From contig JADGHL010000016.1 of NCBI GenBank assembly GCA_019686135.1, positions 1 through 58,236 on the forward strand: a stretch of DNA of 58,236 bases, read 5' to 3'. This document shows positions 1-58,236 of this stretch, one piece after another. The translations under genes and the position numbers were made by a program. The DNA is from Myxococcaceae bacterium. Lineage in GTDB: Bacteria > Myxococcota > Myxococcia > Myxococcales > Myxococcaceae. The notes under the pieces were generated by a model. It searched no databases. It had not been told where the DNA came from and was given only the letters and a program-made list of their open reading frames with translations. Positions within the stretch are counted from its first letter, which is position 1. The number at the start of each line of letters is the position of its first letter.

Positions 1-30
1 GGGTGCTTCGGGGGGCCACCCGTGGGGGAG

Positions 31-49
31 GTGACGGCACTTCCGTCAC
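31..49. repeat. Short perfect inverted repeat
   Basis: Seven-base arms GTGACGG and CCGTCAC are separated by five bases. There is no T-run on either side, so it is not an obvious intrinsic terminator. It could be an operator, or the end of a transcript entering from outside the window. I see no coding signal in the rest of positions 1-225. Confidence 0.3.
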
Positions 50-228
50 GCAACGGTTGGACACGCACGGCGCCTGCAGCCACGCCGCACACCCGCAACT
101 GCCTCGACCCGTCCCCGCCGCCATACCGCCTCCACCGTCCGACCAGACCGCTCCATCGGGCACGACGGCAGCACAGTTGTGCAGGCCGGCGGGCACGCGC
201 GAGCGGGACCGCGGACGGAAGGCGCAAG

Positions 229-258
229 AAAAAACGGCTCCGGGTCGCCCCGGAGCCG
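229..258 (-). terminator. Intrinsic terminator of nrdJ
   Basis: Read on the minus strand, a perfect 10-bp GC-rich stem (arms 258-249 and 244-235) closes a four-base loop and is followed at once by six T residues (234-229). It lies 33 bases past the nrdJ stop codon, where a Rho-independent terminator is expected. Confidence 0.9.
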
Positions 259-290
259 CTCCCTCTCCCGCTGCTGCTTCGACGAAGGTC

Positions 291-3077
<2,787 letters not shown>

Positions 3078-3294
3078 GGGTCCTCTCCCCTCCCGGTCAC
3101 GGGAACAGCTTCACTCTTTGTGCGTCAAAGGCGTGAAAATGGTGGGTGGCCTCGCGGGGGCGCGGGGCAGAAATGGCGTTATTCGCTTGACGATCGGGGG
3201 CTAGTCGGACTGCGCAGCCGCGGTGCAGATGTGGGTCGAAAGAGGTGCTGCGGTCGCCCGGATAGCCATGAACTCCCCCGCGAACGGGCGCGAC

Positions 3295-3323
3295 TTGTAA
3301 CGACAGTGCCATGGGCCTGTCAA
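3295..3323 (-). promoter_or_regulatory. Candidate nrdJ promoter (proximal)
   Basis: On the minus strand a perfect TTGACA (3323-3318) lies 17 bases before TTACAA (3300-3295). The -35 and spacing are ideal for a sigma-70 promoter and the -10 is weak. It would give a leader of about 215 bases before nrdJ. No cobalamin-riboswitch B12 box was recognised in that leader. Confidence 0.45.
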
Positions 3324-3324
3324 G

Positions 3325-3352
3325 AGGGTACGGACACAATCCCTTGTGTCAA
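3325..3352 (-). promoter_or_regulatory. Candidate nrdJ promoter (distal)
   Basis: A second perfect TTGACA (3352-3347) lies 16 bases before TACCCT (3330-3325) on the minus strand. Its spacer is almost filled by the palindrome at 3334-3349, so a repressor bound there would block this promoter. Confidence 0.45.
3334..3349. promoter_or_regulatory. Probable NrdR box
   Basis: The 16-base palindrome ACACAATCCCTTGTGT has the length and the ACAC...GTGT ends of NrdR operators, which control ribonucleotide reductase genes. It overlaps the distal promoter-like element. NrdR boxes usually occur in pairs about three helical turns apart. An imperfect palindrome at 3303-3320 (ACAG...CTGT ends), centred 30 bases away, could be the partner. 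The central bases differ from the AT-rich consensus. Confidence 0.5.
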
Positions 3353-3614
3353 ATTTCCAGTCCTCCCCCATATTTAGGGGTTCTCGGCGGGATTTTGCAG
3401 GCCTCTGAAAACCGCCCGGCAGGCCGATTTTCCGCCTCCGGAGCCCGCTTGTCCGTGTCAAACCCACACCCCGGGTGCGGTGCCGGGTCCGTCGCGCGAC
3501 CCTACATCACGCGTCACGTCAGAAGGGGCTGCAGTGGCCAAAACCTGAAACTTTGCTGATTGTGCGGGCGAATTCGCTTTTGCGGCCTGTGCGGAAAGCC
3601 CATAGGAGACGGGT

Positions 3615-3944
3615 ATGCCCCCGTACAAACGGCACGTTTTCATCTGCACCAACCGCCGGCCGGACAGCGATCCGCGGGGGTCCTGCGGGGCGAAGGGGTC
3701 CGAGGCGGTGCGCGAGGCCTTCAAGGTCGCGCTCAAGAAGCGGGGGCTGGGTAAGCAGATCCGCGCAAACGCGGCGGGGTGCCTGGACATGTGCGCCCAT
3801 GGCTGCTCGGTGGTCGTGTACCCGGAGGGCGTCTGGTACGGCCACGTCACCGAACAGGACGTCGAGGAGATCGTCGACCGCCACCTGGTGGGCGGCGAAC
3901 CGGTCGAGCGCCTGCGCATGAAGTTCCCCGGCGAGAAGAGTTGA
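3615..3944 (+). CDS. (2Fe-2S) ferredoxin, thioredoxin-like fold
   Basis: A 109-residue electron carrier of the thioredoxin-like 2Fe-2S ferredoxin family (Shethna/NuoE-like fold). Cluster ligands are visible as an N-terminal pair in FICTNRRP and RGSCG, and a C-terminal group in GCLDMCAHGC. The following VVVYPEGVWYGHVT strand and the DVEEIVDRH helix are typical of the family. The ATG follows TAGGAG with a seven-base spacer. Its redox partner is unknown. It is divergent from nrdJ, separated by about 540 bases, so any link to ribonucleotide reduction is only positional. The length is normal for the family. Confidence 0.85.
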   Translation: MPPYKRHVFICTNRRPDSDPRGSCGAKGSEAVREAFKVALKKRGLGKQIRANAAGCLDMCAHGCSVVVYPEGVWYGHVTEQDVEEIVDRHLVGGEPVERLRMKFPGEKS

Positions 3945-3968
3945 GCCCGCGTGGCTCAAGTCGCCCGC

Positions 3969-4118
3969 ATGAGCGAGGGACCGAGGGCGCTGCGCTTTCC
4001 GCCGGGGTTTCTGCGGGGCGTGTCCACCGCGGCGCACCGGGTGGAGGGCGAAGCGGAGGGTGCGTACGACTTCGTCGGCTTCAACTTCGGGTGGGCCCTT
4101 CGGTTCGAAATGAGGTGG
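3969..4118 (+). pseudogene. Remnant of a GH1 beta-glucosidase gene
   Basis: An ATG at 3969 opens a frame whose first 27 residues contain LRFPPGFLRGVSTAAHRVEG. This is close to the family-1 glycoside hydrolase N-terminal signature (FPxGFLWGxATAxHQxEG). It is joined directly to YDFVGFNF, which resembles the DFxGxNYY strand found in the last third of such enzymes. About 300 residues between them, including both catalytic glutamates, are missing, and the frame then runs into unrelated sequence. I read this as an in-frame internal deletion in a dead gene. It fills most of the interval between the ferredoxin gene and the barrel-thioredoxin gene. Confidence 0.55.
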
Positions 4119-4206
4119 AGCGGTTCGCGCCCGGCGCGCTGCCGCTCGTGTCGGCGCCCGCACTTCCAGAATGGAAGTGACGCCGCCGAACGGATATCAG
4201 CGGCCC

Positions 4207-4278
4207 ATGCGGTCTCTGATCTTCGCCGCCTTCGCGGTCGCGCTCCTCGCGCCCTCGGTCCTTCGCGCCGGCGCCTGA
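4207..4278 (+). other. Detached signal peptide ORF, in frame with the downstream gene
   Basis: The ATG at 4207 starts a 23-codon ORF with a good Sec signal peptide: MRSL, then a hydrophobic core IFAAFAVALLAPSVL, then an Ala-rich cleavage region. It ends at TGA 4276-4278, with another in-frame TGA at 4285-4287. It is in the same frame as the barrel-thioredoxin ORF that opens at 4330, which lacks any signal peptide although an outer-membrane barrel needs one. Either two stops have separated the gene from its export signal, or the sequence has compensating indels here. Confidence 0.55.
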
Positions 4279-4329
4279 GCGGGTTGAAGCAACCCCACGC
4301 TCCCGGTCGGGGGCGCTCAGGCAGACATC

Positions 4330-5616
4330 GTGGAGGCGGAGCACCTGCGGCTGGATCTGGCGCTCAGCGGGTCGCGAGCGGTCGCGTCGCACTTGTCCGA
4401 GTGCCCGGACATCGGCCCCATCTGCGAGGTCCGCGACGAGCCGCCGCAGTACCACCACACCACCCTCTGGATGACCGAGCTGCGGCTTTTGGCCGAATAC
4501 GGCCTGGGGCATGGCTGGGCGGTCCAGGGCCAGATCCCGCTGCGCCTCGTCGACACGCGGACACGGTTCACCGATCTCGACGGCGCGCCCCTGGCGCTCG
4601 ACTACGAGAGCATCCACCACCGCGACGAGACGCTGGTGCGCTTCGGCGACGTCCAGCTGTTCGCGCACGGCGCCACCCGCCTGGCCGGGTTCCAGCTCTC
4701 GGCGCGGCTCGGAGTGAACCTGCCGACGGGGATCGTGCACGAGGATCCGTATGAGCTCGGTCACGAGGGGAAGCCGCACCAGCACTTGCAGTTCGGGACC
4801 GGGACGTTCGATCCGATCCTCGGCGTCGATGCGTCGAGGCAGCTCGGGCCGTTCACGCTGGCCGCGTTCGCGCAGGGGCACGTGCCGCTCTACCAAGGGC
4901 CGCGCGGGTATCAGGCCGGTGGGCGCTTCTACGGCGGACTCTCCGCGAGCCTCGGCGGCTGGCTTCCGCAAGGGATGGTCGCCCGGTTCTCGGCGTCCGG
5001 GCTGCACGAGCTGGCGGAGCGCTGGCACGGCGTCGTTCCGACCGACGACGGCAACCAGGGCCGGACGGGTCTGTACGTCGGACCGGGGATCACCATCCCG
5101 TTCGCCCGGGATTGGAGCGCGGCGATCGACCTGCGCCTGCGCGCGTACGGCCACACCGTCAACGCTCAGCTCGATCTCCCGGTCGTCGTGGAGCTGAGCA
5201 TCGGCCGGTTGCTCCACCTCGAGGGCGGTGGCGCGGAAGGGCACGGGCGAGACGTCGGCGAGGTTGCGACGCCGATCCACGGCGACGTCGCCGACCTGGT
5301 CACCCACGGCGAGGCCGCGCCGCTGCCGGCGGCTTTGGGCAAGTGGACGGTGATCGACTTCTGGGCGGAGTGGTGCGAACCGTGCCGTGTCCTCGACCGC
5401 GAGCTTGGGGAGCTGGCAGCGTCTCGTCCGGACGTGGCGATCCGCCGGGTGAACATCGTCGACTTCGACTCGGCGATCGCAAAGCAGGAGCTCCCGGGCG
5501 TGGAGCAGATCCCGCATGTGAGGTTGATCGATCCGGCCGGGAGGGTCGTCTGGGAGGCCACCGGATCCCCCGACGAGTTGCTCGACGAGATCCGTGCGCG
5601 AATCGGCGCCCGATAG
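4330..5616 (+). CDS. Outer-membrane beta-barrel protein fused to a thioredoxin domain
   Basis: A 428-residue ORF from a GTG codon. Residues about 1-310 look like an outer-membrane beta-barrel: alternating polar and hydrophobic strands, LPTGIV, and repeated FGDVQLF and LxLRLRAYG patterns as in transporter/porin-like proteins of aerobic degraders. Residues about 330-428 are a thioredoxin domain with WCEPC at 348-352, the cis-Pro in QIPHVRLID, and the usual VIDFWAEWCEPC strand-helix start. A periplasmic or surface thiol-disulfide or cytochrome-maturation role is possible but unproven. I know of no standard family with this order of domains. The ORF as written has no signal peptide; a matching one sits upstream at 4207-4278 behind two stops, so the gene may be damaged. 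No clear Shine-Dalgarno sequence precedes 4330. Confidence 0.65.
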   Translation: MEAEHLRLDLALSGSRAVASHLSECPDIGPICEVRDEPPQYHHTTLWMTELRLLAEYGLGHGWAVQGQIPLRLVDTRTRFTDLDGAPLALDYESIHHRDETLVRFGDVQLFAHGATRLAGFQLSARLGVNLPTGIVHEDPYELGHEGKPHQHLQFGTGTFDPILGVDASRQLGPFTLAAFAQGHVPLYQGPRGYQAGGRFYGGLSASLGGWLPQGMVARFSASGLHELAERWHGVVPTDDGNQGRTGLYVGPGITIPFARDWSAAIDLRLRAYGHTVNAQLDLPVVVELSIGRLLHLEGGGAEGHGRDVGEVATPIHGDVADLVTHGEAAPLPAALGKWTVIDFWAEWCEPCRVLDRELGELAASRPDVAIRRVNIVDFDSAIAKQELPGVEQIPHVRLIDPAGRVVWEATGSPDELLDEIRARIGAR

Positions 5617-5796
5617 CCGAGTCGCGCCACCCTCGCGCGTCCAGCACCGCCCGCGTGGCAGCATCCTCGAACAACGCCTCCACCGCTGCGCGAGCCTCCG
5701 CATCGTCGAGCAACACCACGTCGCGGTTCCTGCTCGACGCGAGCGCGTCCGCCTCGGCGAGCCCGCGCAACAGCCCGTCCACGAGCTCATCCTTTC
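5617..5796 (-). pseudogene. Possible minus-strand gene remnant
   Basis: Read on the minus strand, about 60 codons have protein-like composition, including DELVDGLLRGLAEADAL, RDVVLLDDAEARAAVEALF and TRAVLDARGW: amphipathic helices with balanced Asp/Glu/Leu/Ala. Before it the frame is proline- and glycine-rich noise, and after it the frame runs antisense into the thioredoxin gene. I recognise no family. It may be the inside of a decayed gene. Confidence 0.25.
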
Positions 5797-6157
5797 CCCC
5801 CAGACAACCAACACCGCCCCACCCCGCACCCCCCCCCCGCGGGGCCGCCGCGCGGCGGCCGACGCACGGGAACGCCATCGAGGCGCGCCTTGGGGCAGGG
5901 TTCCGGGCTGCATGAAGGCGTGCCGGCACAGCTCCGCGGCCCGAATGCCTCAGCGAGCTGCTCGAAGCGATCGGCGCGCGAGTGGCGGTCGGTAGCCGGA
6001 GCGCCGCGAGCGAGGAACGCCTCGCGCCGCGGCTACGTACTCTCCTCGCGTGTTCCTCGTGGGATTGGCCGCCGGATCGGGCTCGTCGGACGTATGGCCG
6101 GCGCGCGAAGGGGCCAGATCGTCTTCGGGAACACGGGCCGCCACGCGCGTGCGGCGG
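5797..6157. other. Intergenic region without a recognised feature
   Basis: No gene, terminator or promoter could be supported. Several long frames are open because the DNA is GC-rich, but their translations are Arg/Pro/Ser-rich with no family motif. A plus-strand stretch near 5940-6045 (frame containing LSELLEAIGARVAVG) has mildly protein-like composition and could be more debris. Confidence 0.4.
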
Positions 6158-7648
6158 TCAGCTCCGAATCGTCCGCCCGATCTGCGCGCGGAACGCGGTG
6201 TGGAGCGCGTCTGCGACTTCGGTGGTGAGCAGCGGCAGCACGCCACCGCCGCCGACGATGTTGACTATCTGCGACACCGATCCCCGGCACACGCCGCCCC
6301 AGTCCGGGGCCCGGCCGCCCTGGACCGAACCGTACGCGGAGAAGTCCACGTACAGCGCCGCGGGGTGGACACCGTCCGGCGTGCACAACAGGTGCTCTTC
6401 GGGGACGTTGTCGACGAACTCCTGGACCACGAGGCCGCCGCCCACCGGGTCGTTCGCCGCGCGAGCGCACACGTCGCGCCAGTCGAGCGGAGCCCCATAC
6501 GCCGCGCGGACGCGCTCTTCGAATTGCGGCGTGCCCACCGCGCGGCCGACGAACACCGCCTTGCCGCCGTAGTCCCACGCACGCTTGAGGACGAAGCGCG
6601 CGGGATCGCTCGCCACCCATTGGACGAGATCGTCGATGCGTTCGCCGCGGGGGCCGAGGGTGGGGCCGGCGCGGAAGAGGCGCGTCCAGGGCACCAGCTC
6701 CCGGACCGTGGCCAACTCCTCGTCGCTCAGCTGCGCGAGCTTCGCCAGCTCCGGTTGCTGCGTGGCGAGCGACAGGCGGGCAAAGGTCGTCTTCACCTCC
6801 ACCTGCGCGGACGGCGGGTTCAGCAGCACCGTCTTCCACTTCCACCACGTCGCGAAGAAGTGCTCCACGAAGGGCGCCGGGGTCTCCTCCAGCCGGCGCG
6901 CGAACAGGTGGCGGTAGACCAGGTCCCACTTCTTCCCGCGCGCTTCGATCACCTCGTCGCCCGACAGCTCGTCCGGATGGACGACCTCCGCCTCCGTGCC
7001 GAAGTCGCAGAAGCGTGCGGCGAGGTAGCGCTGTTCGGTGATCTGCGCGTCGTTGCGCCGGCACAACAGGAGGATCCGGTTGGGCGTCGCGCCGCCGCGC
7101 TGCTGCGCGTAGCCCTCGAGAAGCGCGCGGTACAGCGCCAGCGCGTTGGAGCCGTTCCGGCCCGCGATCGAGGCGATGGCCGCGTCCTTCAGCCCGGCGT
7201 GGCGGCCCACGGCCTCGATGAAGGTCTGCGCCGCGATGTCGGAGTAGCCCTGCATCGCCGGGATGGTGGCGTTGACCTCCAGCGCGTACGGGACGCCGCC
7301 GGCGACGAAGTAGTCCACCCGGGTCGTGGCCAGCGCGTTCAGCCGATCGACCGTGGCCTCGGCCAGCCTGCGCTCGACGGGGCTCATCGCGCCCAGCAGC
7401 AGCTCGCGGTCCGGGCTCCTGAGGATCGCCCGGGCCATCTTGAACGCGGCGCGGGAGAGCAGGGTGGCGGCCTGCGCGCGCCGGGCGATCTCGGCCTTGG
7501 GGAGGATCACCGGCGTGGCGGTGACCGGGATGGCGCGGGTGCTGCCGTCCTTCTGGGTGACCGCCAGCCCGCGGGAGAGCGCGGCGTCTGCGAGTTTGGG
7601 CCCGAAGCGCGGCGCGTCGAGCCGGAGGATGTCGAGCAGAGGGTGCAC
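6158..7648 (-). CDS. ATP-grasp-like protein of unknown substrate
   Basis: About 496 residues. The C-terminal half has ATP-grasp features: VLKRAWDYGGKAVFVG (ATP-binding Lys and glycine loop), VVQEFVDN, and a terminal metal/phosphate segment around GGVCRGSVSQIVNIVGGGGV. The N-terminal half contains YALEVNATIPAMQGYSDIA. The order recalls circularly permuted ATP-grasp/glutathionylspermidine-synthase-like ligases, but I cannot name a subfamily. ATP-grasp enzymes join a carboxylate to an amine or thiol with ATP. The GTG at 7648 is chosen because AAGAAGG lies just upstream; a GTG at 7720 overlapping the previous gene's TGA would add 24 residues. It is the last gene of a minus-strand unit behind the TPP enzyme, so the two may act on one metabolite. 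Confidence 0.65.
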   Translation of the reverse strand: MHPLLDILRLDAPRFGPKLADAALSRGLAVTQKDGSTRAIPVTATPVILPKAEIARRAQAATLLSRAAFKMARAILRSPDRELLLGAMSPVERRLAEATVDRLNALATTRVDYFVAGGVPYALEVNATIPAMQGYSDIAAQTFIEAVGRHAGLKDAAIASIAGRNGSNALALYRALLEGYAQQRGGATPNRILLLCRRNDAQITEQRYLAARFCDFGTEAEVVHPDELSGDEVIEARGKKWDLVYRHLFARRLEETPAPFVEHFFATWWKWKTVLLNPPSAQVEVKTTFARLSLATQQPELAKLAQLSDEELATVRELVPWTRLFRAGPTLGPRGERIDDLVQWVASDPARFVLKRAWDYGGKAVFVGRAVGTPQFEERVRAAYGAPLDWRDVCARAANDPVGGGLVVQEFVDNVPEEHLLCTPDGVHPAALYVDFSAYGSVQGGRAPDWGGVCRGSVSQIVNIVGGGGVLPLLTTEVADALHTAFRAQIGRTIRS

Positions 7649-7716
7649 GGGCCCTTCTTTAGGCGGCAGGGGTGCCGCGCGAAAGTGAATCGACAGGCGG
7701 TAGCCCGGTGGGAGGG

Positions 7717-9498
7717 TCACATCGAGATGGAGCCCTTGCGGAAGTCGCTCTTCGAGATCATCACGTTCACGCACACCGGCTTGCCGGACTTCGCGATCGC
7801 CTTCGCCTCGTCGAGGACCGCATCGATCTCCGACGGCTTGTCGATCCGCAGGCCCTTGCCGCCGTAGCCCTCGGCGACGCGCTCGTAGGCAGTGCGCGCC
7901 AGCACCGTGCCCACGTCGTCCCCGAGGATCTCCACCTGATCGCGGGCGATCTGCGCCCAGGAGCCGTCGTTGCCCACGACGGCGATCGGCGCCAGCTGAT
8001 GGCGCGCCCAGGTGTCGAACTCCGCCAGCGAGTAGGCGGACGACCCGTCTCCGTACAGGAGCCACACCTCGCGCCCCGGGTACACCAGCGCCGCGCCGGT
8101 GGCGAAGCCGCCGCCCACTCCGAGCGTGCCGAACACGCCGGGGTCCAGCCAGGAGAGCGGCGCGCGCGGGCGGACCACGTAGGACCCGGTGGCCACGAAG
8201 TCGCCCCCGTCCACCACCAGCACCGCGTCGTCGGCCATCTTCTCCTCGAGCCGGAGGAAGAAGTGGATGGGGTCGATCAGATCCGACGTCGACCCGGCCG
8301 CCTGCTTCGCGATCTCCTCGTCCCGCTCCTTTTCGCGCGCGGTGAGCTTGTCGAACCACTCCTCGTTGCGTGGGCTGGACGCCACGCTGGCCAGCTGGAC
8401 GAGGAACTCGCCCGGGTGCGCCTTCACCGCCACGTCCGGCCGGCGGTTCTTGCGCAGATCCAGCGTGCTCAGGTTCACCGACACCAGCGTCGCCTTGCGG
8501 CCGATGGTGCGCCCGTAACCAAGCCGGAAGTCGAACGGGAACCCGGCGATGATCACCAGGTCCGCCTCCTTGAGCGCCTTGCTCCGGTGGTGGCGGAACT
8601 GCAGCGGGTTTCGCCGCCCGAGCAACCCGCGCGCGGTCCCGCCCAGGAAGGTGGGGATGCCCAGCTTCCGCACGGCGTCCGCCACCTTCTCGGGGTCGGT
8701 GCAGTTCACCAGCGCCTGGCTGCCCAGCACGAGCACCGGGCGCTTCGCGTTCGCCACCAGCCGGCCGACCGCCTTCACCTGCGCGGAGGCGCTCTTCACG
8801 GGCGGCGGAAAGCGCGCCGCCACCTCGGCGAGCGACGGTACCTTGAGCTCGCGGCGGGGCAGCTCGACCGGGAGGTGCGGCGCGTTGAACTGGCGGTAGA
8901 GGTGGCCCTCCAGGTACAGCTTCAACAGCCGCGCGCCGAGGTTGTCCGCGTCCTTCACGCCCGCATCCCGCAGGTACCAGTCGCGGACCGTCTTCTCGTC
9001 GTAGAGCAGGTCGATCGGCACCTCCACGAAGACCGGTCCAGGGACGCCGGACTTCGCCACCTCGAAGGCGCGCTCCACCGTGGGGCGCAGACTCGCGTGG
9101 GTCGTCACCCGCGTGGCCCACTTGGTGAGCGGCTTCATGAGCGAGAGCTGATCGATGTCCTGCAACGAACCCCGGCCCCTGAGGATGGTGGCGGTGGCGC
9201 CACCGAACAGGACGAGCGGGCTCTGCGCCATCTGCGCGTTCTTCACCGCGGTCACGGTGTTGGTGACGCCCGGCCCGGCGGTGACCGCGGCCACGCCCGG
9301 AACGCCGGTCATGCGCGCCACCGCGTCCGCGGCGAAGACGGCGTTCTTCTCGTCGCGCATGCCCACCACGCGGATCCCGCGCGCCTTCGCCTCCACCAGG
9401 ATCGGCGAGATGTGGCCGCCGCAGAGGGTGAAGAGGAAGCGGACCCCCCGCTCCCGAAGAACGTCCCCGATGACTGCTCCGCCACTCTTGCGCGCCAT
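7717..9498 (-). CDS. Thiamine diphosphate-dependent enzyme (acetolactate synthase/2-hydroxyacyl-CoA lyase-like)
   Basis: 593 residues, the normal length for the IlvB/oxalyl-CoA decarboxylase/HACL superfamily. The N-terminal pyrimidine-binding domain has the cofactor-activating Glu50 in [16 protein letters not shown] and the [10 protein letters not shown] loop. The middle domain has [13 protein letters not shown]. The C-terminal domain has the diphosphate motif GDGSSAYSL with downstream VVGNDGSW. The ATG at 9498 follows GGGAGG with good spacing; the frame is open further upstream but without support. It lies 65 bases after the histidine kinase stop and just before the ATP-grasp gene, so the three are probably co-transcribed. 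There is no small regulatory subunit gene nearby, and the sequence looks closer to HACL/ILVBL-like lyases than to anabolic acetolactate synthase. The substrate is unknown. Confidence 0.8.
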
Positions 9499-9563
9499 GT
9501 GCGGGTTCCTCCCGGCGCGGACCATAGCCAGCGCACGCCGGGCGACAAGCGCGCACACGAGGC

Positions 9564-10976
9564 TCAGTGCGGCCGCGGCGCGCCGGTCTCCGAAGGCATC
9601 GCGGCGTAGCCATCCGCGGCGCTGTGGAGGATCACCGTGAAGGTGGACCCGCGCCCCGGCCCGCTGCGCAGCTCGATGCGGCCGCCGTGCGCGTCGACGA
9701 TCCGCTTCACCGTGGCGAGCCCGATCCCGGTGCCGGCGATGGTCTGTCCCGGCGGCCGGTAGAACGCTTCGAAGACGCGCTCGCGGTGCTCGGGGGCGAT
9801 CCCCGGCCCGGTGTCATGGATCGTCATCGTGACCCATTCGGGGCCGCCGTCGATCCGCACCTTCACCCGCCGCACCGGGTGCCCGGCCAGGTACTTGAGC
9901 GCGTTGTTGAGCAGATTGGCGAGCACCACGTGCAACAGCGCCGGGGCGCAGCGCACTTCGACCGGCCCGTGCACGGACACCTCCACCTCCGCGCCCACCT
10001 CCATCCGCAAGGGCTGGATCTCCTCGAGCACGCCCTCCAGCACCCTATGCGCGTTGCTCCGGGCGAGCGGGTCCGCCGGCTGCCCCGCGCGCGAGAACGC
10101 CAAAAGTCCCTCCATGGCCCGCAGCGTCCGCTGCAACGAGCTCTCCAGCCGGGCCACTGCCGCCGCCTCGCTGCCCAGTCGCTCGCCCGCGCGCTTGAGC
10201 CGCGAGGTCGCCAGCACCGCTGGCGCGAGCATGTTCTTGAGGTCGTGGCTGAGCCGCCCGGCGAACGCCTCCAAGTCCTGGTTCGCCTGCGCCACCCGCT
10301 CCACGTTTTCCTCCAGCTCCCGGCGCTGGCGGGCCTGGGTCCGCATTGCCCGGGTCAACAGGATGCCGAGCGCGAGCGCCGCCAGCGCGCTCAGGGCGGC
10401 GGCGGAGATCAGCACGGTGAGCGCCTCGCGGGCGTCGTCCTCCGAAGCCCGGATGGCGTCGCTCACCGCCTGCCGCTGGCGCCCCACCAGCGCTTCGATC
10501 GCCCCGTCCAGCGCCGCGCGCTCGGGCCCCACGTTCGCCTCGAACGCGTCCACCATCTCCGCGCTGGTCCGCGGCCCGTTGGTGTCGAGCTGGGAGGCGA
10601 GCGCGCTCCGGTAGGTGTGCTCGGCGGCGATCACCTGCTGCAGCAGTCTTCGGGTCTCCTCGTCCGTCACCTGGCGCTGCAGCGTGCGCAGGCTGCGGTC
10701 CAGCTCGCGCTGCACGCCCCGGATCGCCTCCCGCTCGCTGGGATCGCGCGTCAGCATCCACGTGCGGACCTCGCGCGCCTCGCGCTCCGCGTCGATGCGC
10801 AGCCGCTCCATCGCGTAGAGGTCGTTGCCGAGCTTGAAGATCACCTCGTCCTTGCTGGAGAGGGTCCGAAGGAGCATCACCGCGCCGAGCGTGGTGACGG
10901 CCACCAGCATGGCGGCCGAGGCGGCGAACGCGAACCAGACGACACGTTCGAACGTTCCCTGGCTGTTGCGATCCAT
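9564..10976 (-). CDS. Membrane-bound sensor histidine kinase
   Basis: 470 residues. Two membrane helices (about 12-36 and 186-208) flank a periplasmic helical sensor of about 145 residues, which resembles a CHASE3/four-helix bundle type. The H-box is LSHDLKN with His244. The ATPase domain (about 355-465) has NLLNNALKY (N box), HDTGPGIAP (G1) and [12 protein letters not shown] (G2). The C-terminal tail is short. The start at ATG 10976 gives a correct N-in topology; the longer open frame upstream is not supported. No response regulator is adjacent; the nearest is the single-domain receiver at 18002. It is the first gene of the minus-strand unit leading into the TPP enzyme and divergent from the isochorismatase-family gene. 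Confidence 0.85.
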
Positions 10977-11060
10977 GTGAACCCCGCGCGACTGCCCTTT
11001 CAACCAGGGGGAGCGTTGCGGCAGTCTTCCCAGCCGACCGCGAGAGCGAAAGGGCCAAAG

Positions 11061-11612
11061 ATGAATTCGTTCAGACTCGACCGTCAGGACGCAGCCGTGT
11101 TGATCGTCGACATCCAGGAACGGCTGGCCGGAGCGATGGATTCGCAGAAGCTCGAGCGCGCCGTGAACCGCACCCTCGCGCTCATCCGGGGCGCCCGGAC
11201 GCTCGGCATCCCGGTCGTCTACACCGAGCAGTACCCGAAGGGGCTCGGCCCCACGCTGGACGTGCTCCGCGAGGCGATGGGCCCGGACGCGCCGCGGTTC
11301 GAGAAGGTCGCCTTCTCCAGCGTGTCGCCGGAGGTGCTGGCCGCCTTCCAGCACCGCAAGCAGATCCTCGTCGCCGGCATGGAGTCGCACATCTGCGTGT
11401 TCCAGACGATCCGCGACCTGCAGCAGAAGGGCTTCCTCGCGGTCCTGTGCCGGGACGCGGTGCTCTCGCGGACGGAGGAGGATCGGTTGGCGGGGATCGA
11501 CCTGGCGCGGGACTTCGGCGCGCTGGTGACCACGGTCGAGGGCGCGTTGTTCGATCTTCTGGGGCGGGCGGGGACGCCGGAGTTCAAGGCGATCTCCCAG
11601 GCGGTGAAGTAG
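11061..11612 (+). CDS. Isochorismatase-family cysteine hydrolase
   Basis: 183 residues, a cytoplasmic alpha/beta hydrolase of the isochorismatase/nicotinamidase-like superfamily. The presumed catalytic triad is Asp in VLIVDIQE, Lys in FEKVAFSS and Cys in GMESHICVFQT. The GMESHICV motif with a following cis-peptide region is characteristic. The substrate cannot be read from sequence; the closest resemblance is to YcaC-like hydrolases. The ATG is preceded by AAAGGGCCAAAG. It may be co-transcribed with folE, 37 bases downstream. Confidence 0.85.
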   Translation: MNSFRLDRQDAAVLIVDIQERLAGAMDSQKLERAVNRTLALIRGARTLGIPVVYTEQYPKGLGPTLDVLREAMGPDAPRFEKVAFSSVSPEVLAAFQHRKQILVAGMESHICVFQTIRDLQQKGFLAVLCRDAVLSRTEEDRLAGIDLARDFGALVTTVEGALFDLLGRAGTPEFKAISQAVK

Positions 11613-11649
11613 TGGCGGATCCTCGTTGCGCCCGGCGGCCGCCTCGGGG

Positions 11650-12288
11650 ATGACTGCGCCGCACGTGAGGAAGCGGACCCACACGACGCGGCCGCCGACC
11701 GCCGCCGCGCGCCGGAAGATGGAGCGGGCGGTGCGCGCCTTCCTCCAAGCCTCGGGGGCGGACCTGTCCGATCCGAACCTCGCGCAGACCCCCGAGCGCG
11801 TCACCGCCGCCTGGCTGGACGAGTTCCTCGACGGCTATCGGACCTCGCCCGAAGAGGCTCTGGGCGAACGCTATCCGGCGCCGAAGGGCGCCCGCGGCGG
11901 GCTCGTGGTGATCACCGGCCTTCGCTACCGCAGCGTCTGCCCGCATCACCTGCTGCCCTATGAAGGCCGCGCGCACCTCGCCTATGCGCCTTGCGATTCG
12001 GTGGTGGGCTTCGGGCGGCTCTCCGCGCTCCTCGACTGCTTCGCGCACCGGCTGATCCTCCAGGAGGACCTCGCCCGCGAAGTCGTGGCTGCGCTGGTGC
12101 GCGTGCTGGGAACGGCGACCGCCGCGTGCGTGCTGGAGGCGGACATGACGTGCCTGAGGCTGCGCGGCGAGGAGCAGTCCCACGCGCGCACGCACGCGGA
12201 GGCCTACGCCGGCCGGCTCCGTCGACCGGGGCCCTTGCGCCGCGAGCTGTGGGCGCGGATCGACGCGAAGGGGAGGCGGGGGCGATGA
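11650..12288 (+). CDS. folE: GTP cyclohydrolase I
   Basis: 212 residues. It converts GTP to dihydroneopterin triphosphate, the first step of folate and pterin synthesis. Zinc ligands are visible as Cys97 and His100 in SVCPHHLLPYEG and Cys168 in EADMTCLRLRG. The TPERV and VVGFGRLSAL motifs are standard. The first 20 residues are a basic Thr/Pro-rich extension. After the third zinc ligand the sequence SHARTHAEAYAG departs from the usual TVTS motif, so this may be a divergent paralogue. The ATG at 11650 follows CTCGGGG; an upstream start at 11626 is possible. The stop overlaps the ATG of the next gene (ATGA), which argues for translational coupling. Confidence 0.85.
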   Translation: MTAPHVRKRTHTTRPPTAAARRKMERAVRAFLQASGADLSDPNLAQTPERVTAAWLDEFLDGYRTSPEEALGERYPAPKGARGGLVVITGLRYRSVCPHHLLPYEGRAHLAYAPCDSVVGFGRLSALLDCFAHRLILQEDLAREVVAALVRVLGTATAACVLEADMTCLRLRGEEQSHARTHAEAYAGRLRRPGPLRRELWARIDAKGRRGR

Positions 12289-13679
12289 ACCGTCCGTCCG
12301 ACGCGGCGATCGACGCGCTCATGGACGAGCTGTCCCGCGGGCTTCGGGCCGATCAGCTCTCGCGCGATCCGGAGAAGCTCGCCGCCTATGGCCACGACGA
12401 GTCGGATACGGGCGACTTCCCGCCGCAGCTCATCGTCTTCGCCGAGCGGACGGAGGACGTGGCCTTCGTGCTGCGCACCTGCCAGGCGCACGGCGTGCCC
12501 GTCACGCCGGTGGGTGCGCGCAGCGGCAAGAGCGGCGGATCGCTTCCTTTGTACGGCGGCGCCTCGCTCAGCCTCGAGCGGATGAACCGGATCCTCTCCA
12601 TCTCCACCGAGAACCTGACCGCGGTGTGTCAGCCGGGGGTGATCACCGGCGAGCTGATGCGGGCGGTCGAGGAGAAGGGGCTCTTCTATCCGCCGGATCC
12701 GAACAGCTGGGAGTTCTGCACGCTCGGCGGCAACGTGGCGGAGAACGCCGGCGGGCCGCGCGCGCTCAAGTACGGCGTCACGCGCGACTACGTGATCGGC
12801 CTGGAGTGGGTGCTGCCCTCCGGCGAGACGATCCGGGTGGGCCGCCAGACCATCAAGGGCGTGGCCGGCTACGACCTGGTCGGCCTGTTCGTGGGCAGCG
12901 AGGGGACGCTGGGGATCGCCACCGAGATCACCGTGCAGCTGATTCCCCTCCCGCGGTTCGTGAAGACCGCGCTTCTGCTCTTTGCCGACGTGAACGCGGC
13001 GGCAAAGGCGGTGACGGCGATTCTTCACTCCGGCATCCTGCCGCGCACGCTCGAGCTTCTGGACGACGTGTCGGTGGCGGCGGTGGACGGCCGGGGCTTT
13101 TCGTTCCCTCCCGGCACCGGCGCCGCCGTTCTGGCGGAGGTGGACGGCAACGACGAGGAGCCGCTCTTCGCGGAGCTGGCGCGACTGGGGGAGATCGCCA
13201 CGCAGCACGGCGCCACCGAGACGCTGCTCGCGGCGGATGGCCCGCAGCGCGAACGGCTCTGGGCGGCGCGGCGGTCGCTGTCCACATCGCTCCGCGCGCT
13301 CAAGCGCCACAAGATCTCCGAGGACATTGCGGTGCCGCGTGCGCGGATCCCCGAGGTGATCGCGCAGCTGAAGGCGATGGGCGCCGAGCTGGGCCTGACG
13401 GTGGCGACCTATGGCCACGCGGGCGACGGCAACCTCCACGCCAACATCCTCTACGACGGGCCGCACGAGCGGGCGAAGGTCGACACGGCGCTCGAGCGGA
13501 TGGTGAAGCTCACGCTCGCCGCGGGCGGGACGATCACCGGCGAGCACGGCGTGGGCTACGCGAAGCGCGCGTTCATCACCTGGGAGCAGGGCCCGAAGGT
13601 CGTCGCGCTCCAGCAGCAGCTCAAGGCGCTGTTCGACCCGAAGCACCTTCTGAATCCCGGGAAGATCTTCCCTGGCTAG
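12285..13679 (+). CDS. glcD: FAD-binding oxidoreductase, glycolate oxidase/D-lactate dehydrogenase GlcD type
   Basis: 464 residues. The N-terminal FAD-binding (PCMH-type) domain shows PVTPVGARSGKSGG, VCQPGVITGEL, TLGGNVAENAGGP and the GLFVGSEGTLGI stretch. The C-terminal FAD-oxidase domain ends with YGHAGDGNLHANIL, GTITGEHGVGYAK and FDPKHLLNPGKIF, all diagnostic of the GlcD/D-2-hydroxyacid dehydrogenase group. It oxidises a D-2-hydroxy acid to the 2-oxo acid, passing electrons to a membrane or soluble acceptor. No glcE or glcF neighbours are present, so the exact substrate (glycolate, D-lactate or D-2-hydroxyglutarate) is open. The ATG overlaps the folE stop by four bases. Confidence 0.85.
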   Translation: MNRPSDAAIDALMDELSRGLRADQLSRDPEKLAAYGHDESDTGDFPPQLIVFAERTEDVAFVLRTCQAHGVPVTPVGARSGKSGGSLPLYGGASLSLERMNRILSISTENLTAVCQPGVITGELMRAVEEKGLFYPPDPNSWEFCTLGGNVAENAGGPRALKYGVTRDYVIGLEWVLPSGETIRVGRQTIKGVAGYDLVGLFVGSEGTLGIATEITVQLIPLPRFVKTALLLFADVNAAAKAVTAILHSGILPRTLELLDDVSVAAVDGRGFSFPPGTGAAVLAEVDGNDEEPLFAELARLGEIATQHGATETLLAADGPQRERLWAARRSLSTSLRALKRHKISEDIAVPRARIPEVIAQLKAMGAELGLTVATYGHAGDGNLHANILYDGPHERAKVDTALERMVKLTLAAGGTITGEHGVGYAKRAFITWEQGPKVVALQQQLKALFDPKHLLNPGKIFPG

Positions 13680-13870
13680 CGGTGTTCTTCGCTTACGCGG
13701 CCCGTGCGCCGCGGGATGTGAAGAACTGTTTCGGGAATACCGCCGATAAGCGCATCCGATGCAGAAGCGCTCACGAAGCGCGCGGGGCGGCGAAACGCAA
13801 AGCGCCTTCGACCGTCTTAACGACCAAAGAGGCCGCAAGCACCCGAATCTGAGGGAAAGGAGGTCGCGTC

Positions 13871-14617
13871 ATGGCAACCGCGAGGAGATTCGAAGGCGGA
13901 GACAGCATCGCCACCTACATTCGGCAGATGGGACCCCATCGCCAACTCACGCGTGAAGAGGAGTACGAGCTCTCCCGCCGGGCCCGCAAGGGAGACGAGA
14001 AGGCCCGCGAGCTGCTCGCCACCAGCAACCTGCCCTTCGTCGTCGCGATTGCGAAGAAGTACGCGAACCGCGGGGCCCGCCTGGACGACCTGATCCAGGA
14101 GGGGAACGTCGGGCTGATGAAGGCGATCGAGCACTTCGACGCCCGCAAGAACGTCCGATTTGCCACCTACGCGGTGTGGTGGATCCGCGCGTACATCACC
14201 CGCTACCTCAAGGACAACCGCTCGCAGGTCCGCGGCGGGGAGTCCGAGCGGGCCTCCATGACCGACTTCTCCCTGGACGTGACGCTCGACGATGAGGGCG
14301 AGACGACCTGGCTGGAGCGCCTCGAGGACACCGGGCCCGGGCCGCAGGACACCTACCTGCGCGGCGAGCAGGCGGAGGAGGTTCACGCCGCGCTCGAGCG
14401 CGTCCGCAAGCGCCTGGGCGATCTGGGCTGGGACATCCTCCAGGATCGGCTGACCCGGGACGATCCGAAGACGCTCGAGGAGCTCGGCCGGCGCTGGGGC
14501 GTCTCGCGCGAGCGGGTGCGGCAGGTGGAGCTGCGCACCAAGGCGTTCCTCGCGCGGTACCTCGCGGCCTTCAACGAGGACGAGGAGCGCAACCCGCCGG
14601 ACGCCGACGCGGCCTGA
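13871..14617 (+). CDS. RpoH-like alternative sigma factor (sigma-70 family, group 3)
   Basis: 248 residues. Region 1.2 begins IATYIRQMG. Region 2 is intact, with LVxIxAKKY-like FVVAIAKKYANRG, DLIQEGNVGLMKAIEHFD (core binding) and FATYAVWWIRAYITRYLKDN (-10 recognition and melting). Region 4 has TLEELGRRWGVSRERVRQVE (-35 recognition helix-turn-helix). The segment after region 2.4 reads SQVRGGESERASMTDFSLD rather than the RpoH-box QRKLFFNLR, so it is RpoH-related but not a canonical heat-shock sigma. Myxococcota have several such paralogues controlling development or stress; the target regulon here is unknown. A strong AAAGGAGG site lies seven bases before the ATG, and a terminator follows. Confidence 0.9.
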   Translation: MATARRFEGGDSIATYIRQMGPHRQLTREEEYELSRRARKGDEKARELLATSNLPFVVAIAKKYANRGARLDDLIQEGNVGLMKAIEHFDARKNVRFATYAVWWIRAYITRYLKDNRSQVRGGESERASMTDFSLDVTLDDEGETTWLERLEDTGPGPQDTYLRGEQAEEVHAALERVRKRLGDLGWDILQDRLTRDDPKTLEELGRRWGVSRERVRQVELRTKAFLARYLAAFNEDEERNPPDADAA

Positions 14618-14639
14618 AACGATCTCCCCCAGCAGCACG

Positions 14640-14680
14640 GCGCGGCGGTCGGAGCCCGTTCTCCGGCCGCCGCGCTTTTT
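14640..14680 (+). terminator. Intrinsic terminator of the sigma factor gene
   Basis: A 14-bp stem with a single G-U pair (arms 14640-14653 and 14662-14675) and an eight-base loop, followed by five T residues. It starts 22 bases after the sigma factor stop codon. Confidence 0.9.
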
Positions 14681-14783
14681 GTTCCCGAAACGGCGCTGCC
14701 CACCCGCCGCACAGGCCGGGTGGGCACGCGCCCGTCGGACGCCTCCGGATCGACCGGGCCCGCCTGCTCGCGCCCGGTTTGCC

Positions 14784-16613
14784 CTAGAGGGTCTTCAGGT
14801 ACTCGACGAGGTCGTGCAGCTGCTCCGGGCTGAGGCCGGAGACGTTGCCGTGGTTGGCGCCGCCGCACGCCGGATCGAACCGCTGCTCGAGCGTCTGGGC
14901 GCAGCCGTCGTGCATGTAGGGGGCGCGTCCGGCGAGCCCCACGAGCCGCGGCACCTGGAACTTCCCGCCGGTGCCCACGTCCATCGTCGCGTTGTTGGTG
15001 AACCGGCTGCCGCTGTGGCAGCTCGCGCAGCCCACGGTGGCGTCGTGGAAGAGCGCCTCGCCGCGCCGGGCCGCATCGTCCAGCTCCGCGTCGGTGTGGC
15101 GCGGGCCGGGCAGGCTATCCAGCCAGGCCAGCATCTGCGGCGCGCGTTTGAGCAGCGACGGGCGGGCGCCCATCCGGCCGACGAAGACCTCCAGCATCAG
15201 GTGGTCGAAGTCCTTCATGTCGCCGTCCCAGTGGAAGGGCGCGGTGTCCACCAGCCCGCCCACGAGCGGCGGGGTCCGCCTCGGGCCGATGGAGTCGAAG
15301 TTCCACACGCGCCCGTCATCCAGCCCATCCGGGTGGCAGGACGCGCAGGCCAGGCCGCTGCCTTCCGCCGGCTGGACGAAGAGGTCCCGGCCGGAGGTGT
15401 CGGGGCGGGGGACGGCGGGCAGCGAGATGCTCACGCCGTGCAGCGTGTAGAGGGAGACCTTCGACTGGAAGAGCGGCTGGCCATCCGGCAAGAGCGCCAC
15501 CGCGACCGGCGGCTGCTGGCCGGTGACGCGGACGCCCGAGGTGGCGCAGGAGGTGGCCTTGCCGGTGGGGAGCATCGCCGAGAGGTGGATGATGTCCGCC
15601 GAGCTCCCGTCGCCCTTGACCACCCAAGCGACCCCGCTGGTCTCGTCCACCGCGAAGTCCACCGGGGCCGCGCCGCGGACACGCCGTTCGGTGAGCGTGC
15701 CGTCCGGCCGCTGCACCATGAACACGCTCTGGGAGATCGTCTCGCACTCATCCAGCGCGCGCCGGGCCGGGCCTCCCGAAGCGCAGCCGCCGTAGGCGGT
15801 GCAGCTGCTGGTCGATTGCGCCAGCTCCTCCGGATCGGGGATGTCGGTCGGGGTCTGCGAGATGGTCACCGGATCCGGCGAAGAGCGCTGCTGGAGGAAG
15901 GCGATGCTGCCGTCGCGGAGCGGCTTCACCCGCCACAGCACGGACGGCTCGTAGTGGCGCACCCGCCCGTCGTCGAGCTTGAACTGCACCTTCTCTCCCA
16001 ACCGCTGCACTTCGCGCGGCGTGGTGGCGCTGGTGGACAGGTGCACCAGCTCGCCCGAGCGCAGCCGGCTCACGTAGATGTCGCCCTCGCGGACGAAGAC
16101 GTCGCGCAGATCCGGCGCGACCTTCGTCATGCGCAGGAACCGTTCGCCGTCTTCGGAGACGAAGACCAGCTCGCCGCCGGCGCAGGCGACCAGAAGCTCG
16201 TTCCGGAGATTGTCGAACGCCAGTCCCCGCGGTTCCGCGCAGACCCCGAGGCGGTGGACGCGTTGCGGATCCGCCACGTTGAAGGTGGCCACTTCGCCGG
16301 AACCACGAAGGATGACGTGGCCGCGGCCGTTGGTGCCGAACACCGGGCGGCCCGGATCGTCCAGCTGGTCAAAGCGCACCTCCCCGGAGATGGTGTGGTT
16401 GCGCAGATCGGCGATCCACAGGCGGTCCACGTCCGGATCCGAGGCGAGCGCGTATGCGCCGTCGGACCGGACCGCGAGGGTTCCGCCGAGGGCTTGTGCC
16501 GCCTGCGCTCGCACTGCGGGCGGGGGCGCGTTGGTGATTGGCTCGGGTGAGCCGTTGCAGCCGGACAACAGGGCCGCAACGACCATCGCTGCGGCTAGAA
16601 CGAGTTTTCTCAT
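14784..16613 (-). CDS. Di-heme cytochrome c lipoprotein with N-terminal beta-propeller
   Basis: 609 residues. The signal peptide ends in the lipobox LLSGC, so it is exported and lipid-anchored. Residues about 40-400 look like a YncE/beta-propeller region (repeated VDRLWIADL, RGLAFDNLRNELLVA-like blades). The C-terminal third carries two c-type heme motifs, CASCH near residue 420 and CASCH near 527, and a likely Met ligand in APYMHDG near 565. This pattern matches MauG/di-heme cytochrome c peroxidase-type domains. It could be a periplasmic peroxidase or a surface redox sensor. The ATG at 16613 is preceded by GAGG and gives a proper signal peptide. It is divergent from the TatT-like gene. Confidence 0.8.
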   Translation of the reverse strand: MRKLVLAAAMVVAALLSGCNGSPEPITNAPPPAVRAQAAQALGGTLAVRSDGAYALASDPDVDRLWIADLRNHTISGEVRFDQLDDPGRPVFGTNGRGHVILRGSGEVATFNVADPQRVHRLGVCAEPRGLAFDNLRNELLVACAGGELVFVSEDGERFLRMTKVAPDLRDVFVREGDIYVSRLRSGELVHLSTSATTPREVQRLGEKVQFKLDDGRVRHYEPSVLWRVKPLRDGSIAFLQQRSSPDPVTISQTPTDIPDPEELAQSTSSCTAYGGCASGGPARRALDECETISQSVFMVQRPDGTLTERRVRGAAPVDFAVDETSGVAWVVKGDGSSADIIHLSAMLPTGKATSCATSGVRVTGQQPPVAVALLPDGQPLFQSKVSLYTLHGVSISLPAVPRPDTSGRDLFVQPAEGSGLACASCHPDGLDDGRVWNFDSIGPRRTPPLVGGLVDTAPFHWDGDMKDFDHLMLEVFVGRMGARPSLLKRAPQMLAWLDSLPGPRHTDAELDDAARRGEALFHDATVGCASCHSGSRFTNNATMDVGTGGKFQVPRLVGLAGRAPYMHDGCAQTLEQRFDPACGGANHGNVSGLSPEQLHDLVEYLKTL

Positions 16614-16760
16614 GGCAACCTCGGGAGCAGGGGACCCGACGGTGCGCATGCGAATGGGGCCCACCAATGCGACCACGAGACGATCGGCTGAGGTGCGGCG
16701 AACCCTTGTCGCCGGAGCGCCCGTTGAGGCGCTTTCCGTGCGCGTGCTAGAGCCGGGGAC

Positions 16761-17504
16761 ATGACGCGCACCCTGGTTCTGGCACTGCTCACCCTTTCGC
16801 CGGTGGCCTTTGCGGAGGACGCCGCCGAGACCGCGAAGAAGCTCGACGCGCTCTATGCGCAACGCAACGATCCGGCGCAGCTCAAGGAGCTGGAGAAGGC
16901 GACCGAGGCCGCGCTGGCGGCGTTTCCGAACGACTACGGGATCCTCTGGCGCGCCAGCCGGTTGAAGTATTGGGAGGCGGACGGCGCGACCCACGAGAAA
17001 ATCAAGGCGAAGCTGGGCAGGGAGTCCTGGGAGCTCGGCGAGCGCGCCGTGAAGGTCAACTCGAAGGGTGTGGAAGGCCACTACTACGCGGGGATCGGCC
17101 TGGGCGCGTACTCACAGGGCGTGGGCGTCCTCACCGCGCTGAGCGAAGGGCTCGAGGGCAAGTTCAACGCCCACGTGGACGCGGCGGTGAAGATGAACCC
17201 CGCGTACGACAACGCCGGGCCGCTGATCGCCAAGGGCCGTTACTGGTACGAGCTGCCCTGGCCCAAGCGCGATCTGGAGAAGTCGAAAGAGACGCTGAAG
17301 AAGGCCATCCAGACGCAGCCGGCGGCGCTGCGCGCCTGGCTGTACCTGGCCGAGACCCAACTCAAGGACGGCGACGCGAAGGCGGCGAAGGCCTCCATCG
17401 ACAAGGTGCTCGCCGGTGCGGAGTCCTACGATCCGCCCGAGGCCCGCCGCGTGAAGGCCCGCGCGAAATCGGTCGCCGAAGCGATCGCCAGAGAACTGGA
17501 CTAG
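16761..17504 (+). CDS. TatT-like TPR protein of TRAP-T type, periplasmic
   Basis: 247 residues with a cleavable signal peptide (MTRTLVLALLTLSPVAFA). The mature part is all alpha-helical with several TPR-like pairs, including WRASRLKYWEAD, GHYYAGIGLGAYSQGVG, and a C-terminal AWLYLAETQLKDGDAKAAKAS repeat. The GxGxY helix and overall length resemble the TatT component family linked to some TRAP transporters. No TRAP permease or binding protein is nearby, so it is an orphan. It converges with tatA, with only six bases between the stops and no obvious terminator. Confidence 0.6.
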   Translation: MTRTLVLALLTLSPVAFAEDAAETAKKLDALYAQRNDPAQLKELEKATEAALAAFPNDYGILWRASRLKYWEADGATHEKIKAKLGRESWELGERAVKVNSKGVEGHYYAGIGLGAYSQGVGVLTALSEGLEGKFNAHVDAAVKMNPAYDNAGPLIAKGRYWYELPWPKRDLEKSKETLKKAIQTQPAALRAWLYLAETQLKDGDAKAAKASIDKVLAGAESYDPPEARRVKARAKSVAEAIARELD

Positions 17505-17510
17505 CTACCG

Positions 17511-17753
17511 CTAGTCGTTGCGTGGGGCGGTGGACTTCGCCGGCTCGGTGCCGAGGTCGGTTCCGCTGGCGCTCGCGAGCGTCCCCGCGGACGACTTCTT
17601 CGGCTCCGGTTCGTCTTCGCCGCCGAAGCCCTTCTTGAAATTGCGGATCGCCGCGCCAAGCGAGGAGCCCAGCTGCGGCAGTCGCGTCGCTCCGAACAGG
17701 AGCAGGATCACGACGAAGATGAGCAGCAGTTCCGTGGTCTTCAGGCCGAACAT
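17511..17753 (-). CDS. tatA: Twin-arginine translocase subunit TatA/E
   Basis: 80 residues: one N-terminal membrane helix (MFGLKTTELLLIFVVILLLFG), the hinge motif GATRLPQLGSSLGAAIRNFKKG, then an acidic and disordered tail rich in Glu, Pro, Lys and Ser. This is the TatA/TatE pattern, forming the pore that exports folded proteins. TatB and TatC are not next to it. The ATG at 17753 is preceded by GAGGAG with good spacing; the longer upstream frame is not used. Confidence 0.9.
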   Translation of the reverse strand: MFGLKTTELLLIFVVILLLFGATRLPQLGSSLGAAIRNFKKGFGGEDEPEPKKSSAGTLASASGTDLGTEPAKSTAPRND

Positions 17754-18001
17754 GTGAGGGCTCCTCGACTGCGATTGCCGCCGAGCATAACGGCGCGGAT
17801 CCTCTGGTGCCAGCAACGGCGTTAAAGCGCAAGCCCGCTCGGCCGAACGCCTTCCGCGAAGGGCAGGATGCCCCACCATCGAGCCTGTGCTGACCAGGCG
17901 ACTGCCCGATGTGACCGCGGATCGCAGTGGCGCCGCGCTTTCCGCGACAACAACGTGGGCTTTTGCCATATGCGGTCGGTCAGGGAGGAGCAGGACTCTA
18001 C

Positions 18002-18388
<387 letters not shown>

Positions 18389-18462
18389 CCGCGCCGCGCT
18401 GCGTCGTTACGGTCCGCCCGCTTTTTGACTCGGCAATCAGTCACTCAGCGAAAGGCGATCCC

Positions 18463-18798
18463 ATGGCGGACCAGACGGCGAAGAGCATCCTGGAAGAGGA
18501 GATCCCGGCCCTGCTGAAGAGCAAGCCGGAGCTCGCGAAGGACATCAACGCGGTGATCCACTTCAACATCACCGGCGATCAGGGCGGCACCTGGACGCTC
18601 GATCTCACGAAGCCGGACAACTGGGTCTCGGCAGGCGCCAACGGTACGCCGAAGATGACCATCACGGTGTCCGACTCCGACTTCGTGAAGATCCGCCAGA
18701 AGCAACTCAACGCCCAGATGGCGGCCATGCAGGGCAAGCTGAAGTTCAAACCCATGGACATGGTGCTCGCCATGAAGCTGGGCAAACTCCTTTCTTGA
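18463..18798 (+). CDS. SCP2 sterol-binding domain protein
   Basis: 111 residues forming one SCP2-like lipid-binding domain: INAVIHFNITGDQGGTWTLDL, then DFVKIRQKQLNAQMA, then MQGKLKFKPMDMVLAMKL, the hallmark order of beta-sheet and lipid-covering helices. It probably binds or presents fatty acyl or sterol lipids in the cytoplasm. It lies upstream of a CoA transferase gene, which fits a lipid or acyl-CoA role. The ATG at 18463 is preceded by an AAAGG-like site. Confidence 0.85.
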   Translation: MADQTAKSILEEEIPALLKSKPELAKDINAVIHFNITGDQGGTWTLDLTKPDNWVSAGANGTPKMTITVSDSDFVKIRQKQLNAQMAAMQGKLKFKPMDMVLAMKLGKLLS

Positions 18799-18872
18799 GT
18801 AGGTCGTGGGCGGTGAGAGGTGAGTAGGGTGGGCGCGCCTTTGGGCGCGCCTCCTTGCTTTGTGGGGGTGCT

Positions 18873-20051
18873 TTGAGCGTCCGGGAATTGCCTCTGGTTG
18901 GGTTGCGGGTGCTGGATCTGTCGCGCCTTCTGCCCGGGCCTTATGCCTCCCTGGTGCTGGCGGACCTCGGGGCCACCGTCGACAAGGTCGAGGATCCGCA
19001 GGGCGGGGACTACCTCCGCCAGATGCCTCCCCATCTGGGAGACGAGAGCGCGCTGTTCTATGCGCTCAATCGCAACAAGCGATCGCTTTCGCTCGACCTC
19101 AGGCGGCCGGAAGCGCAGGCGGCGCTGCGGCGGCTGGTCCGCTCCTACGACGTCCTCATCGAGAGCTTCCGCCCGGGCGTGATGGACAAGCTTGGGATCG
19201 GCTGGGAGGCGCTCTCGAAGGAACACCCGCGACTCATCTACTGCGCCATCTCCGGCTACGGGCAGACGGGGCCGGACCGGCTCCGCGCGGGACACGACCT
19301 CAACTACATCGCCCGGGCGGGCGTGCTCGGCTACGGCGGCCCAGCGGACGGTCCGCCGGCCATGCCGGGCGTGCAGATCGCCGACATCGGCGGCGGCAGC
19401 CTCTTCGCCCTGGTGGGGATCCTCGCGGCCCTCCATGAACGGCAGCGCACGGGGAAGGGGCGCCTCGTCGACATCAGCATGACGGAGGGCGCTCTGGCGT
19501 TCCTCCACCTCCACCTCGGCGCGCGGCTGGCCCTGGGCTCCGATGGTTCCCCGCTGCGGCGCGGAGCGGAGACGCTCAACGGCGGGCTGCCCTGCTACGG
19601 CGTCTACCGCACCCGGGATGGCCGGTACCTCTCGGTGGCTTCGCTCGAGCCGAAGTTCTTCCAGGGCTTCTGCGAGGCGATCGGCCGGCCGGACCTGGTC
19701 GTCGACGGCTACGACCCGGGGGAGAAGGGGCTCCGCGCGCGCGCGGAGATCGAGGCGATCATCGGCGCGCAGACGCTGGAGCACTGGCTGTCGGTGTTCC
19801 GCGACGTGGATCTGTGCGTGGAGCCGGTGCTCGAAGGAGACGAGGTGCTGCGCGATCCGCAGCTTGAGGCCCGCGGGATGTTCGTGCGCGCCGTCGACCC
19901 GCAGCGGGATAGGGAGGTCACCCACCTGCGCACGCCGCTGCACTTCGGCGAGCTCCCCACCGCGCCGCCGCCGGCGCTCGGGCAGCACGGCCGGGAGATC
20001 CTTTCGGAGGCGGGCTTCAGCGACGCGGAGATCTCCGCGCTGCTTGGGTGA
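18873..20051 (+). CDS. CaiB/BaiF-family CoA transferase or alpha-methylacyl-CoA racemase
   Basis: 392 residues. The N-terminal motif GLRVLDLSRLLPGPYASLVLADLGA, the NRNKRSLSLDL strand and IESFRPGVMDKLGIG are standard for the class III CoA transferase family. His141 in GHDLNY and Asp171 in ADIGGGS match the racemase catalytic pair, so an alpha-methylacyl-CoA racemase role is favoured over a CoA transferase. The TTG at 18873 is taken as the start because a G-rich site sits just before it; an in-frame TTG at 18855 would add six residues. The neighbouring SCP2 gene also suggests acyl-CoA metabolism. Confidence 0.8.
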   Translation: MSVRELPLVGLRVLDLSRLLPGPYASLVLADLGATVDKVEDPQGGDYLRQMPPHLGDESALFYALNRNKRSLSLDLRRPEAQAALRRLVRSYDVLIESFRPGVMDKLGIGWEALSKEHPRLIYCAISGYGQTGPDRLRAGHDLNYIARAGVLGYGGPADGPPAMPGVQIADIGGGSLFALVGILAALHERQRTGKGRLVDISMTEGALAFLHLHLGARLALGSDGSPLRRGAETLNGGLPCYGVYRTRDGRYLSVASLEPKFFQGFCEAIGRPDLVVDGYDPGEKGLRARAEIEAIIGAQTLEHWLSVFRDVDLCVEPVLEGDEVLRDPQLEARGMFVRAVDPQRDREVTHLRTPLHFGELPTAPPPALGQHGREILSEAGFSDAEISALLG

Positions 20052-20080
20052 TGCGGCCGCCACGGCTAGGCTCAGCCGCC

Positions 20081-21415
20081 GTGAACCTGAAGGCGTTCTT
20101 CTCCGCCGGCCTCGGCATCGCGCTGATCGCCGTTGCGGCCTTTGGCCTGGCCTGCGGCGCCAACGGCGTCGACGCTCCGGCCCCGAAGCCCCGCCCGACC
20201 GACGAGTGCGCGTCCTTCGAGCAGCTCATGCCCCGCTTCACCGCGGCCCTCAAGTCCGGCCGCACCGAGGGGCTCCGCGTGGTGGTCGAGAAGCACCTGC
20301 TGGTCTCCTCTTCGGGGAGGGAGGATCAGGCGCCGCCGATGAACGATGTGCTGCGCGCCATCTTCCAGACGCTGGCGCGCTTCGCGGCGCTGCCACCGGA
20401 GACCGGTGCCGCCCCCGGCGAGGTCTGCGCACAGAACCCGCCGCCGGTCGCGCTGGCCCATCCGATCTGCGAGATGCGCAGGTCGATGGACGTCCTCGTC
20501 CACCAGGCGAAGGGCCTGGACGCGGTGCGGACGATCGATCCGCTCCTGCGTTCGGTGATGCTCTACATCCTCGGCCGGCCGCCGGCGTCGCCCAACACGC
20601 GCCACTTCGAGGTCGCCCAGGTCGTCAGCGACATGTGCCAGCAGACCGCCACCTGCCAGCTCAACGACACGCTGGATCTGGTGATCGCGATGGTCGCCTT
20701 CGCCGAGACCGATGACGGCCGCGCGATGATGGACCGCTTCGCCGGGATCGCCACCGATCCGGCGCTGGAGCCGTTCCTCCAGGACGACGGGCAGATGTAT
20801 GGCGGTGAGAACGGGATCGTCGCGCTCGCCAACCTGGTCATGAGCACCGTCCAGGCGATGAACGATCCGAGCGAGTTGGACGCGCTGCCCATCGACTCGC
20901 TGCCGAAGGAGATGAAGCCGAAGCTGCAGGCGATGGTGGGCGACCTCAAGAAGATGCTCGACCCGACGCGAGAGCCGAACATCCTTGGGCCGATGAAGAA
21001 GGTGATCTCCTGCCTCCGGACCGCAGACGAGAACAGCGACCTCATCCGAATGGTCTACCGGCTCGGCTTCGAGGCGGACCTTCCGGAGTTCAACCTCGCC
21101 AACATCACCGGCGTCGTCTCCGGGCTGCGCGAGACCGATTCGCGCGGGACGCTCCTGCACCTGGTCGGCACGCTCGCGCAGGCGGTCCGCTCGGACGAGG
21201 CCGCGGTCGACTCGGCCGCCAGCGTCTGCCGCACGCTCTTTTCGACGAAGGTCGCCCCGGGCGAGTCGCAGTCGCCCGCCGAGTTGGCGCTCCCGGTGAT
21301 CGCCGACCTCTATTCGCAGAACATCACCGGCGAGGCGCTCTGCGCGGCAGACACGCTCCTCTATGGATGCGCCGGCGGGACCGCGCAGCCCGCCTGCGAA
21401 GCCGCCGGCCCGTGA
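20081..21415 (+). CDS. Lipoprotein of unknown function
   Basis: About 444 residues from GTG 20081. The signal peptide has a hydrophobic core (GLGIALIAVAAFG) and a lipobox-like LACG, so it is probably lipid-anchored. The mature protein is mainly helical with ten or more Cys residues scattered through it (for example EVCAQNP, DMCQQTATCQL, SVCRTLF, LCAADTLLYGCAG), which suggests disulfides. I recognise no domain. An ATG at 20051 overlapping the previous stop would give a longer n-region and is a possible alternative start. It converges with the efflux operon. Confidence 0.75.
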   Translation: MNLKAFFSAGLGIALIAVAAFGLACGANGVDAPAPKPRPTDECASFEQLMPRFTAALKSGRTEGLRVVVEKHLLVSSSGREDQAPPMNDVLRAIFQTLARFAALPPETGAAPGEVCAQNPPPVALAHPICEMRRSMDVLVHQAKGLDAVRTIDPLLRSVMLYILGRPPASPNTRHFEVAQVVSDMCQQTATCQLNDTLDLVIAMVAFAETDDGRAMMDRFAGIATDPALEPFLQDDGQMYGGENGIVALANLVMSTVQAMNDPSELDALPIDSLPKEMKPKLQAMVGDLKKMLDPTREPNILGPMKKVISCLRTADENSDLIRMVYRLGFEADLPEFNLANITGVVSGLRETDSRGTLLHLVGTLAQAVRSDEAAVDSAASVCRTLFSTKVAPGESQSPAELALPVIADLYSQNITGEALCAADTLLYGCAGGTAQPACEAAGP

Positions 21416-21508
21416 TCCTGCCCGCTCCGCGGGCGCCCTGCAGGCCAGCCGCAGGCGCGTCGGCGCAGCCACCTCGCGACTCACATCTCACCAGTCACTA
21501 CGAACTGT

Positions 21509-24500
21509 TCACGCGGCTTTGTGTTCGTGCGCCGGCGCCGGTTGTTCGAGGCCGCCTTTGCGCCGCTTGAGTTTCGAGGCGATGCGATCGGCGACGACGT
21601 AGAACGCCGGCACGACGAGGAGGCTCAGCGCCGTGGAGACGACGAGGCCGCCGATCACGGCGATCGCCATGGGGACGCGCGTCTCGCTGCCCGCGCCCAG
21701 CCCCAGCGCGGAGGGGATCGCCGCCATCATGGTGGCGATGGAGGTCATCAGGATGGGCCTCAGCCGCACCGGGCCGGCCTGCAGCATCGCGCTCACGGCG
21801 TCATGGCCCTGTTCGCGCATCTGCGTCGCGTAGTCGACCAGGATGATCGAGTTCTTCTTCACGATCCCGAGCAGGAGCAGCAGCCCGATCATCGAGAAGA
21901 TGTTGAGCGTCTGCCCGGTGAAGTAGAGCGCGAACGCCGCGCCCGCCACGGACGGCACGAGGATGGTGAGCACCGTCACCGGGTGCAGGAACGAGTTGAA
22001 CTGCGACGCCAGCACCATGTACGCGACGGCGATCCCCAACAGCAGCGCGAACACCAGCCCGCCCATCGACTCGCGGAAGGCGACCGACTGGCCCTCGAGC
22101 TTGAGGTGCACGCCGTTCGGCAGCGTGCTCTGCAGCGCCTCCACCGCCTGGAGCACCTCTGCCTGCGCGTGACCGGGCGCCACGTTGCCGTACAGGCTGA
22201 CCGCGCGCTCGCGATCCTTGCGCTGGATCGCCATCAGCGCGGGGCGCTCCTCCTGCTTGACCAGCGAGGAGAGCGGGACGAGCTCTCCGCTCGCGGTGCG
22301 CACCTTCAGCCGGCTGATGTCCTCCGGCCGCGTCCTTTGCGACGCCAACAGCCGCGCGCGCACGTCCACCCGCCGGCCTCCGGTGGAGTACTTGCCCACG
22401 CGAATGCCGCCCACCAGCGCCTGCAGCGTGGTGGCGATGTCCTCGGACGACACGCCGAGATCGGACGCGCGATCGCGATCCGGGACGACCACCAGCTCGG
22501 GGGCGCCGAGCTTGTAGTCGCTGTCCAGGTCCGTCACCAGCCCGCTGGCGGAGAGCTTCTGCCGGAGCTGTTCGCTCACCTCCACGAGCTGCTGGAAGTC
22601 CGACCCGCGCACGGAGAACTCGATCGGGAACCCGCGCGAGGCGGTGAAGCCGCGCTGCGAGAGGTCCACCACCACCGCGCGCACGCCGGGCAGCGCGTTG
22701 AGCGACTTGCGCAGCGCCGCGCCCACCTCCGCCTGGCTGCGGGTGCGCTGGTCGGGTTCGGTCAGGGTGAGGAAGAACACAGTCTGGTTCACGTTCGATC
22801 CGCCGAACCCGCCCACCACGGTGAAGGTCTGCTCCACCTCGGGGACTTTCGCGATCACCGCCTCCGCCTGCCGCGTGAGCCGGTCCGTCTCGTTGATGTC
22901 CGAGCTGACCGCGAACTGCAGCCGCACCATCAGCCGACTCTGATCCTGCGAGGGCACCATCTCGGCGGGGATGCGGGTGAACACGAACCCGGCGACCACC
23001 AGCACCGCCGCCATCGCCCCCAGAACCTTCCACGGGTGCCGGAGCGCGCCCCCGAGCAGCCGCCGGTACGCGCGCGCCAGCCCGTCGAACGCGGCGTCCA
23101 CCTTCGATCCCAGCCAGCCCCGGTGCTCCTTGCCGACCTTGAGGATCTGTGCGGACCGCGCCGGCGCCAGGGTCATCGCCTCGAGGTAGGAGAGGCCCAC
23201 CGCCACCGCGAGGGTGACCCCGAACTGGAGGAAGAACCGGCCGATCACCCCCTGCATGAAGACCACCGGCAAAAAGATCGCGATCACCGCGAGGGTGGCC
23301 GCCAGCGCGGCGAAGGAGATCTCCGTCGTCCCCTCGCGCGCGGCGCGGACCCGGTCCTTCCCCATCTCGGCGTGCCGGAAGATGTTCTCCAGCACCATGA
23401 TGGCGTCGTCCACCACCAGGCCCACGGCGAGCGAGAGCGCGAGCAGGGTGAAGGTGTTGAGCGTGAACCCGAAGAAGTAGATGCACGCCACCGTCCCCAG
23501 AAGCGACATGGGGATGGCGAGGATCACGTTCAGCGTCGCCGAGAAGCTGCCGAGGAACATCCAGCACACCAGCGCGGTGAGCACGACGGCCAGAAGCAGC
23601 TCCAGCTCGATCTCCGCCACCGACTCCTCGATGAACTGGGTGGAGTCGAAGTTGACGTCCAGCCGCATCCCCTCGGGGAGCGTCTTCTGCAGCTCCGCCA
23701 GCACCGCGCGCACCCCGCGGGAGACCGCCACCGCGTTGGAGCCGCGCTGCTTGCGGATGCCCAGCCCCTGCGCCGGGTTGCCGTCCACCCGGGTCAGCCG
23801 CCGCAGGTCCTCGAAGCCGTCCTCCACCAGCGCCACGTCGGACAGGCGCACCGGCGCGTTCTCGTCCTGGCGGATGACGATCTGCCGCAAGGTCTCGAGA
23901 TCGAGCGCCTCGCCCAGAACGCGTACCGTCACCTCGCGCCCGTCGCTCTCCAGACGTCCGGCGGGCAGCTCCACGTGCTGGCGCTGCAGCGCGGTGATCA
24001 CGTCGCTCACCGTGAGCGCGCGCGCGTCCAGCTTGTCGGCGTCGATCCAGATCCGCACGTTGCGTTCGATCGATCCGCCGACCGCCACCTCGCCCACGCC
24101 CGGGACGGTCTGCAGCTTCTCCTTCACCCGGTAGCGCGCGACGTCCGCCAGCAGCTGCCGCGAGAACGGCCCGGACAGGCCGATCCACATGATCGGGCTG
24201 TCCTCGGGGTTGGTCTTGGAGATGACCGGCGCGTCGATGTCGGTGGGCAGCCGTCGCTGGGCCTGCGAGACGCGCGACTGCACGTCCTGCAGCGCCGCGT
24301 CCACGTCGCGGTCCAGGTCCAGCTCGATGGTGATGTTCGCCGAGCCCTGCTCCGACCGCGACTCGATCGTCCGCACCCCCTCCACCTGCGAGAGCGCCTC
24401 TTCGAGCGGTTCGACCACGTCGCCTTCCATCACTTCGGGCGATGCGCCCTCCCAGGTGACCCGGACGTTGATGTTGGGGAAGTCCACGTCCGGGAACTGG

Positions 24501-24604
24501 CTGATGCCGATCCGCGTGCCGGCCACGACGCCGAACAGCACCGTGGCCAGCATCAGCATCCACGCGAACACCGGCCGGTTGATGCAGACGTCGGTCAGCT
24601 TCAC
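21509..24604 (-). CDS. RND efflux pump inner-membrane transporter (HAE1/AcrB family)
   Basis: 1031 residues, the expected length. Twelve membrane helices with two large periplasmic loops are readable. Proton-relay acids Asp399-Asp400 sit in SLAVGLVVDDAIMVLENI, and the TM10 Lys is in LLGIVKKNSIILVDYA. The N-terminus MKLTDVCINRPVFAWMLM is typical for the HAE1 branch, and the pattern GRDVDAALQDVQSRVSQAQRRLP-like is standard. It exports drugs or other amphiphiles using proton motive force. Its start overlaps the adaptor stop by four bases (ATGA), so the two are coupled. It is the third and last gene of the operon tolC-like, adaptor, pump. Confidence 0.93.
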   Translation of the reverse strand: MKLTDVCINRPVFAWMLMLATVLFGVVAGTRIGISQFPDVDFPNINVRVTWEGASPEVMEGDVVEPLEEALSQVEGVRTIESRSEQGSANITIELDLDRDVDAALQDVQSRVSQAQRRLPTDIDAPVISKTNPEDSPIMWIGLSGPFSRQLLADVARYRVKEKLQTVPGVGEVAVGGSIERNVRIWIDADKLDARALTVSDVITALQRQHVELPAGRLESDGREVTVRVLGEALDLETLRQIVIRQDENAPVRLSDVALVEDGFEDLRRLTRVDGNPAQGLGIRKQRGSNAVAVSRGVRAVLAELQKTLPEGMRLDVNFDSTQFIEESVAEIELELLLAVVLTALVCWMFLGSFSATLNVILAIPMSLLGTVACIYFFGFTLNTFTLLALSLAVGLVVDDAIMVLENIFRHAEMGKDRVRAAREGTTEISFAALAATLAVIAIFLPVVFMQGVIGRFFLQFGVTLAVAVGLSYLEAMTLAPARSAQILKVGKEHRGWLGSKVDAAFDGLARAYRRLLGGALRHPWKVLGAMAAVLVVAGFVFTRIPAEMVPSQDQSRLMVRLQFAVSSDINETDRLTRQAEAVIAKVPEVEQTFTVVGGFGGSNVNQTVFFLTLTEPDQRTRSQAEVGAALRKSLNALPGVRAVVVDLSQRGFTASRGFPIEFSVRGSDFQQLVEVSEQLRQKLSASGLVTDLDSDYKLGAPELVVVPDRDRASDLGVSSEDIATTLQALVGGIRVGKYSTGGRRVDVRARLLASQRTRPEDISRLKVRTASGELVPLSSLVKQEERPALMAIQRKDRERAVSLYGNVAPGHAQAEVLQAVEALQSTLPNGVHLKLEGQSVAFRESMGGLVFALLLGIAVAYMVLASQFNSFLHPVTVLTILVPSVAGAAFALYFTGQTLNIFSMIGLLLLLGIVKKNSIILVDYATQMREQGHDAVSAMLQAGPVRLRPILMTSIATMMAAIPSALGLGAGSETRVPMAIAVIGGLVVSTALSLLVVPAFYVVADRIASKLKRRKGGLEQPAPAHEHKAA

Positions 24605-25779
24605 GGGGCACCCCGCGCGCCCGCAGAATCGGTAGCGCCGCCCGCCCCGGCGGACGCTTCCGGCGGCGGCGCGTCGACGCGGGCCACCGTCACCTGGGCG
24701 CCGTCCCGCAAAGCCTCGTTGCCGCGGACCACCAGCCGTTCACCTTCGGCGATGCCGCTCTTCACCTCCACCTGTCCGTCCGCGGTGCGCAGGCCCAGCT
24801 GGACGATCCGTTCGTGCGCCACGTCCCGGTCGTCGACGACGTAGGCGATGAAGCCCTTCTCGCTGGGGCGCGCCGCGTTCTGCGGGACGACCGGCGCGCG
24901 CGAGGTGCGGACCGGCACCACGACCTCGGCGAAGGCCCCGGGCCGGAGGCTCGCGCGCCGCGGGTCGACCACCTCCGCCGTCACCGCCACCATCCGCGTC
25001 TTCGGGTCGGCGGCCTGCGCGACGTGGGTGATGGTCGCCTGATACGGCTCCTGGTGATCGCGCGTGGTGAACGTCGCGGTCATCCCCACCTTCAGGTTGG
25101 GCGCGTCCAGCTCGGGCACCTTGAAGCGCAACAGCAGCGGGTCGCGCCGCACGAGGGTGGCCAGCACCGTGCCCGGCTGGACGTACTGGCCGGTCTGCAC
25201 CGTGCGGGTCTCGATGATTCCATCGGCCGGAGCGCGCACGTACGCGTCGCGCAGGTTGAGCTTCGCCTGATCCACCGCCACCTTCGCGGCGTCAGCGGCG
25301 GACTGCGCGGTGCGGGCGCGGGTGCGGAAGGACTCCAGCTCCTCGCCGGGGATGAGGCCGGGGTTCTGCTTCTGCACCGCCTCGCGCCGGGCGGCCGCGG
25401 CCTCGGCCTCCTCGCGCTCCGCCTGCGCCTTCTCGAACGCGGCCTGCGCGGCGGCCACCGCCAGCCGGTAGCGTTCGGGCTCCACCTCCGCCAGCACCTG
25501 TCCCTTCTTCACCTCCGCGCCCTCGGCGAAGGCCACCTTCTCCACCACCCCCTGCACGCGCGCGGTGACCTGGACCTGCTCGAAGGCCTCCACTGTCCCG
25601 GTGGCGTCGACCGCGTACTGCACTTCGCGCGCCGTGACCGGGATCACCTCCACCGGAAACTTCATAGGGCCGCGCCGGCCGCCCGTGCCGCCCGCGGACG
25701 ATTGGGAGCATGCGCTCAGGGCGCCCAAGGCGCACAGGGCGGCGACCGCGACGAGGAGCCTGCGCAGGGTCAAGGGCAT
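24601..25779 (-). CDS. RND periplasmic adaptor (HlyD/AcrA family)
   Basis: 392 residues, a lipoprotein (signal peptide ending LSAC). It shows the split biotinyl-lipoyl domain (VEAFEQVQVTARVQGVVEKV, then DAYVRAPADGIIETRTVQTGQYV), the central coiled-coil hairpin rich in Glu and Ala (QAAFEKAQAEREEAEAAA), and the beta-barrel/MP domain (FKVPELDAPNLKVGM, VVDPRRASLRPGAFAEV). It bridges the pump and the outer-membrane channel. Three bases separate it from the TolC-like gene upstream, and it overlaps the pump gene downstream. Confidence 0.92.
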   Translation of the reverse strand: MPLTLRRLLVAVAALCALGALSACSQSSAGGTGGRRGPMKFPVEVIPVTAREVQYAVDATGTVEAFEQVQVTARVQGVVEKVAFAEGAEVKKGQVLAEVEPERYRLAVAAAQAAFEKAQAEREEAEAAAARREAVQKQNPGLIPGEELESFRTRARTAQSAADAAKVAVDQAKLNLRDAYVRAPADGIIETRTVQTGQYVQPGTVLATLVRRDPLLLRFKVPELDAPNLKVGMTATFTTRDHQEPYQATITHVAQAADPKTRMVAVTAEVVDPRRASLRPGAFAEVVVPVRTSRAPVVPQNAARPSEKGFIAYVVDDRDVAHERIVQLGLRTADGQVEVKSGIAEGERLVVRGNEALRDGAQVTVARVDAPPPEASAGAGGATDSAGARGAP

Positions 25780-25782
25780 GGA

Positions 25783-27051
25783 TTAGAGCTCCCGGCCGAG
25801 GGGATCGAGCCCCACGGCGGCACGAAGGGTGAGCCAGGCGGTGCTGCGCGCGTAGCGTTCGCGGGCGAGCGCGACCTCGGCCTCGTAGAGTCCCACGCTG
25901 GCGTCGGCGACCTCGATCGCCCGGGCCAGCCCTTCCCGGTACAGGGCGTTCGTCTCGTCCGCGTTCCGACGGGCGGCCTCGGCCGCTACCGCCGCCTGTT
26001 TCACCGCGGCCTCCGCCACGGTGAGCGCCACCCGGGCACGCGCCACCTCGTCCTTCGCGGCGCGCTCGGTGGCCTGGGCCTGCAGCCGCGCCACTTTCGC
26101 TCGCGCCTGGCCCTCCTGCCAGTCCGCCAGCCGCGACGGATCGAACAGCTCCCAGCGCAAAGTGGCGGTGGCGCGCCAGTCGGCGGCCGGCGCGAAGGCG
26201 GTCTCCACGTTGTTGAGGTTGTACTCGGCGCCCACCGAGAGGCTGGGGATGAAGCGCCACAACGGCTCGGAGGCGAGCACGTCCGCCGCCGCCTGCCGCT
26301 TGCGCGCGGCCGCCACGTCCGGCCGCTGTTCGGTGCCGCGGTCGACGAGGGCCTTCACCGCTTCCTCCGAGATGGGCTCGGCGGCGAGCGGGGCCTCCTC
26401 CAGCGGCACCCGGGTCACGTCCTCGGCCAGAAGGAGCGAGAGGTTGAGCCGCGCGGTGGTCGCGTCTCCGCGCGCGCGGGTCGCCGCCTGTTCGGCGTTC
26501 GCCAGCTCCACCTCCGCGCGCGTCACGTCGTTCGACGAGACGAGCTGCGCCTTGAACCGCACCCGGGCCTCCTCCAGCGAACGGCGCGCCAGCGCCAGCC
26601 TGCGCTCCGCCGCGTTGGCGACCTGTTCGGCCCCCAGTGTCTGCAGAAACGCGTCCGCCGCCTCGAACGCGACCAGCCGCGCTTCATTCCGCGCGTCGTC
26701 GGCGCTGGCCGCCGCCTCCTGCACCGCCGCGCGCCAGACGGGGATGGCGCTTCCGTCGAAGATCGTCACGTTGATGGCGCCGGTGGCCACCAGGCTGTTC
26801 GACGGGCGGACGCTCAGGCCGCTGCGCTGGACCGGCGGCTGGCGCGTGTACGTGCCGGTCAGCGCGACGGAGGGGAAGAAGTACGACCGGGCGCGGGCCA
26901 GCCGGGCTTCGGCTGCCGCCACCTCCTCGCGGGCGATGAGCGGACGCTCGTTGCGCGAAAGCGCCAGCTCCACCGCGCGCTCCAGGGTGAGCGGCTGGGC
27001 GAGCGCGGCCAGGGGCGCCGCGGCCATGGCTATGAGCACGAACCGTTTCAT
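25783..27051 (-). CDS. TolC-family outer-membrane efflux channel
   Basis: 422 residues with a cleavable signal peptide (MKRFVLIAMAAAPLAALAQ). Two OEP repeats are visible: each begins with a PLTLERAVELAL / PVLASEPLWRFIPSL-like turn and contains long helical barrels rich in Ala, Glu and Arg (RLALARRSLEEARVRFKAQ, then VALTVAEAAVKQAAVAAE). The VSSNDVTRAEVELANAEQ stretch is typical. It provides the outer-membrane exit for the RND pump. It is the first gene of the operon, and the region upstream (27052-27213) is a divergent promoter shared with the PHP lipoprotein. Confidence 0.9.
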   Translation of the reverse strand: MKRFVLIAMAAAPLAALAQPLTLERAVELALSRNERPLIAREEVAAAEARLARARSYFFPSVALTGTYTRQPPVQRSGLSVRPSNSLVATGAINVTIFDGSAIPVWRAAVQEAAASADDARNEARLVAFEAADAFLQTLGAEQVANAAERRLALARRSLEEARVRFKAQLVSSNDVTRAEVELANAEQAATRARGDATTARLNLSLLLAEDVTRVPLEEAPLAAEPISEEAVKALVDRGTEQRPDVAAARKRQAAADVLASEPLWRFIPSLSVGAEYNLNNVETAFAPAADWRATATLRWELFDPSRLADWQEGQARAKVARLQAQATERAAKDEVARARVALTVAEAAVKQAAVAAEAARRNADETNALYREGLARAIEVADASVGLYEAEVALARERYARSTAWLTLRAAVGLDPLGREL

Positions 27052-27105
27052 CGAAATGCGGAGAGGACCGGATCTCGACCACAAAGCCCCCGGACCTTCC
27101 AGTAA

Positions 27106-27124
27106 GACCGACACTCGGACGGTC
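27106..27124. promoter_or_regulatory. Candidate operator between the efflux operon and the PHP gene
   Basis: An inverted repeat GACCG - 9 bases - CGGTC lies in the 162-base divergent intergenic region. The GACCG half-site resembles operators of TetR-type efflux repressors, but the arms are short and no repressor gene is adjacent. Confidence 0.25.
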
Positions 27125-27213
27125 GATTCGGCCGCCGGGCGGACGCGGCTCAGGCCAGGCGCCCGCTTTGTCGAGGAGCGTGCGAACGGCCGAAGGAGCG
27201 ATATAAGGCGCTG

Positions 27214-30200
27214 ATGCTTTTCGCGCGTCATCGTCAACGTCGGGTCGATGCGCTGCGGCTCCGCGGCGCGATGTGGGCCGCCGCGATCGCCGCGGTGGCC
27301 GCCACCGCCTTCACCGGCTGCGAAGAACCGGGGTGCCTCGGCGGCGAAGAAGGCTGCCGGGTGGCGTCGCCGTGTCAGAACGTGTCGTTCACCTGCGAGA
27401 ACGGCTCGGTGTCGGTGAAGACGCTCACCGCGCAAAACGTCGCCCCGGGCGGGATGGACGCGCTCGGCGGGGAGGGCGACGTGCTCCTCGAGAACGATCA
27501 CCTCCAGGTGGTGATCGCCCAGCTCGGCAACCAGAACGGGGTCGATCCGAACGGCGGCACCATCCTCGACGTGACGGTGAAGGGGAAGGATGGGGACGGG
27601 ATCAACTCGATCGCCCAGACGACAGGCCTGTTGCCGCGGGACGCGCTCCACTTCACGAAGCTGGAGGTGATCGACGAGTCGCCGAACCGGGTGGCGGTGC
27701 AGGTCTCGGGCACGCTGGATGGACCGGAGTACCAGAACACCCGCGTGTACACGCTGTACGAGCTGCGCCCCTGCGATCGTGGCCTGCGGATCCGGACCGA
27801 GGTCGTCAACGGCTGGAACCAGCCGCAGACCTGGGCGCTCTCCGACGTCTTCTACTGGCAGGACCGCGAGCCGATCTCCTTCAGCGCGGGGCCGGGGCTC
27901 GGCTACACGCACCCGCCGCTGGCGCTGACCACCGCCAACCAGGCGTACCGCTCGTTCCCGTTCATGGCCGGGGCGACGCTGGTCGAGCCGTACACGAGCT
28001 ACGCCCACGTCGCCTGCAACGTGAAGACGATGGAGGGGCTGAACAACGACTTCATCAGCCTCGCCGGAATGCCGCGCGCGCAGATCAACCCCCGCGAGTA
28101 CCAGGTATTCGAGCGGTTGCTGATCGCCGAGGAGGGCAAGGACGTCGCCAGCGCCGCGAACACGGCGATGGACGTCCGCACCCAGCTGTGGGGCGAACAG
28201 TTCGTCACGTTGAGCGGCAAGGTGGAACGCGCCGGCGCGCTCAAGCTGGACTCCGCGCGCGAGACGATGATCGTCCTCTTCGAAGGCGATCTGGCCACGC
28301 CCGAGGACAAGCGGATCCCCTGGACGCAGGTGATCCCCGACGCCACCGGACACTGGTCGGCGAAGGTGCCAAACGGCCGGACGTACCTCGCGCAGGTCTA
28401 CTCCTTCGGCCGCGTGCGGGTGGAGAAGGACCTCGGCGCCATCGACGGCGACACCGACGTGGGCACCTTTGTGCTGCCCTCCACGTCGCGAGTGACGATC
28501 ACCGTGAACGATGGGCCGGGGATGAACCCGGTGACCGCGGAGGTCTACGTGATCCCGGTGGACGCCGAGGCGCGCGCGGAGGTCGAGGGCACGTACGCCG
28601 GGCACGAGTGGGTCTCCAACCCGGTGAAGTGCGCGCCGTGGCTGGGGCCCGAGTTCGCCGGGTCGCCGGCGTGTAACCGGGTGATCGTCGAGAACGGGCT
28701 GACCACGCTGGAGATCCCGATCGGCCGGTACTGGCTCTACGCGTTCAAGGGGCCGTTCTACACGATCGACCGCAAGCTGGCCGAGCTCAACGACGGCGAC
28801 GAGACGGTGGTGCTCTCGGTCCAGCGGCTCTCCCTGCAGCCGGCGCAGACGGTGAACGCGGATCTGCACGTCCACTCTGGGATCAGCTTCGACAGCTCGC
28901 TGCCGCAGAAGGACCGCGTGCTCGGGTTCGAGGCCTCCGACCTTCAGGTGATCGTTGCCAGCGAGCACGACGTGGCGTGGAGCTTCCAGGACACCATCGA
29001 GGCGCTCGGGCTGAGCTCGAAGATGAGCTCGATCGACGGCGTGGAGACCACCGCGCAGATCCCGTTCCTCGCAGTGCCCGGTGATCCGTTCCCGAGGGTG
29101 ATCGGCCACTACATCTTCTTCCCCATCAAGTTCGACCCGACCCAGCCGCGCAACGGCGCGCCGTACGACGACCTGATCGAACCCGGCGAGCTGATGGACC
29201 GGATGGAGCCGCTCTACACGAACCAGGTGCCGCTGGTGATGCTGCCGCACCCGTGGGGCGGTGCGTACTTCGGCCGCGACATCGGATTTTCGCGCGCCAT
29301 CCACCTCGACGCGACGAAAGACCTCCCCGCCACCGATGACGGCACCAACATGGGGATGATGATGCGCGCGCCGGGCGGAAAGCACCTCAATAACGACCAC
29401 CACGCGCAGGAGGTGATGAACGGGACCGACAACTCGTCGCTCCTGCAGTACCGCGCGGTGTGGTGGTACATGCTCAACCAGGGCCAGCTCAAAGCGGGCA
29501 CCGCGAACAGCGACTCGCACTCGCTCACCGACAACACCGTGGGCGTGCCGCGGAACGTGATCTACGCGGACACCCAGGCGGGCCCCTCCTTCGACGTGAA
29601 CAAGTTCAACCTGGCGATCCGCGCCGGCCGCCTGTTCGGGACCAACGGGCCGGTGATCGAAGCGCAGGTGCGCGGCGCCACCGGGCCGGCGATTGACTAC
29701 GGCACCAAGCCGTTCGCGCCGCCGAAGGACGCCCAACTGCACGTGAAGATCTCCGCGGCGCCGTGGGTGCCCGTGCAGGAGGTCCGCTTCATCGTGAACG
29801 GCAAGGTGGTGAAGACCCTCTCCGGGGACGCTTTGGCCGCGCCGGCCGATCCGTTCGGCACGGACGGGCTGCTGCGCTTCGAGGGCGACATTCCGCTCTC
29901 GGAGCTTCTGTCGGGCGTCAGCGGCGATGCGTGGCTGGTGATCGAAGCCGGGGATCCGCTGCCGCCGTTCGCGGATCTCGGCGGCGCGCTCGGATCCGGC
30001 ACCGGCTGCGAGGCGCAGATCCCCGACGGGATCCCCGACACCGGCGACAACAACGGCGACGGAAGGGTGGACTGCGCCGACGTGGCCGCGGGCGAGGACA
30101 TCGGTCCGCTCAACATGCCCCAGGCGCCCGCGGACGAGTCCGATCCGAACTTCCACTTCGCCCGGGTGGTGCCCAACGGACGGCCGTTCGCGTTCATCAA

Positions 30201-30267
30201 CCCGTTCGTCATGGACCTCGACGGCAACGGCCGCTTCGACGCGCCGAAGCAGGGAGGTGCGAAGTGA
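27214..30267 (+). CDS. CehA/McbA-type PHP-domain metallohydrolase, secreted
   Basis: 1017 residues. A basic start and hydrophobic segment end in AFTGC, a likely lipobox. After an N-terminal beta-rich region of about 530 residues, a PHP domain begins near residue 547 with ADLHVHSGISFDSS (metal-binding DxHxH), followed by VIVASEHD, LPHPWGG, and TANSDSHSLTDNTVG, the CehA/McbA pattern. The extreme C-terminus holds two calcium-binding-like loops, DNNGDGRVDCAD and DLDGNGRFDAP. The reaction may be phosphoester or carbamate hydrolysis at the cell surface; the substrate is unknown. Downstream it overlaps the barrel-like protein gene by four bases (GTGA), so the two may act together. Confidence 0.8.
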   Translation: MLFARHRQRRVDALRLRGAMWAAAIAAVAATAFTGCEEPGCLGGEEGCRVASPCQNVSFTCENGSVSVKTLTAQNVAPGGMDALGGEGDVLLENDHLQVVIAQLGNQNGVDPNGGTILDVTVKGKDGDGINSIAQTTGLLPRDALHFTKLEVIDESPNRVAVQVSGTLDGPEYQNTRVYTLYELRPCDRGLRIRTEVVNGWNQPQTWALSDVFYWQDREPISFSAGPGLGYTHPPLALTTANQAYRSFPFMAGATLVEPYTSYAHVACNVKTMEGLNNDFISLAGMPRAQINPREYQVFERLLIAEEGKDVASAANTAMDVRTQLWGEQFVTLSGKVERAGALKLDSARETMIVLFEGDLATPEDKRIPWTQVIPDATGHWSAKVPNGRTYLAQVYSFGRVRVEKDLGAIDGDTDVGTFVLPSTSRVTITVNDGPGMNPVTAEVYVIPVDAEARAEVEGTYAGHEWVSNPVKCAPWLGPEFAGSPACNRVIVENGLTTLEIPIGRYWLYAFKGPFYTIDRKLAELNDGDETVVLSVQRLSLQPAQTVNADLHVHSGISFDSSLPQKDRVLGFEASDLQVIVASEHDVAWSFQDTIEALGLSSKMSSIDGVETTAQIPFLAVPGDPFPRVIGHYIFFPIKFDPTQPRNGAPYDDLIEPGELMDRMEPLYTNQVPLVMLPHPWGGAYFGRDIGFSRAIHLDATKDLPATDDGTNMGMMMRAPGGKHLNNDHHAQEVMNGTDNSSLLQYRAVWWYMLNQGQLKAGTANSDSHSLTDNTVGVPRNVIYADTQAGPSFDVNKFNLAIRAGRLFGTNGPVIEAQVRGATGPAIDYGTKPFAPPKDAQLHVKISAAPWVPVQEVRFIVNGKVVKTLSGDALAAPADPFGTDGLLRFEGDIPLSELLSGVSGDAWLVIEAGDPLPPFADLGGALGSGTGCEAQIPDGIPDTGDNNGDGRVDCADVAAGEDIGPLNMPQAPADESDPNFHFARVVPNGRPFAFINPFVMDLDGNGRFDAPKQGGAK

Positions 30268-31304
30268 GCCTGCGCAACGTGACGTTCGCGGCGGTGATGC
30301 TGGCGTCCTCGTTCGCCGCCGCGGCGGGGGCTTCCCGCGAGGCGGCGCATGATTCCGTGGGAACCGCGGCCGTTGTCATCCGAGGAGGCGACTCGGCCTG
30401 GCGGCCGGTGGCCGACGAGCCGACACGAGCGGCGGCGTCCTCTCCCACCGTCGCGGCCGTTTCGGCTGCCGGGGCGGACATGAGTGGCGGGGCCACCGCG
30501 AGCGCTCCGGTGGTCTCGACCTCGATCGAACAGACGCCGGTCGCCGCCCAGCCGGCAGCGTGCGGAGAGTGGATCGCACCGGGGATGCCGGAGGGGCCGA
30601 TCGCGCTCGGGTTCAACGAGGCGGACGTGGCCACCGGGCGCCGGGTGTGCCCCCGGACGGAGGTGTCGATCGGCGAACGCGCCGACGCCACCATCGCCAC
30701 CGAGGACTTCTACGGATCGATCGGCGCGACCTCGCTGGTGTCGGCGAGCTGGGCGCAGACGCCCCGCCGTGAGCTCTTCTTCACCGTGGAGGGCTTCCAC
30801 TACGGCTGGACCGTGAACGCGGTAATCGAGAGCACGGACGTGGGCTTCGGGCAGCTCACCGCGGGCGCGTCGCAGATCGTCGCCTCTGGAGACCGTTGGG
30901 CCACCGCCACGTCCGCTCGCCTGATGCTCCCGACTTCGATGTTGATGGACGTCCGCGTGGTGGGCGCCGAGCTGGGTCAGGCGCTCACGTACCGTCCCAC
31001 CGGCTGGCTGGAGGTGCACGGCTATGCGGGCGTGGACGGGAGCGCCGCGCTCTTCGCCGCGCCCCAGCCGCGGTTCGGCGGGTTTTTGAACGCGGGCGTG
31101 CAGTGGAACGCTTTGTCGCGATTCGCCGTCGTGCTGGACGCCAACGCGCGCGTCGGCGGCTTCGCCTGGTACGTCGCGCCCGCGGCGGCGCTCCGCTTCC
31201 GGATCGCGGAGGGCGGCGGGCTGGAGCTGGCGGCCACCCGTCCGGTGGTGGGAACGGATCGGCGCACGGTGATCGCCGGGCTCCGGTTGGGTTGGCGCTT
31301 GTAG
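30264..31304 (+). CDS. Outer-membrane beta-barrel-like protein of unknown function
   Basis: 346 residues from GTG 30264, preceded by GGGAGG with ideal spacing. A signal peptide ([18 protein letters not shown]) is followed by about 70 residues of low-complexity Ala/Ser/Thr/Val linker. From about residue 165 the sequence alternates like a beta-barrel ([44 protein letters not shown]) and ends with [11 protein letters not shown], a beta-strand-like finish. It probably inserts in the outer membrane. Co-transcription and start-stop overlap with the PHP lipoprotein suggest a shared surface role. The family is not recognised. Confidence 0.65.
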
Positions 31305-31331
31305 ACGCGGGTCATCGAGGAGGGAGCCGAC

Positions 31332-32210
31332 ATGACGCATCGGGTGCTGATCGCTTCTTTCACCGTGGTCGTCCTGGCGTGCGGCACACAGGGGCCGGCC
31401 GGTCCGGAAGGCAAACAGGGGCTGGTGGGACCTGCGGGGCCGCCGGGCGCGGAAGGCCCTGTGGGCCCGACGGGCCCCACCGGCGCTCCGGGTGAGATGG
31501 GCGCCCCCGGCGCCACGGGCCCGACCGGCGAAATGGGTCCGCCCGGTCCACAGGGGGCGCTCGGTCCGATGGGACCTCCGGGTGAGAGCGTCGTCGGCGC
31601 CTCCCTCCCGCCGGGCGACACGCACTGCCCCAATGGCGGAAGCAGCTTCACCGTCGGCGGCCAGACCACTTACGTGTGCAACGGTGACGCGGGGCCCGTA
31701 GGCCCGACCGGTCCGATGGGCCCCATCGGACCGCAGGGGCCTGCGGGTCCGACGGGGGCCACCGGTGCGACGGGCGACACCGGAGCGGTGGGGCCGCAGG
31801 GGCCGTCTGGAGTCGTGGCCATCTACCAGGTGGTGGCCCCGGTCAAGACCAATTTGGGAGCGCAGTTCCAGTGGGAGTTCGCCGGGCCGACGAAGCAGAT
31901 CACCACGACGGCGGGTCAGCGAATCACCGGATCCATCACGGCCGCCATCGGGCTCCCGCCGGGGAGCTCGGCCACCTTGGCGGACATCGACCTCTGCCTC
32001 CAAAGCGGGAGCGGCTCGCTGCTCCTCTTCTCGGGGCCATTGGGCTTCAAGCGGGGACAGATCGACGAGACGCGTCGCTTCATCACCGCCAGCAACACCG
32101 TGGTGCCGGGCGCGGGTACCTGGAACGTTGGCTTCTGCGTCCGGAACCTGGGCACCACGCTGTTCAGCAACAACGACTTCATGAACGGCTGGCTGATGGT
32201 GACGAACTAG
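31332..32210 (+). CDS. Collagen-like lipoprotein, copy 1
   Basis: 292 residues. The lipobox LACG puts lipidated Cys at 17. Then come two collagen-like Gly-X-Y tracts, residues 21-84 and 121-160, rich in GPxGPxGP triplets. They are separated by a conserved hinge with Cys99 and Cys116 ([12 protein letters not shown] ... TTYVCNGD), probably a disulfide loop. Residues 161-292 form a globular beta-rich C-terminal domain ending [11 protein letters not shown]...WLMVTN. Such proteins form surface stalks through triple helices. A GGAGGGAG site precedes the ATG. This is the first and longest of three tandem copies. Confidence 0.88.
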
Positions 32211-32223
32211 CGAAAAGCCGGGC

Positions 32224-32330
32224 TCACTTCACCAGCGCGAGCTCGTTCGCAGCGTGACAGGACACGCACAGCGATCGCCGGGCTTCGAATGGCGTGGTGC
32301 TTGTAATATTGTGGCGGAAACGGAGGGAGA
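32224..32330 (-). pseudogene. Relic of the 3' end of a gene related to 34021-35163
   Basis: Antisense to the collagen genes, this stretch reads [17 protein letters not shown] then stop. The downstream gene ends SCHAAHGLALVR, and the DNA around both stops matches closely: about 44 of 50 bases, including an identical AAAAGCCGGGCTCA beyond the stop. The relic keeps a CVSCH heme-like motif. The rest of the gene is missing. It shows that the collagen gene once had this neighbour on its 3' side before the array expanded. Confidence 0.55.
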
Positions 32331-32339
32331 GCTGACGCA

Positions 32340-33162
32340 ATGCTTCGGGTGCTGATCGTTTCGTTCACCGCGGTCGTGCTGGCGTGCGGCACACAGGGGC
32401 CAACCGGTCCGGAAGGCAAAGAGGGGCCGGTGGGACCTGCGGGGCCGGCTGGCGTGCAAGGCCCGACGGGCCCGACGGGCGAAATGGGTCCGCCCGGTCC
32501 GCAGGGGGTTCCCGGCACCTCCGGGTGAGAGCGTGACTGGCGCCTCCCTCCCGCCGGGCGACACCCACTGCCCGAACGGCGGGAGCAGCTTCACCGTCGG
32601 CGGCCAGACCACCTATGTGTGCAACGGTGACGTGGGGCCCGTGGGCCCGACCGGTCCGACGGGACCCGCGGGCCCGCAGGGCCCGATCGGACCAACCGGC
32701 GCCACCGGCCTGGTGGGGGCTCCAGGGCCGTCTGGAGTCAAGACCATCTACGGGGTGTTCACCCCCGTAACGCCCAGTTTCGGAGCGCAGTTTCAGTGGG
32801 AGTTCGCCGGGGCGCCTCAGCAGATCTCGACGACTACGGCGACCCAGCGGATCACCGGATCCATCACAGCCCCCATCGCGCTTCCTCCGGGAAGCACGGG
32901 CACCCAGGAGGCGGACATCGACCTCTGCTATCAAGTCTATTCCGGGTCTTCCGGGATCGGTCCGCTGATCCCCTTCGCCGGGTCAGCGAGCCAAACGCGG
33001 GGGGAGATCGACGCGACACGTCGCCACATCACGGCCAGCGCCACCGTGGCCCCCGGCGTGGGCAACTGGAACGTCGGCTTCTGCGTCCGGAACCTGGGCA
33101 CCTTGCCGTTCACCAACAGCACCAACGACCACATGAACGGTTGGTTGATGGTGACGAACTAG
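32340..33162 (+). pseudogene. Collagen-like lipoprotein, copy 2, frameshifted
   Basis: Same architecture as its neighbours: lipobox LACG, collagen tract, two-Cys hinge, second tract, and C-terminal domain ending WLMVTN. Against copies 1 and 3 it lacks the 8 bases CCGATGGG at junction 32516/32517, shifting the frame. The first frame stops at 32528 after 62 residues. The rest is open from a GTG at 32533 and remains intact to 33162 but has no signal peptide. The mutation looks recent, since no other damage is visible. Confidence 0.8.
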
Positions 33163-33188
33163 CGGCGACAAAAGAGAGAGCTGAAGCC

Positions 33189-34007
33189 ATGCTTCGGGTG
33201 CTGATCGTGTCGTTCACTGCGGTCGTGCTGGCGTGTGGCACACCTGGGCCCACTGGCCCAGAAGGCAAAGAGGGGCCGGTGGGACCTGCGGGGCCGCCTG
33301 GCCCGCAAGGCCCGATGGGCTCGCCCGGCGAAATGGGTCCGCCCGGTCCGGAGGGGGATCCCGGCCCGATGGGACCTCCGGGTCAGAGTGTGGTCAGCGT
33401 CTCCCTCCCGCCGGGCGACACCCACTGCCCAACCGGCGGGAGCGGCCTCACCGTCGGCGGCCAGACGACCTATGTGTGCAGCGGTGACGTGGGTCCTGTG
33501 GGCCCGATCGGTGCGACGGGCCCCATCGGCCCGCAGGGACCGACCGGTCCAACCGGCGCCACCGGACCGGTGGGGCCGACTGGAACCGTGGCCATCTACC
33601 CGGTCTACGGCGCCGTGAAGTCCAGTTTCGGAGCGCAGTCCCAGTGGGAGTTCGCTGGGGTGCCGAAGGCGATCACCACGACGCCGTTCCAGCAGCGAAT
33701 CACCGGATCCATCACGGCCCCCATTGCGCTTCTACCGGGAAGTGCGACCACGCAGGAGGTGGACGTCGACCTCTGCATTCAACACTCTTCCGGGTTTTAC
33801 CCGATGGTCCCCTTCGGCGGGACAGCGAACCACAAGCGGGCAGAGATCGACGGGACACGTCGCTACATCACGGCCAACGCCACAACGATCGTCGGCCAGA
33901 TCGGCACCTGGAACGTCGGCTTCTGCGTCCGGAACTTGGGCACCCTGCCGCTCAACAACAACGTCACCAACACCTACCTGAACGGTTGGCTGATGCTCAC
34001 GAACTAG
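33189..34007 (+). CDS. Collagen-like lipoprotein, copy 3
   Basis: 272 residues. Lipobox LACG, then a Gly-X-Y tract (about 20-65), the two-Cys hinge (DTHCPTGG ... TTYVCSGD), a second tract (about 102-136), and the C-terminal beta-rich domain ending [11 protein letters not shown]...WLMLTN. The signal peptide and first tract are closest to copy 2 (both start [18 protein letters not shown]). It is intact. Two bases after its stop it converges with the following minus-strand gene. Confidence 0.88.
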
Positions 34008-34020
34008 CCAAAAGCCGGGC

Positions 34021-35163
34021 TCACCGCACCAGCGCAAGCCCGTGCGCCGCGTGACAGGAGTCGCCGATCAGGTCCAGGTACAGCTGCGGCTGAGACGTTT
34101 TGAGCGCCGGCAGCTTCGCGTATGCGTCGAGCGCCTCCAGATCGACCACTGCCTGCGCCAACAGCGCGCGGGCGTGGTCGATCGCCGCCTTCTGCTTCGC
34201 GTCGAACCGGTAGCCGTTCTCCTTTTTCAGCCGGCCGACGGTCTCGAGGAAGTGCCCGTAGAACTTCACCCGCTGGACGGCGATGGGGAGCTTGAACTGC
34301 GGCATCTTCTGCGCCTGCGCCCACGCGGCGTCGTACTGCCGCTGTTCGGATCCGAGCCGGTAGAAGAGCACGTCGATCTGCCGCTCCCACCGCTTGCCCC
34401 ACGCCTTGCGGACCTGCGGGAAGCGCGCCCAATGGTTGATGGCCTGGATGAGGTGGAGCCCGCCGCACGCGTGCGCGTAGATACCCTGCTTGCGCTTGGG
34501 CACCTCGGGCCGGTGCTGGTCCATGCCCTCCGCGAGGTCCTTCTGCGCCAGCTCGAGGTAGGCGAGCGCGTCGTTCATCACGTCGATGAGGTCGACGGTC
34601 TCGCCGCGCGTGTTGACGAACCGCGAGCGCGCAGGCGTGTGGCGCTCGGCGAGGAGGTCCAGCGTCCAGCCGACGTCCTCCCAGTACAGCTCGTTCTGCG
34701 GCACGTGCGTGAAGCCCAGCTCCACGCCCTTCACGAGATCCCCGAGCGTGACCTTCCCCGAGGGTGTCTCCCACGCCTGAGTGTCCTTCAGCCCCGCGAG
34801 CACCAGCGACTTGATGAGCAGGTTGGCGTGCGGCTCGATCGGCGTGTGATCGGGGGCGTAGCGGTCGAAGGTGAAGACCGTCCGGTCCACGCCGCCGTCG
34901 GTCCTTTGGGCGTCGACCCGGTGCACGAAGTCCCGGACGATCACATCCTGGGCGCGGCGGCCATCCGCGGCGGCGAAGGCCGGCCCGAGCGCGACGATCC
35001 CGTGCGCCAGCGCCCACGGGTTCTTCGGGTCCGCCGCAGTGAGCAGGCACTCTGTCCGAAGCGTCGCCTCCGCCTGTGCGATGGGAGCGATCTCCGCTCC
35101 GGAGGCGGCAACGGTCGCGGTCACCAGTCCCGCCGCCACCACCAGCCTCGGGGCGTTGTGCAT
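34021..35163 (-). CDS. Exported protein of unknown function
   Basis: About 380 residues with a signal peptide (hydrophobic core RLVVAAGLVTATVAASGA). The mature part is mostly helical and includes HAHACGGLHLIQAINHW-like and DLLAERHTPARSRFVN segments; the C-terminus SCHAAHGLALVR keeps a Cys-His pair where a related relic has a full CxxCH, so it may descend from a c-type cytochrome-like protein. No family is recognised. An upstream ATG at 35217 would add a basic 18-residue extension. It converges with collagen copy 3. Confidence 0.6.
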   Translation of the reverse strand: MHNAPRLVVAAGLVTATVAASGAEIAPIAQAEATLRTECLLTAADPKNPWALAHGIVALGPAFAAADGRRAQDVIVRDFVHRVDAQRTDGGVDRTVFTFDRYAPDHTPIEPHANLLIKSLVLAGLKDTQAWETPSGKVTLGDLVKGVELGFTHVPQNELYWEDVGWTLDLLAERHTPARSRFVNTRGETVDLIDVMNDALAYLELAQKDLAEGMDQHRPEVPKRKQGIYAHACGGLHLIQAINHWARFPQVRKAWGKRWERQIDVLFYRLGSEQRQYDAAWAQAQKMPQFKLPIAVQRVKFYGHFLETVGRLKKENGYRFDAKQKAAIDHARALLAQAVVDLEALDAYAKLPALKTSQPQLYLDLIGDSCHAAHGLALVR

Positions 35164-35281
35164 GCCGCGGTGAACGTGCCTGTAGGGAGAGCGGGCGGGC
35201 AGGGCGGTTCGGTTCATGACGCCCGTGGCTCTACACACGCCCGCGATTGAATGTCACCCCTTCGTGTGCGGATAGTGGCGC

Positions 35282-37354
35282 ATGCGTGCCGGCCGCCTCG
35301 CTCTGCTCTGCGTCGCGCTCGAGGCGTCGGTCGCGATGGCGCAGGCGCCGGATTTGAGCGTGGTCTACGCGCGGCTCACCGACGTTTCGCCGCCGTGGCC
35401 GCCCACGGAGACGGCGTACTTCGGGCAGCCGTTCCGGCTGGAGGCGAGCGTAGTCAACGAAGGCGACGCGCCCGCCCGGGACTTCGTCGTCTCCGTGGCC
35501 CTCTCCGCGAACGCCACGCTCGGCCTCTCGGCGGATCCGATCGTGGCGCAGTCCGCGCCGGTCACCCTGGCCGCGGGGAGCGCGACGATGGTGGCCGTCC
35601 AGGGCGTGGTGCCGGCGACGGACCCGTCGGGGGCAGCGCTGGCACCCGGCCTCTACTGGTTCTTCGCGCTGGCCGAAGACGCTTCGGATCCCGACCCGTC
35701 GGACAACGCGCTGAGCACGGCGCCAGAACGCGTCATCGCTCCTGCGCCGGATCTCGTTCCCGAAGACGTCATCGTCGCGCCCGTCGTCGCCGCGGGCGAG
35801 GCCTTCGGGGTGAGCCGGACGATCCGGAACGTGGGCAACGCGGGCGCCCCGGCCGCCTCGTACCACTATGTGCTCTCCGCGAACCCGGAGCTCAGCGGTC
35901 AGGACCTGGTGCTGGAGCTGGCGCAGCCCGGCGGTGGCTTCGGGCCGGATGGGACGATTCCGGCGCTCGGCGCCGGCGCCTCGCAGACGCAGACGGACTG
36001 GATCCGGCTGCCCCCGTCGATCGTCCCCGGCGACTGGTTCCTCGGCGTGTGGGTGGATCCGGGCGACCAGATCGCGGAGCTGGACGAACAGAACAACGGC
36101 GCCGTCGCGCAGCCGGTGACGGTGATCGCATCGAGCCTCCGGATCTCCGACGCGCCGCTGGTCGACGCGGTGGCCGGTGCGCCCTACACGGGTACGCTCG
36201 TCGCCGAGGGCGCACAGGGCGGGGTGACCTGGTCGCTCGTCTCGGGTCCGGCTTCGCTCCCGGACGGGGTCAGTCTGGACGGTGCGGGCGAGCTGCGGGG
36301 GACGCCCTCCACGGTCGGCGTGTACCCCTTCGAGGTCGAGGCCAAAGACGCGATCGGCCGGTCCGCGAAAGCCACCTGCGTGCTTCGAGTGGTGGCCCCG
36401 GGCGGCGCAGTCACCATCACCTCCACACGACTGCCCATGCTCCTCGCCGGCGCGCCGTACCGTGCAAATCTGGCGGCGCAGGGCGGGGTGACGCCCTACC
36501 GGTGGAAGGTGAGCGCGGGCGCGCTGCCCGAAGGCCTCGTTCTCTCCGGGGACGGAACGCTCACGGGTATCATCGACGCGCCAGCCGGAGAGACGCGCGA
36601 CGTCGAATTCCAGGTGTTCGACGCGGTCGGCGACTGGGCCGTGGCACGCTTCGGCCTGGAGGTGATCGCCCAGAACGTGCTGTTCATCGAAACCGACGCG
36701 TTCCTCGAGGCGCAGGTGGGTGTGCCGGTGTCGCGCGATCTGACCGCGCACGACGCGAGCGGCAATCCACTCGCCCTCCCGCTGAGCTGGGAGCTCGTGG
36801 ATGGCCGGCTCCCGGCAGGGCTGCGCTTCGAGGCCGGCGGGGATCCCGTGGCGCTCCTGGCCGGGACGCCTACCGAGGCGGGCGTGTTCCCCATCACGGT
36901 CACGATCACCGACGCGAAGGGCAGGGAAGAGGACGCGCCGATGATCGTGGTGGTGCATCCCTCCAGCGCGCGGCTCGTCAGCACCCTCCCGCCACAGGTG
37001 CAGCCCGGGAGCACGGTCGACGCGGAGCTCCGCTTCGTGGACGGCACGCCGGCCAACTTCACGATCGAGTCCGGCACGCTCCCGCCGGGGCTCACGCTTC
37101 TTTCCGAAGGCCGCATCACCGGTCGCGTGTCCGCGGATGCGCCACGCACGCGCTTCACCTTCACCGTGCACGCGCGCGCGGCCAACGGGATCGAAGGGCT
37201 GCTGCCGGCGGCGCTCGAGGTCGTCGATCCGTCCGCGCCGCCACGTGCGACCGGCTGCGGCTGCCGCGCGCACGGTGACGCCGGGCTCGTTCCGCTCGCG
37301 CTGGCAGCGCTCGTGCTTGCCCGCGCGCGTCGCCGCGAACGGCGCCGCGCGTAG
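35282..37354 (+). CDS. CARDB and putative-Ig surface protein with MYXO-CTERM signal
   Basis: 690 residues. Signal peptide (LALLCVALEASVAMA). Two CARDB-like domains (PDLSVVYARLTD..., PDLVPEDVIVAPV...) of about 130 residues, then four putative Ig/cadherin-like repeats with the LPDGVSLDGAGELRGTPS signature. The end GCGCRAHGDAGLVPLALAAL followed by RARRRERRRA is a MYXO-CTERM tail: invariant Cys, hydrophobic helix, Arg cluster, cleaved by myxosortase. It is a shorter relative of the halves of the 2073-residue protein at 46398, lacking their N-terminal domain. The role is probably adhesion or structure at the surface. Confidence 0.82.
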   Translation: MRAGRLALLCVALEASVAMAQAPDLSVVYARLTDVSPPWPPTETAYFGQPFRLEASVVNEGDAPARDFVVSVALSANATLGLSADPIVAQSAPVTLAAGSATMVAVQGVVPATDPSGAALAPGLYWFFALAEDASDPDPSDNALSTAPERVIAPAPDLVPEDVIVAPVVAAGEAFGVSRTIRNVGNAGAPAASYHYVLSANPELSGQDLVLELAQPGGGFGPDGTIPALGAGASQTQTDWIRLPPSIVPGDWFLGVWVDPGDQIAELDEQNNGAVAQPVTVIASSLRISDAPLVDAVAGAPYTGTLVAEGAQGGVTWSLVSGPASLPDGVSLDGAGELRGTPSTVGVYPFEVEAKDAIGRSAKATCVLRVVAPGGAVTITSTRLPMLLAGAPYRANLAAQGGVTPYRWKVSAGALPEGLVLSGDGTLTGIIDAPAGETRDVEFQVFDAVGDWAVARFGLEVIAQNVLFIETDAFLEAQVGVPVSRDLTAHDASGNPLALPLSWELVDGRLPAGLRFEAGGDPVALLAGTPTEAGVFPITVTITDAKGREEDAPMIVVVHPSSARLVSTLPPQVQPGSTVDAELRFVDGTPANFTIESGTLPPGLTLLSEGRITGRVSADAPRTRFTFTVHARAANGIEGLLPAALEVVDPSAPPRATGCGCRAHGDAGLVPLALAALVLARARRRERRRA

Positions 37355-37433
37355 CGTTCGCACAGGAAAGTTCGACGGAGCGCCCGGGTGGATCACGTCG
37401 ACCATCTCGCCACGCTGGAGCTCCGCGACGCAC

Positions 37434-38017
37434 GCGAAGTGTCTGCCGTTGTCTGCGTTGTTGCTCACTGCGCTCGGACTGGCCGCCCGAGGAGATCGCC
37501 ATCGTCTCCCAACAGGACGGTAGGACGATCACCAGTCGGGACGCGCGCATCGACTTCGGCCCGGTGTTCGCCGCCCAGACGAAGACGATCCCGATCGTGA
37601 TCCGGAACGTCGCACGCGGCCTCTGCGTCTGGATTCGCTCGAGGTCACCTCGGGCGACGCGGAGGTCTTCTCCACCGACTTCGAGCCCATCCCCTTGAGG
37701 GCATCCGGCTCCGTGGAGCTCCAAGCGACCTTCTCTCCGCCCGACGGTGACGAACCGGTGGACTACTCAGCGGTGTTTACGCTCCGGGCGGAGAACACGG
37801 AGCCGGGCGAGAAGACGGCGACCATCACGCTCACCGGCCGTGGCGTGCCGGGCGTCTGCAATCTCCGGGAGACGACGCCCTCGTTGACACCATCGATGAG
37901 CGGGGCGCGAGGATCTGGACCTGGGGCCCCGTCCAGAACGCCATCGACTTCGAGCCGATGTACGTCCCGGAGCCCGGCCAGACGCTCAGCATCTCCTATC
38001 ACACCACCTGCTACCCG
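37434..38017 (+). pseudogene. Gutted third copy of the ASH/VWA lipoprotein family
   Basis: The region begins with a signal-peptide-like stretch (LPLSALLLTALGLAA) with no start codon. It continues with EIAIVSQQDG, matching EIGIVSQRDG of the gene at 38125. A frameshift follows NVARG. The frame then reads LEVTSGDAEVFSTDFEP...TLTGRGVPGVCNL, parallel to the first ASH domain. It then jumps directly, in another frame, to FEPMYVPEPGQTL and TTCYP, the last residues of the family. Some 850 codons, including the VWA domain, are missing. It is dead and lies directly upstream of the intact copy. Confidence 0.75.
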
Positions 38018-38124
38018 TCGCCACCCGCCCGCGACCTGGCCGGCCTTCGAAATCGAGGCAGGAAAGTTCGGCAGGGCGGGGACGTGGGGATCCCTGAGCG
38101 CAGTTTCACCCCAGGAGCGTCCTG

Positions 38125-41100
38125 ATGCTTTCGAAGTCCCTACCAATATCGGCGTTGGTGTTGTCGCTCGTCGGCCTTCTGGGCTGCGGGCGGGACACCG
38201 TGGAAAAGGTCCCGGGCGAGATCGGCATTGTCTCCCAGCGGGACGGCGCCACGGTCACCGATCGTGATGCCCACATCGACTTCGGATCGGTGTTCGACTC
38301 CCAGTCGGTCACCCTCCCGATCGTGGTGAAGAACGTGGCGCGCGGAACGCTGACGCTCACCGCGCTCGAGGTCACCTCCGGGAACTCGGAGGTGTTCAAG
38401 GTGGAGTTCGAGCCTACCACCATCAGCGCCTCCGGTGCGGTGGAGCTCAGCGCGACCTTCTCTCCGCCGGAGACGGCGGAACCGGTGGACTACCAGGTCG
38501 TCTACACCCTCCGCGCGGAGAACACCCGCCCGGGCGAGGAGACGGCCACGATCACTCTCACCGGCCGCGGTATCCCCGGCGCGTGCGAGCTGCCGAAGAC
38601 GATCGACTTCGGGAACGTGGCGCTGGAGGACACCGACGTCGAGGGCTTCACGGTCGCCAATTTGACCCAGCTGCCGGCCGACGTCTTCATCGGGGATATC
38701 ACCTCGTCGTCGGGCGATCACAACGCCTTCTCCTTCACGTCCGATTCGCTCAACGGCGAAACCCGGCTGGATCCGGAGACCTCCGGTGAGGTGCGGATCG
38801 ACTTCCGGCCGACCGAGCAGAAGACCTACCTGGCGTTCGTGAAGGCGAGGGCTTCGGCGCAGTGCCCGGAGCAGATCATCACGCTGACGGGGACGGGGGT
38901 GCAGTCGGTGCTGTCGTGGACGCCGGCGCAGGTGGACTGCGGGTATGTCACGCCGGGCGTGGAGGTGGTGAAGGACGTGACCTTCACCAACGCGGGCAAC
39001 AAGGACGCGACGCTGTCGTCGATTCGCGCGGCGAGCACGACGGGAGAGTTCTACGTGGTGGCGGACGAGGGTGCGGACCCGACGACGCTGGTGGTGCCGG
39101 GCAAGGGCGGGACGGCGGTGATGCACGTGGCCTGCAAGCCGGCGGTGCTCGGGCCGCGGCAGAGCCTCGTGCAGTTCGAGACCAACCTCGCCAAGCAGCC
39201 GCAGGGGCAGATTACGGTGAAGGCCTTTGGGGGTGGTCCTGACGTGGACGTGAAGCCTTCGCCGAACCTGAGCTTCGGGAAGGTGGCGTACTTCGCGTCG
39301 GCGAACCCGCCGAGCTACGCGAAGAAGAAGCTGAGCGTGATGAACGTGGGGACCGCGCCGGCGGCGCCGGACGTGAAGGCCAACCTGCACCTCGTGGACC
39401 CCGCCACGGGCGAGTACACCAACCCGGAGCTGGCCATCGAGGTGACCCCGCTGAACGCGGACACCGCGCCGGATGAGTTCAAGGTGGAGATTCCGGCGGG
39501 CTACGACAACGAGCAGGGCCTGGAGGCGAAGGTCGGCAAGAACCAGGTGGACCTGGTGGTGACCATCACGCCGGTGTCCCTGGGGATGAAGCAGGCGGAG
39601 ATCAAGATCCACACGAACGACCCGGACGAGCCGGTGGTGACGATCGTGGCGTCTGCGGACGCGGTGCAGCTGCCGCCGTGCGACTACACGGTCACGCCGT
39701 CCACGCTGAACTTCGGGTTGATCTCGCCGCCCGACTACCGGGACCTGTCGTTCACCATCAAGAACAACGGGACGAACCCGGGCGATGTCTGCCTCCTCTC
39801 GAGCCTGGATCTCGGGCCGAACACCGACCCGTTCTACTCGCTGCCGAACGGTCCCATCGACAGCTACGAGCTACAGCCGGGCGAGGCGAAGGAGATCATG
39901 GTGCGGGTGTGGCCGCAGGGCCAGACGCCGTCCGGCGTGAGCACCATCACCGGTACGGTGGACTTCTACGTGTCCTCGCCGATCAAGCCGGCGGCGTCCG
40001 TGGTGCTGTCGTCACAGCTGGCGCCCTCGTGCCTCACCATCGCGCCGGATGACCTCGACTTCGGCACCGTGCAGATCGGCTGCTCGTCGCAGACGAGGTC
40101 GTTCCAGATCTACAACACGTGCTCGTCGACGGTGACCATCAACAGCTTCTCGATGCAGGCGGCGGCGGGTCAGCAGCCGGGTGGCCCGAACTGCCCGGGC
40201 ACGTCGCCCTGCCCGGAGTTCCTGCTCACGCAGACGCCGAACATCCCCGGCAGCGGGTTGCCGGTCAACATCGGCGGCGCTCCGGTCACCTTCCAGGCGA
40301 AGTACAAGCCGATCGACACCGGGTCGGACACGGGCGCGATCGCCATCAGCGCTACCCAGGGCGGGACGAACGTGACGTACGTGGTCTCGCTGCACGGCAA
40401 GGGCGACACGGTGGGCATCCAGACCGACGTCTACACGCAGGACGCCAAGCCGAAGGCGGACATCCTGATGGTCATCGACACGTCGGGTTCGATGTGTGAC
40501 GACCAGGCGAACCTGGCATCGAACTTCGCGGCGTTCATCAAGTACGCGCAGTCGGCTCAGGTGGACTACCACATCGCGGTCACCACCACGGACATGGATC
40601 CGGGGGGCGAGCAGGCGCGGTTCATCTACGGGGCGTCGCACCCGGAGAAGGTGTTGACGCCGACCACGGTGGACGTGGAGAACAAGTTCAAGGCCAAGGT
40701 GGCGCCTGGGTGCAACGGGTCGGCGACGGAGATGGAGGCGGAGCCGGCGCTGCAGGCGCTCACGCCGCCGCTCATCAACTCCGACAACGCGGGCTTTTTG
40801 CGCAACGACGCGGCGCTCGCGGTGGTGGCGCTCACCGACGAGCCGGACCAGTCGCCGAACACGACGACCTACTATTTGAACGGGTTCTGGAACATCAAGG
40901 GCTTCAACCGGAAGGCGATGTTCACGTTCAACGCGATTGCGGGCTTCTCGCCGGCGTGCAAGTCGCAGGTGGGCGGCGGTGACTCGGGTGAGCTGGCGTT
41001 CTACGTGGCGCAGACCAACGGCGTGTCCGAGGACATCTGCACGGCCGACTGGGCGAAGACGCTGGAGAACCTGGGCAAGACGGCGTTCGGATTCCGCACC

Positions 41101-41307
41101 AACTTCTTCATGACCTCGACGCCGGACCTCACCAAGGGGCCCATCGAGGTGCAGATCGACAACGTGCCGGTGGACCCCGTGGATGCACGCGGGGCGACGG
41201 TGTGGACGTACGACCCGGTGCAGAACTCGATCAACTTCGAGCCGATGTACGTGCCGGAGCCGGGCCAGACCCTGACCATCACGTACAACACCACCTGCTA
41301 CCCGTAA
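38125..41307 (+). CDS. ASH/HYDIN-like repeats plus von Willebrand A lipoprotein, copy A
   Basis: 1060 residues. Signal peptide with lipobox LLGCG. About six beta-sandwich repeats of the ASH/SPD2/HYDIN type follow, each opening with a strand such as IDFGNVAL, LSFGKVAY, LNFGLISP or LDFGTVQI. Near residue 780 a von Willebrand A domain starts: ADILMVIDTSGSM (MIDAS DxSxS) with VVALTDEPDQS as the second metal site. The tail is FEPMYVPEPGQTLTITYNTTCYP. It is probably a surface adhesin binding a ligand through a divalent cation. The ATG follows AGGAG with an eight-base spacer. From residue 226 on it is identical to copy B; the N-terminal part differs. Confidence 0.85.
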   Translation: MLSKSLPISALVLSLVGLLGCGRDTVEKVPGEIGIVSQRDGATVTDRDAHIDFGSVFDSQSVTLPIVVKNVARGTLTLTALEVTSGNSEVFKVEFEPTTISASGAVELSATFSPPETAEPVDYQVVYTLRAENTRPGEETATITLTGRGIPGACELPKTIDFGNVALEDTDVEGFTVANLTQLPADVFIGDITSSSGDHNAFSFTSDSLNGETRLDPETSGEVRIDFRPTEQKTYLAFVKARASAQCPEQIITLTGTGVQSVLSWTPAQVDCGYVTPGVEVVKDVTFTNAGNKDATLSSIRAASTTGEFYVVADEGADPTTLVVPGKGGTAVMHVACKPAVLGPRQSLVQFETNLAKQPQGQITVKAFGGGPDVDVKPSPNLSFGKVAYFASANPPSYAKKKLSVMNVGTAPAAPDVKANLHLVDPATGEYTNPELAIEVTPLNADTAPDEFKVEIPAGYDNEQGLEAKVGKNQVDLVVTITPVSLGMKQAEIKIHTNDPDEPVVTIVASADAVQLPPCDYTVTPSTLNFGLISPPDYRDLSFTIKNNGTNPGDVCLLSSLDLGPNTDPFYSLPNGPIDSYELQPGEAKEIMVRVWPQGQTPSGVSTITGTVDFYVSSPIKPAASVVLSSQLAPSCLTIAPDDLDFGTVQIGCSSQTRSFQIYNTCSSTVTINSFSMQAAAGQQPGGPNCPGTSPCPEFLLTQTPNIPGSGLPVNIGGAPVTFQAKYKPIDTGSDTGAIAISATQGGTNVTYVVSLHGKGDTVGIQTDVYTQDAKPKADILMVIDTSGSMCDDQANLASNFAAFIKYAQSAQVDYHIAVTTTDMDPGGEQARFIYGASHPEKVLTPTTVDVENKFKAKVAPGCNGSATEMEAEPALQALTPPLINSDNAGFLRNDAALAVVALTDEPDQSPNTTTYYLNGFWNIKGFNRKAMFTFNAIAGFSPACKSQVGGGDSGELAFYVAQTNGVSEDICTADWAKTLENLGKTAFGFRTNFFMTSTPDLTKGPIEVQIDNVPVDPVDARGATVWTYDPVQNSINFEPMYVPEPGQTLTITYNTTCYP

Positions 41308-41324
41308 CGGGTCTGCCGGTCGCG
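38800..41324 (+). repeat. Long direct repeat, left copy (2,525 bp)
   Basis: Matches 43788-46312 at a constant offset of 4,988 bases. It runs from inside the second ASH domain through the stop codon and 17 bases beyond. Translations are identical throughout, all out-of-frame ORFs recur unchanged, and the DNA lines I compared are identical. Outside the edges similarity falls off sharply. Confidence 0.92.
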
Positions 41325-41404
41325 GGCGGCGCTTCGATTCAGACACCGTCCGCGACCGGTTCGTCTGGAAGTCAGGGGTCCGCACTCGCACCCGGGCTCT
41401 TGCG

Positions 41405-41438
41405 CGGCGTCTCCTCGGATTGGAGGCGCCGTTTTTTT
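41405..41438 (+). terminator. Intrinsic terminator after copy A
   Basis: A 10-bp stem with one G-U pair (arms 41405-41414 and 41422-41431), a seven-base loop, and a run of seven T residues. It lies about 100 bases after the copy A stop, just outside the repeat; copy B has no equivalent terminator. Confidence 0.88.
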
Positions 41439-41463
41439 ATTGGCGAAAAGGCGGCGGCCTCGC

Positions 41464-42783
41464 TCACAGCAGCGTCCCGGTGAGCACCGCCGACGCGACC
41501 GTGAAGTAGATGACCAGCCCCGAGACGTCGACCAGCGTGGCGACGAACGGCGCGGAGGCGCTGGCGGGATCGGCTCCGAGCTTTCGCAACAGGAAGGGGA
41601 GCATCGACCCAGACAACGTCCCCCACAGCACCACGCCGACCAGGCTGAGCGCCACGGTGACGCCGATCTTCACGGCGTGCTCGCCGTAGGTGTGGAACAC
41701 CCGTTCCCAGATGAGGATCCGCACCAGGCCGATCACCCCCAGGATGCAGCCCAGCGCCAGGCCGGAGGCGAACTCGCGGCGCACCACGCGCCACCAGTCC
41801 TTGAGCCGCACCTCGCCGAGCGCCAGCGCGCGGATCACCAGCGTGGAGGCCTGCGAGCCGGAGTTGCCGCCCGAGGAGATGATGAGCGGGATGAACAGCG
41901 TCAGAACCACCGCGCGGGCGATCTCGTGCTCGAAGTACGCCATCGCGGACGCGGTGAGCATCTCGCCGAGGAAGAGGACGGTGAGCCAGCCCGCCCGCTT
42001 CTTTACCATCCGCGGGAAGGAGATCTCGAAGTAGGGCGCCTCCAGCGCCTCCATACCGCCCACCTTCTGGATGTCCTCGGTGGCCTCCTCCTGCACGACG
42101 TCGACGATGTCGTCGACGGTGACGATACCCTTCATCTTCCCTTGGGGATCGACGACCGGGATCGCCATCAGGCCGTGCTCGGAAAAGAGCCGCGAGAGCG
42201 CCTCCTGGTCCATGTTCTCGGGCGCGGTCACCAGATCGGTGGACATCACCTCGCGGATGCGGCGGTTCCCCGCGGCCTGGAACAACTGGCGCAGCGACAC
42301 GACGCCGAGCAGCCGCTGCTCGTTGTCGAGCACGTAGGCGTAGTAGACGGTCTCCACCTTCTCCCGCGTCTGCCGGCGCAGATAGGAGATCGCCTCGTCT
42401 ACCGTCATGTCCGGGCGCACCCGAGCGAAGCGCGGGTTCATCAGCCCGCCCGCGTCGTCCTCGGCGTACGCCAAAAGCGCCAGCACCTCGCGGCGGGTGG
42501 CGTCGTCCATCTCTTTGAGCAGCTCGTCCCGCTGCTCCACGGCGGTCTCCTGGATCACGTCCACCGCGTCGTCCGGCGCGAGCAGCCGCACCCAGGTCCG
42601 CCGCTCGCCGGGCTGCAGCGAGAGGATCAGGTCCGACTGCTCCTTCGCGTTGAGCGAGAGGAAGAAGTCGTCCGCGATGGTGTGGGGGACGGACTTGAAC
42701 CCGTCGACGCGATCTTGGACCGACAGGACCGGCCACGCATCACGGAGTTCGTCGGCGGAGATCTGCTCTCTCTGCGGTTCCAA
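41464..42783 (-). CDS. mgtE: Magnesium transporter MgtE
   Basis: 439 residues, the usual size. The N-domain (residues about 20-125) is an alpha-superhelix. Two CBS domains follow (VMSTDLVTAPENMDQEALS..., GKMKGIVTVDDIVDVVQEEATEDIQ), and then five membrane helices with SSGGNSGSQASTLVIRALALGEV, the pore signature. CBS domains sense Mg2+ and gate the channel. The start is TTG 42783, supported by AGGAG five bases upstream. It lies on the minus strand between the two repeat copies, and would be deleted by recombination between them. Confidence 0.92.
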   Translation of the reverse strand: MEPQREQISADELRDAWPVLSVQDRVDGFKSVPHTIADDFFLSLNAKEQSDLILSLQPGERRTWVRLLAPDDAVDVIQETAVEQRDELLKEMDDATRREVLALLAYAEDDAGGLMNPRFARVRPDMTVDEAISYLRRQTREKVETVYYAYVLDNEQRLLGVVSLRQLFQAAGNRRIREVMSTDLVTAPENMDQEALSRLFSEHGLMAIPVVDPQGKMKGIVTVDDIVDVVQEEATEDIQKVGGMEALEAPYFEISFPRMVKKRAGWLTVLFLGEMLTASAMAYFEHEIARAVVLTLFIPLIISSGGNSGSQASTLVIRALALGEVRLKDWWRVVRREFASGLALGCILGVIGLVRILIWERVFHTYGEHAVKIGVTVALSLVGVVLWGTLSGSMLPFLLRKLGADPASASAPFVATLVDVSGLVIYFTVASAVLTGTLL

Positions 42784-42871
42784 GATGTCTCCTGCATCGC
42801 GTCAGAGGGGCGCGCGCACTCTAAGCCCGGTCTTCTGACGGTGCCGCCAGAAAATGAGCACCTCCGCGCGA

Positions 42872-42893
42872 AGATTCGCGGAGCTTGTGCGCG
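42872..42893. promoter_or_regulatory. Inverted repeat between mgtE and copy B
   Basis: Arms CTCCGCG and CGCGGAG are separated by eight bases in the 287-base divergent interval. It may be an operator or an mRNA hairpin for mgtE. No M-box riboswitch was recognised. I see no other feature in this interval. Confidence 0.25.
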
Positions 42894-43070
42894 CGTGTGC
42901 GAGCTCATTGGACACCGGGGACCCAGGCGGTGGGGAGGACCGCTTGACCTCAGTGGGTTATTCCGACACCATCCGCGCCAAATTTTCCGCCAGACCCCGC
43001 AGGCCGCACGGGATCCGGCAATGTGTCGCAGCGGATTGCCCCTGACTCCTTCCCCCAGATGAGGTTGTCG

Positions 43071-46000
43071 ATGATGTCCAACCCTTTGAAGGTCGCGGTG
43101 TTCGCGCTCTTCGGCGCCATGATTGCGAGTGGTTGTCGGTGTGGCGAAACCTCGACCCAGCATCAGTACGGTGAGATCGGCGTGGTCTATGAGGACGCAA
43201 GCGGCGCGACGATCACCGACCGCGATGCGACCTACGACTTCGGCTCGGTGTTCATGGGCCAGTCGGTCACGAAGGAGATCGTGATCAAGAACCTCGGTGC
43301 GGGATCGCTGACGCTGTCCTCGCTCGAGTACGTCGAGGGGGATCACGTCAAGATCGGCGACACCGGCGACGGTCCGTGGGAAGTGAAGTTCGTTCCCGGC
43401 ACCGTGCTGTCGACGTCTGACTTCGTGAAGGTGGAGGTCGTCTTCACGCCGGAGACGGTGGACGAGGTGGAGGTGCCGCACAGCGTGAAGCTCCTTTTGC
43501 GTGCGGAGAACGCGCGCGAGGGTGAGGAGACCGCCAACATCACTTTGGTGGGCAAGGCGGTCTCGGGCGTGTGCGAGCTGCCGAAGACGATCGACTTCGG
43601 GAATGTGGCGGTGGATGACACCTTCGAGAGCGGGTTCACCGTCCGCAACCCGACCCAGCTGCCGGCCGACGCCACGATCGGGGACATCACCTCGTCGTCG
43701 GGTGATCACAACGCGTTCACCTTCGCCGAGGATTCCGCCACCGGCACGGTGACGCTGGATCCGAACACCACCATCGATGTCCTCATTGACTTCCGGCCGA
43801 CCGAGCAGAAGACCTACCTGGCGTTCGTGAAGGCGAGGGCTTCGGCGCAGTGCCCGGAGCAGATCATCACGCTGACGGGGACGGGGGTGCAGTCGGTGCT
43901 GTCGTGGACGCCGGCGCAGGTGGACTGCGGGTATGTCACGCCGGGCGTGGAGGTGGTGAAGGACGTGACCTTCACCAACGCGGGCAACAAGGACGCGACG
44001 CTGTCGTCGATTCGCGCGGCGAGCACGACGGGAGAGTTCTACGTGGTGGCGGACGAGGGTGCGGACCCGACGACGCTGGTGGTGCCGGGCAAGGGCGGGA
44101 CGGCGGTGATGCACGTGGCCTGCAAGCCGGCGGTGCTCGGGCCGCGGCAGAGCCTCGTGCAGTTCGAGACCAACCTCGCCAAGCAGCCGCAGGGGCAGAT
44201 TACGGTGAAGGCCTTTGGGGGTGGTCCTGACGTGGACGTGAAGCCTTCGCCGAACCTGAGCTTCGGGAAGGTGGCGTACTTCGCGTCGGCGAACCCGCCG
44301 AGCTACGCGAAGAAGAAGCTGAGCGTGATGAACGTGGGGACCGCGCCGGCGGCGCCGGACGTGAAGGCCAACCTGCACCTCGTGGACCCCGCCACGGGCG
44401 AGTACACCAACCCGGAGCTGGCCATCGAGGTGACCCCGCTGAACGCGGACACCGCGCCGGATGAGTTCAAGGTGGAGATTCCGGCGGGCTACGACAACGA
44501 GCAGGGCCTGGAGGCGAAGGTCGGCAAGAACCAGGTGGACCTGGTGGTGACCATCACGCCGGTGTCCCTGGGGATGAAGCAGGCGGAGATCAAGATCCAC
44601 ACGAACGACCCGGACGAGCCGGTGGTGACGATCGTGGCGTCTGCGGACGCGGTGCAGCTGCCGCCGTGCGACTACACGGTCACGCCGTCCACGCTGAACT
44701 TCGGGTTGATCTCGCCGCCCGACTACCGGGACCTGTCGTTCACCATCAAGAACAACGGGACGAACCCGGGCGATGTCTGCCTCCTCTCGAGCCTGGATCT
44801 CGGGCCGAACACCGACCCGTTCTACTCGCTGCCGAACGGTCCCATCGACAGCTACGAGCTACAGCCGGGCGAGGCGAAGGAGATCATGGTGCGGGTGTGG
44901 CCGCAGGGCCAGACGCCGTCCGGCGTGAGCACCATCACCGGTACGGTGGACTTCTACGTGTCCTCGCCGATCAAGCCGGCGGCGTCCGTGGTGCTGTCGT
45001 CACAGCTGGCGCCCTCGTGCCTCACCATCGCGCCGGATGACCTCGACTTCGGCACCGTGCAGATCGGCTGCTCGTCGCAGACGAGGTCGTTCCAGATCTA
45101 CAACACGTGCTCGTCGACGGTGACCATCAACAGCTTCTCGATGCAGGCGGCGGCGGGTCAGCAGCCGGGTGGCCCGAACTGCCCGGGCACGTCGCCCTGC
45201 CCGGAGTTCCTGCTCACGCAGACGCCGAACATCCCCGGCAGCGGGTTGCCGGTCAACATCGGCGGCGCTCCGGTCACCTTCCAGGCGAAGTACAAGCCGA
45301 TCGACACCGGGTCGGACACGGGCGCGATCGCCATCAGCGCTACCCAGGGCGGGACGAACGTGACGTACGTGGTCTCGCTGCACGGCAAGGGCGACACGGT
45401 GGGCATCCAGACCGACGTCTACACGCAGGACGCCAAGCCGAAGGCGGACATCCTGATGGTCATCGACACGTCGGGTTCGATGTGTGACGACCAGGCGAAC
45501 CTGGCATCGAACTTCGCGGCGTTCATCAAGTACGCGCAGTCGGCTCAGGTGGACTACCACATCGCGGTCACCACCACGGACATGGATCCGGGGGGCGAGC
45601 AGGCGCGGTTCATCTACGGGGCGTCGCACCCGGAGAAGGTGTTGACGCCGACCACGGTGGACGTGGAGAACAAGTTCAAGGCCAAGGTGGCGCCTGGGTG
45701 CAACGGGTCGGCGACGGAGATGGAGGCGGAGCCGGCGCTGCAGGCGCTCACGCCGCCGCTCATCAACTCCGACAACGCGGGCTTTTTGCGCAACGACGCG
45801 GCGCTCGCGGTGGTGGCGCTCACCGACGAGCCGGACCAGTCGCCGAACACGACGACCTACTATTTGAACGGGTTCTGGAACATCAAGGGCTTCAACCGGA
45901 AGGCGATGTTCACGTTCAACGCGATTGCGGGCTTCTCGCCGGCGTGCAAGTCGCAGGTGGGCGGCGGTGACTCGGGTGAGCTGGCGTTCTACGTGGCGCA

Positions 46001-46295
46001 GACCAACGGCGTGTCCGAGGACATCTGCACGGCCGACTGGGCGAAGACGCTGGAGAACCTGGGCAAGACGGCGTTCGGATTCCGCACCAACTTCTTCATG
46101 ACCTCGACGCCGGACCTCACCAAGGGGCCCATCGAGGTGCAGATCGACAACGTGCCGGTGGACCCCGTGGATGCACGCGGGGCGACGGTGTGGACGTACG
46201 ACCCGGTGCAGAACTCGATCAACTTCGAGCCGATGTACGTGCCGGAGCCGGGCCAGACCCTGACCATCACGTACAACACCACCTGCTACCCGTAA
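43071..46295 (+). CDS. ASH/HYDIN-like repeats plus von Willebrand A lipoprotein, copy B
   Basis: About 1074 residues. Signal peptide with lipobox-like ASGC (MMSNPLKVAVFALFGAMIASGC). The first ~240 residues are a diverged version of the copy A N-terminus (YDFGSVFMGQSV, then IDFGNVAVDDTF). From residue 240 the protein is identical to copy A, including the other ASH repeats, the VWA domain with DTSGSM and ALTDEPD, and the TTCYP tail. GAGG precedes the ATG at 43071; the ATG at 43074 and one at 43059 are also possible. The constant region plus a variable N-terminus suggests gene conversion after duplication. Confidence 0.85.
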   Translation: MMSNPLKVAVFALFGAMIASGCRCGETSTQHQYGEIGVVYEDASGATITDRDATYDFGSVFMGQSVTKEIVIKNLGAGSLTLSSLEYVEGDHVKIGDTGDGPWEVKFVPGTVLSTSDFVKVEVVFTPETVDEVEVPHSVKLLLRAENAREGEETANITLVGKAVSGVCELPKTIDFGNVAVDDTFESGFTVRNPTQLPADATIGDITSSSGDHNAFTFAEDSATGTVTLDPNTTIDVLIDFRPTEQKTYLAFVKARASAQCPEQIITLTGTGVQSVLSWTPAQVDCGYVTPGVEVVKDVTFTNAGNKDATLSSIRAASTTGEFYVVADEGADPTTLVVPGKGGTAVMHVACKPAVLGPRQSLVQFETNLAKQPQGQITVKAFGGGPDVDVKPSPNLSFGKVAYFASANPPSYAKKKLSVMNVGTAPAAPDVKANLHLVDPATGEYTNPELAIEVTPLNADTAPDEFKVEIPAGYDNEQGLEAKVGKNQVDLVVTITPVSLGMKQAEIKIHTNDPDEPVVTIVASADAVQLPPCDYTVTPSTLNFGLISPPDYRDLSFTIKNNGTNPGDVCLLSSLDLGPNTDPFYSLPNGPIDSYELQPGEAKEIMVRVWPQGQTPSGVSTITGTVDFYVSSPIKPAASVVLSSQLAPSCLTIAPDDLDFGTVQIGCSSQTRSFQIYNTCSSTVTINSFSMQAAAGQQPGGPNCPGTSPCPEFLLTQTPNIPGSGLPVNIGGAPVTFQAKYKPIDTGSDTGAIAISATQGGTNVTYVVSLHGKGDTVGIQTDVYTQDAKPKADILMVIDTSGSMCDDQANLASNFAAFIKYAQSAQVDYHIAVTTTDMDPGGEQARFIYGASHPEKVLTPTTVDVENKFKAKVAPGCNGSATEMEAEPALQALTPPLINSDNAGFLRNDAALAVVALTDEPDQSPNTTTYYLNGFWNIKGFNRKAMFTFNAIAGFSPACKSQVGGGDSGELAFYVAQTNGVSEDICTADWAKTLENLGKTAFGFRTNFFMTSTPDLTKGPIEVQIDNVPVDPVDARGATVWTYDPVQNSINFEPMYVPEPGQTLTITYNTTCYP

Positions 46296-46312
46296 CGGGT
46301 CTGCCGGTCGCG
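43788..46312 (+). repeat. Long direct repeat, right copy (2,525 bp)
   Basis: The partner of 38800-41324, in the same orientation. It ends 17 bases past the copy B stop, after which the sequences become unrelated. Together they enclose the N-terminal part of copy B, its upstream region and mgtE. Confidence 0.92.
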
Positions 46313-46349
46313 CGCAGAGCTACAGCTTGATCCGGCGCTCCCCCCACCC

Positions 46350-46376
46350 GTCAGGGTCGGGGGGGTTCGCCCTGAC
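46350..46376 (+). promoter_or_regulatory. Leader hairpin before the giant surface protein gene
   Basis: Arms GTCAGGG and CCCTGAC with a 13-base G-rich loop, 21 bases before the ATG at 46398. No T-run follows, so it is not a normal terminator, though it may end transcription of copy B with help or affect translation of the next gene. Confidence 0.35.
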
Positions 46377-46397
46377 AATCCACGTTCGGGGGTCCCG

Positions 46398-49300
46398 ATG
46401 CGGTCCTTGGTGCGAGCATTCGCAGTGCTGGCAGCAGTCGTCGCAGTCGATGCATGGGCACAGACGAACTACGTCGTCACCTCGACCCCGCAGCCCTACG
46501 TCCCCCTCACCGGGAGCGGCGTGGTCACCATCACTCCGATGATGACCGGCGGAGGCATCTTCCCGGTCCGCGACGAGGGCTACTACGACCTGCCGCTCGG
46601 GTTCACCTTCCCGTTCTTCGGGAACACGTACACGAACGTCGGCATCAACTCGAACGGCTTGCTGTTGTTCGGGCCCACTGCCAACGCCGCCTGCAACTAC
46701 TCCAACGGCTCTAGTACGAACTGCAACTCGCCGTCGCCCATTCCCTCTCAGTCCCACACGCCGCACAACATGATCGCCCCCTGGTGGGACGATCACGAGG
46801 GCAACGCCACCGGGGACATCCGGTACTTCCAGCCGAGCCCGTCGGAGATGGTGATCGAGTTCTGGGACTGGAACAACTACTTCAACTTCGGGGCGTCGTT
46901 CAGCTTCCAGGTCCGTCTCAACGCCAGCGGTCTCATCCAGGTCCACTACGGTCCGAAGAGCGGCTCGTTCAGCGGGGTCACCGGGCTCGAGGACTCCACG
47001 GGATCGCAAGGCGTGGCGTTTCTGCCGTGCACTTGGTGCACCAATGCCGACTGGCCCACGGACACCCTGGTCACGATCGGTCAGCCCGTGCAGCCGGACC
47101 TGATGGTGCAGGCGGTCAACTTGGTGAGCACGGTGAAGACCGGCAATGACCTCGACATCACCGTCAGCCCGACCTTCCGGAACATCGGCCAGAACGACGC
47201 CATCAACTTCCACTGGAAGGCCTATCTGTCGGCGGACAAGCTGCTCGACCCCGCCACCGACCCGCTGTTCTACGACTCGGCGGTGGCCAACGCTCCGGTC
47301 ACGGTGCTGGGCGTCAACAACACCACCAACCCCACCGCCACCGCGACCGGCAGCGGCACGGTGACCAACGTCGCCAACGGCAACTACTACGTGCTCGTGG
47401 AGGCCGACACCACCAACGTGGTCGCCGAGTTCTCCGAGACCAACAACCTCGGCGCCACCGCCACCTACTTCACCTTCGGCATCGACCTGGTGGCCAATTC
47501 GATTTCCGGCCCGTCGCAGACCGGCCCGGGGAACAGCGAAACCTTGCACCTCGACTGGTTCAACCAGGGCACCGATCCCGCGCCCGCGCCGGTGGAGTTC
47601 CGGGCGATCCTTTCCACCGACAAGAACTACGACCCGGCGACGGACTTCGTGGTCGAGACGTGGACCGAGACCGTCAATGGCGGGACCACCTGCAGCGGAA
47701 GCACCTGCACGCACACCGTAGAGATCCCCAGCAACGTGCCGGGCGGGGACTACTACTTCGGCCTGGTGATCGACCCCAATGGGCAGGTCACCGAGTCCAA
47801 GACCAACAACGTGGCCTTCGCCGCCACCCAGACCAAGGTGTTCCAGGCGGACCTGGAGGCGATCTCCGCGGACCTGATCGACCCGGTGACCTTGCAGCCG
47901 GTCCGCATGGGGTTCTTCGGTGAGAACGCGACCGCCACCGTGGTGATCAAGAACGGCGGCGGCGCGGACGCCAAGAACTTCAGCGTGGCCGTGGTGATCT
48001 CGCGGGACGGCAACCTCTCGCTGCTCAACGACACCATCATCCTCGACCAACCGGTGACGATCATCCCCGCGGGGCAGACCCAGACGGTCACCATCAACTT
48101 CCAGTTCCCCACCGAGGACAAGGACGGCCACCCCTTCACCCCGGACAGCTACTTCCTCTTCGTCATCGCCGACAGCTACTCGACCGTCACCGAGCTGTCC
48201 GAGAACAACAACGTCCGCGCAGTGGGGAAGAACGGCGTGGTTGAACCGGTGCAGCTGCGGATGCCCGCGCCCGACTACACGGTCACCGGGACGGACGTCC
48301 CCGCGGTGGCGGCCGTGGGCGAGGTGGTCCCGGTCTACCGGGTGATTCGCAACGTCGGGAACGCGGACGGCGCAACGGTCAGCTACCGGTACTTCGCATC
48401 CGCGAATGAGATCATCAGCACTGAGGATCTGGCGCTGCCCATCATCGGACCAACGGGCGAGGTGGAGGAGGCGGGCGAGGTGACGCTCGCGGCGGGTCAG
48501 GCCGACAGCGGGACGGATCTCGTGCGGATCCCCGCCGCGCTCCCGGCCGGGACCTGGTTCATCGGCTGCGTGGTGGACGCGGCCAACGCCGAACCGGAGA
48601 TCAGCGAGACCAACAACGCCGGCTACGCGTCCGATGCCATGCAGATCGCCCCCTCGGCGATGAGCATCAGCACCCAGCAGCTGCCTGACGCGACGGTGGA
48701 CATGCCCTATGCGTTCAAGCTGGGCGTCAGCGGCGCGCAGGTGCCGGTCACCTGGGAGGTGGAGGGGACGCTGCCCACGGGGCTGCAGCTCAACCCCGCC
48801 ACCGGCGTCGTCTCCGGCACGCCGACGGCCACGTCGATCTCCTCATTCACGGTATACGCCACCAATGAGCGGCAGGCGGCGGCAGCACGGCTGGTGATGC
48901 GGGTCCTGCCTTCCAGCGGCGAGCTGAACGTGACCACCACCGCGCTCCCGCCGGTGATCAACTCTCCGACGCATGAGTACGCCGCCAACTTCGCCGCCGC
49001 GGGCGGCACCCGGCCGTACACCTGGAAGCTCCTGTCGGGGACCATTCCCGACGGCCTGACCCTGGAGGCGGACGGAAGCCTCCATGGCCACGTGATGCAG
49101 GATGGAATGGAGGGCGAGTACCCGCTGCTGGTGGAGGTGGCGGACAGCCTGGGCAACCGCGCTCGCGCCGAGGTCAAGCTCCGGGTGGTCCAGCCGGGCG
49201 CGCTGCTCATTACCTCGGTCGTTGTGCCGGAGGTGGCGGTCGGATCGGACTACATCGCCGACTTCGCCGCGCAGAGCGCCGACGGGAGCGCCCTGGCCAC

Positions 49301-52300
49301 GCCGCTGACCTGGACGGTCGTCTCCGGGCGGCTCCCCGAGGGGCTGGCCTTCACCGTGGTCCAGCAGGAGCTCGGGCTGCTCACCGGCAAGCCGCACGAG
49401 GCCGGCGTGTTCCCGTTCAGCCTGCAGGTGATGGACGCGAAGGGCCGCTCCGACGTGGCCGACTTCGTGCTCCGGGTGCACCCCAGCCGGCTCAAGCTCT
49501 CCGCAGTCAATCCCCCCGCCGAGCTGCACCCGGGGGACCAGGTGAACTTCCAGATCACCACCGGCAGCACCGACAGCCGTTACCGCCTCTTCTCCGGAGC
49601 CTTGCCTCCGGGCCTCAACATCGACGAAGCCGGGGCCGTGACCGGCACGGTCGGACAGGAGAACACCGTGGGAACGTGGAACTTCGTTGTCGAGGCCCAC
49701 AGCGCGATCGCGGGTGACAGCCTGGGCGCGTTCACGCTCGAGGTGAAGCCTCTGCCGGAAAAGGTCGGGTGCAGCGCCGCCGGCGGATCGTCCTTCGGGA
49801 TGTTCACGCTGCTGGCGCCGCTGGGGCTTCTGCTGATGCGGCGGCGCCGCACCGCCGGGGCGGTGGCGGCGGTGGCTGCGCTGGCGCTGGTGATGGCGCC
49901 GCGGGCGGCCCACGCCCAGGCCCAGCCGTACACCGTCGTGGGGCCGGCGACGGCGCCGTATGTGCCGCTGTCGGGTGGGACCACGCTCAACGTCGCGCCC
50001 TACACCGGCGTGCAGGTGACGATCCCCTTCGACTTCGAGTTCTACGGAACGGTCTACACGGATGTCGGCGTGTCGATGAACGGGTACATCGCCTTCCAGG
50101 GACCGCTGGACGCGACCTACCAGTACGGTATCCCGCATAATTATACGTATCTGCCCAACGTCGGCGTGGCGGCGTGGTGGACGGCGCTCGACTTTTCGCC
50201 CACCGGATCGGTCAAGTCGGAGGTGATCGGCACGGCGCCGAACCGGGAGCTGGTCATCGAGTGGAAGGACGTGGAGTGCGTCTACTGGACGTGCAGCACC
50301 GGCGGGAAGTTCTCCTTCCAGATTCACCTGATCGAAGGATCGAACCGGATCCGTATCGCCTACGGAAGCCAGCTGCCGCCGACGGGATCCGAAGCGGCGG
50401 TGGGGATCATGGGCGGCCCCAACGTGGGGCTCGCGGGGCTACCGTGCACCTCGTCCACCGGCGGGTACTGCGACAGCACCGATTTCCCGAGCGGGGCGGT
50501 GCTCGACTTCGCGCTGCCTCCGGACCTGCAGATCGATTCCTGGGCCGCGGATGACATCGGCTACTCGGGCGTGCTCTTCCCGGCGAGCGCGTGGATTTCC
50601 AACCGGGGCGGGCTGAATGCCCAGGGCGCCTCCGTGCGCTTCTACCTCTCCGAGGACGTGGTGTTCGACCCCGGGACCGACCTGCAGGTGGGCGACTCCA
50701 ACGTGGTCTCGGTGCCCGTCGTCGGCCGGGCCCTCGTGACGGCGCAGCTTCAGTTCCCGTCCACGGTGGAGCCGGGCGCCTACTTCCTCTTCGCCGAGGT
50801 CGATCCGACCAACGCGGTGGCCGAGGGCCTGAAGGAGGGCAACAACCTCGCGGTGCCGCGCCTGTTCACCGTGGGCACGCCCACTCCGGACCTGCAGCCG
50901 TTCGCCGTTCAGGGGCCCTCCAGCGCGCAGGGCGGCGGCACTCTGACCATCACCCCTGAAATCCGCAACGCGGGCAATGCGGACTCCACCGACCCGGTGA
51001 CAGTCACCTATTTCGTCTCCGACAACTCGGTGGTCACCGTCTCGGACTTCGCGGTCGGGACGGACCAGGTGCCGCCGCTGGCGTTCGGTGGGACGTCGTT
51101 CAACACGCCGAAGCAGATCACGCTCCCGGGCAACCTGAGTGCGGGCAGGTACTGGGTCGGCGTGTGCGTGGACTACGACCCCACCGCGACGCCGCACAGC
51201 ACGCTCACGGAGATCAGCGAGGTCAACAACTGCTTGACCGGCAACTCCTTCATCCTCGACACCGGCGCCCTGGCGGTGGTCACGACGACGCTGCCGATGG
51301 CGACCCAGAACGCCGCGTTCGGCCTCAGGCTGGAGGCAACCGGCGGTGACGGGAGCTACGTGTGGAGCGTCGCCTCGGGCGAGCTGCCCCCCGGTGTGGC
51401 GCTCGGCCCGGACGGCGAACTGCGCGGCACGCCGTCGGAGGCGGGGGACTTCAGCTTTACCGTGAAGGTGGCTTCGGCGGGCGGCGAGGCGACGCAGGCG
51501 CTCACGCTCAACGTTCAGCCGAAGAATCTCCCGTTCGCCATCGTCGACCAGACGCTGCCCCCGGCGGAGTTCGGCCGGCGCTACGAAGTGCAGCTGACGG
51601 CGGTGGGCGGCAAGCCGCCGTATACGTGGGCGCTGAAGGAGGGGACGAAGCTCCCCGAGGGGCTGGGGCTCTCCGCCGACGGCTTCATCGAAGGGCGCGC
51701 CGCCCGCGCGGACGACGAGGCGGTGGCCTTCAGCGTGACCGCCACGGACCAGGAGGGCACCGTCTCCGCGCGCGACCTGGAGATCGCCGTGGTGCTGCCG
51801 GAGTCGATGCACATCGCCACCTCGCGGTTGCCGGATGCGGTGCTCGGCCGGGGCTACAAGGTCGAGCTCGAGGCGGTGGGCGGTGAGCCGCCGTACAAGT
51901 GGACCCCGGTGCGCTTCCAGCAGCTGGCCCTCAACGCCACCGAGACCCCGAGCCAGGAGGCGTCGACCATCCCGGATGGCTTCGGGCTCAAGGTCATCTC
52001 CGCCGGCAACGGCGCGCAGCTGACCGGCCGGCCGAACCTGTCCGGGCTGTTCACCATCACCTTCCTCGTCCAGGACAACGCCGGCGCGGAGGACATCACG
52101 ACCCTGCCTTTGCGGGTGCGCTACGAGGATGCTCTGCAGGTGACCACCACCGTGTTGCCGGACGCGTTTGTGGGCCAGACGTACACCGCGCGGTTGTCCC
52201 ACAACTTCGATTCCGACGATGGCGTCACCTTCTCCACCGCCTGCGTGGAGCAGGCCCAGAGCACCGCCGAGGGCTTCAGCTTCTCGTGCGTGTCCGCCGA

Positions 52301-52619
52301 TCCGCTCCAGCAACTGCCGCCCGGGCTGACCCTGGCTGCAGACGGCACCATCAGCGGCGCGCCCACCGGGCTTCCGGACAGCGTCACCTCTCCGGGCGTC
52401 GACCAAAACGGCCAGCCGCTGCCCCGGTCCGTGGTCTACAGCTTCCTCGTCAAGGCGAAGGATCCCCAGGGCCGGTCGGACGTGCGGAGCCTGTCGATCA
52501 AGGTCCGCGAGCTGCCGCCGGAGAAATCGGGTTGCTCCGGAACCGGTGTGGGCCCCGTGGCCCTGGCGCTGCTGGCGGTGGCGGGATGGATGGCGCGTGG
52601 CCGGCGGCGCGCCTGCTAA
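46398..52619 (+). CDS. Giant fused surface protein: two paralogues in one ORF
   Basis: 2073 residues without a stop. Half 1 (1-about 1165): signal peptide; a beta-rich domain (GFTFPFFGNTYTNVGINSNG ... APWWDD); several CARDB domains; putative-Ig repeats with LPTGLQLNPATGVVSGTP; and an internal MYXO-CTERM-like segment from Cys1125. Half 2 (1147-2073): signal-peptide-like MRRRR...AAHA, then the same order, FDFEFYGTVYTDVGVSMNG ... AAWWTALDF, CARDB, Ig repeats, and a terminal MYXO-CTERM (SGCSGTGVGPVALALL ... ARGRRRAC). Both halves resemble the 690-residue protein at 35282. Unless it is made as two products, it would thread the membrane in the middle. The ATG at 46398 lacks a strong Shine-Dalgarno site. 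Confidence 0.85.
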   Translation: MRSLVRAFAVLAAVVAVDAWAQTNYVVTSTPQPYVPLTGSGVVTITPMMTGGGIFPVRDEGYYDLPLGFTFPFFGNTYTNVGINSNGLLLFGPTANAACNYSNGSSTNCNSPSPIPSQSHTPHNMIAPWWDDHEGNATGDIRYFQPSPSEMVIEFWDWNNYFNFGASFSFQVRLNASGLIQVHYGPKSGSFSGVTGLEDSTGSQGVAFLPCTWCTNADWPTDTLVTIGQPVQPDLMVQAVNLVSTVKTGNDLDITVSPTFRNIGQNDAINFHWKAYLSADKLLDPATDPLFYDSAVANAPVTVLGVNNTTNPTATATGSGTVTNVANGNYYVLVEADTTNVVAEFSETNNLGATATYFTFGIDLVANSISGPSQTGPGNSETLHLDWFNQGTDPAPAPVEFRAILSTDKNYDPATDFVVETWTETVNGGTTCSGSTCTHTVEIPSNVPGGDYYFGLVIDPNGQVTESKTNNVAFAATQTKVFQADLEAISADLIDPVTLQPVRMGFFGENATATVVIKNGGGADAKNFSVAVVISRDGNLSLLNDTIILDQPVTIIPAGQTQTVTINFQFPTEDKDGHPFTPDSYFLFVIADSYSTVTELSENNNVRAVGKNGVVEPVQLRMPAPDYTVTGTDVPAVAAVGEVVPVYRVIRNVGNADGATVSYRYFASANEIISTEDLALPIIGPTGEVEEAGEVTLAAGQADSGTDLVRIPAALPAGTWFIGCVVDAANAEPEISETNNAGYASDAMQIAPSAMSISTQQLPDATVDMPYAFKLGVSGAQVPVTWEVEGTLPTGLQLNPATGVVSGTPTATSISSFTVYATNERQAAAARLVMRVLPSSGELNVTTTALPPVINSPTHEYAANFAAAGGTRPYTWKLLSGTIPDGLTLEADGSLHGHVMQDGMEGEYPLLVEVADSLGNRARAEVKLRVVQPGALLITSVVVPEVAVGSDYIADFAAQSADGSALATPLTWTVVSGRLPEGLAFTVVQQELGLLTGKPHEAGVFPFSLQVMDAKGRSDVADFVLRVHPSRLKLSAVNPPAELHPGDQVNFQITTGSTDSRYRLFSGALPPGLNIDEAGAVTGTVGQENTVGTWNFVVEAHSAIAGDSLGAFTLEVKPLPEKVGCSAAGGSSFGMFTLLAPLGLLLMRRRRTAGAVAAVAALALVMAPRAAHAQAQPYTVVGPATAPYVPLSGGTTLNVAPYTGVQVTIPFDFEFYGTVYTDVGVSMNGYIAFQGPLDATYQYGIPHNYTYLPNVGVAAWWTALDFSPTGSVKSEVIGTAPNRELVIEWKDVECVYWTCSTGGKFSFQIHLIEGSNRIRIAYGSQLPPTGSEAAVGIMGGPNVGLAGLPCTSSTGGYCDSTDFPSGAVLDFALPPDLQIDSWAADDIGYSGVLFPASAWISNRGGLNAQGASVRFYLSEDVVFDPGTDLQVGDSNVVSVPVVGRALVTAQLQFPSTVEPGAYFLFAEVDPTNAVAEGLKEGNNLAVPRLFTVGTPTPDLQPFAVQGPSSAQGGGTLTITPEIRNAGNADSTDPVTVTYFVSDNSVVTVSDFAVGTDQVPPLAFGGTSFNTPKQITLPGNLSAGRYWVGVCVDYDPTATPHSTLTEISEVNNCLTGNSFILDTGALAVVTTTLPMATQNAAFGLRLEATGGDGSYVWSVASGELPPGVALGPDGELRGTPSEAGDFSFTVKVASAGGEATQALTLNVQPKNLPFAIVDQTLPPAEFGRRYEVQLTAVGGKPPYTWALKEGTKLPEGLGLSADGFIEGRAARADDEAVAFSVTATDQEGTVSARDLEIAVVLPESMHIATSRLPDAVLGRGYKVELEAVGGEPPYKWTPVRFQQLALNATETPSQEASTIPDGFGLKVISAGNGAQLTGRPNLSGLFTITFLVQDNAGAEDITTLPLRVRYEDALQVTTTVLPDAFVGQTYTARLSHNFDSDDGVTFSTACVEQAQSTAEGFSFSCVSADPLQQLPPGLTLAADGTISGAPTGLPDSVTSPGVDQNGQPLPRSVVYSFLVKAKDPQGRSDVRSLSIKVRELPPEKSGCSGTGVGPVALALLAVAGWMARGRRRAC
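49770..49916 (+). other. Merged MYXO-CTERM tail and signal peptide inside the giant ORF
   Basis: Cys1125 begins GCSAAGG, followed by a hydrophobic helix (MFTLLAPLGLLL) and the Arg cluster RRRR at 1148-1151: a complete sorting signal. Met1147 (ATG at 49836) sits just before the same Arg cluster, and is followed by AGAVAAVAALALVM and APRAAHA, a complete Sec signal peptide predicted to cut after Ala1173. The four Arg codons therefore serve both elements. No good Shine-Dalgarno site precedes 49836, though GGGG occurs about ten bases upstream. Confidence 0.75.
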
Positions 52620-52732
52620 GTGCTTTACAGGTGACGATCGATTGAGGAAAACCGCCGAGGTCAACTCCAGCGCAGCCAGGCGCTGGAGCGGGTCGAGGCC
52701 GGGCCCCCGTACCGCACACCCCAGGAACACGA

Positions 52733-54070
52733 ATGCCCATGAAGAACATTTTTTTGGCAGCACTCGCAGCGCTGGTGACGGCGGTGATCACCGTCGCCTG
52801 TGGCGGCTCCGGCGACCTCTGCAAGGACAAGAACATCCGGTGCGAGGACCCGCTCGCCTGCGATCCGGACGACGGCATCTGTAAGTGCGGCGGCCGCGGC
52901 GGCGTGGTGTGTCGCGAAGGCGAGGTCTGCGACGCGGTCAGCAACACGTGCCTGTCCACGCGGTGCGCGGGCGTGAACTGCAGCAGCAAGCCGGGGACGA
53001 CCTGCGACCAGCTGGACGGCCAGTGCAAGTGCGGCGGGACCGGCGGGCAGATCTGCGGCGAGAACGAAACCTGCGATCCCGCGCTCAAGCAGTGCGTGAA
53101 GAACACCGACTGCAGCACGGTGGCGTGCCCGGTGAACGAGGTCTGTGACCCGAGCACCGGCAGCTGCGTGTGCGGCACCGAGACCTGCGGCCCCGGTGAG
53201 AGCTGCACCGTCGACGCCAACAACAAGAGCTGCGCGCCGGACAACTGCTTCGGGGTGAAGTGCTTGGGGAACACCACCTGCGATCCGGCGGACGGCCGCT
53301 GCAAGTGCAACGGCGCCGTCTGCGCGCCCGGGTCGGTGTGCGCCTGCCCCGCCGGTTCGGACGGCGGCACCTGCGCGGCCGAGGTGCGGATCTGCCAGCC
53401 CGGCAGCGCCTGCGCGAACGTGGTCTGCACCGGCGGCACCACGTGCGATCCGAGCGACGGTCAGTGCAAGTGCGGTGGTCCGGGCGGGCCGGTGTGCCGG
53501 AGCGATCAGGTCTGCTCGCTGACCACCTTCCAGTGCCAGGGTGGCGAGCAGTGCACGCTGCCGGACGGCGGCATGAAGATCTGCCCGCTCGGCACCTCGT
53601 GCGATCCGGAGGACGGCGTGTGCAAGTGCGGCGGCCGCGGCGGCGAGGTCTGCAACTCCGGCGCGGACGGCGGGCCCGAGGAGACCTGCGTGGAGTCGAT
53701 CTTCTCGCAGACCTGCCGACAGACCTGCGACCCGCGCTTCCAGAACTGCCCGGCGGGTCAGTTCTGCTACTTCGACACCACCGCCAAGCACCCGACCGCG
53801 TACTGTGCGGTGAACAGCGGCACCCAGACGCTGGGGCAGGCTTGCAACAACGCGACCGCCTGCTTCACCACGGATCCGTCGCCCCGGGGTCTGTTCTGCG
53901 CCAACCTGGGCACGTTTGATCAGCCCGGCTCGACCGGCTTCTGCCGCGCCTTCTGCGACACGACGGTTCCGAACAACCAGTCGTGCCCGACGGTGCCGCC
54001 CCATATCTGCACCACGATCAAGGACGCGGCTCCGGGCGTGGGCTACTGCCAGCCGGTTCAGACGCCGTAA
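52733..54070 (+). CDS. Cys-rich repeat lipoprotein
   Basis: 445 residues. Lipobox VACGG ends the signal peptide. The mature protein is built of EGF-like/Dickkopf-like modules: repeats of about 40 residues with CDPxDGxCKCGG, GGxVCxxxxVCD and similar spacing, more than 50 Cys in all, which should form many disulfides. The last 120 residues (ASPRGLFCANLGTF, FCDTTVPNNQSC) are a different Cys-rich domain. The role is likely structural or protein binding at the cell surface. It follows the giant protein by about 110 bases. Confidence 0.8.
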   Translation: MPMKNIFLAALAALVTAVITVACGGSGDLCKDKNIRCEDPLACDPDDGICKCGGRGGVVCREGEVCDAVSNTCLSTRCAGVNCSSKPGTTCDQLDGQCKCGGTGGQICGENETCDPALKQCVKNTDCSTVACPVNEVCDPSTGSCVCGTETCGPGESCTVDANNKSCAPDNCFGVKCLGNTTCDPADGRCKCNGAVCAPGSVCACPAGSDGGTCAAEVRICQPGSACANVVCTGGTTCDPSDGQCKCGGPGGPVCRSDQVCSLTTFQCQGGEQCTLPDGGMKICPLGTSCDPEDGVCKCGGRGGEVCNSGADGGPEETCVESIFSQTCRQTCDPRFQNCPAGQFCYFDTTAKHPTAYCAVNSGTQTLGQACNNATACFTTDPSPRGLFCANLGTFDQPGSTGFCRAFCDTTVPNNQSCPTVPPHICTTIKDAAPGVGYCQPVQTP

Positions 54071-54131
54071 GGGCGGGGCCACGCCCGCCCGCTGGGGCGC
54101 GTGCGTGGTGAGTTGACGAGGAATGGATGGG

Positions 54132-54171
54132 CCGACGGCCCGCGCCCGCACGTGCGCCGGCCGTCGTCTTT
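54132..54171 (+). terminator. Intrinsic terminator after the Cys-rich lipoprotein
   Basis: An eight-base perfect stem (CGACGGCC at 54132-54139 and its complement at 54158-54165) encloses an 18-base GC-rich loop, followed by TCTTTT. It closes the surface-protein island. Confidence 0.75.
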
Positions 54172-54198
54172 TGGGCGAGTCACCTTCGGGTGTGCGGA

Positions 54199-54226
54199 TT
54201 GACAAGTGAATCAATATCGATGATCA
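54199..54226 (+). promoter_or_regulatory. Candidate promoter of the acyl-CoA dehydrogenase gene
   Basis: An unusually AT-rich stretch for this DNA. TTGACA (54199-54204) is 16 bases before TGATCA (54221-54226); the -35 is perfect and the -10 is weak. The sequence TTGACAAGTGAATCAA within it is a partial palindrome that could be an operator for a fatty-acid or leucine-catabolism regulator. Confidence 0.35.
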
Positions 54227-54247
54227 AGCCCGCCGAGGGAGCCAGCC

Positions 54248-55396
<1,149 letters not shown>

Positions 55397-55440
55397 TTCC
55401 TGTGGCCGCCCGCTGGCCGGGGTGCGGTAGCGTTGCGCTC

Positions 55441-56109
55441 ATGAAGACCTTCGTGGGTGCGATCGGCGCATTGGCGATGTCGTTGTGCTGGATGGGCTGT
55501 TCGGGCGCGGAGTGCTCGGCGAGCACGCCGTGTCCGGAGGGGCAGCAGTGTTCGGCCGAGGGGATCTGCGTCGCCGATACCGGGCCGTCCTGTGACGACA
55601 CCAGCCGCCCCGAGGCGCCGAACCTGATCTCCAACCCGGGGTTCGAGTGCGGGGTGGCGGACTGGCAGCCGTACGTGGGCCCCGCGGTGGTGAAGATCAG
55701 CGAGGAGACCTCGAACCCGAAGTCCGGCTCGAAGGCCATGCGCATCCAGTACACCGAGACGGCGGCCAAACAGTCGCGCGTCGCCGCGTTCGGGAAGGAG
55801 ATTCCCGTCACCGGCGGGGAGACGATCTGCTACCGCGCGTTCATGCGCGGGACGGGCCGCAACGGCCACATCGTCGTGCGGGAATCCCGGCCCGGCGGAG
55901 GGTTCGACACGTCGTACTCCTCGCCGATCACGTTGAACGACTGGGTCGAGGTGCCGCCCAGCGTCGCCCTGCGGAAGATCACCGTAGGCAACGACACGAC
56001 GTCGGTGCACGTTCGGTTCGAGCTCCGGCAGCCGGCCGATCAGGACACGTTGATCGTCGACGACGTCGCCCTGTGGCGGTCACCGGACGGTTCGTGCTCG
56101 GAGCGGTGA
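55441..56109 (+). CDS. Small lipoprotein with carbohydrate-binding-like domain
   Basis: 222 residues. Signal peptide with lipobox WMGC. A short Cys-rich stretch (CSASTPCPEGQQCSAEGIC) follows, then a jelly-roll domain starting NLISNPGFECGVADWQPY and ending DTLIVDDVALWRS. The NPGFExG...W start and VDDVxL end are typical of CBM4/9-like carbohydrate-binding modules. The ligand is unknown. It overlaps the start of the next gene by four bases (GTGA). Confidence 0.75.
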   Translation: MKTFVGAIGALAMSLCWMGCSGAECSASTPCPEGQQCSAEGICVADTGPSCDDTSRPEAPNLISNPGFECGVADWQPYVGPAVVKISEETSNPKSGSKAMRIQYTETAAKQSRVAAFGKEIPVTGGETICYRAFMRGTGRNGHIVVRESRPGGGFDTSYSSPITLNDWVEVPPSVALRKITVGNDTTSVHVRFELRQPADQDTLIVDDVALWRSPDGSCSER

Positions 56110-56798
56110 AGCCGGTGGAGCGGGCGAAGGCGCTGCGCGCCGGGTTGACCGCGCGGGGCGATCCGGATCGCGCCAGGAAGATGCAGGCGTACATGAAGTC
56201 GCCGCTGCCGTACGCCGGCGTGCCGATGGCCCAGGTGCGCGCGATCACCCGGACGCTGTTTCAGGACCTCACGTTTGTGTCCCGCGCACAATGGGAGCGC
56301 ACTGTGCTGGGGCTCTTCCGCGGCGCGGTGTACCGCGAGGAGTGGTACGCCGCGGTGGCGGTCTCGGGGATGCGGGCGGCGCGCCCGTTCCAGACGCCCG
56401 AAGCCATGCGGGTCTACGGGCCCATCATCGTCGAGTCGGCCTGGTGGGACGTGGTCGACGAGGTGGCCGAACACCGAGTGGCGGGGATCCTGGCTTCGCA
56501 CCCGGAGCCGATGAAGCGGCTCTTGCGCCAATGGAGCACCGACCCGGACCTGTGGCGCCGGCGCACGGCGATCATCGCGCAGCGCTCGTTCAGAGAGGAC
56601 ACGGACGAGGCGCTTCTGTTCGACTGCATCCTCCCGTCCATCGACTCGCCGGAGTTCTTCCTCCGCAAGGCGATCGGCTGGGCGCTGCGTGAGTACTCGA
56701 TGGTCGCCCCCGCCGCGGTGAAACGCTTCGTGAAGCAGCACGAAGACCGGCTGAGCGGCCTGTCGAAGCGGGAGGCGCTCCGCCACCTGGCGGGCTGA
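56106..56798 (+). CDS. AlkD-like DNA alkylation repair protein
   Basis: 230 residues, all helical, made of HEAT-like repeats. It matches the AlkC/AlkD DNA glycosylase family: WWDVVDEVAEH (Trp113, Trp114, catalytic Asp118 or Asp115), DLWRRRTAIIAQ (Arg for phosphate binding), and AIGWALREYS (Trp192). It should remove 3-methyladenine and 7-methylguanine from DNA. The GTG at 56106 overlaps the upstream stop; a GTG at 56094 is an alternative. Cytoplasmic, in spite of its overlap with a lipoprotein gene. Confidence 0.85.
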   Translation: MKPVERAKALRAGLTARGDPDRARKMQAYMKSPLPYAGVPMAQVRAITRTLFQDLTFVSRAQWERTVLGLFRGAVYREEWYAAVAVSGMRAARPFQTPEAMRVYGPIIVESAWWDVVDEVAEHRVAGILASHPEPMKRLLRQWSTDPDLWRRRTAIIAQRSFREDTDEALLFDCILPSIDSPEFFLRKAIGWALREYSMVAPAAVKRFVKQHEDRLSGLSKREALRHLAG

Positions 56799-56826
56799 CG
56801 AGGCGCGCGTCCGGTAGCATCCGGGC

Positions 56827-58236
56827 GTGATCCGCTCCTGCCGGCTACTCGCTCTCTTCGGAATCCTCCTCTCCGGCGTCGGGCGCGCGGACTACATGGA
56901 CCACTTCGCGTTCCGCGAGGACGTGGGTCCGCACAAGGTGCCGTACCTGGGGCCCGCGAAGCTCCTGGTGATCCCCGTGGAGGTCGCGGGCGCGCCGCGG
57001 ATCGACGTGGCGAAGCTCGAGCGCTTCTTCGGCCCCGATGAGCCCGGCGGCTTCGTCGACTTCTACCGGACCGCGTCGTTGGGCCGATATCTGCCGGTGG
57101 TGTCGATCGCGCCGGTGGTCCACTACGACGCCTGCCCGCTGCCCGAGGCGCAGTTCCCCGGGTGCGCGGTGGAACGCGGGGACATCGCCGCGTTTACGCC
57201 GGGGATGGCGTTGATCCGCGACGTCGTGCACCGCGCCGATCTGGCCGGAGTGGACTTCAGCCAATTCGACGTGAACGGCCGCAAGGGCACCGCGGATGGC
57301 TACGCGGACGGGGTGATGATCCTCACCAACATCCGGTTCGGCGGGATCGCGTTCCCGTTCGCCTATTACAACCGCGACGACAACCTCGCCGGCGGGATGG
57401 GCGGGCCGCTCATCGTCGACGGTGTGAAGATCCCGCACGTGGCGATCGCCGGCGAGGGCGACGCGCGGGTGCTCGTGCACGAGTTCGGACATCTGCTCGG
57501 GCTCACCGACCTGTACGACGAGTCCGGGCAGTACGACGGGCTGCCCTTCAGCTTCATGGGCGCCTGGGACTACGACCCGAACATCCCGCTCCCGGACGCG
57601 GAGACGCGCTATCGCCTGCGCTGGGCGAACGTGGTGCAGGTGGAGGGCGAGGGGCGCTTGGCGATTCCCCCGGTGGAGGCGAGCGGCCAGGTGTTCCGGC
57701 TCGGCACCGGAACCGAGTACTTCCTCGTGGAGAACCGGGGTCCTGGTGGACGGTTCGACGGTGAATTCACCGCGCGCGGGCTCGTCGTCTACCACGTCGA
57801 TCGTTCGGTCCGACTCGGAGGGGAGGAGGGCCGCTTCGTCGAGCGGTTGGTGCAGTGCGTGGAATGCGATCCCTGGCATCCCTACATCCGCGTGGTGCAG
57901 GCCGATGGAAGGTTCGATCTCGAGGCGGGTGGCCGGCCGGACTACGCGAACGATCTCTTCGGCGAGGGCGATGTGCTCAGGCCGGACCCGGGCAGCACGC
58001 CGTTGTCTCCGGACCATCGGGTGGAGTCGACGAACCTGTACAGCGGCGCTCCCACGGGCTGGAGGATCGACGGGCTGAAGGTCCTGGAGGACGGGACGAT
58101 CGAAGCATCCTTCTCCGGCCCGCCCACGGATCCGTGTGCCGATCCGCTCTGCGAAGACGGCGAGGCCTGCCAGGCGATCAACTGCGCTGCTCCGGCGCCG
58201 GACGGGGTGGAGGAACCCCGGGGGTGTGGCTGCGCC
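56827..58236 (+). CDS. M6-family metalloprotease with MYXO-CTERM signal, cut at window end
   Basis: At least 470 residues, running off the window. GTG start, signal peptide (LLALFGILLSGVGRA). The zinc site is VLVHEFGHLLGLTDLYD with HEFGH at 218-222, the M6 (immune-inhibitor A-like) pattern, followed by SFMGAWDYDP, the Met-turn. A C-terminal beta domain follows, then a Cys-rich linker (CADPLCEDGEACQAINC). The last visible residues GCGCA are the start of a MYXO-CTERM tail, so only about 20 to 30 residues should be missing. It is secreted and surface-anchored. The start has only a weak Shine-Dalgarno site. Confidence 0.85.
   Translation, partial: MIRSCRLLALFGILLSGVGRADYMDHFAFREDVGPHKVPYLGPAKLLVIPVEVAGAPRIDVAKLERFFGPDEPGGFVDFYRTASLGRYLPVVSIAPVVHYDACPLPEAQFPGCAVERGDIAAFTPGMALIRDVVHRADLAGVDFSQFDVNGRKGTADGYADGVMILTNIRFGGIAFPFAYYNRDDNLAGGMGGPLIVDGVKIPHVAIAGEGDARVLVHEFGHLLGLTDLYDESGQYDGLPFSFMGAWDYDPNIPLPDAETRYRLRWANVVQVEGEGRLAIPPVEASGQVFRLGTGTEYFLVENRGPGGRFDGEFTARGLVVYHVDRSVRLGGEEGRFVERLVQCVECDPWHPYIRVVQADGRFDLEAGGRPDYANDLFGEGDVLRPDPGSTPLSPDHRVESTNLYSGAPTGWRIDGLKVLEDGTIEASFSGPPTDPCADPLCEDGEACQAINCAAPAPDGVEEPRGCGCA

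Follow-up and report, generated by a model that had tools for sequence, protein, structure and literature searches.

A stop-free fusion of two MYXO-CTERM surface proteins in Myxococcota as a candidate membrane-processed polyprotein

Introduction

The MYXO-CTERM sorting tail is cleaved at the C terminus of its proteins by MrtX, for which the Cys of the motif is required, as demonstrated experimentally (PMC11980579). This raises a question when such a motif lies in the middle of a reading frame. The window analyzed here, the whole 58,236-nucleotide stretch of a Myxococcaceae bacterium, contains a 2073-residue open reading frame (ORF) in which a sorting tail is followed directly by a signal peptide. 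Does this frame yield one giant protein, two separately translated proteins, or one chain that is cut in two?

Results

We confirmed the original prediction that a complete MYXO-CTERM passes without a stop into a complete Sec signal peptide within the 2073-residue ORF. The same domain order that it had claimed for the two halves was also borne out, as CARDB and He_PIG domains were found in both by Pfam. The features are as follows (a slash marks a predicted cut).

46398..52619, + strand: fused ORF, two surface-protein units tail to head, 2073 aa; a single open, stop-free frame with continuous GC3
46398..46460, + strand: unit 1 signal peptide (MRSLVRAFAVLAAVVAVDAWA/QT), read from the translation
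46461..49772, + strand: unit 1, to Cys1125, with N-terminal beta domain, CARDB and He_PIG Ig-like domains (Pfam CARDB, He_PIG)
49767..49850, + strand: internal MYXO-CTERM, GC(1125)SAAGGSS, helix and RRRR (TIGR03901, 27.1 bits, cut-off 20)
49770-49772, + strand: Cys1125, predicted myxosortase site; Cys invariant in 18 orthologues
49836-49838, + strand: Met1147, from the sequence
49839..49850, + strand: RRRR, from the sequence, at which the sorting tail is predicted to end in the cytoplasm and which doubles as n-region for the second signal peptide; one Arg (R136 in alignment A2) invariant in 18 orthologues
49836..49916, + strand: internal Sec signal peptide, RRRR, hydrophobic core and MAPRAAHA/Q1174; Pro at -6, Ala at -1 and Gln at +1 conserved
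49917..52535, + strand: unit 2, to the second Cys (52533-52535), with N-terminal beta domain, CARDB and He_PIG (translation, Pfam)
52530..52619, + strand: terminal MYXO-CTERM of unit 2 and stop; TIGR03901 17.1 bits at 52530-52610, below the cut-off, with Cys, helix and RGRRR present
43023..46295, + strand: exported protein encoded upstream, containing choice-of-anchor D domains and weakly similar to CglD (a gliding lipoprotein) and MIDAS adhesins
52733..54070, + strand: downstream Cys-rich lipoprotein gene, standing on its own here and, by comparison with relatives, continuing the reading frame of unit 2 in G024 and G026

Each unit is thus built from a signal peptide, an N-terminal beta domain, CARDB domains, He_PIG Ig-like domains and a MYXO-CTERM. 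After the junction RRRR 922 more residues follow, so that the internal MYXO-CTERM is not C-terminal. The second signal peptide reads TAGAVAAVAALALVMAPRAAHA/QAQ, its n-region being the RRRR of the first MYXO-CTERM, with AHA at residues 1171-1173 and Gln1174 as the +1 residue. GC3 across the junction (0.83-0.97) continues the level seen elsewhere in the ORF and so gives no hint of a frameshift. AlphaFold2, applied to an alignment of 18 orthologues (A2), predicted low-confidence helices at positions 122-134 and 140-161, flanked by confident beta domains, and a fold search with the junction model returned weak Ig/cadherin-like matches only. A promoter scan, which has low informative value, found no sigma-70-like promoter in the region. 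The 43023..46295 gene lies on the same strand as the fused ORF and likely shares an operon with it. About 9 kb upstream, also on this strand, lies a 692-aa frame with a MYXO-CTERM, of which positions 36938-37342 resemble the He_PIG and tail region of unit 1.

An open junction of this kind might be produced by a stop codon lost through assembly or sequencing error, all the more in a draft genome of 245 contigs. Relatives refute this. In a junction-region search of 40 relatives, the same open junction was present across many genera, and among 145 genomes of the order we found the locus in about 28, belonging to five families (f1, f2, f3, f4 and f9), a count that includes a few loci broken by contig ends. 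None of these about 28 genomes carried a stop codon at the junction, and OmpA-type junctions (described below) were open in complete chromosomes as well. The search of related genomes proposed in the original prediction therefore recovered the same junction in separate assemblies, the missed stop that it had considered was not supported, and error is excluded as an explanation, its probability being negligible. The relatives are mostly uncultured metagenome-assembled genomes (MAGs). A family-alignment query recovered seven named MAG orthologue loci (Myxococcaceae, Archangium, Myxococcus and Myxococcales); P0001, used as a query against contigs of named genomes, gave no orthologue on the first scan.

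The 18 orthologues in A2 share 29-49% identity with the ORF of this genome. Cys1125 (C111 in A2) and one Arg were present in 18/18, Pro at -6 and Ala at -1 each in 17/18, and Gln at +1 in 15/18; a small residue was conserved at -3, and the Pro is helix-breaking. The hydrophobic letters at the junction varied while Cys, Arg, Pro and Ala stayed fixed, and the conserved residues are, as far as the alignment indicates, those that both cleaving enzymes would need. Besides, dN/dS at the junction was 0.07-0.61 in ten pairwise comparisons among five close relatives, which shows that the junction is translated and constrained; it is under purifying selection.

Another possibility raised earlier was that translation restarts at ATG 49836, or at a nearby start, yielding a separate unit 2 with the open frame being incidental. 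Indeed, an in-frame ATG stands immediately 5' of RRRR in this genome, and several relatives also have a start codon near the junction. However, ATG 49836 is not conserved among orthologues, and 17 of 78 junctions, including those of the direct orthologues L031, L035, L037 and L045, lack any ATG, GTG or TTG that would preserve the basic n-region; ATG itself is absent from 55/78. Furthermore, no stop ever interrupts the frame. A Shine-Dalgarno (SD)-like motif occurred in only 2/78, and the argument against restart rests on the missing start codons rather than on the SD, because the SD is weak at the ORF's own start, too. Restart at ATG 49836 thus fails as a general explanation, and we regard restart as quite unlikely.

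The second hydrophobic core was followed by a [small]-x-A-Q site in 53/78 junctions, as against a mean of 16.8 (maximum, 28) in shuffled sequences. Loose AxA matches numbered 72, compared with 59.9 in shuffles, and only the stricter A-Q form discriminates, because GC-rich and Ala-rich sequence gives many loose AxA matches. Eight junctions were called as lipoboxes, six of which look genuine; L167 and L170 are better read as AxA/Q. A basic n-region, a hydrophobic core and small residues at -3 and -1, as in a Sec signal peptide, were found in the 18 orthologues, along with the AxAQ-type enrichment.

In the maximum-likelihood unit tree, first units (u1) formed one clade (100/99) and second units (u2) another (97/98), with largely congruent genome order in the two; a second unit tree was made without G031_u1 and two long-branched single genes. 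These separate, matching clades indicate that the fused pair was inherited and not newly made in this genome, and the fusion is, as judged from the tree, an ancient architecture. Of the proposal that two tandem paralogues were fused by loss of a stop codon, the paralogous units lying tail to head thus stood, while the unit tree rules out a recent loss. Stand-alone u1 copies, nested within the u1 clade, end at RRFRRRR and a stop (L088, this genome) or RRRRR and a stop (L038, G018), which implies that unit 1 naturally ends at the Arg cluster. G028 (f6) encodes similar tandem units in two neighboring, unfused genes, both of which possess a signal peptide, a MYXO-CTERM and a stop; as these units branch as a pair beside u2, they may represent an independent duplication.

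The same design was found in other genes. A TIGR03901 scan of this genome gave about 30 MYXO-CTERM matches, four of which, the fused ORF included, run into a signal sequence. The other three are L084 (G000:C239:13041-13187, ORF 3482-6619), two tandem trypsin-like proteases whose MYXO-CTERM runs into the lipobox LSGC, arranged alike in G152 (L133); L085 (G000:C77:3939-4103, ORF 3075-4544), a matrixin whose MYXO-CTERM leads through AHA/Q into an exported protein of about 150 aa; and L086 (G000:C170:27618-27713, ORF 4122-8183), a sortilin-like protein with a MYXO-CTERM followed by a lipoprotein with PPC similarity, of which the junction is looser, with a long basic linker and the lipoprotein signal VVACS.

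We further ran a profile of the junctions alone (A1) over 195 Myxococcota genomes; A1 separates fused junctions, which match over the full length without a stop, from ordinary tails, which match at positions 1 to about 35. All 57 further A1 matches inspected had the Cys, helix, basic cluster and second hydrophobic core, and almost all had a lipobox or an AxA-type site. The whole collection came to 82 junctions from 50 Myxococcota genomes, their halves falling into 13 N-terminal and 11 C-terminal clusters, counts that are not frequencies because the sets were selected by profile. The junctions comprised CARDB/He_PIG pairs, trypsin pairs, matrixin with the 150-aa protein, DUF11 or Kelch adhesins with OmpA, sortilin-like protein with lipoprotein, and amidase with a PD40-like protein. 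The junction profile gave 85 full-length matches in the collected DNA, which had been chosen for such matches, and none in reversed decoys; the genomes G033, G067 and G072 of genus g34, used for comparison, held no clear junction. The OmpA second half was joined to several unrelated adhesin first halves (L129, L132, L122, L124 and L214-L216), as if a single anchor half had acquired different partners.

Fused and separate states were both encountered. The Cys-rich lipoprotein gene lies about 19-113 nt past the fused ORF in most relatives. In G024 (L042, ORF 3304-10905) RRRK and a lipobox join it to unit 2, so that a single frame of 2534 aa spans three units; G026 likewise has it fused to unit 2 with its lipobox signal kept. 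At the latter locus (L046; frames 6028-9435 and 3620-6460, - strand) unit 2 is fused to unit 1 on one side and to the lipoprotein on the other, and it is broken across two overlapping frames by a frameshift, either genuine or derived from sequencing. In other genomes the matrixin partner, complete with a signal peptide, is encoded by a separate gene (frames of about 170-250 aa), which mostly precedes that of the matrixin, an order opposite to that in L085. Since several halves are separate genes in relatives, fused and unfused states interchange, and if each half is functional alone elsewhere, a cut fused chain is the simplest reading. This bears on the possibility of a giant, uncleaved protein with its outer halves held on a two-helix membrane hairpin, for which the continuous frame and the two helices would be suitable. 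Such a protein is very improbable, as it leaves unexplained the conserved residues at -3, -1 and +1, the lipoboxes, and the occurrence of the same halves as separate genes. The open frame is observed, and the unfused homologues suggest separation into mature proteins.

Discussion

The natural polyprotein with two cut sites, one of the options in the original prediction, is the best reading: the junction is seen in the sequence, is conserved, recurs in many genes and occurs in a genome that encodes MrtX, and from this we infer the topology and both cuts. MrtX (NF040593) is encoded in this genome (G000:C178:2610-3305; 341 bits, cut-off 180) and matched in 38 of 40 relatives, in 31 of them above the family cut-off. 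We propose that the fused ORF is a membrane-processed polyprotein in which MrtX cleaves at Cys1125 and signal peptidase after Ala1173, a reading to which we assign a probability of roughly 0.8. Unit 1 would be exported by its own signal peptide until its MYXO-CTERM helix acts as a stop-transfer sequence, with RRRR remaining in the cytoplasm. The same RRRR would then serve as the n-region of the internal signal peptide, so that export resumes and unit 2 is sent outward. A MrtX cut at lipidated Cys1125 would leave unit 1 lipid-anchored, and a signal peptidase I cut after Ala1173 would free the N terminus of unit 2, the own MYXO-CTERM of which would be processed last. What lies between the two cuts, a helix-RRRR-helix hairpin of about 48 residues, would be thrown away.

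In other systems, internal signal sequences are cut by signal peptidase, a universal enzyme. It is therefore conceivable that it cuts the chain alone, or that in some other way a single site is used, with unit 1 retained by the helical hairpin. The charged loop and second helix might hinder MrtX at an internal motif, and the MrtX experiments, in the accessible part of the report, are confined to C-terminal tails (PMC11980579). However, the Cys and MYXO-CTERM signature match the AxA site in invariance, and ArtA, a different sorting enzyme, cuts a central motif (PMC7157517). Cutting at a single site thus seems unlikely.

The persistence of the fusions may be explained by a ratchet, because once the second start site is lost, unit 2 would be deleted by any stop that arises in the loop. 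The units may also benefit from being made in equal amounts and delivered jointly; the ratchet alone would suffice. As the junction recurs in dozens of relatives and in many unrelated genes, surface proteins appear to be made as membrane-cut polyproteins. Cellular polyproteins built on one Arg cluster, common to a sortase-type tail and a signal-peptide head, are probably a general class in Myxococcota. Stop and start codons separating neighboring surface-protein genes would become dispensable, and operons would repeatedly collapse to single frames of two, even three (G024), units cut by MrtX and signal peptidases I or II.

Cellular polyproteins are rare among bacteria. Should the cuts be confirmed, they would mark a conserved and recurrent route to several surface proteins per translation product, probably at a fixed ratio; the MYXO-CTERM would not necessarily be C-terminal; dozens of myxobacterial genes would be re-annotated as one gene giving two or three mature proteins; and a simple rule of gene fusion would emerge, in which an Arg-ending tail fits an Arg-beginning head. 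For tests of MrtX the fused ORF is a convenient substrate, since cutting would change the length by about 1000 residues.

Among known systems, fbcH of Bradyrhizobium encodes cytochrome b/c1 as a bacterial polyprotein that is separated at an internal signal peptide, as proposed for the fused ORF, although its first half lacks a sorting tail and it belongs to a respiratory complex. A literature search for other bacterial polyproteins of this design, fbcH included, returned nothing relevant. In myxobacteria, traA and traB overlap, so that a MYXO-CTERM gene runs into the gene of the next exported protein; this resembles our junction in the direct adjoining of the two, but the ORFs are separate (PMC11980579).

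The statement in the original prediction that no described case of such a junction was known to it is too strong, since two reports contain precedents (PMC11980579 and PMC7157517). HVO_0405 of Haloferax volcanii arose by fusion of two once-separate genes and, like the fused ORF, carries a central sorting signal, which is tripartite and whose cleavage by ArtA was seen by blot (PMC7157517, citing Abdul Halim 2017). It differs in being archaeal and strain-specific and in depending on another enzyme, the archaeosortase ArtA. MXAN_5598 of Myxococcus xanthus, noted in 2025, has an internal MYXO-CTERM in a presumed gene fusion of an adhesin and OmpA, for which processing was proposed; our OmpA-type junctions are probably related to it. 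It is presented as one atypical, rare case, and the accessible part of the report mentions neither a signal-peptide head nor a shared Arg cluster (PMC11980579). New here, as judged from the literature accessible to the search, in which none of them appeared, are the signal-peptide head, the shared Arg cluster, the generality and the deep conservation. Unlike MXAN_5598, the fused ORF joins two MYXO-CTERM paralogues, a union that has been kept in five families.
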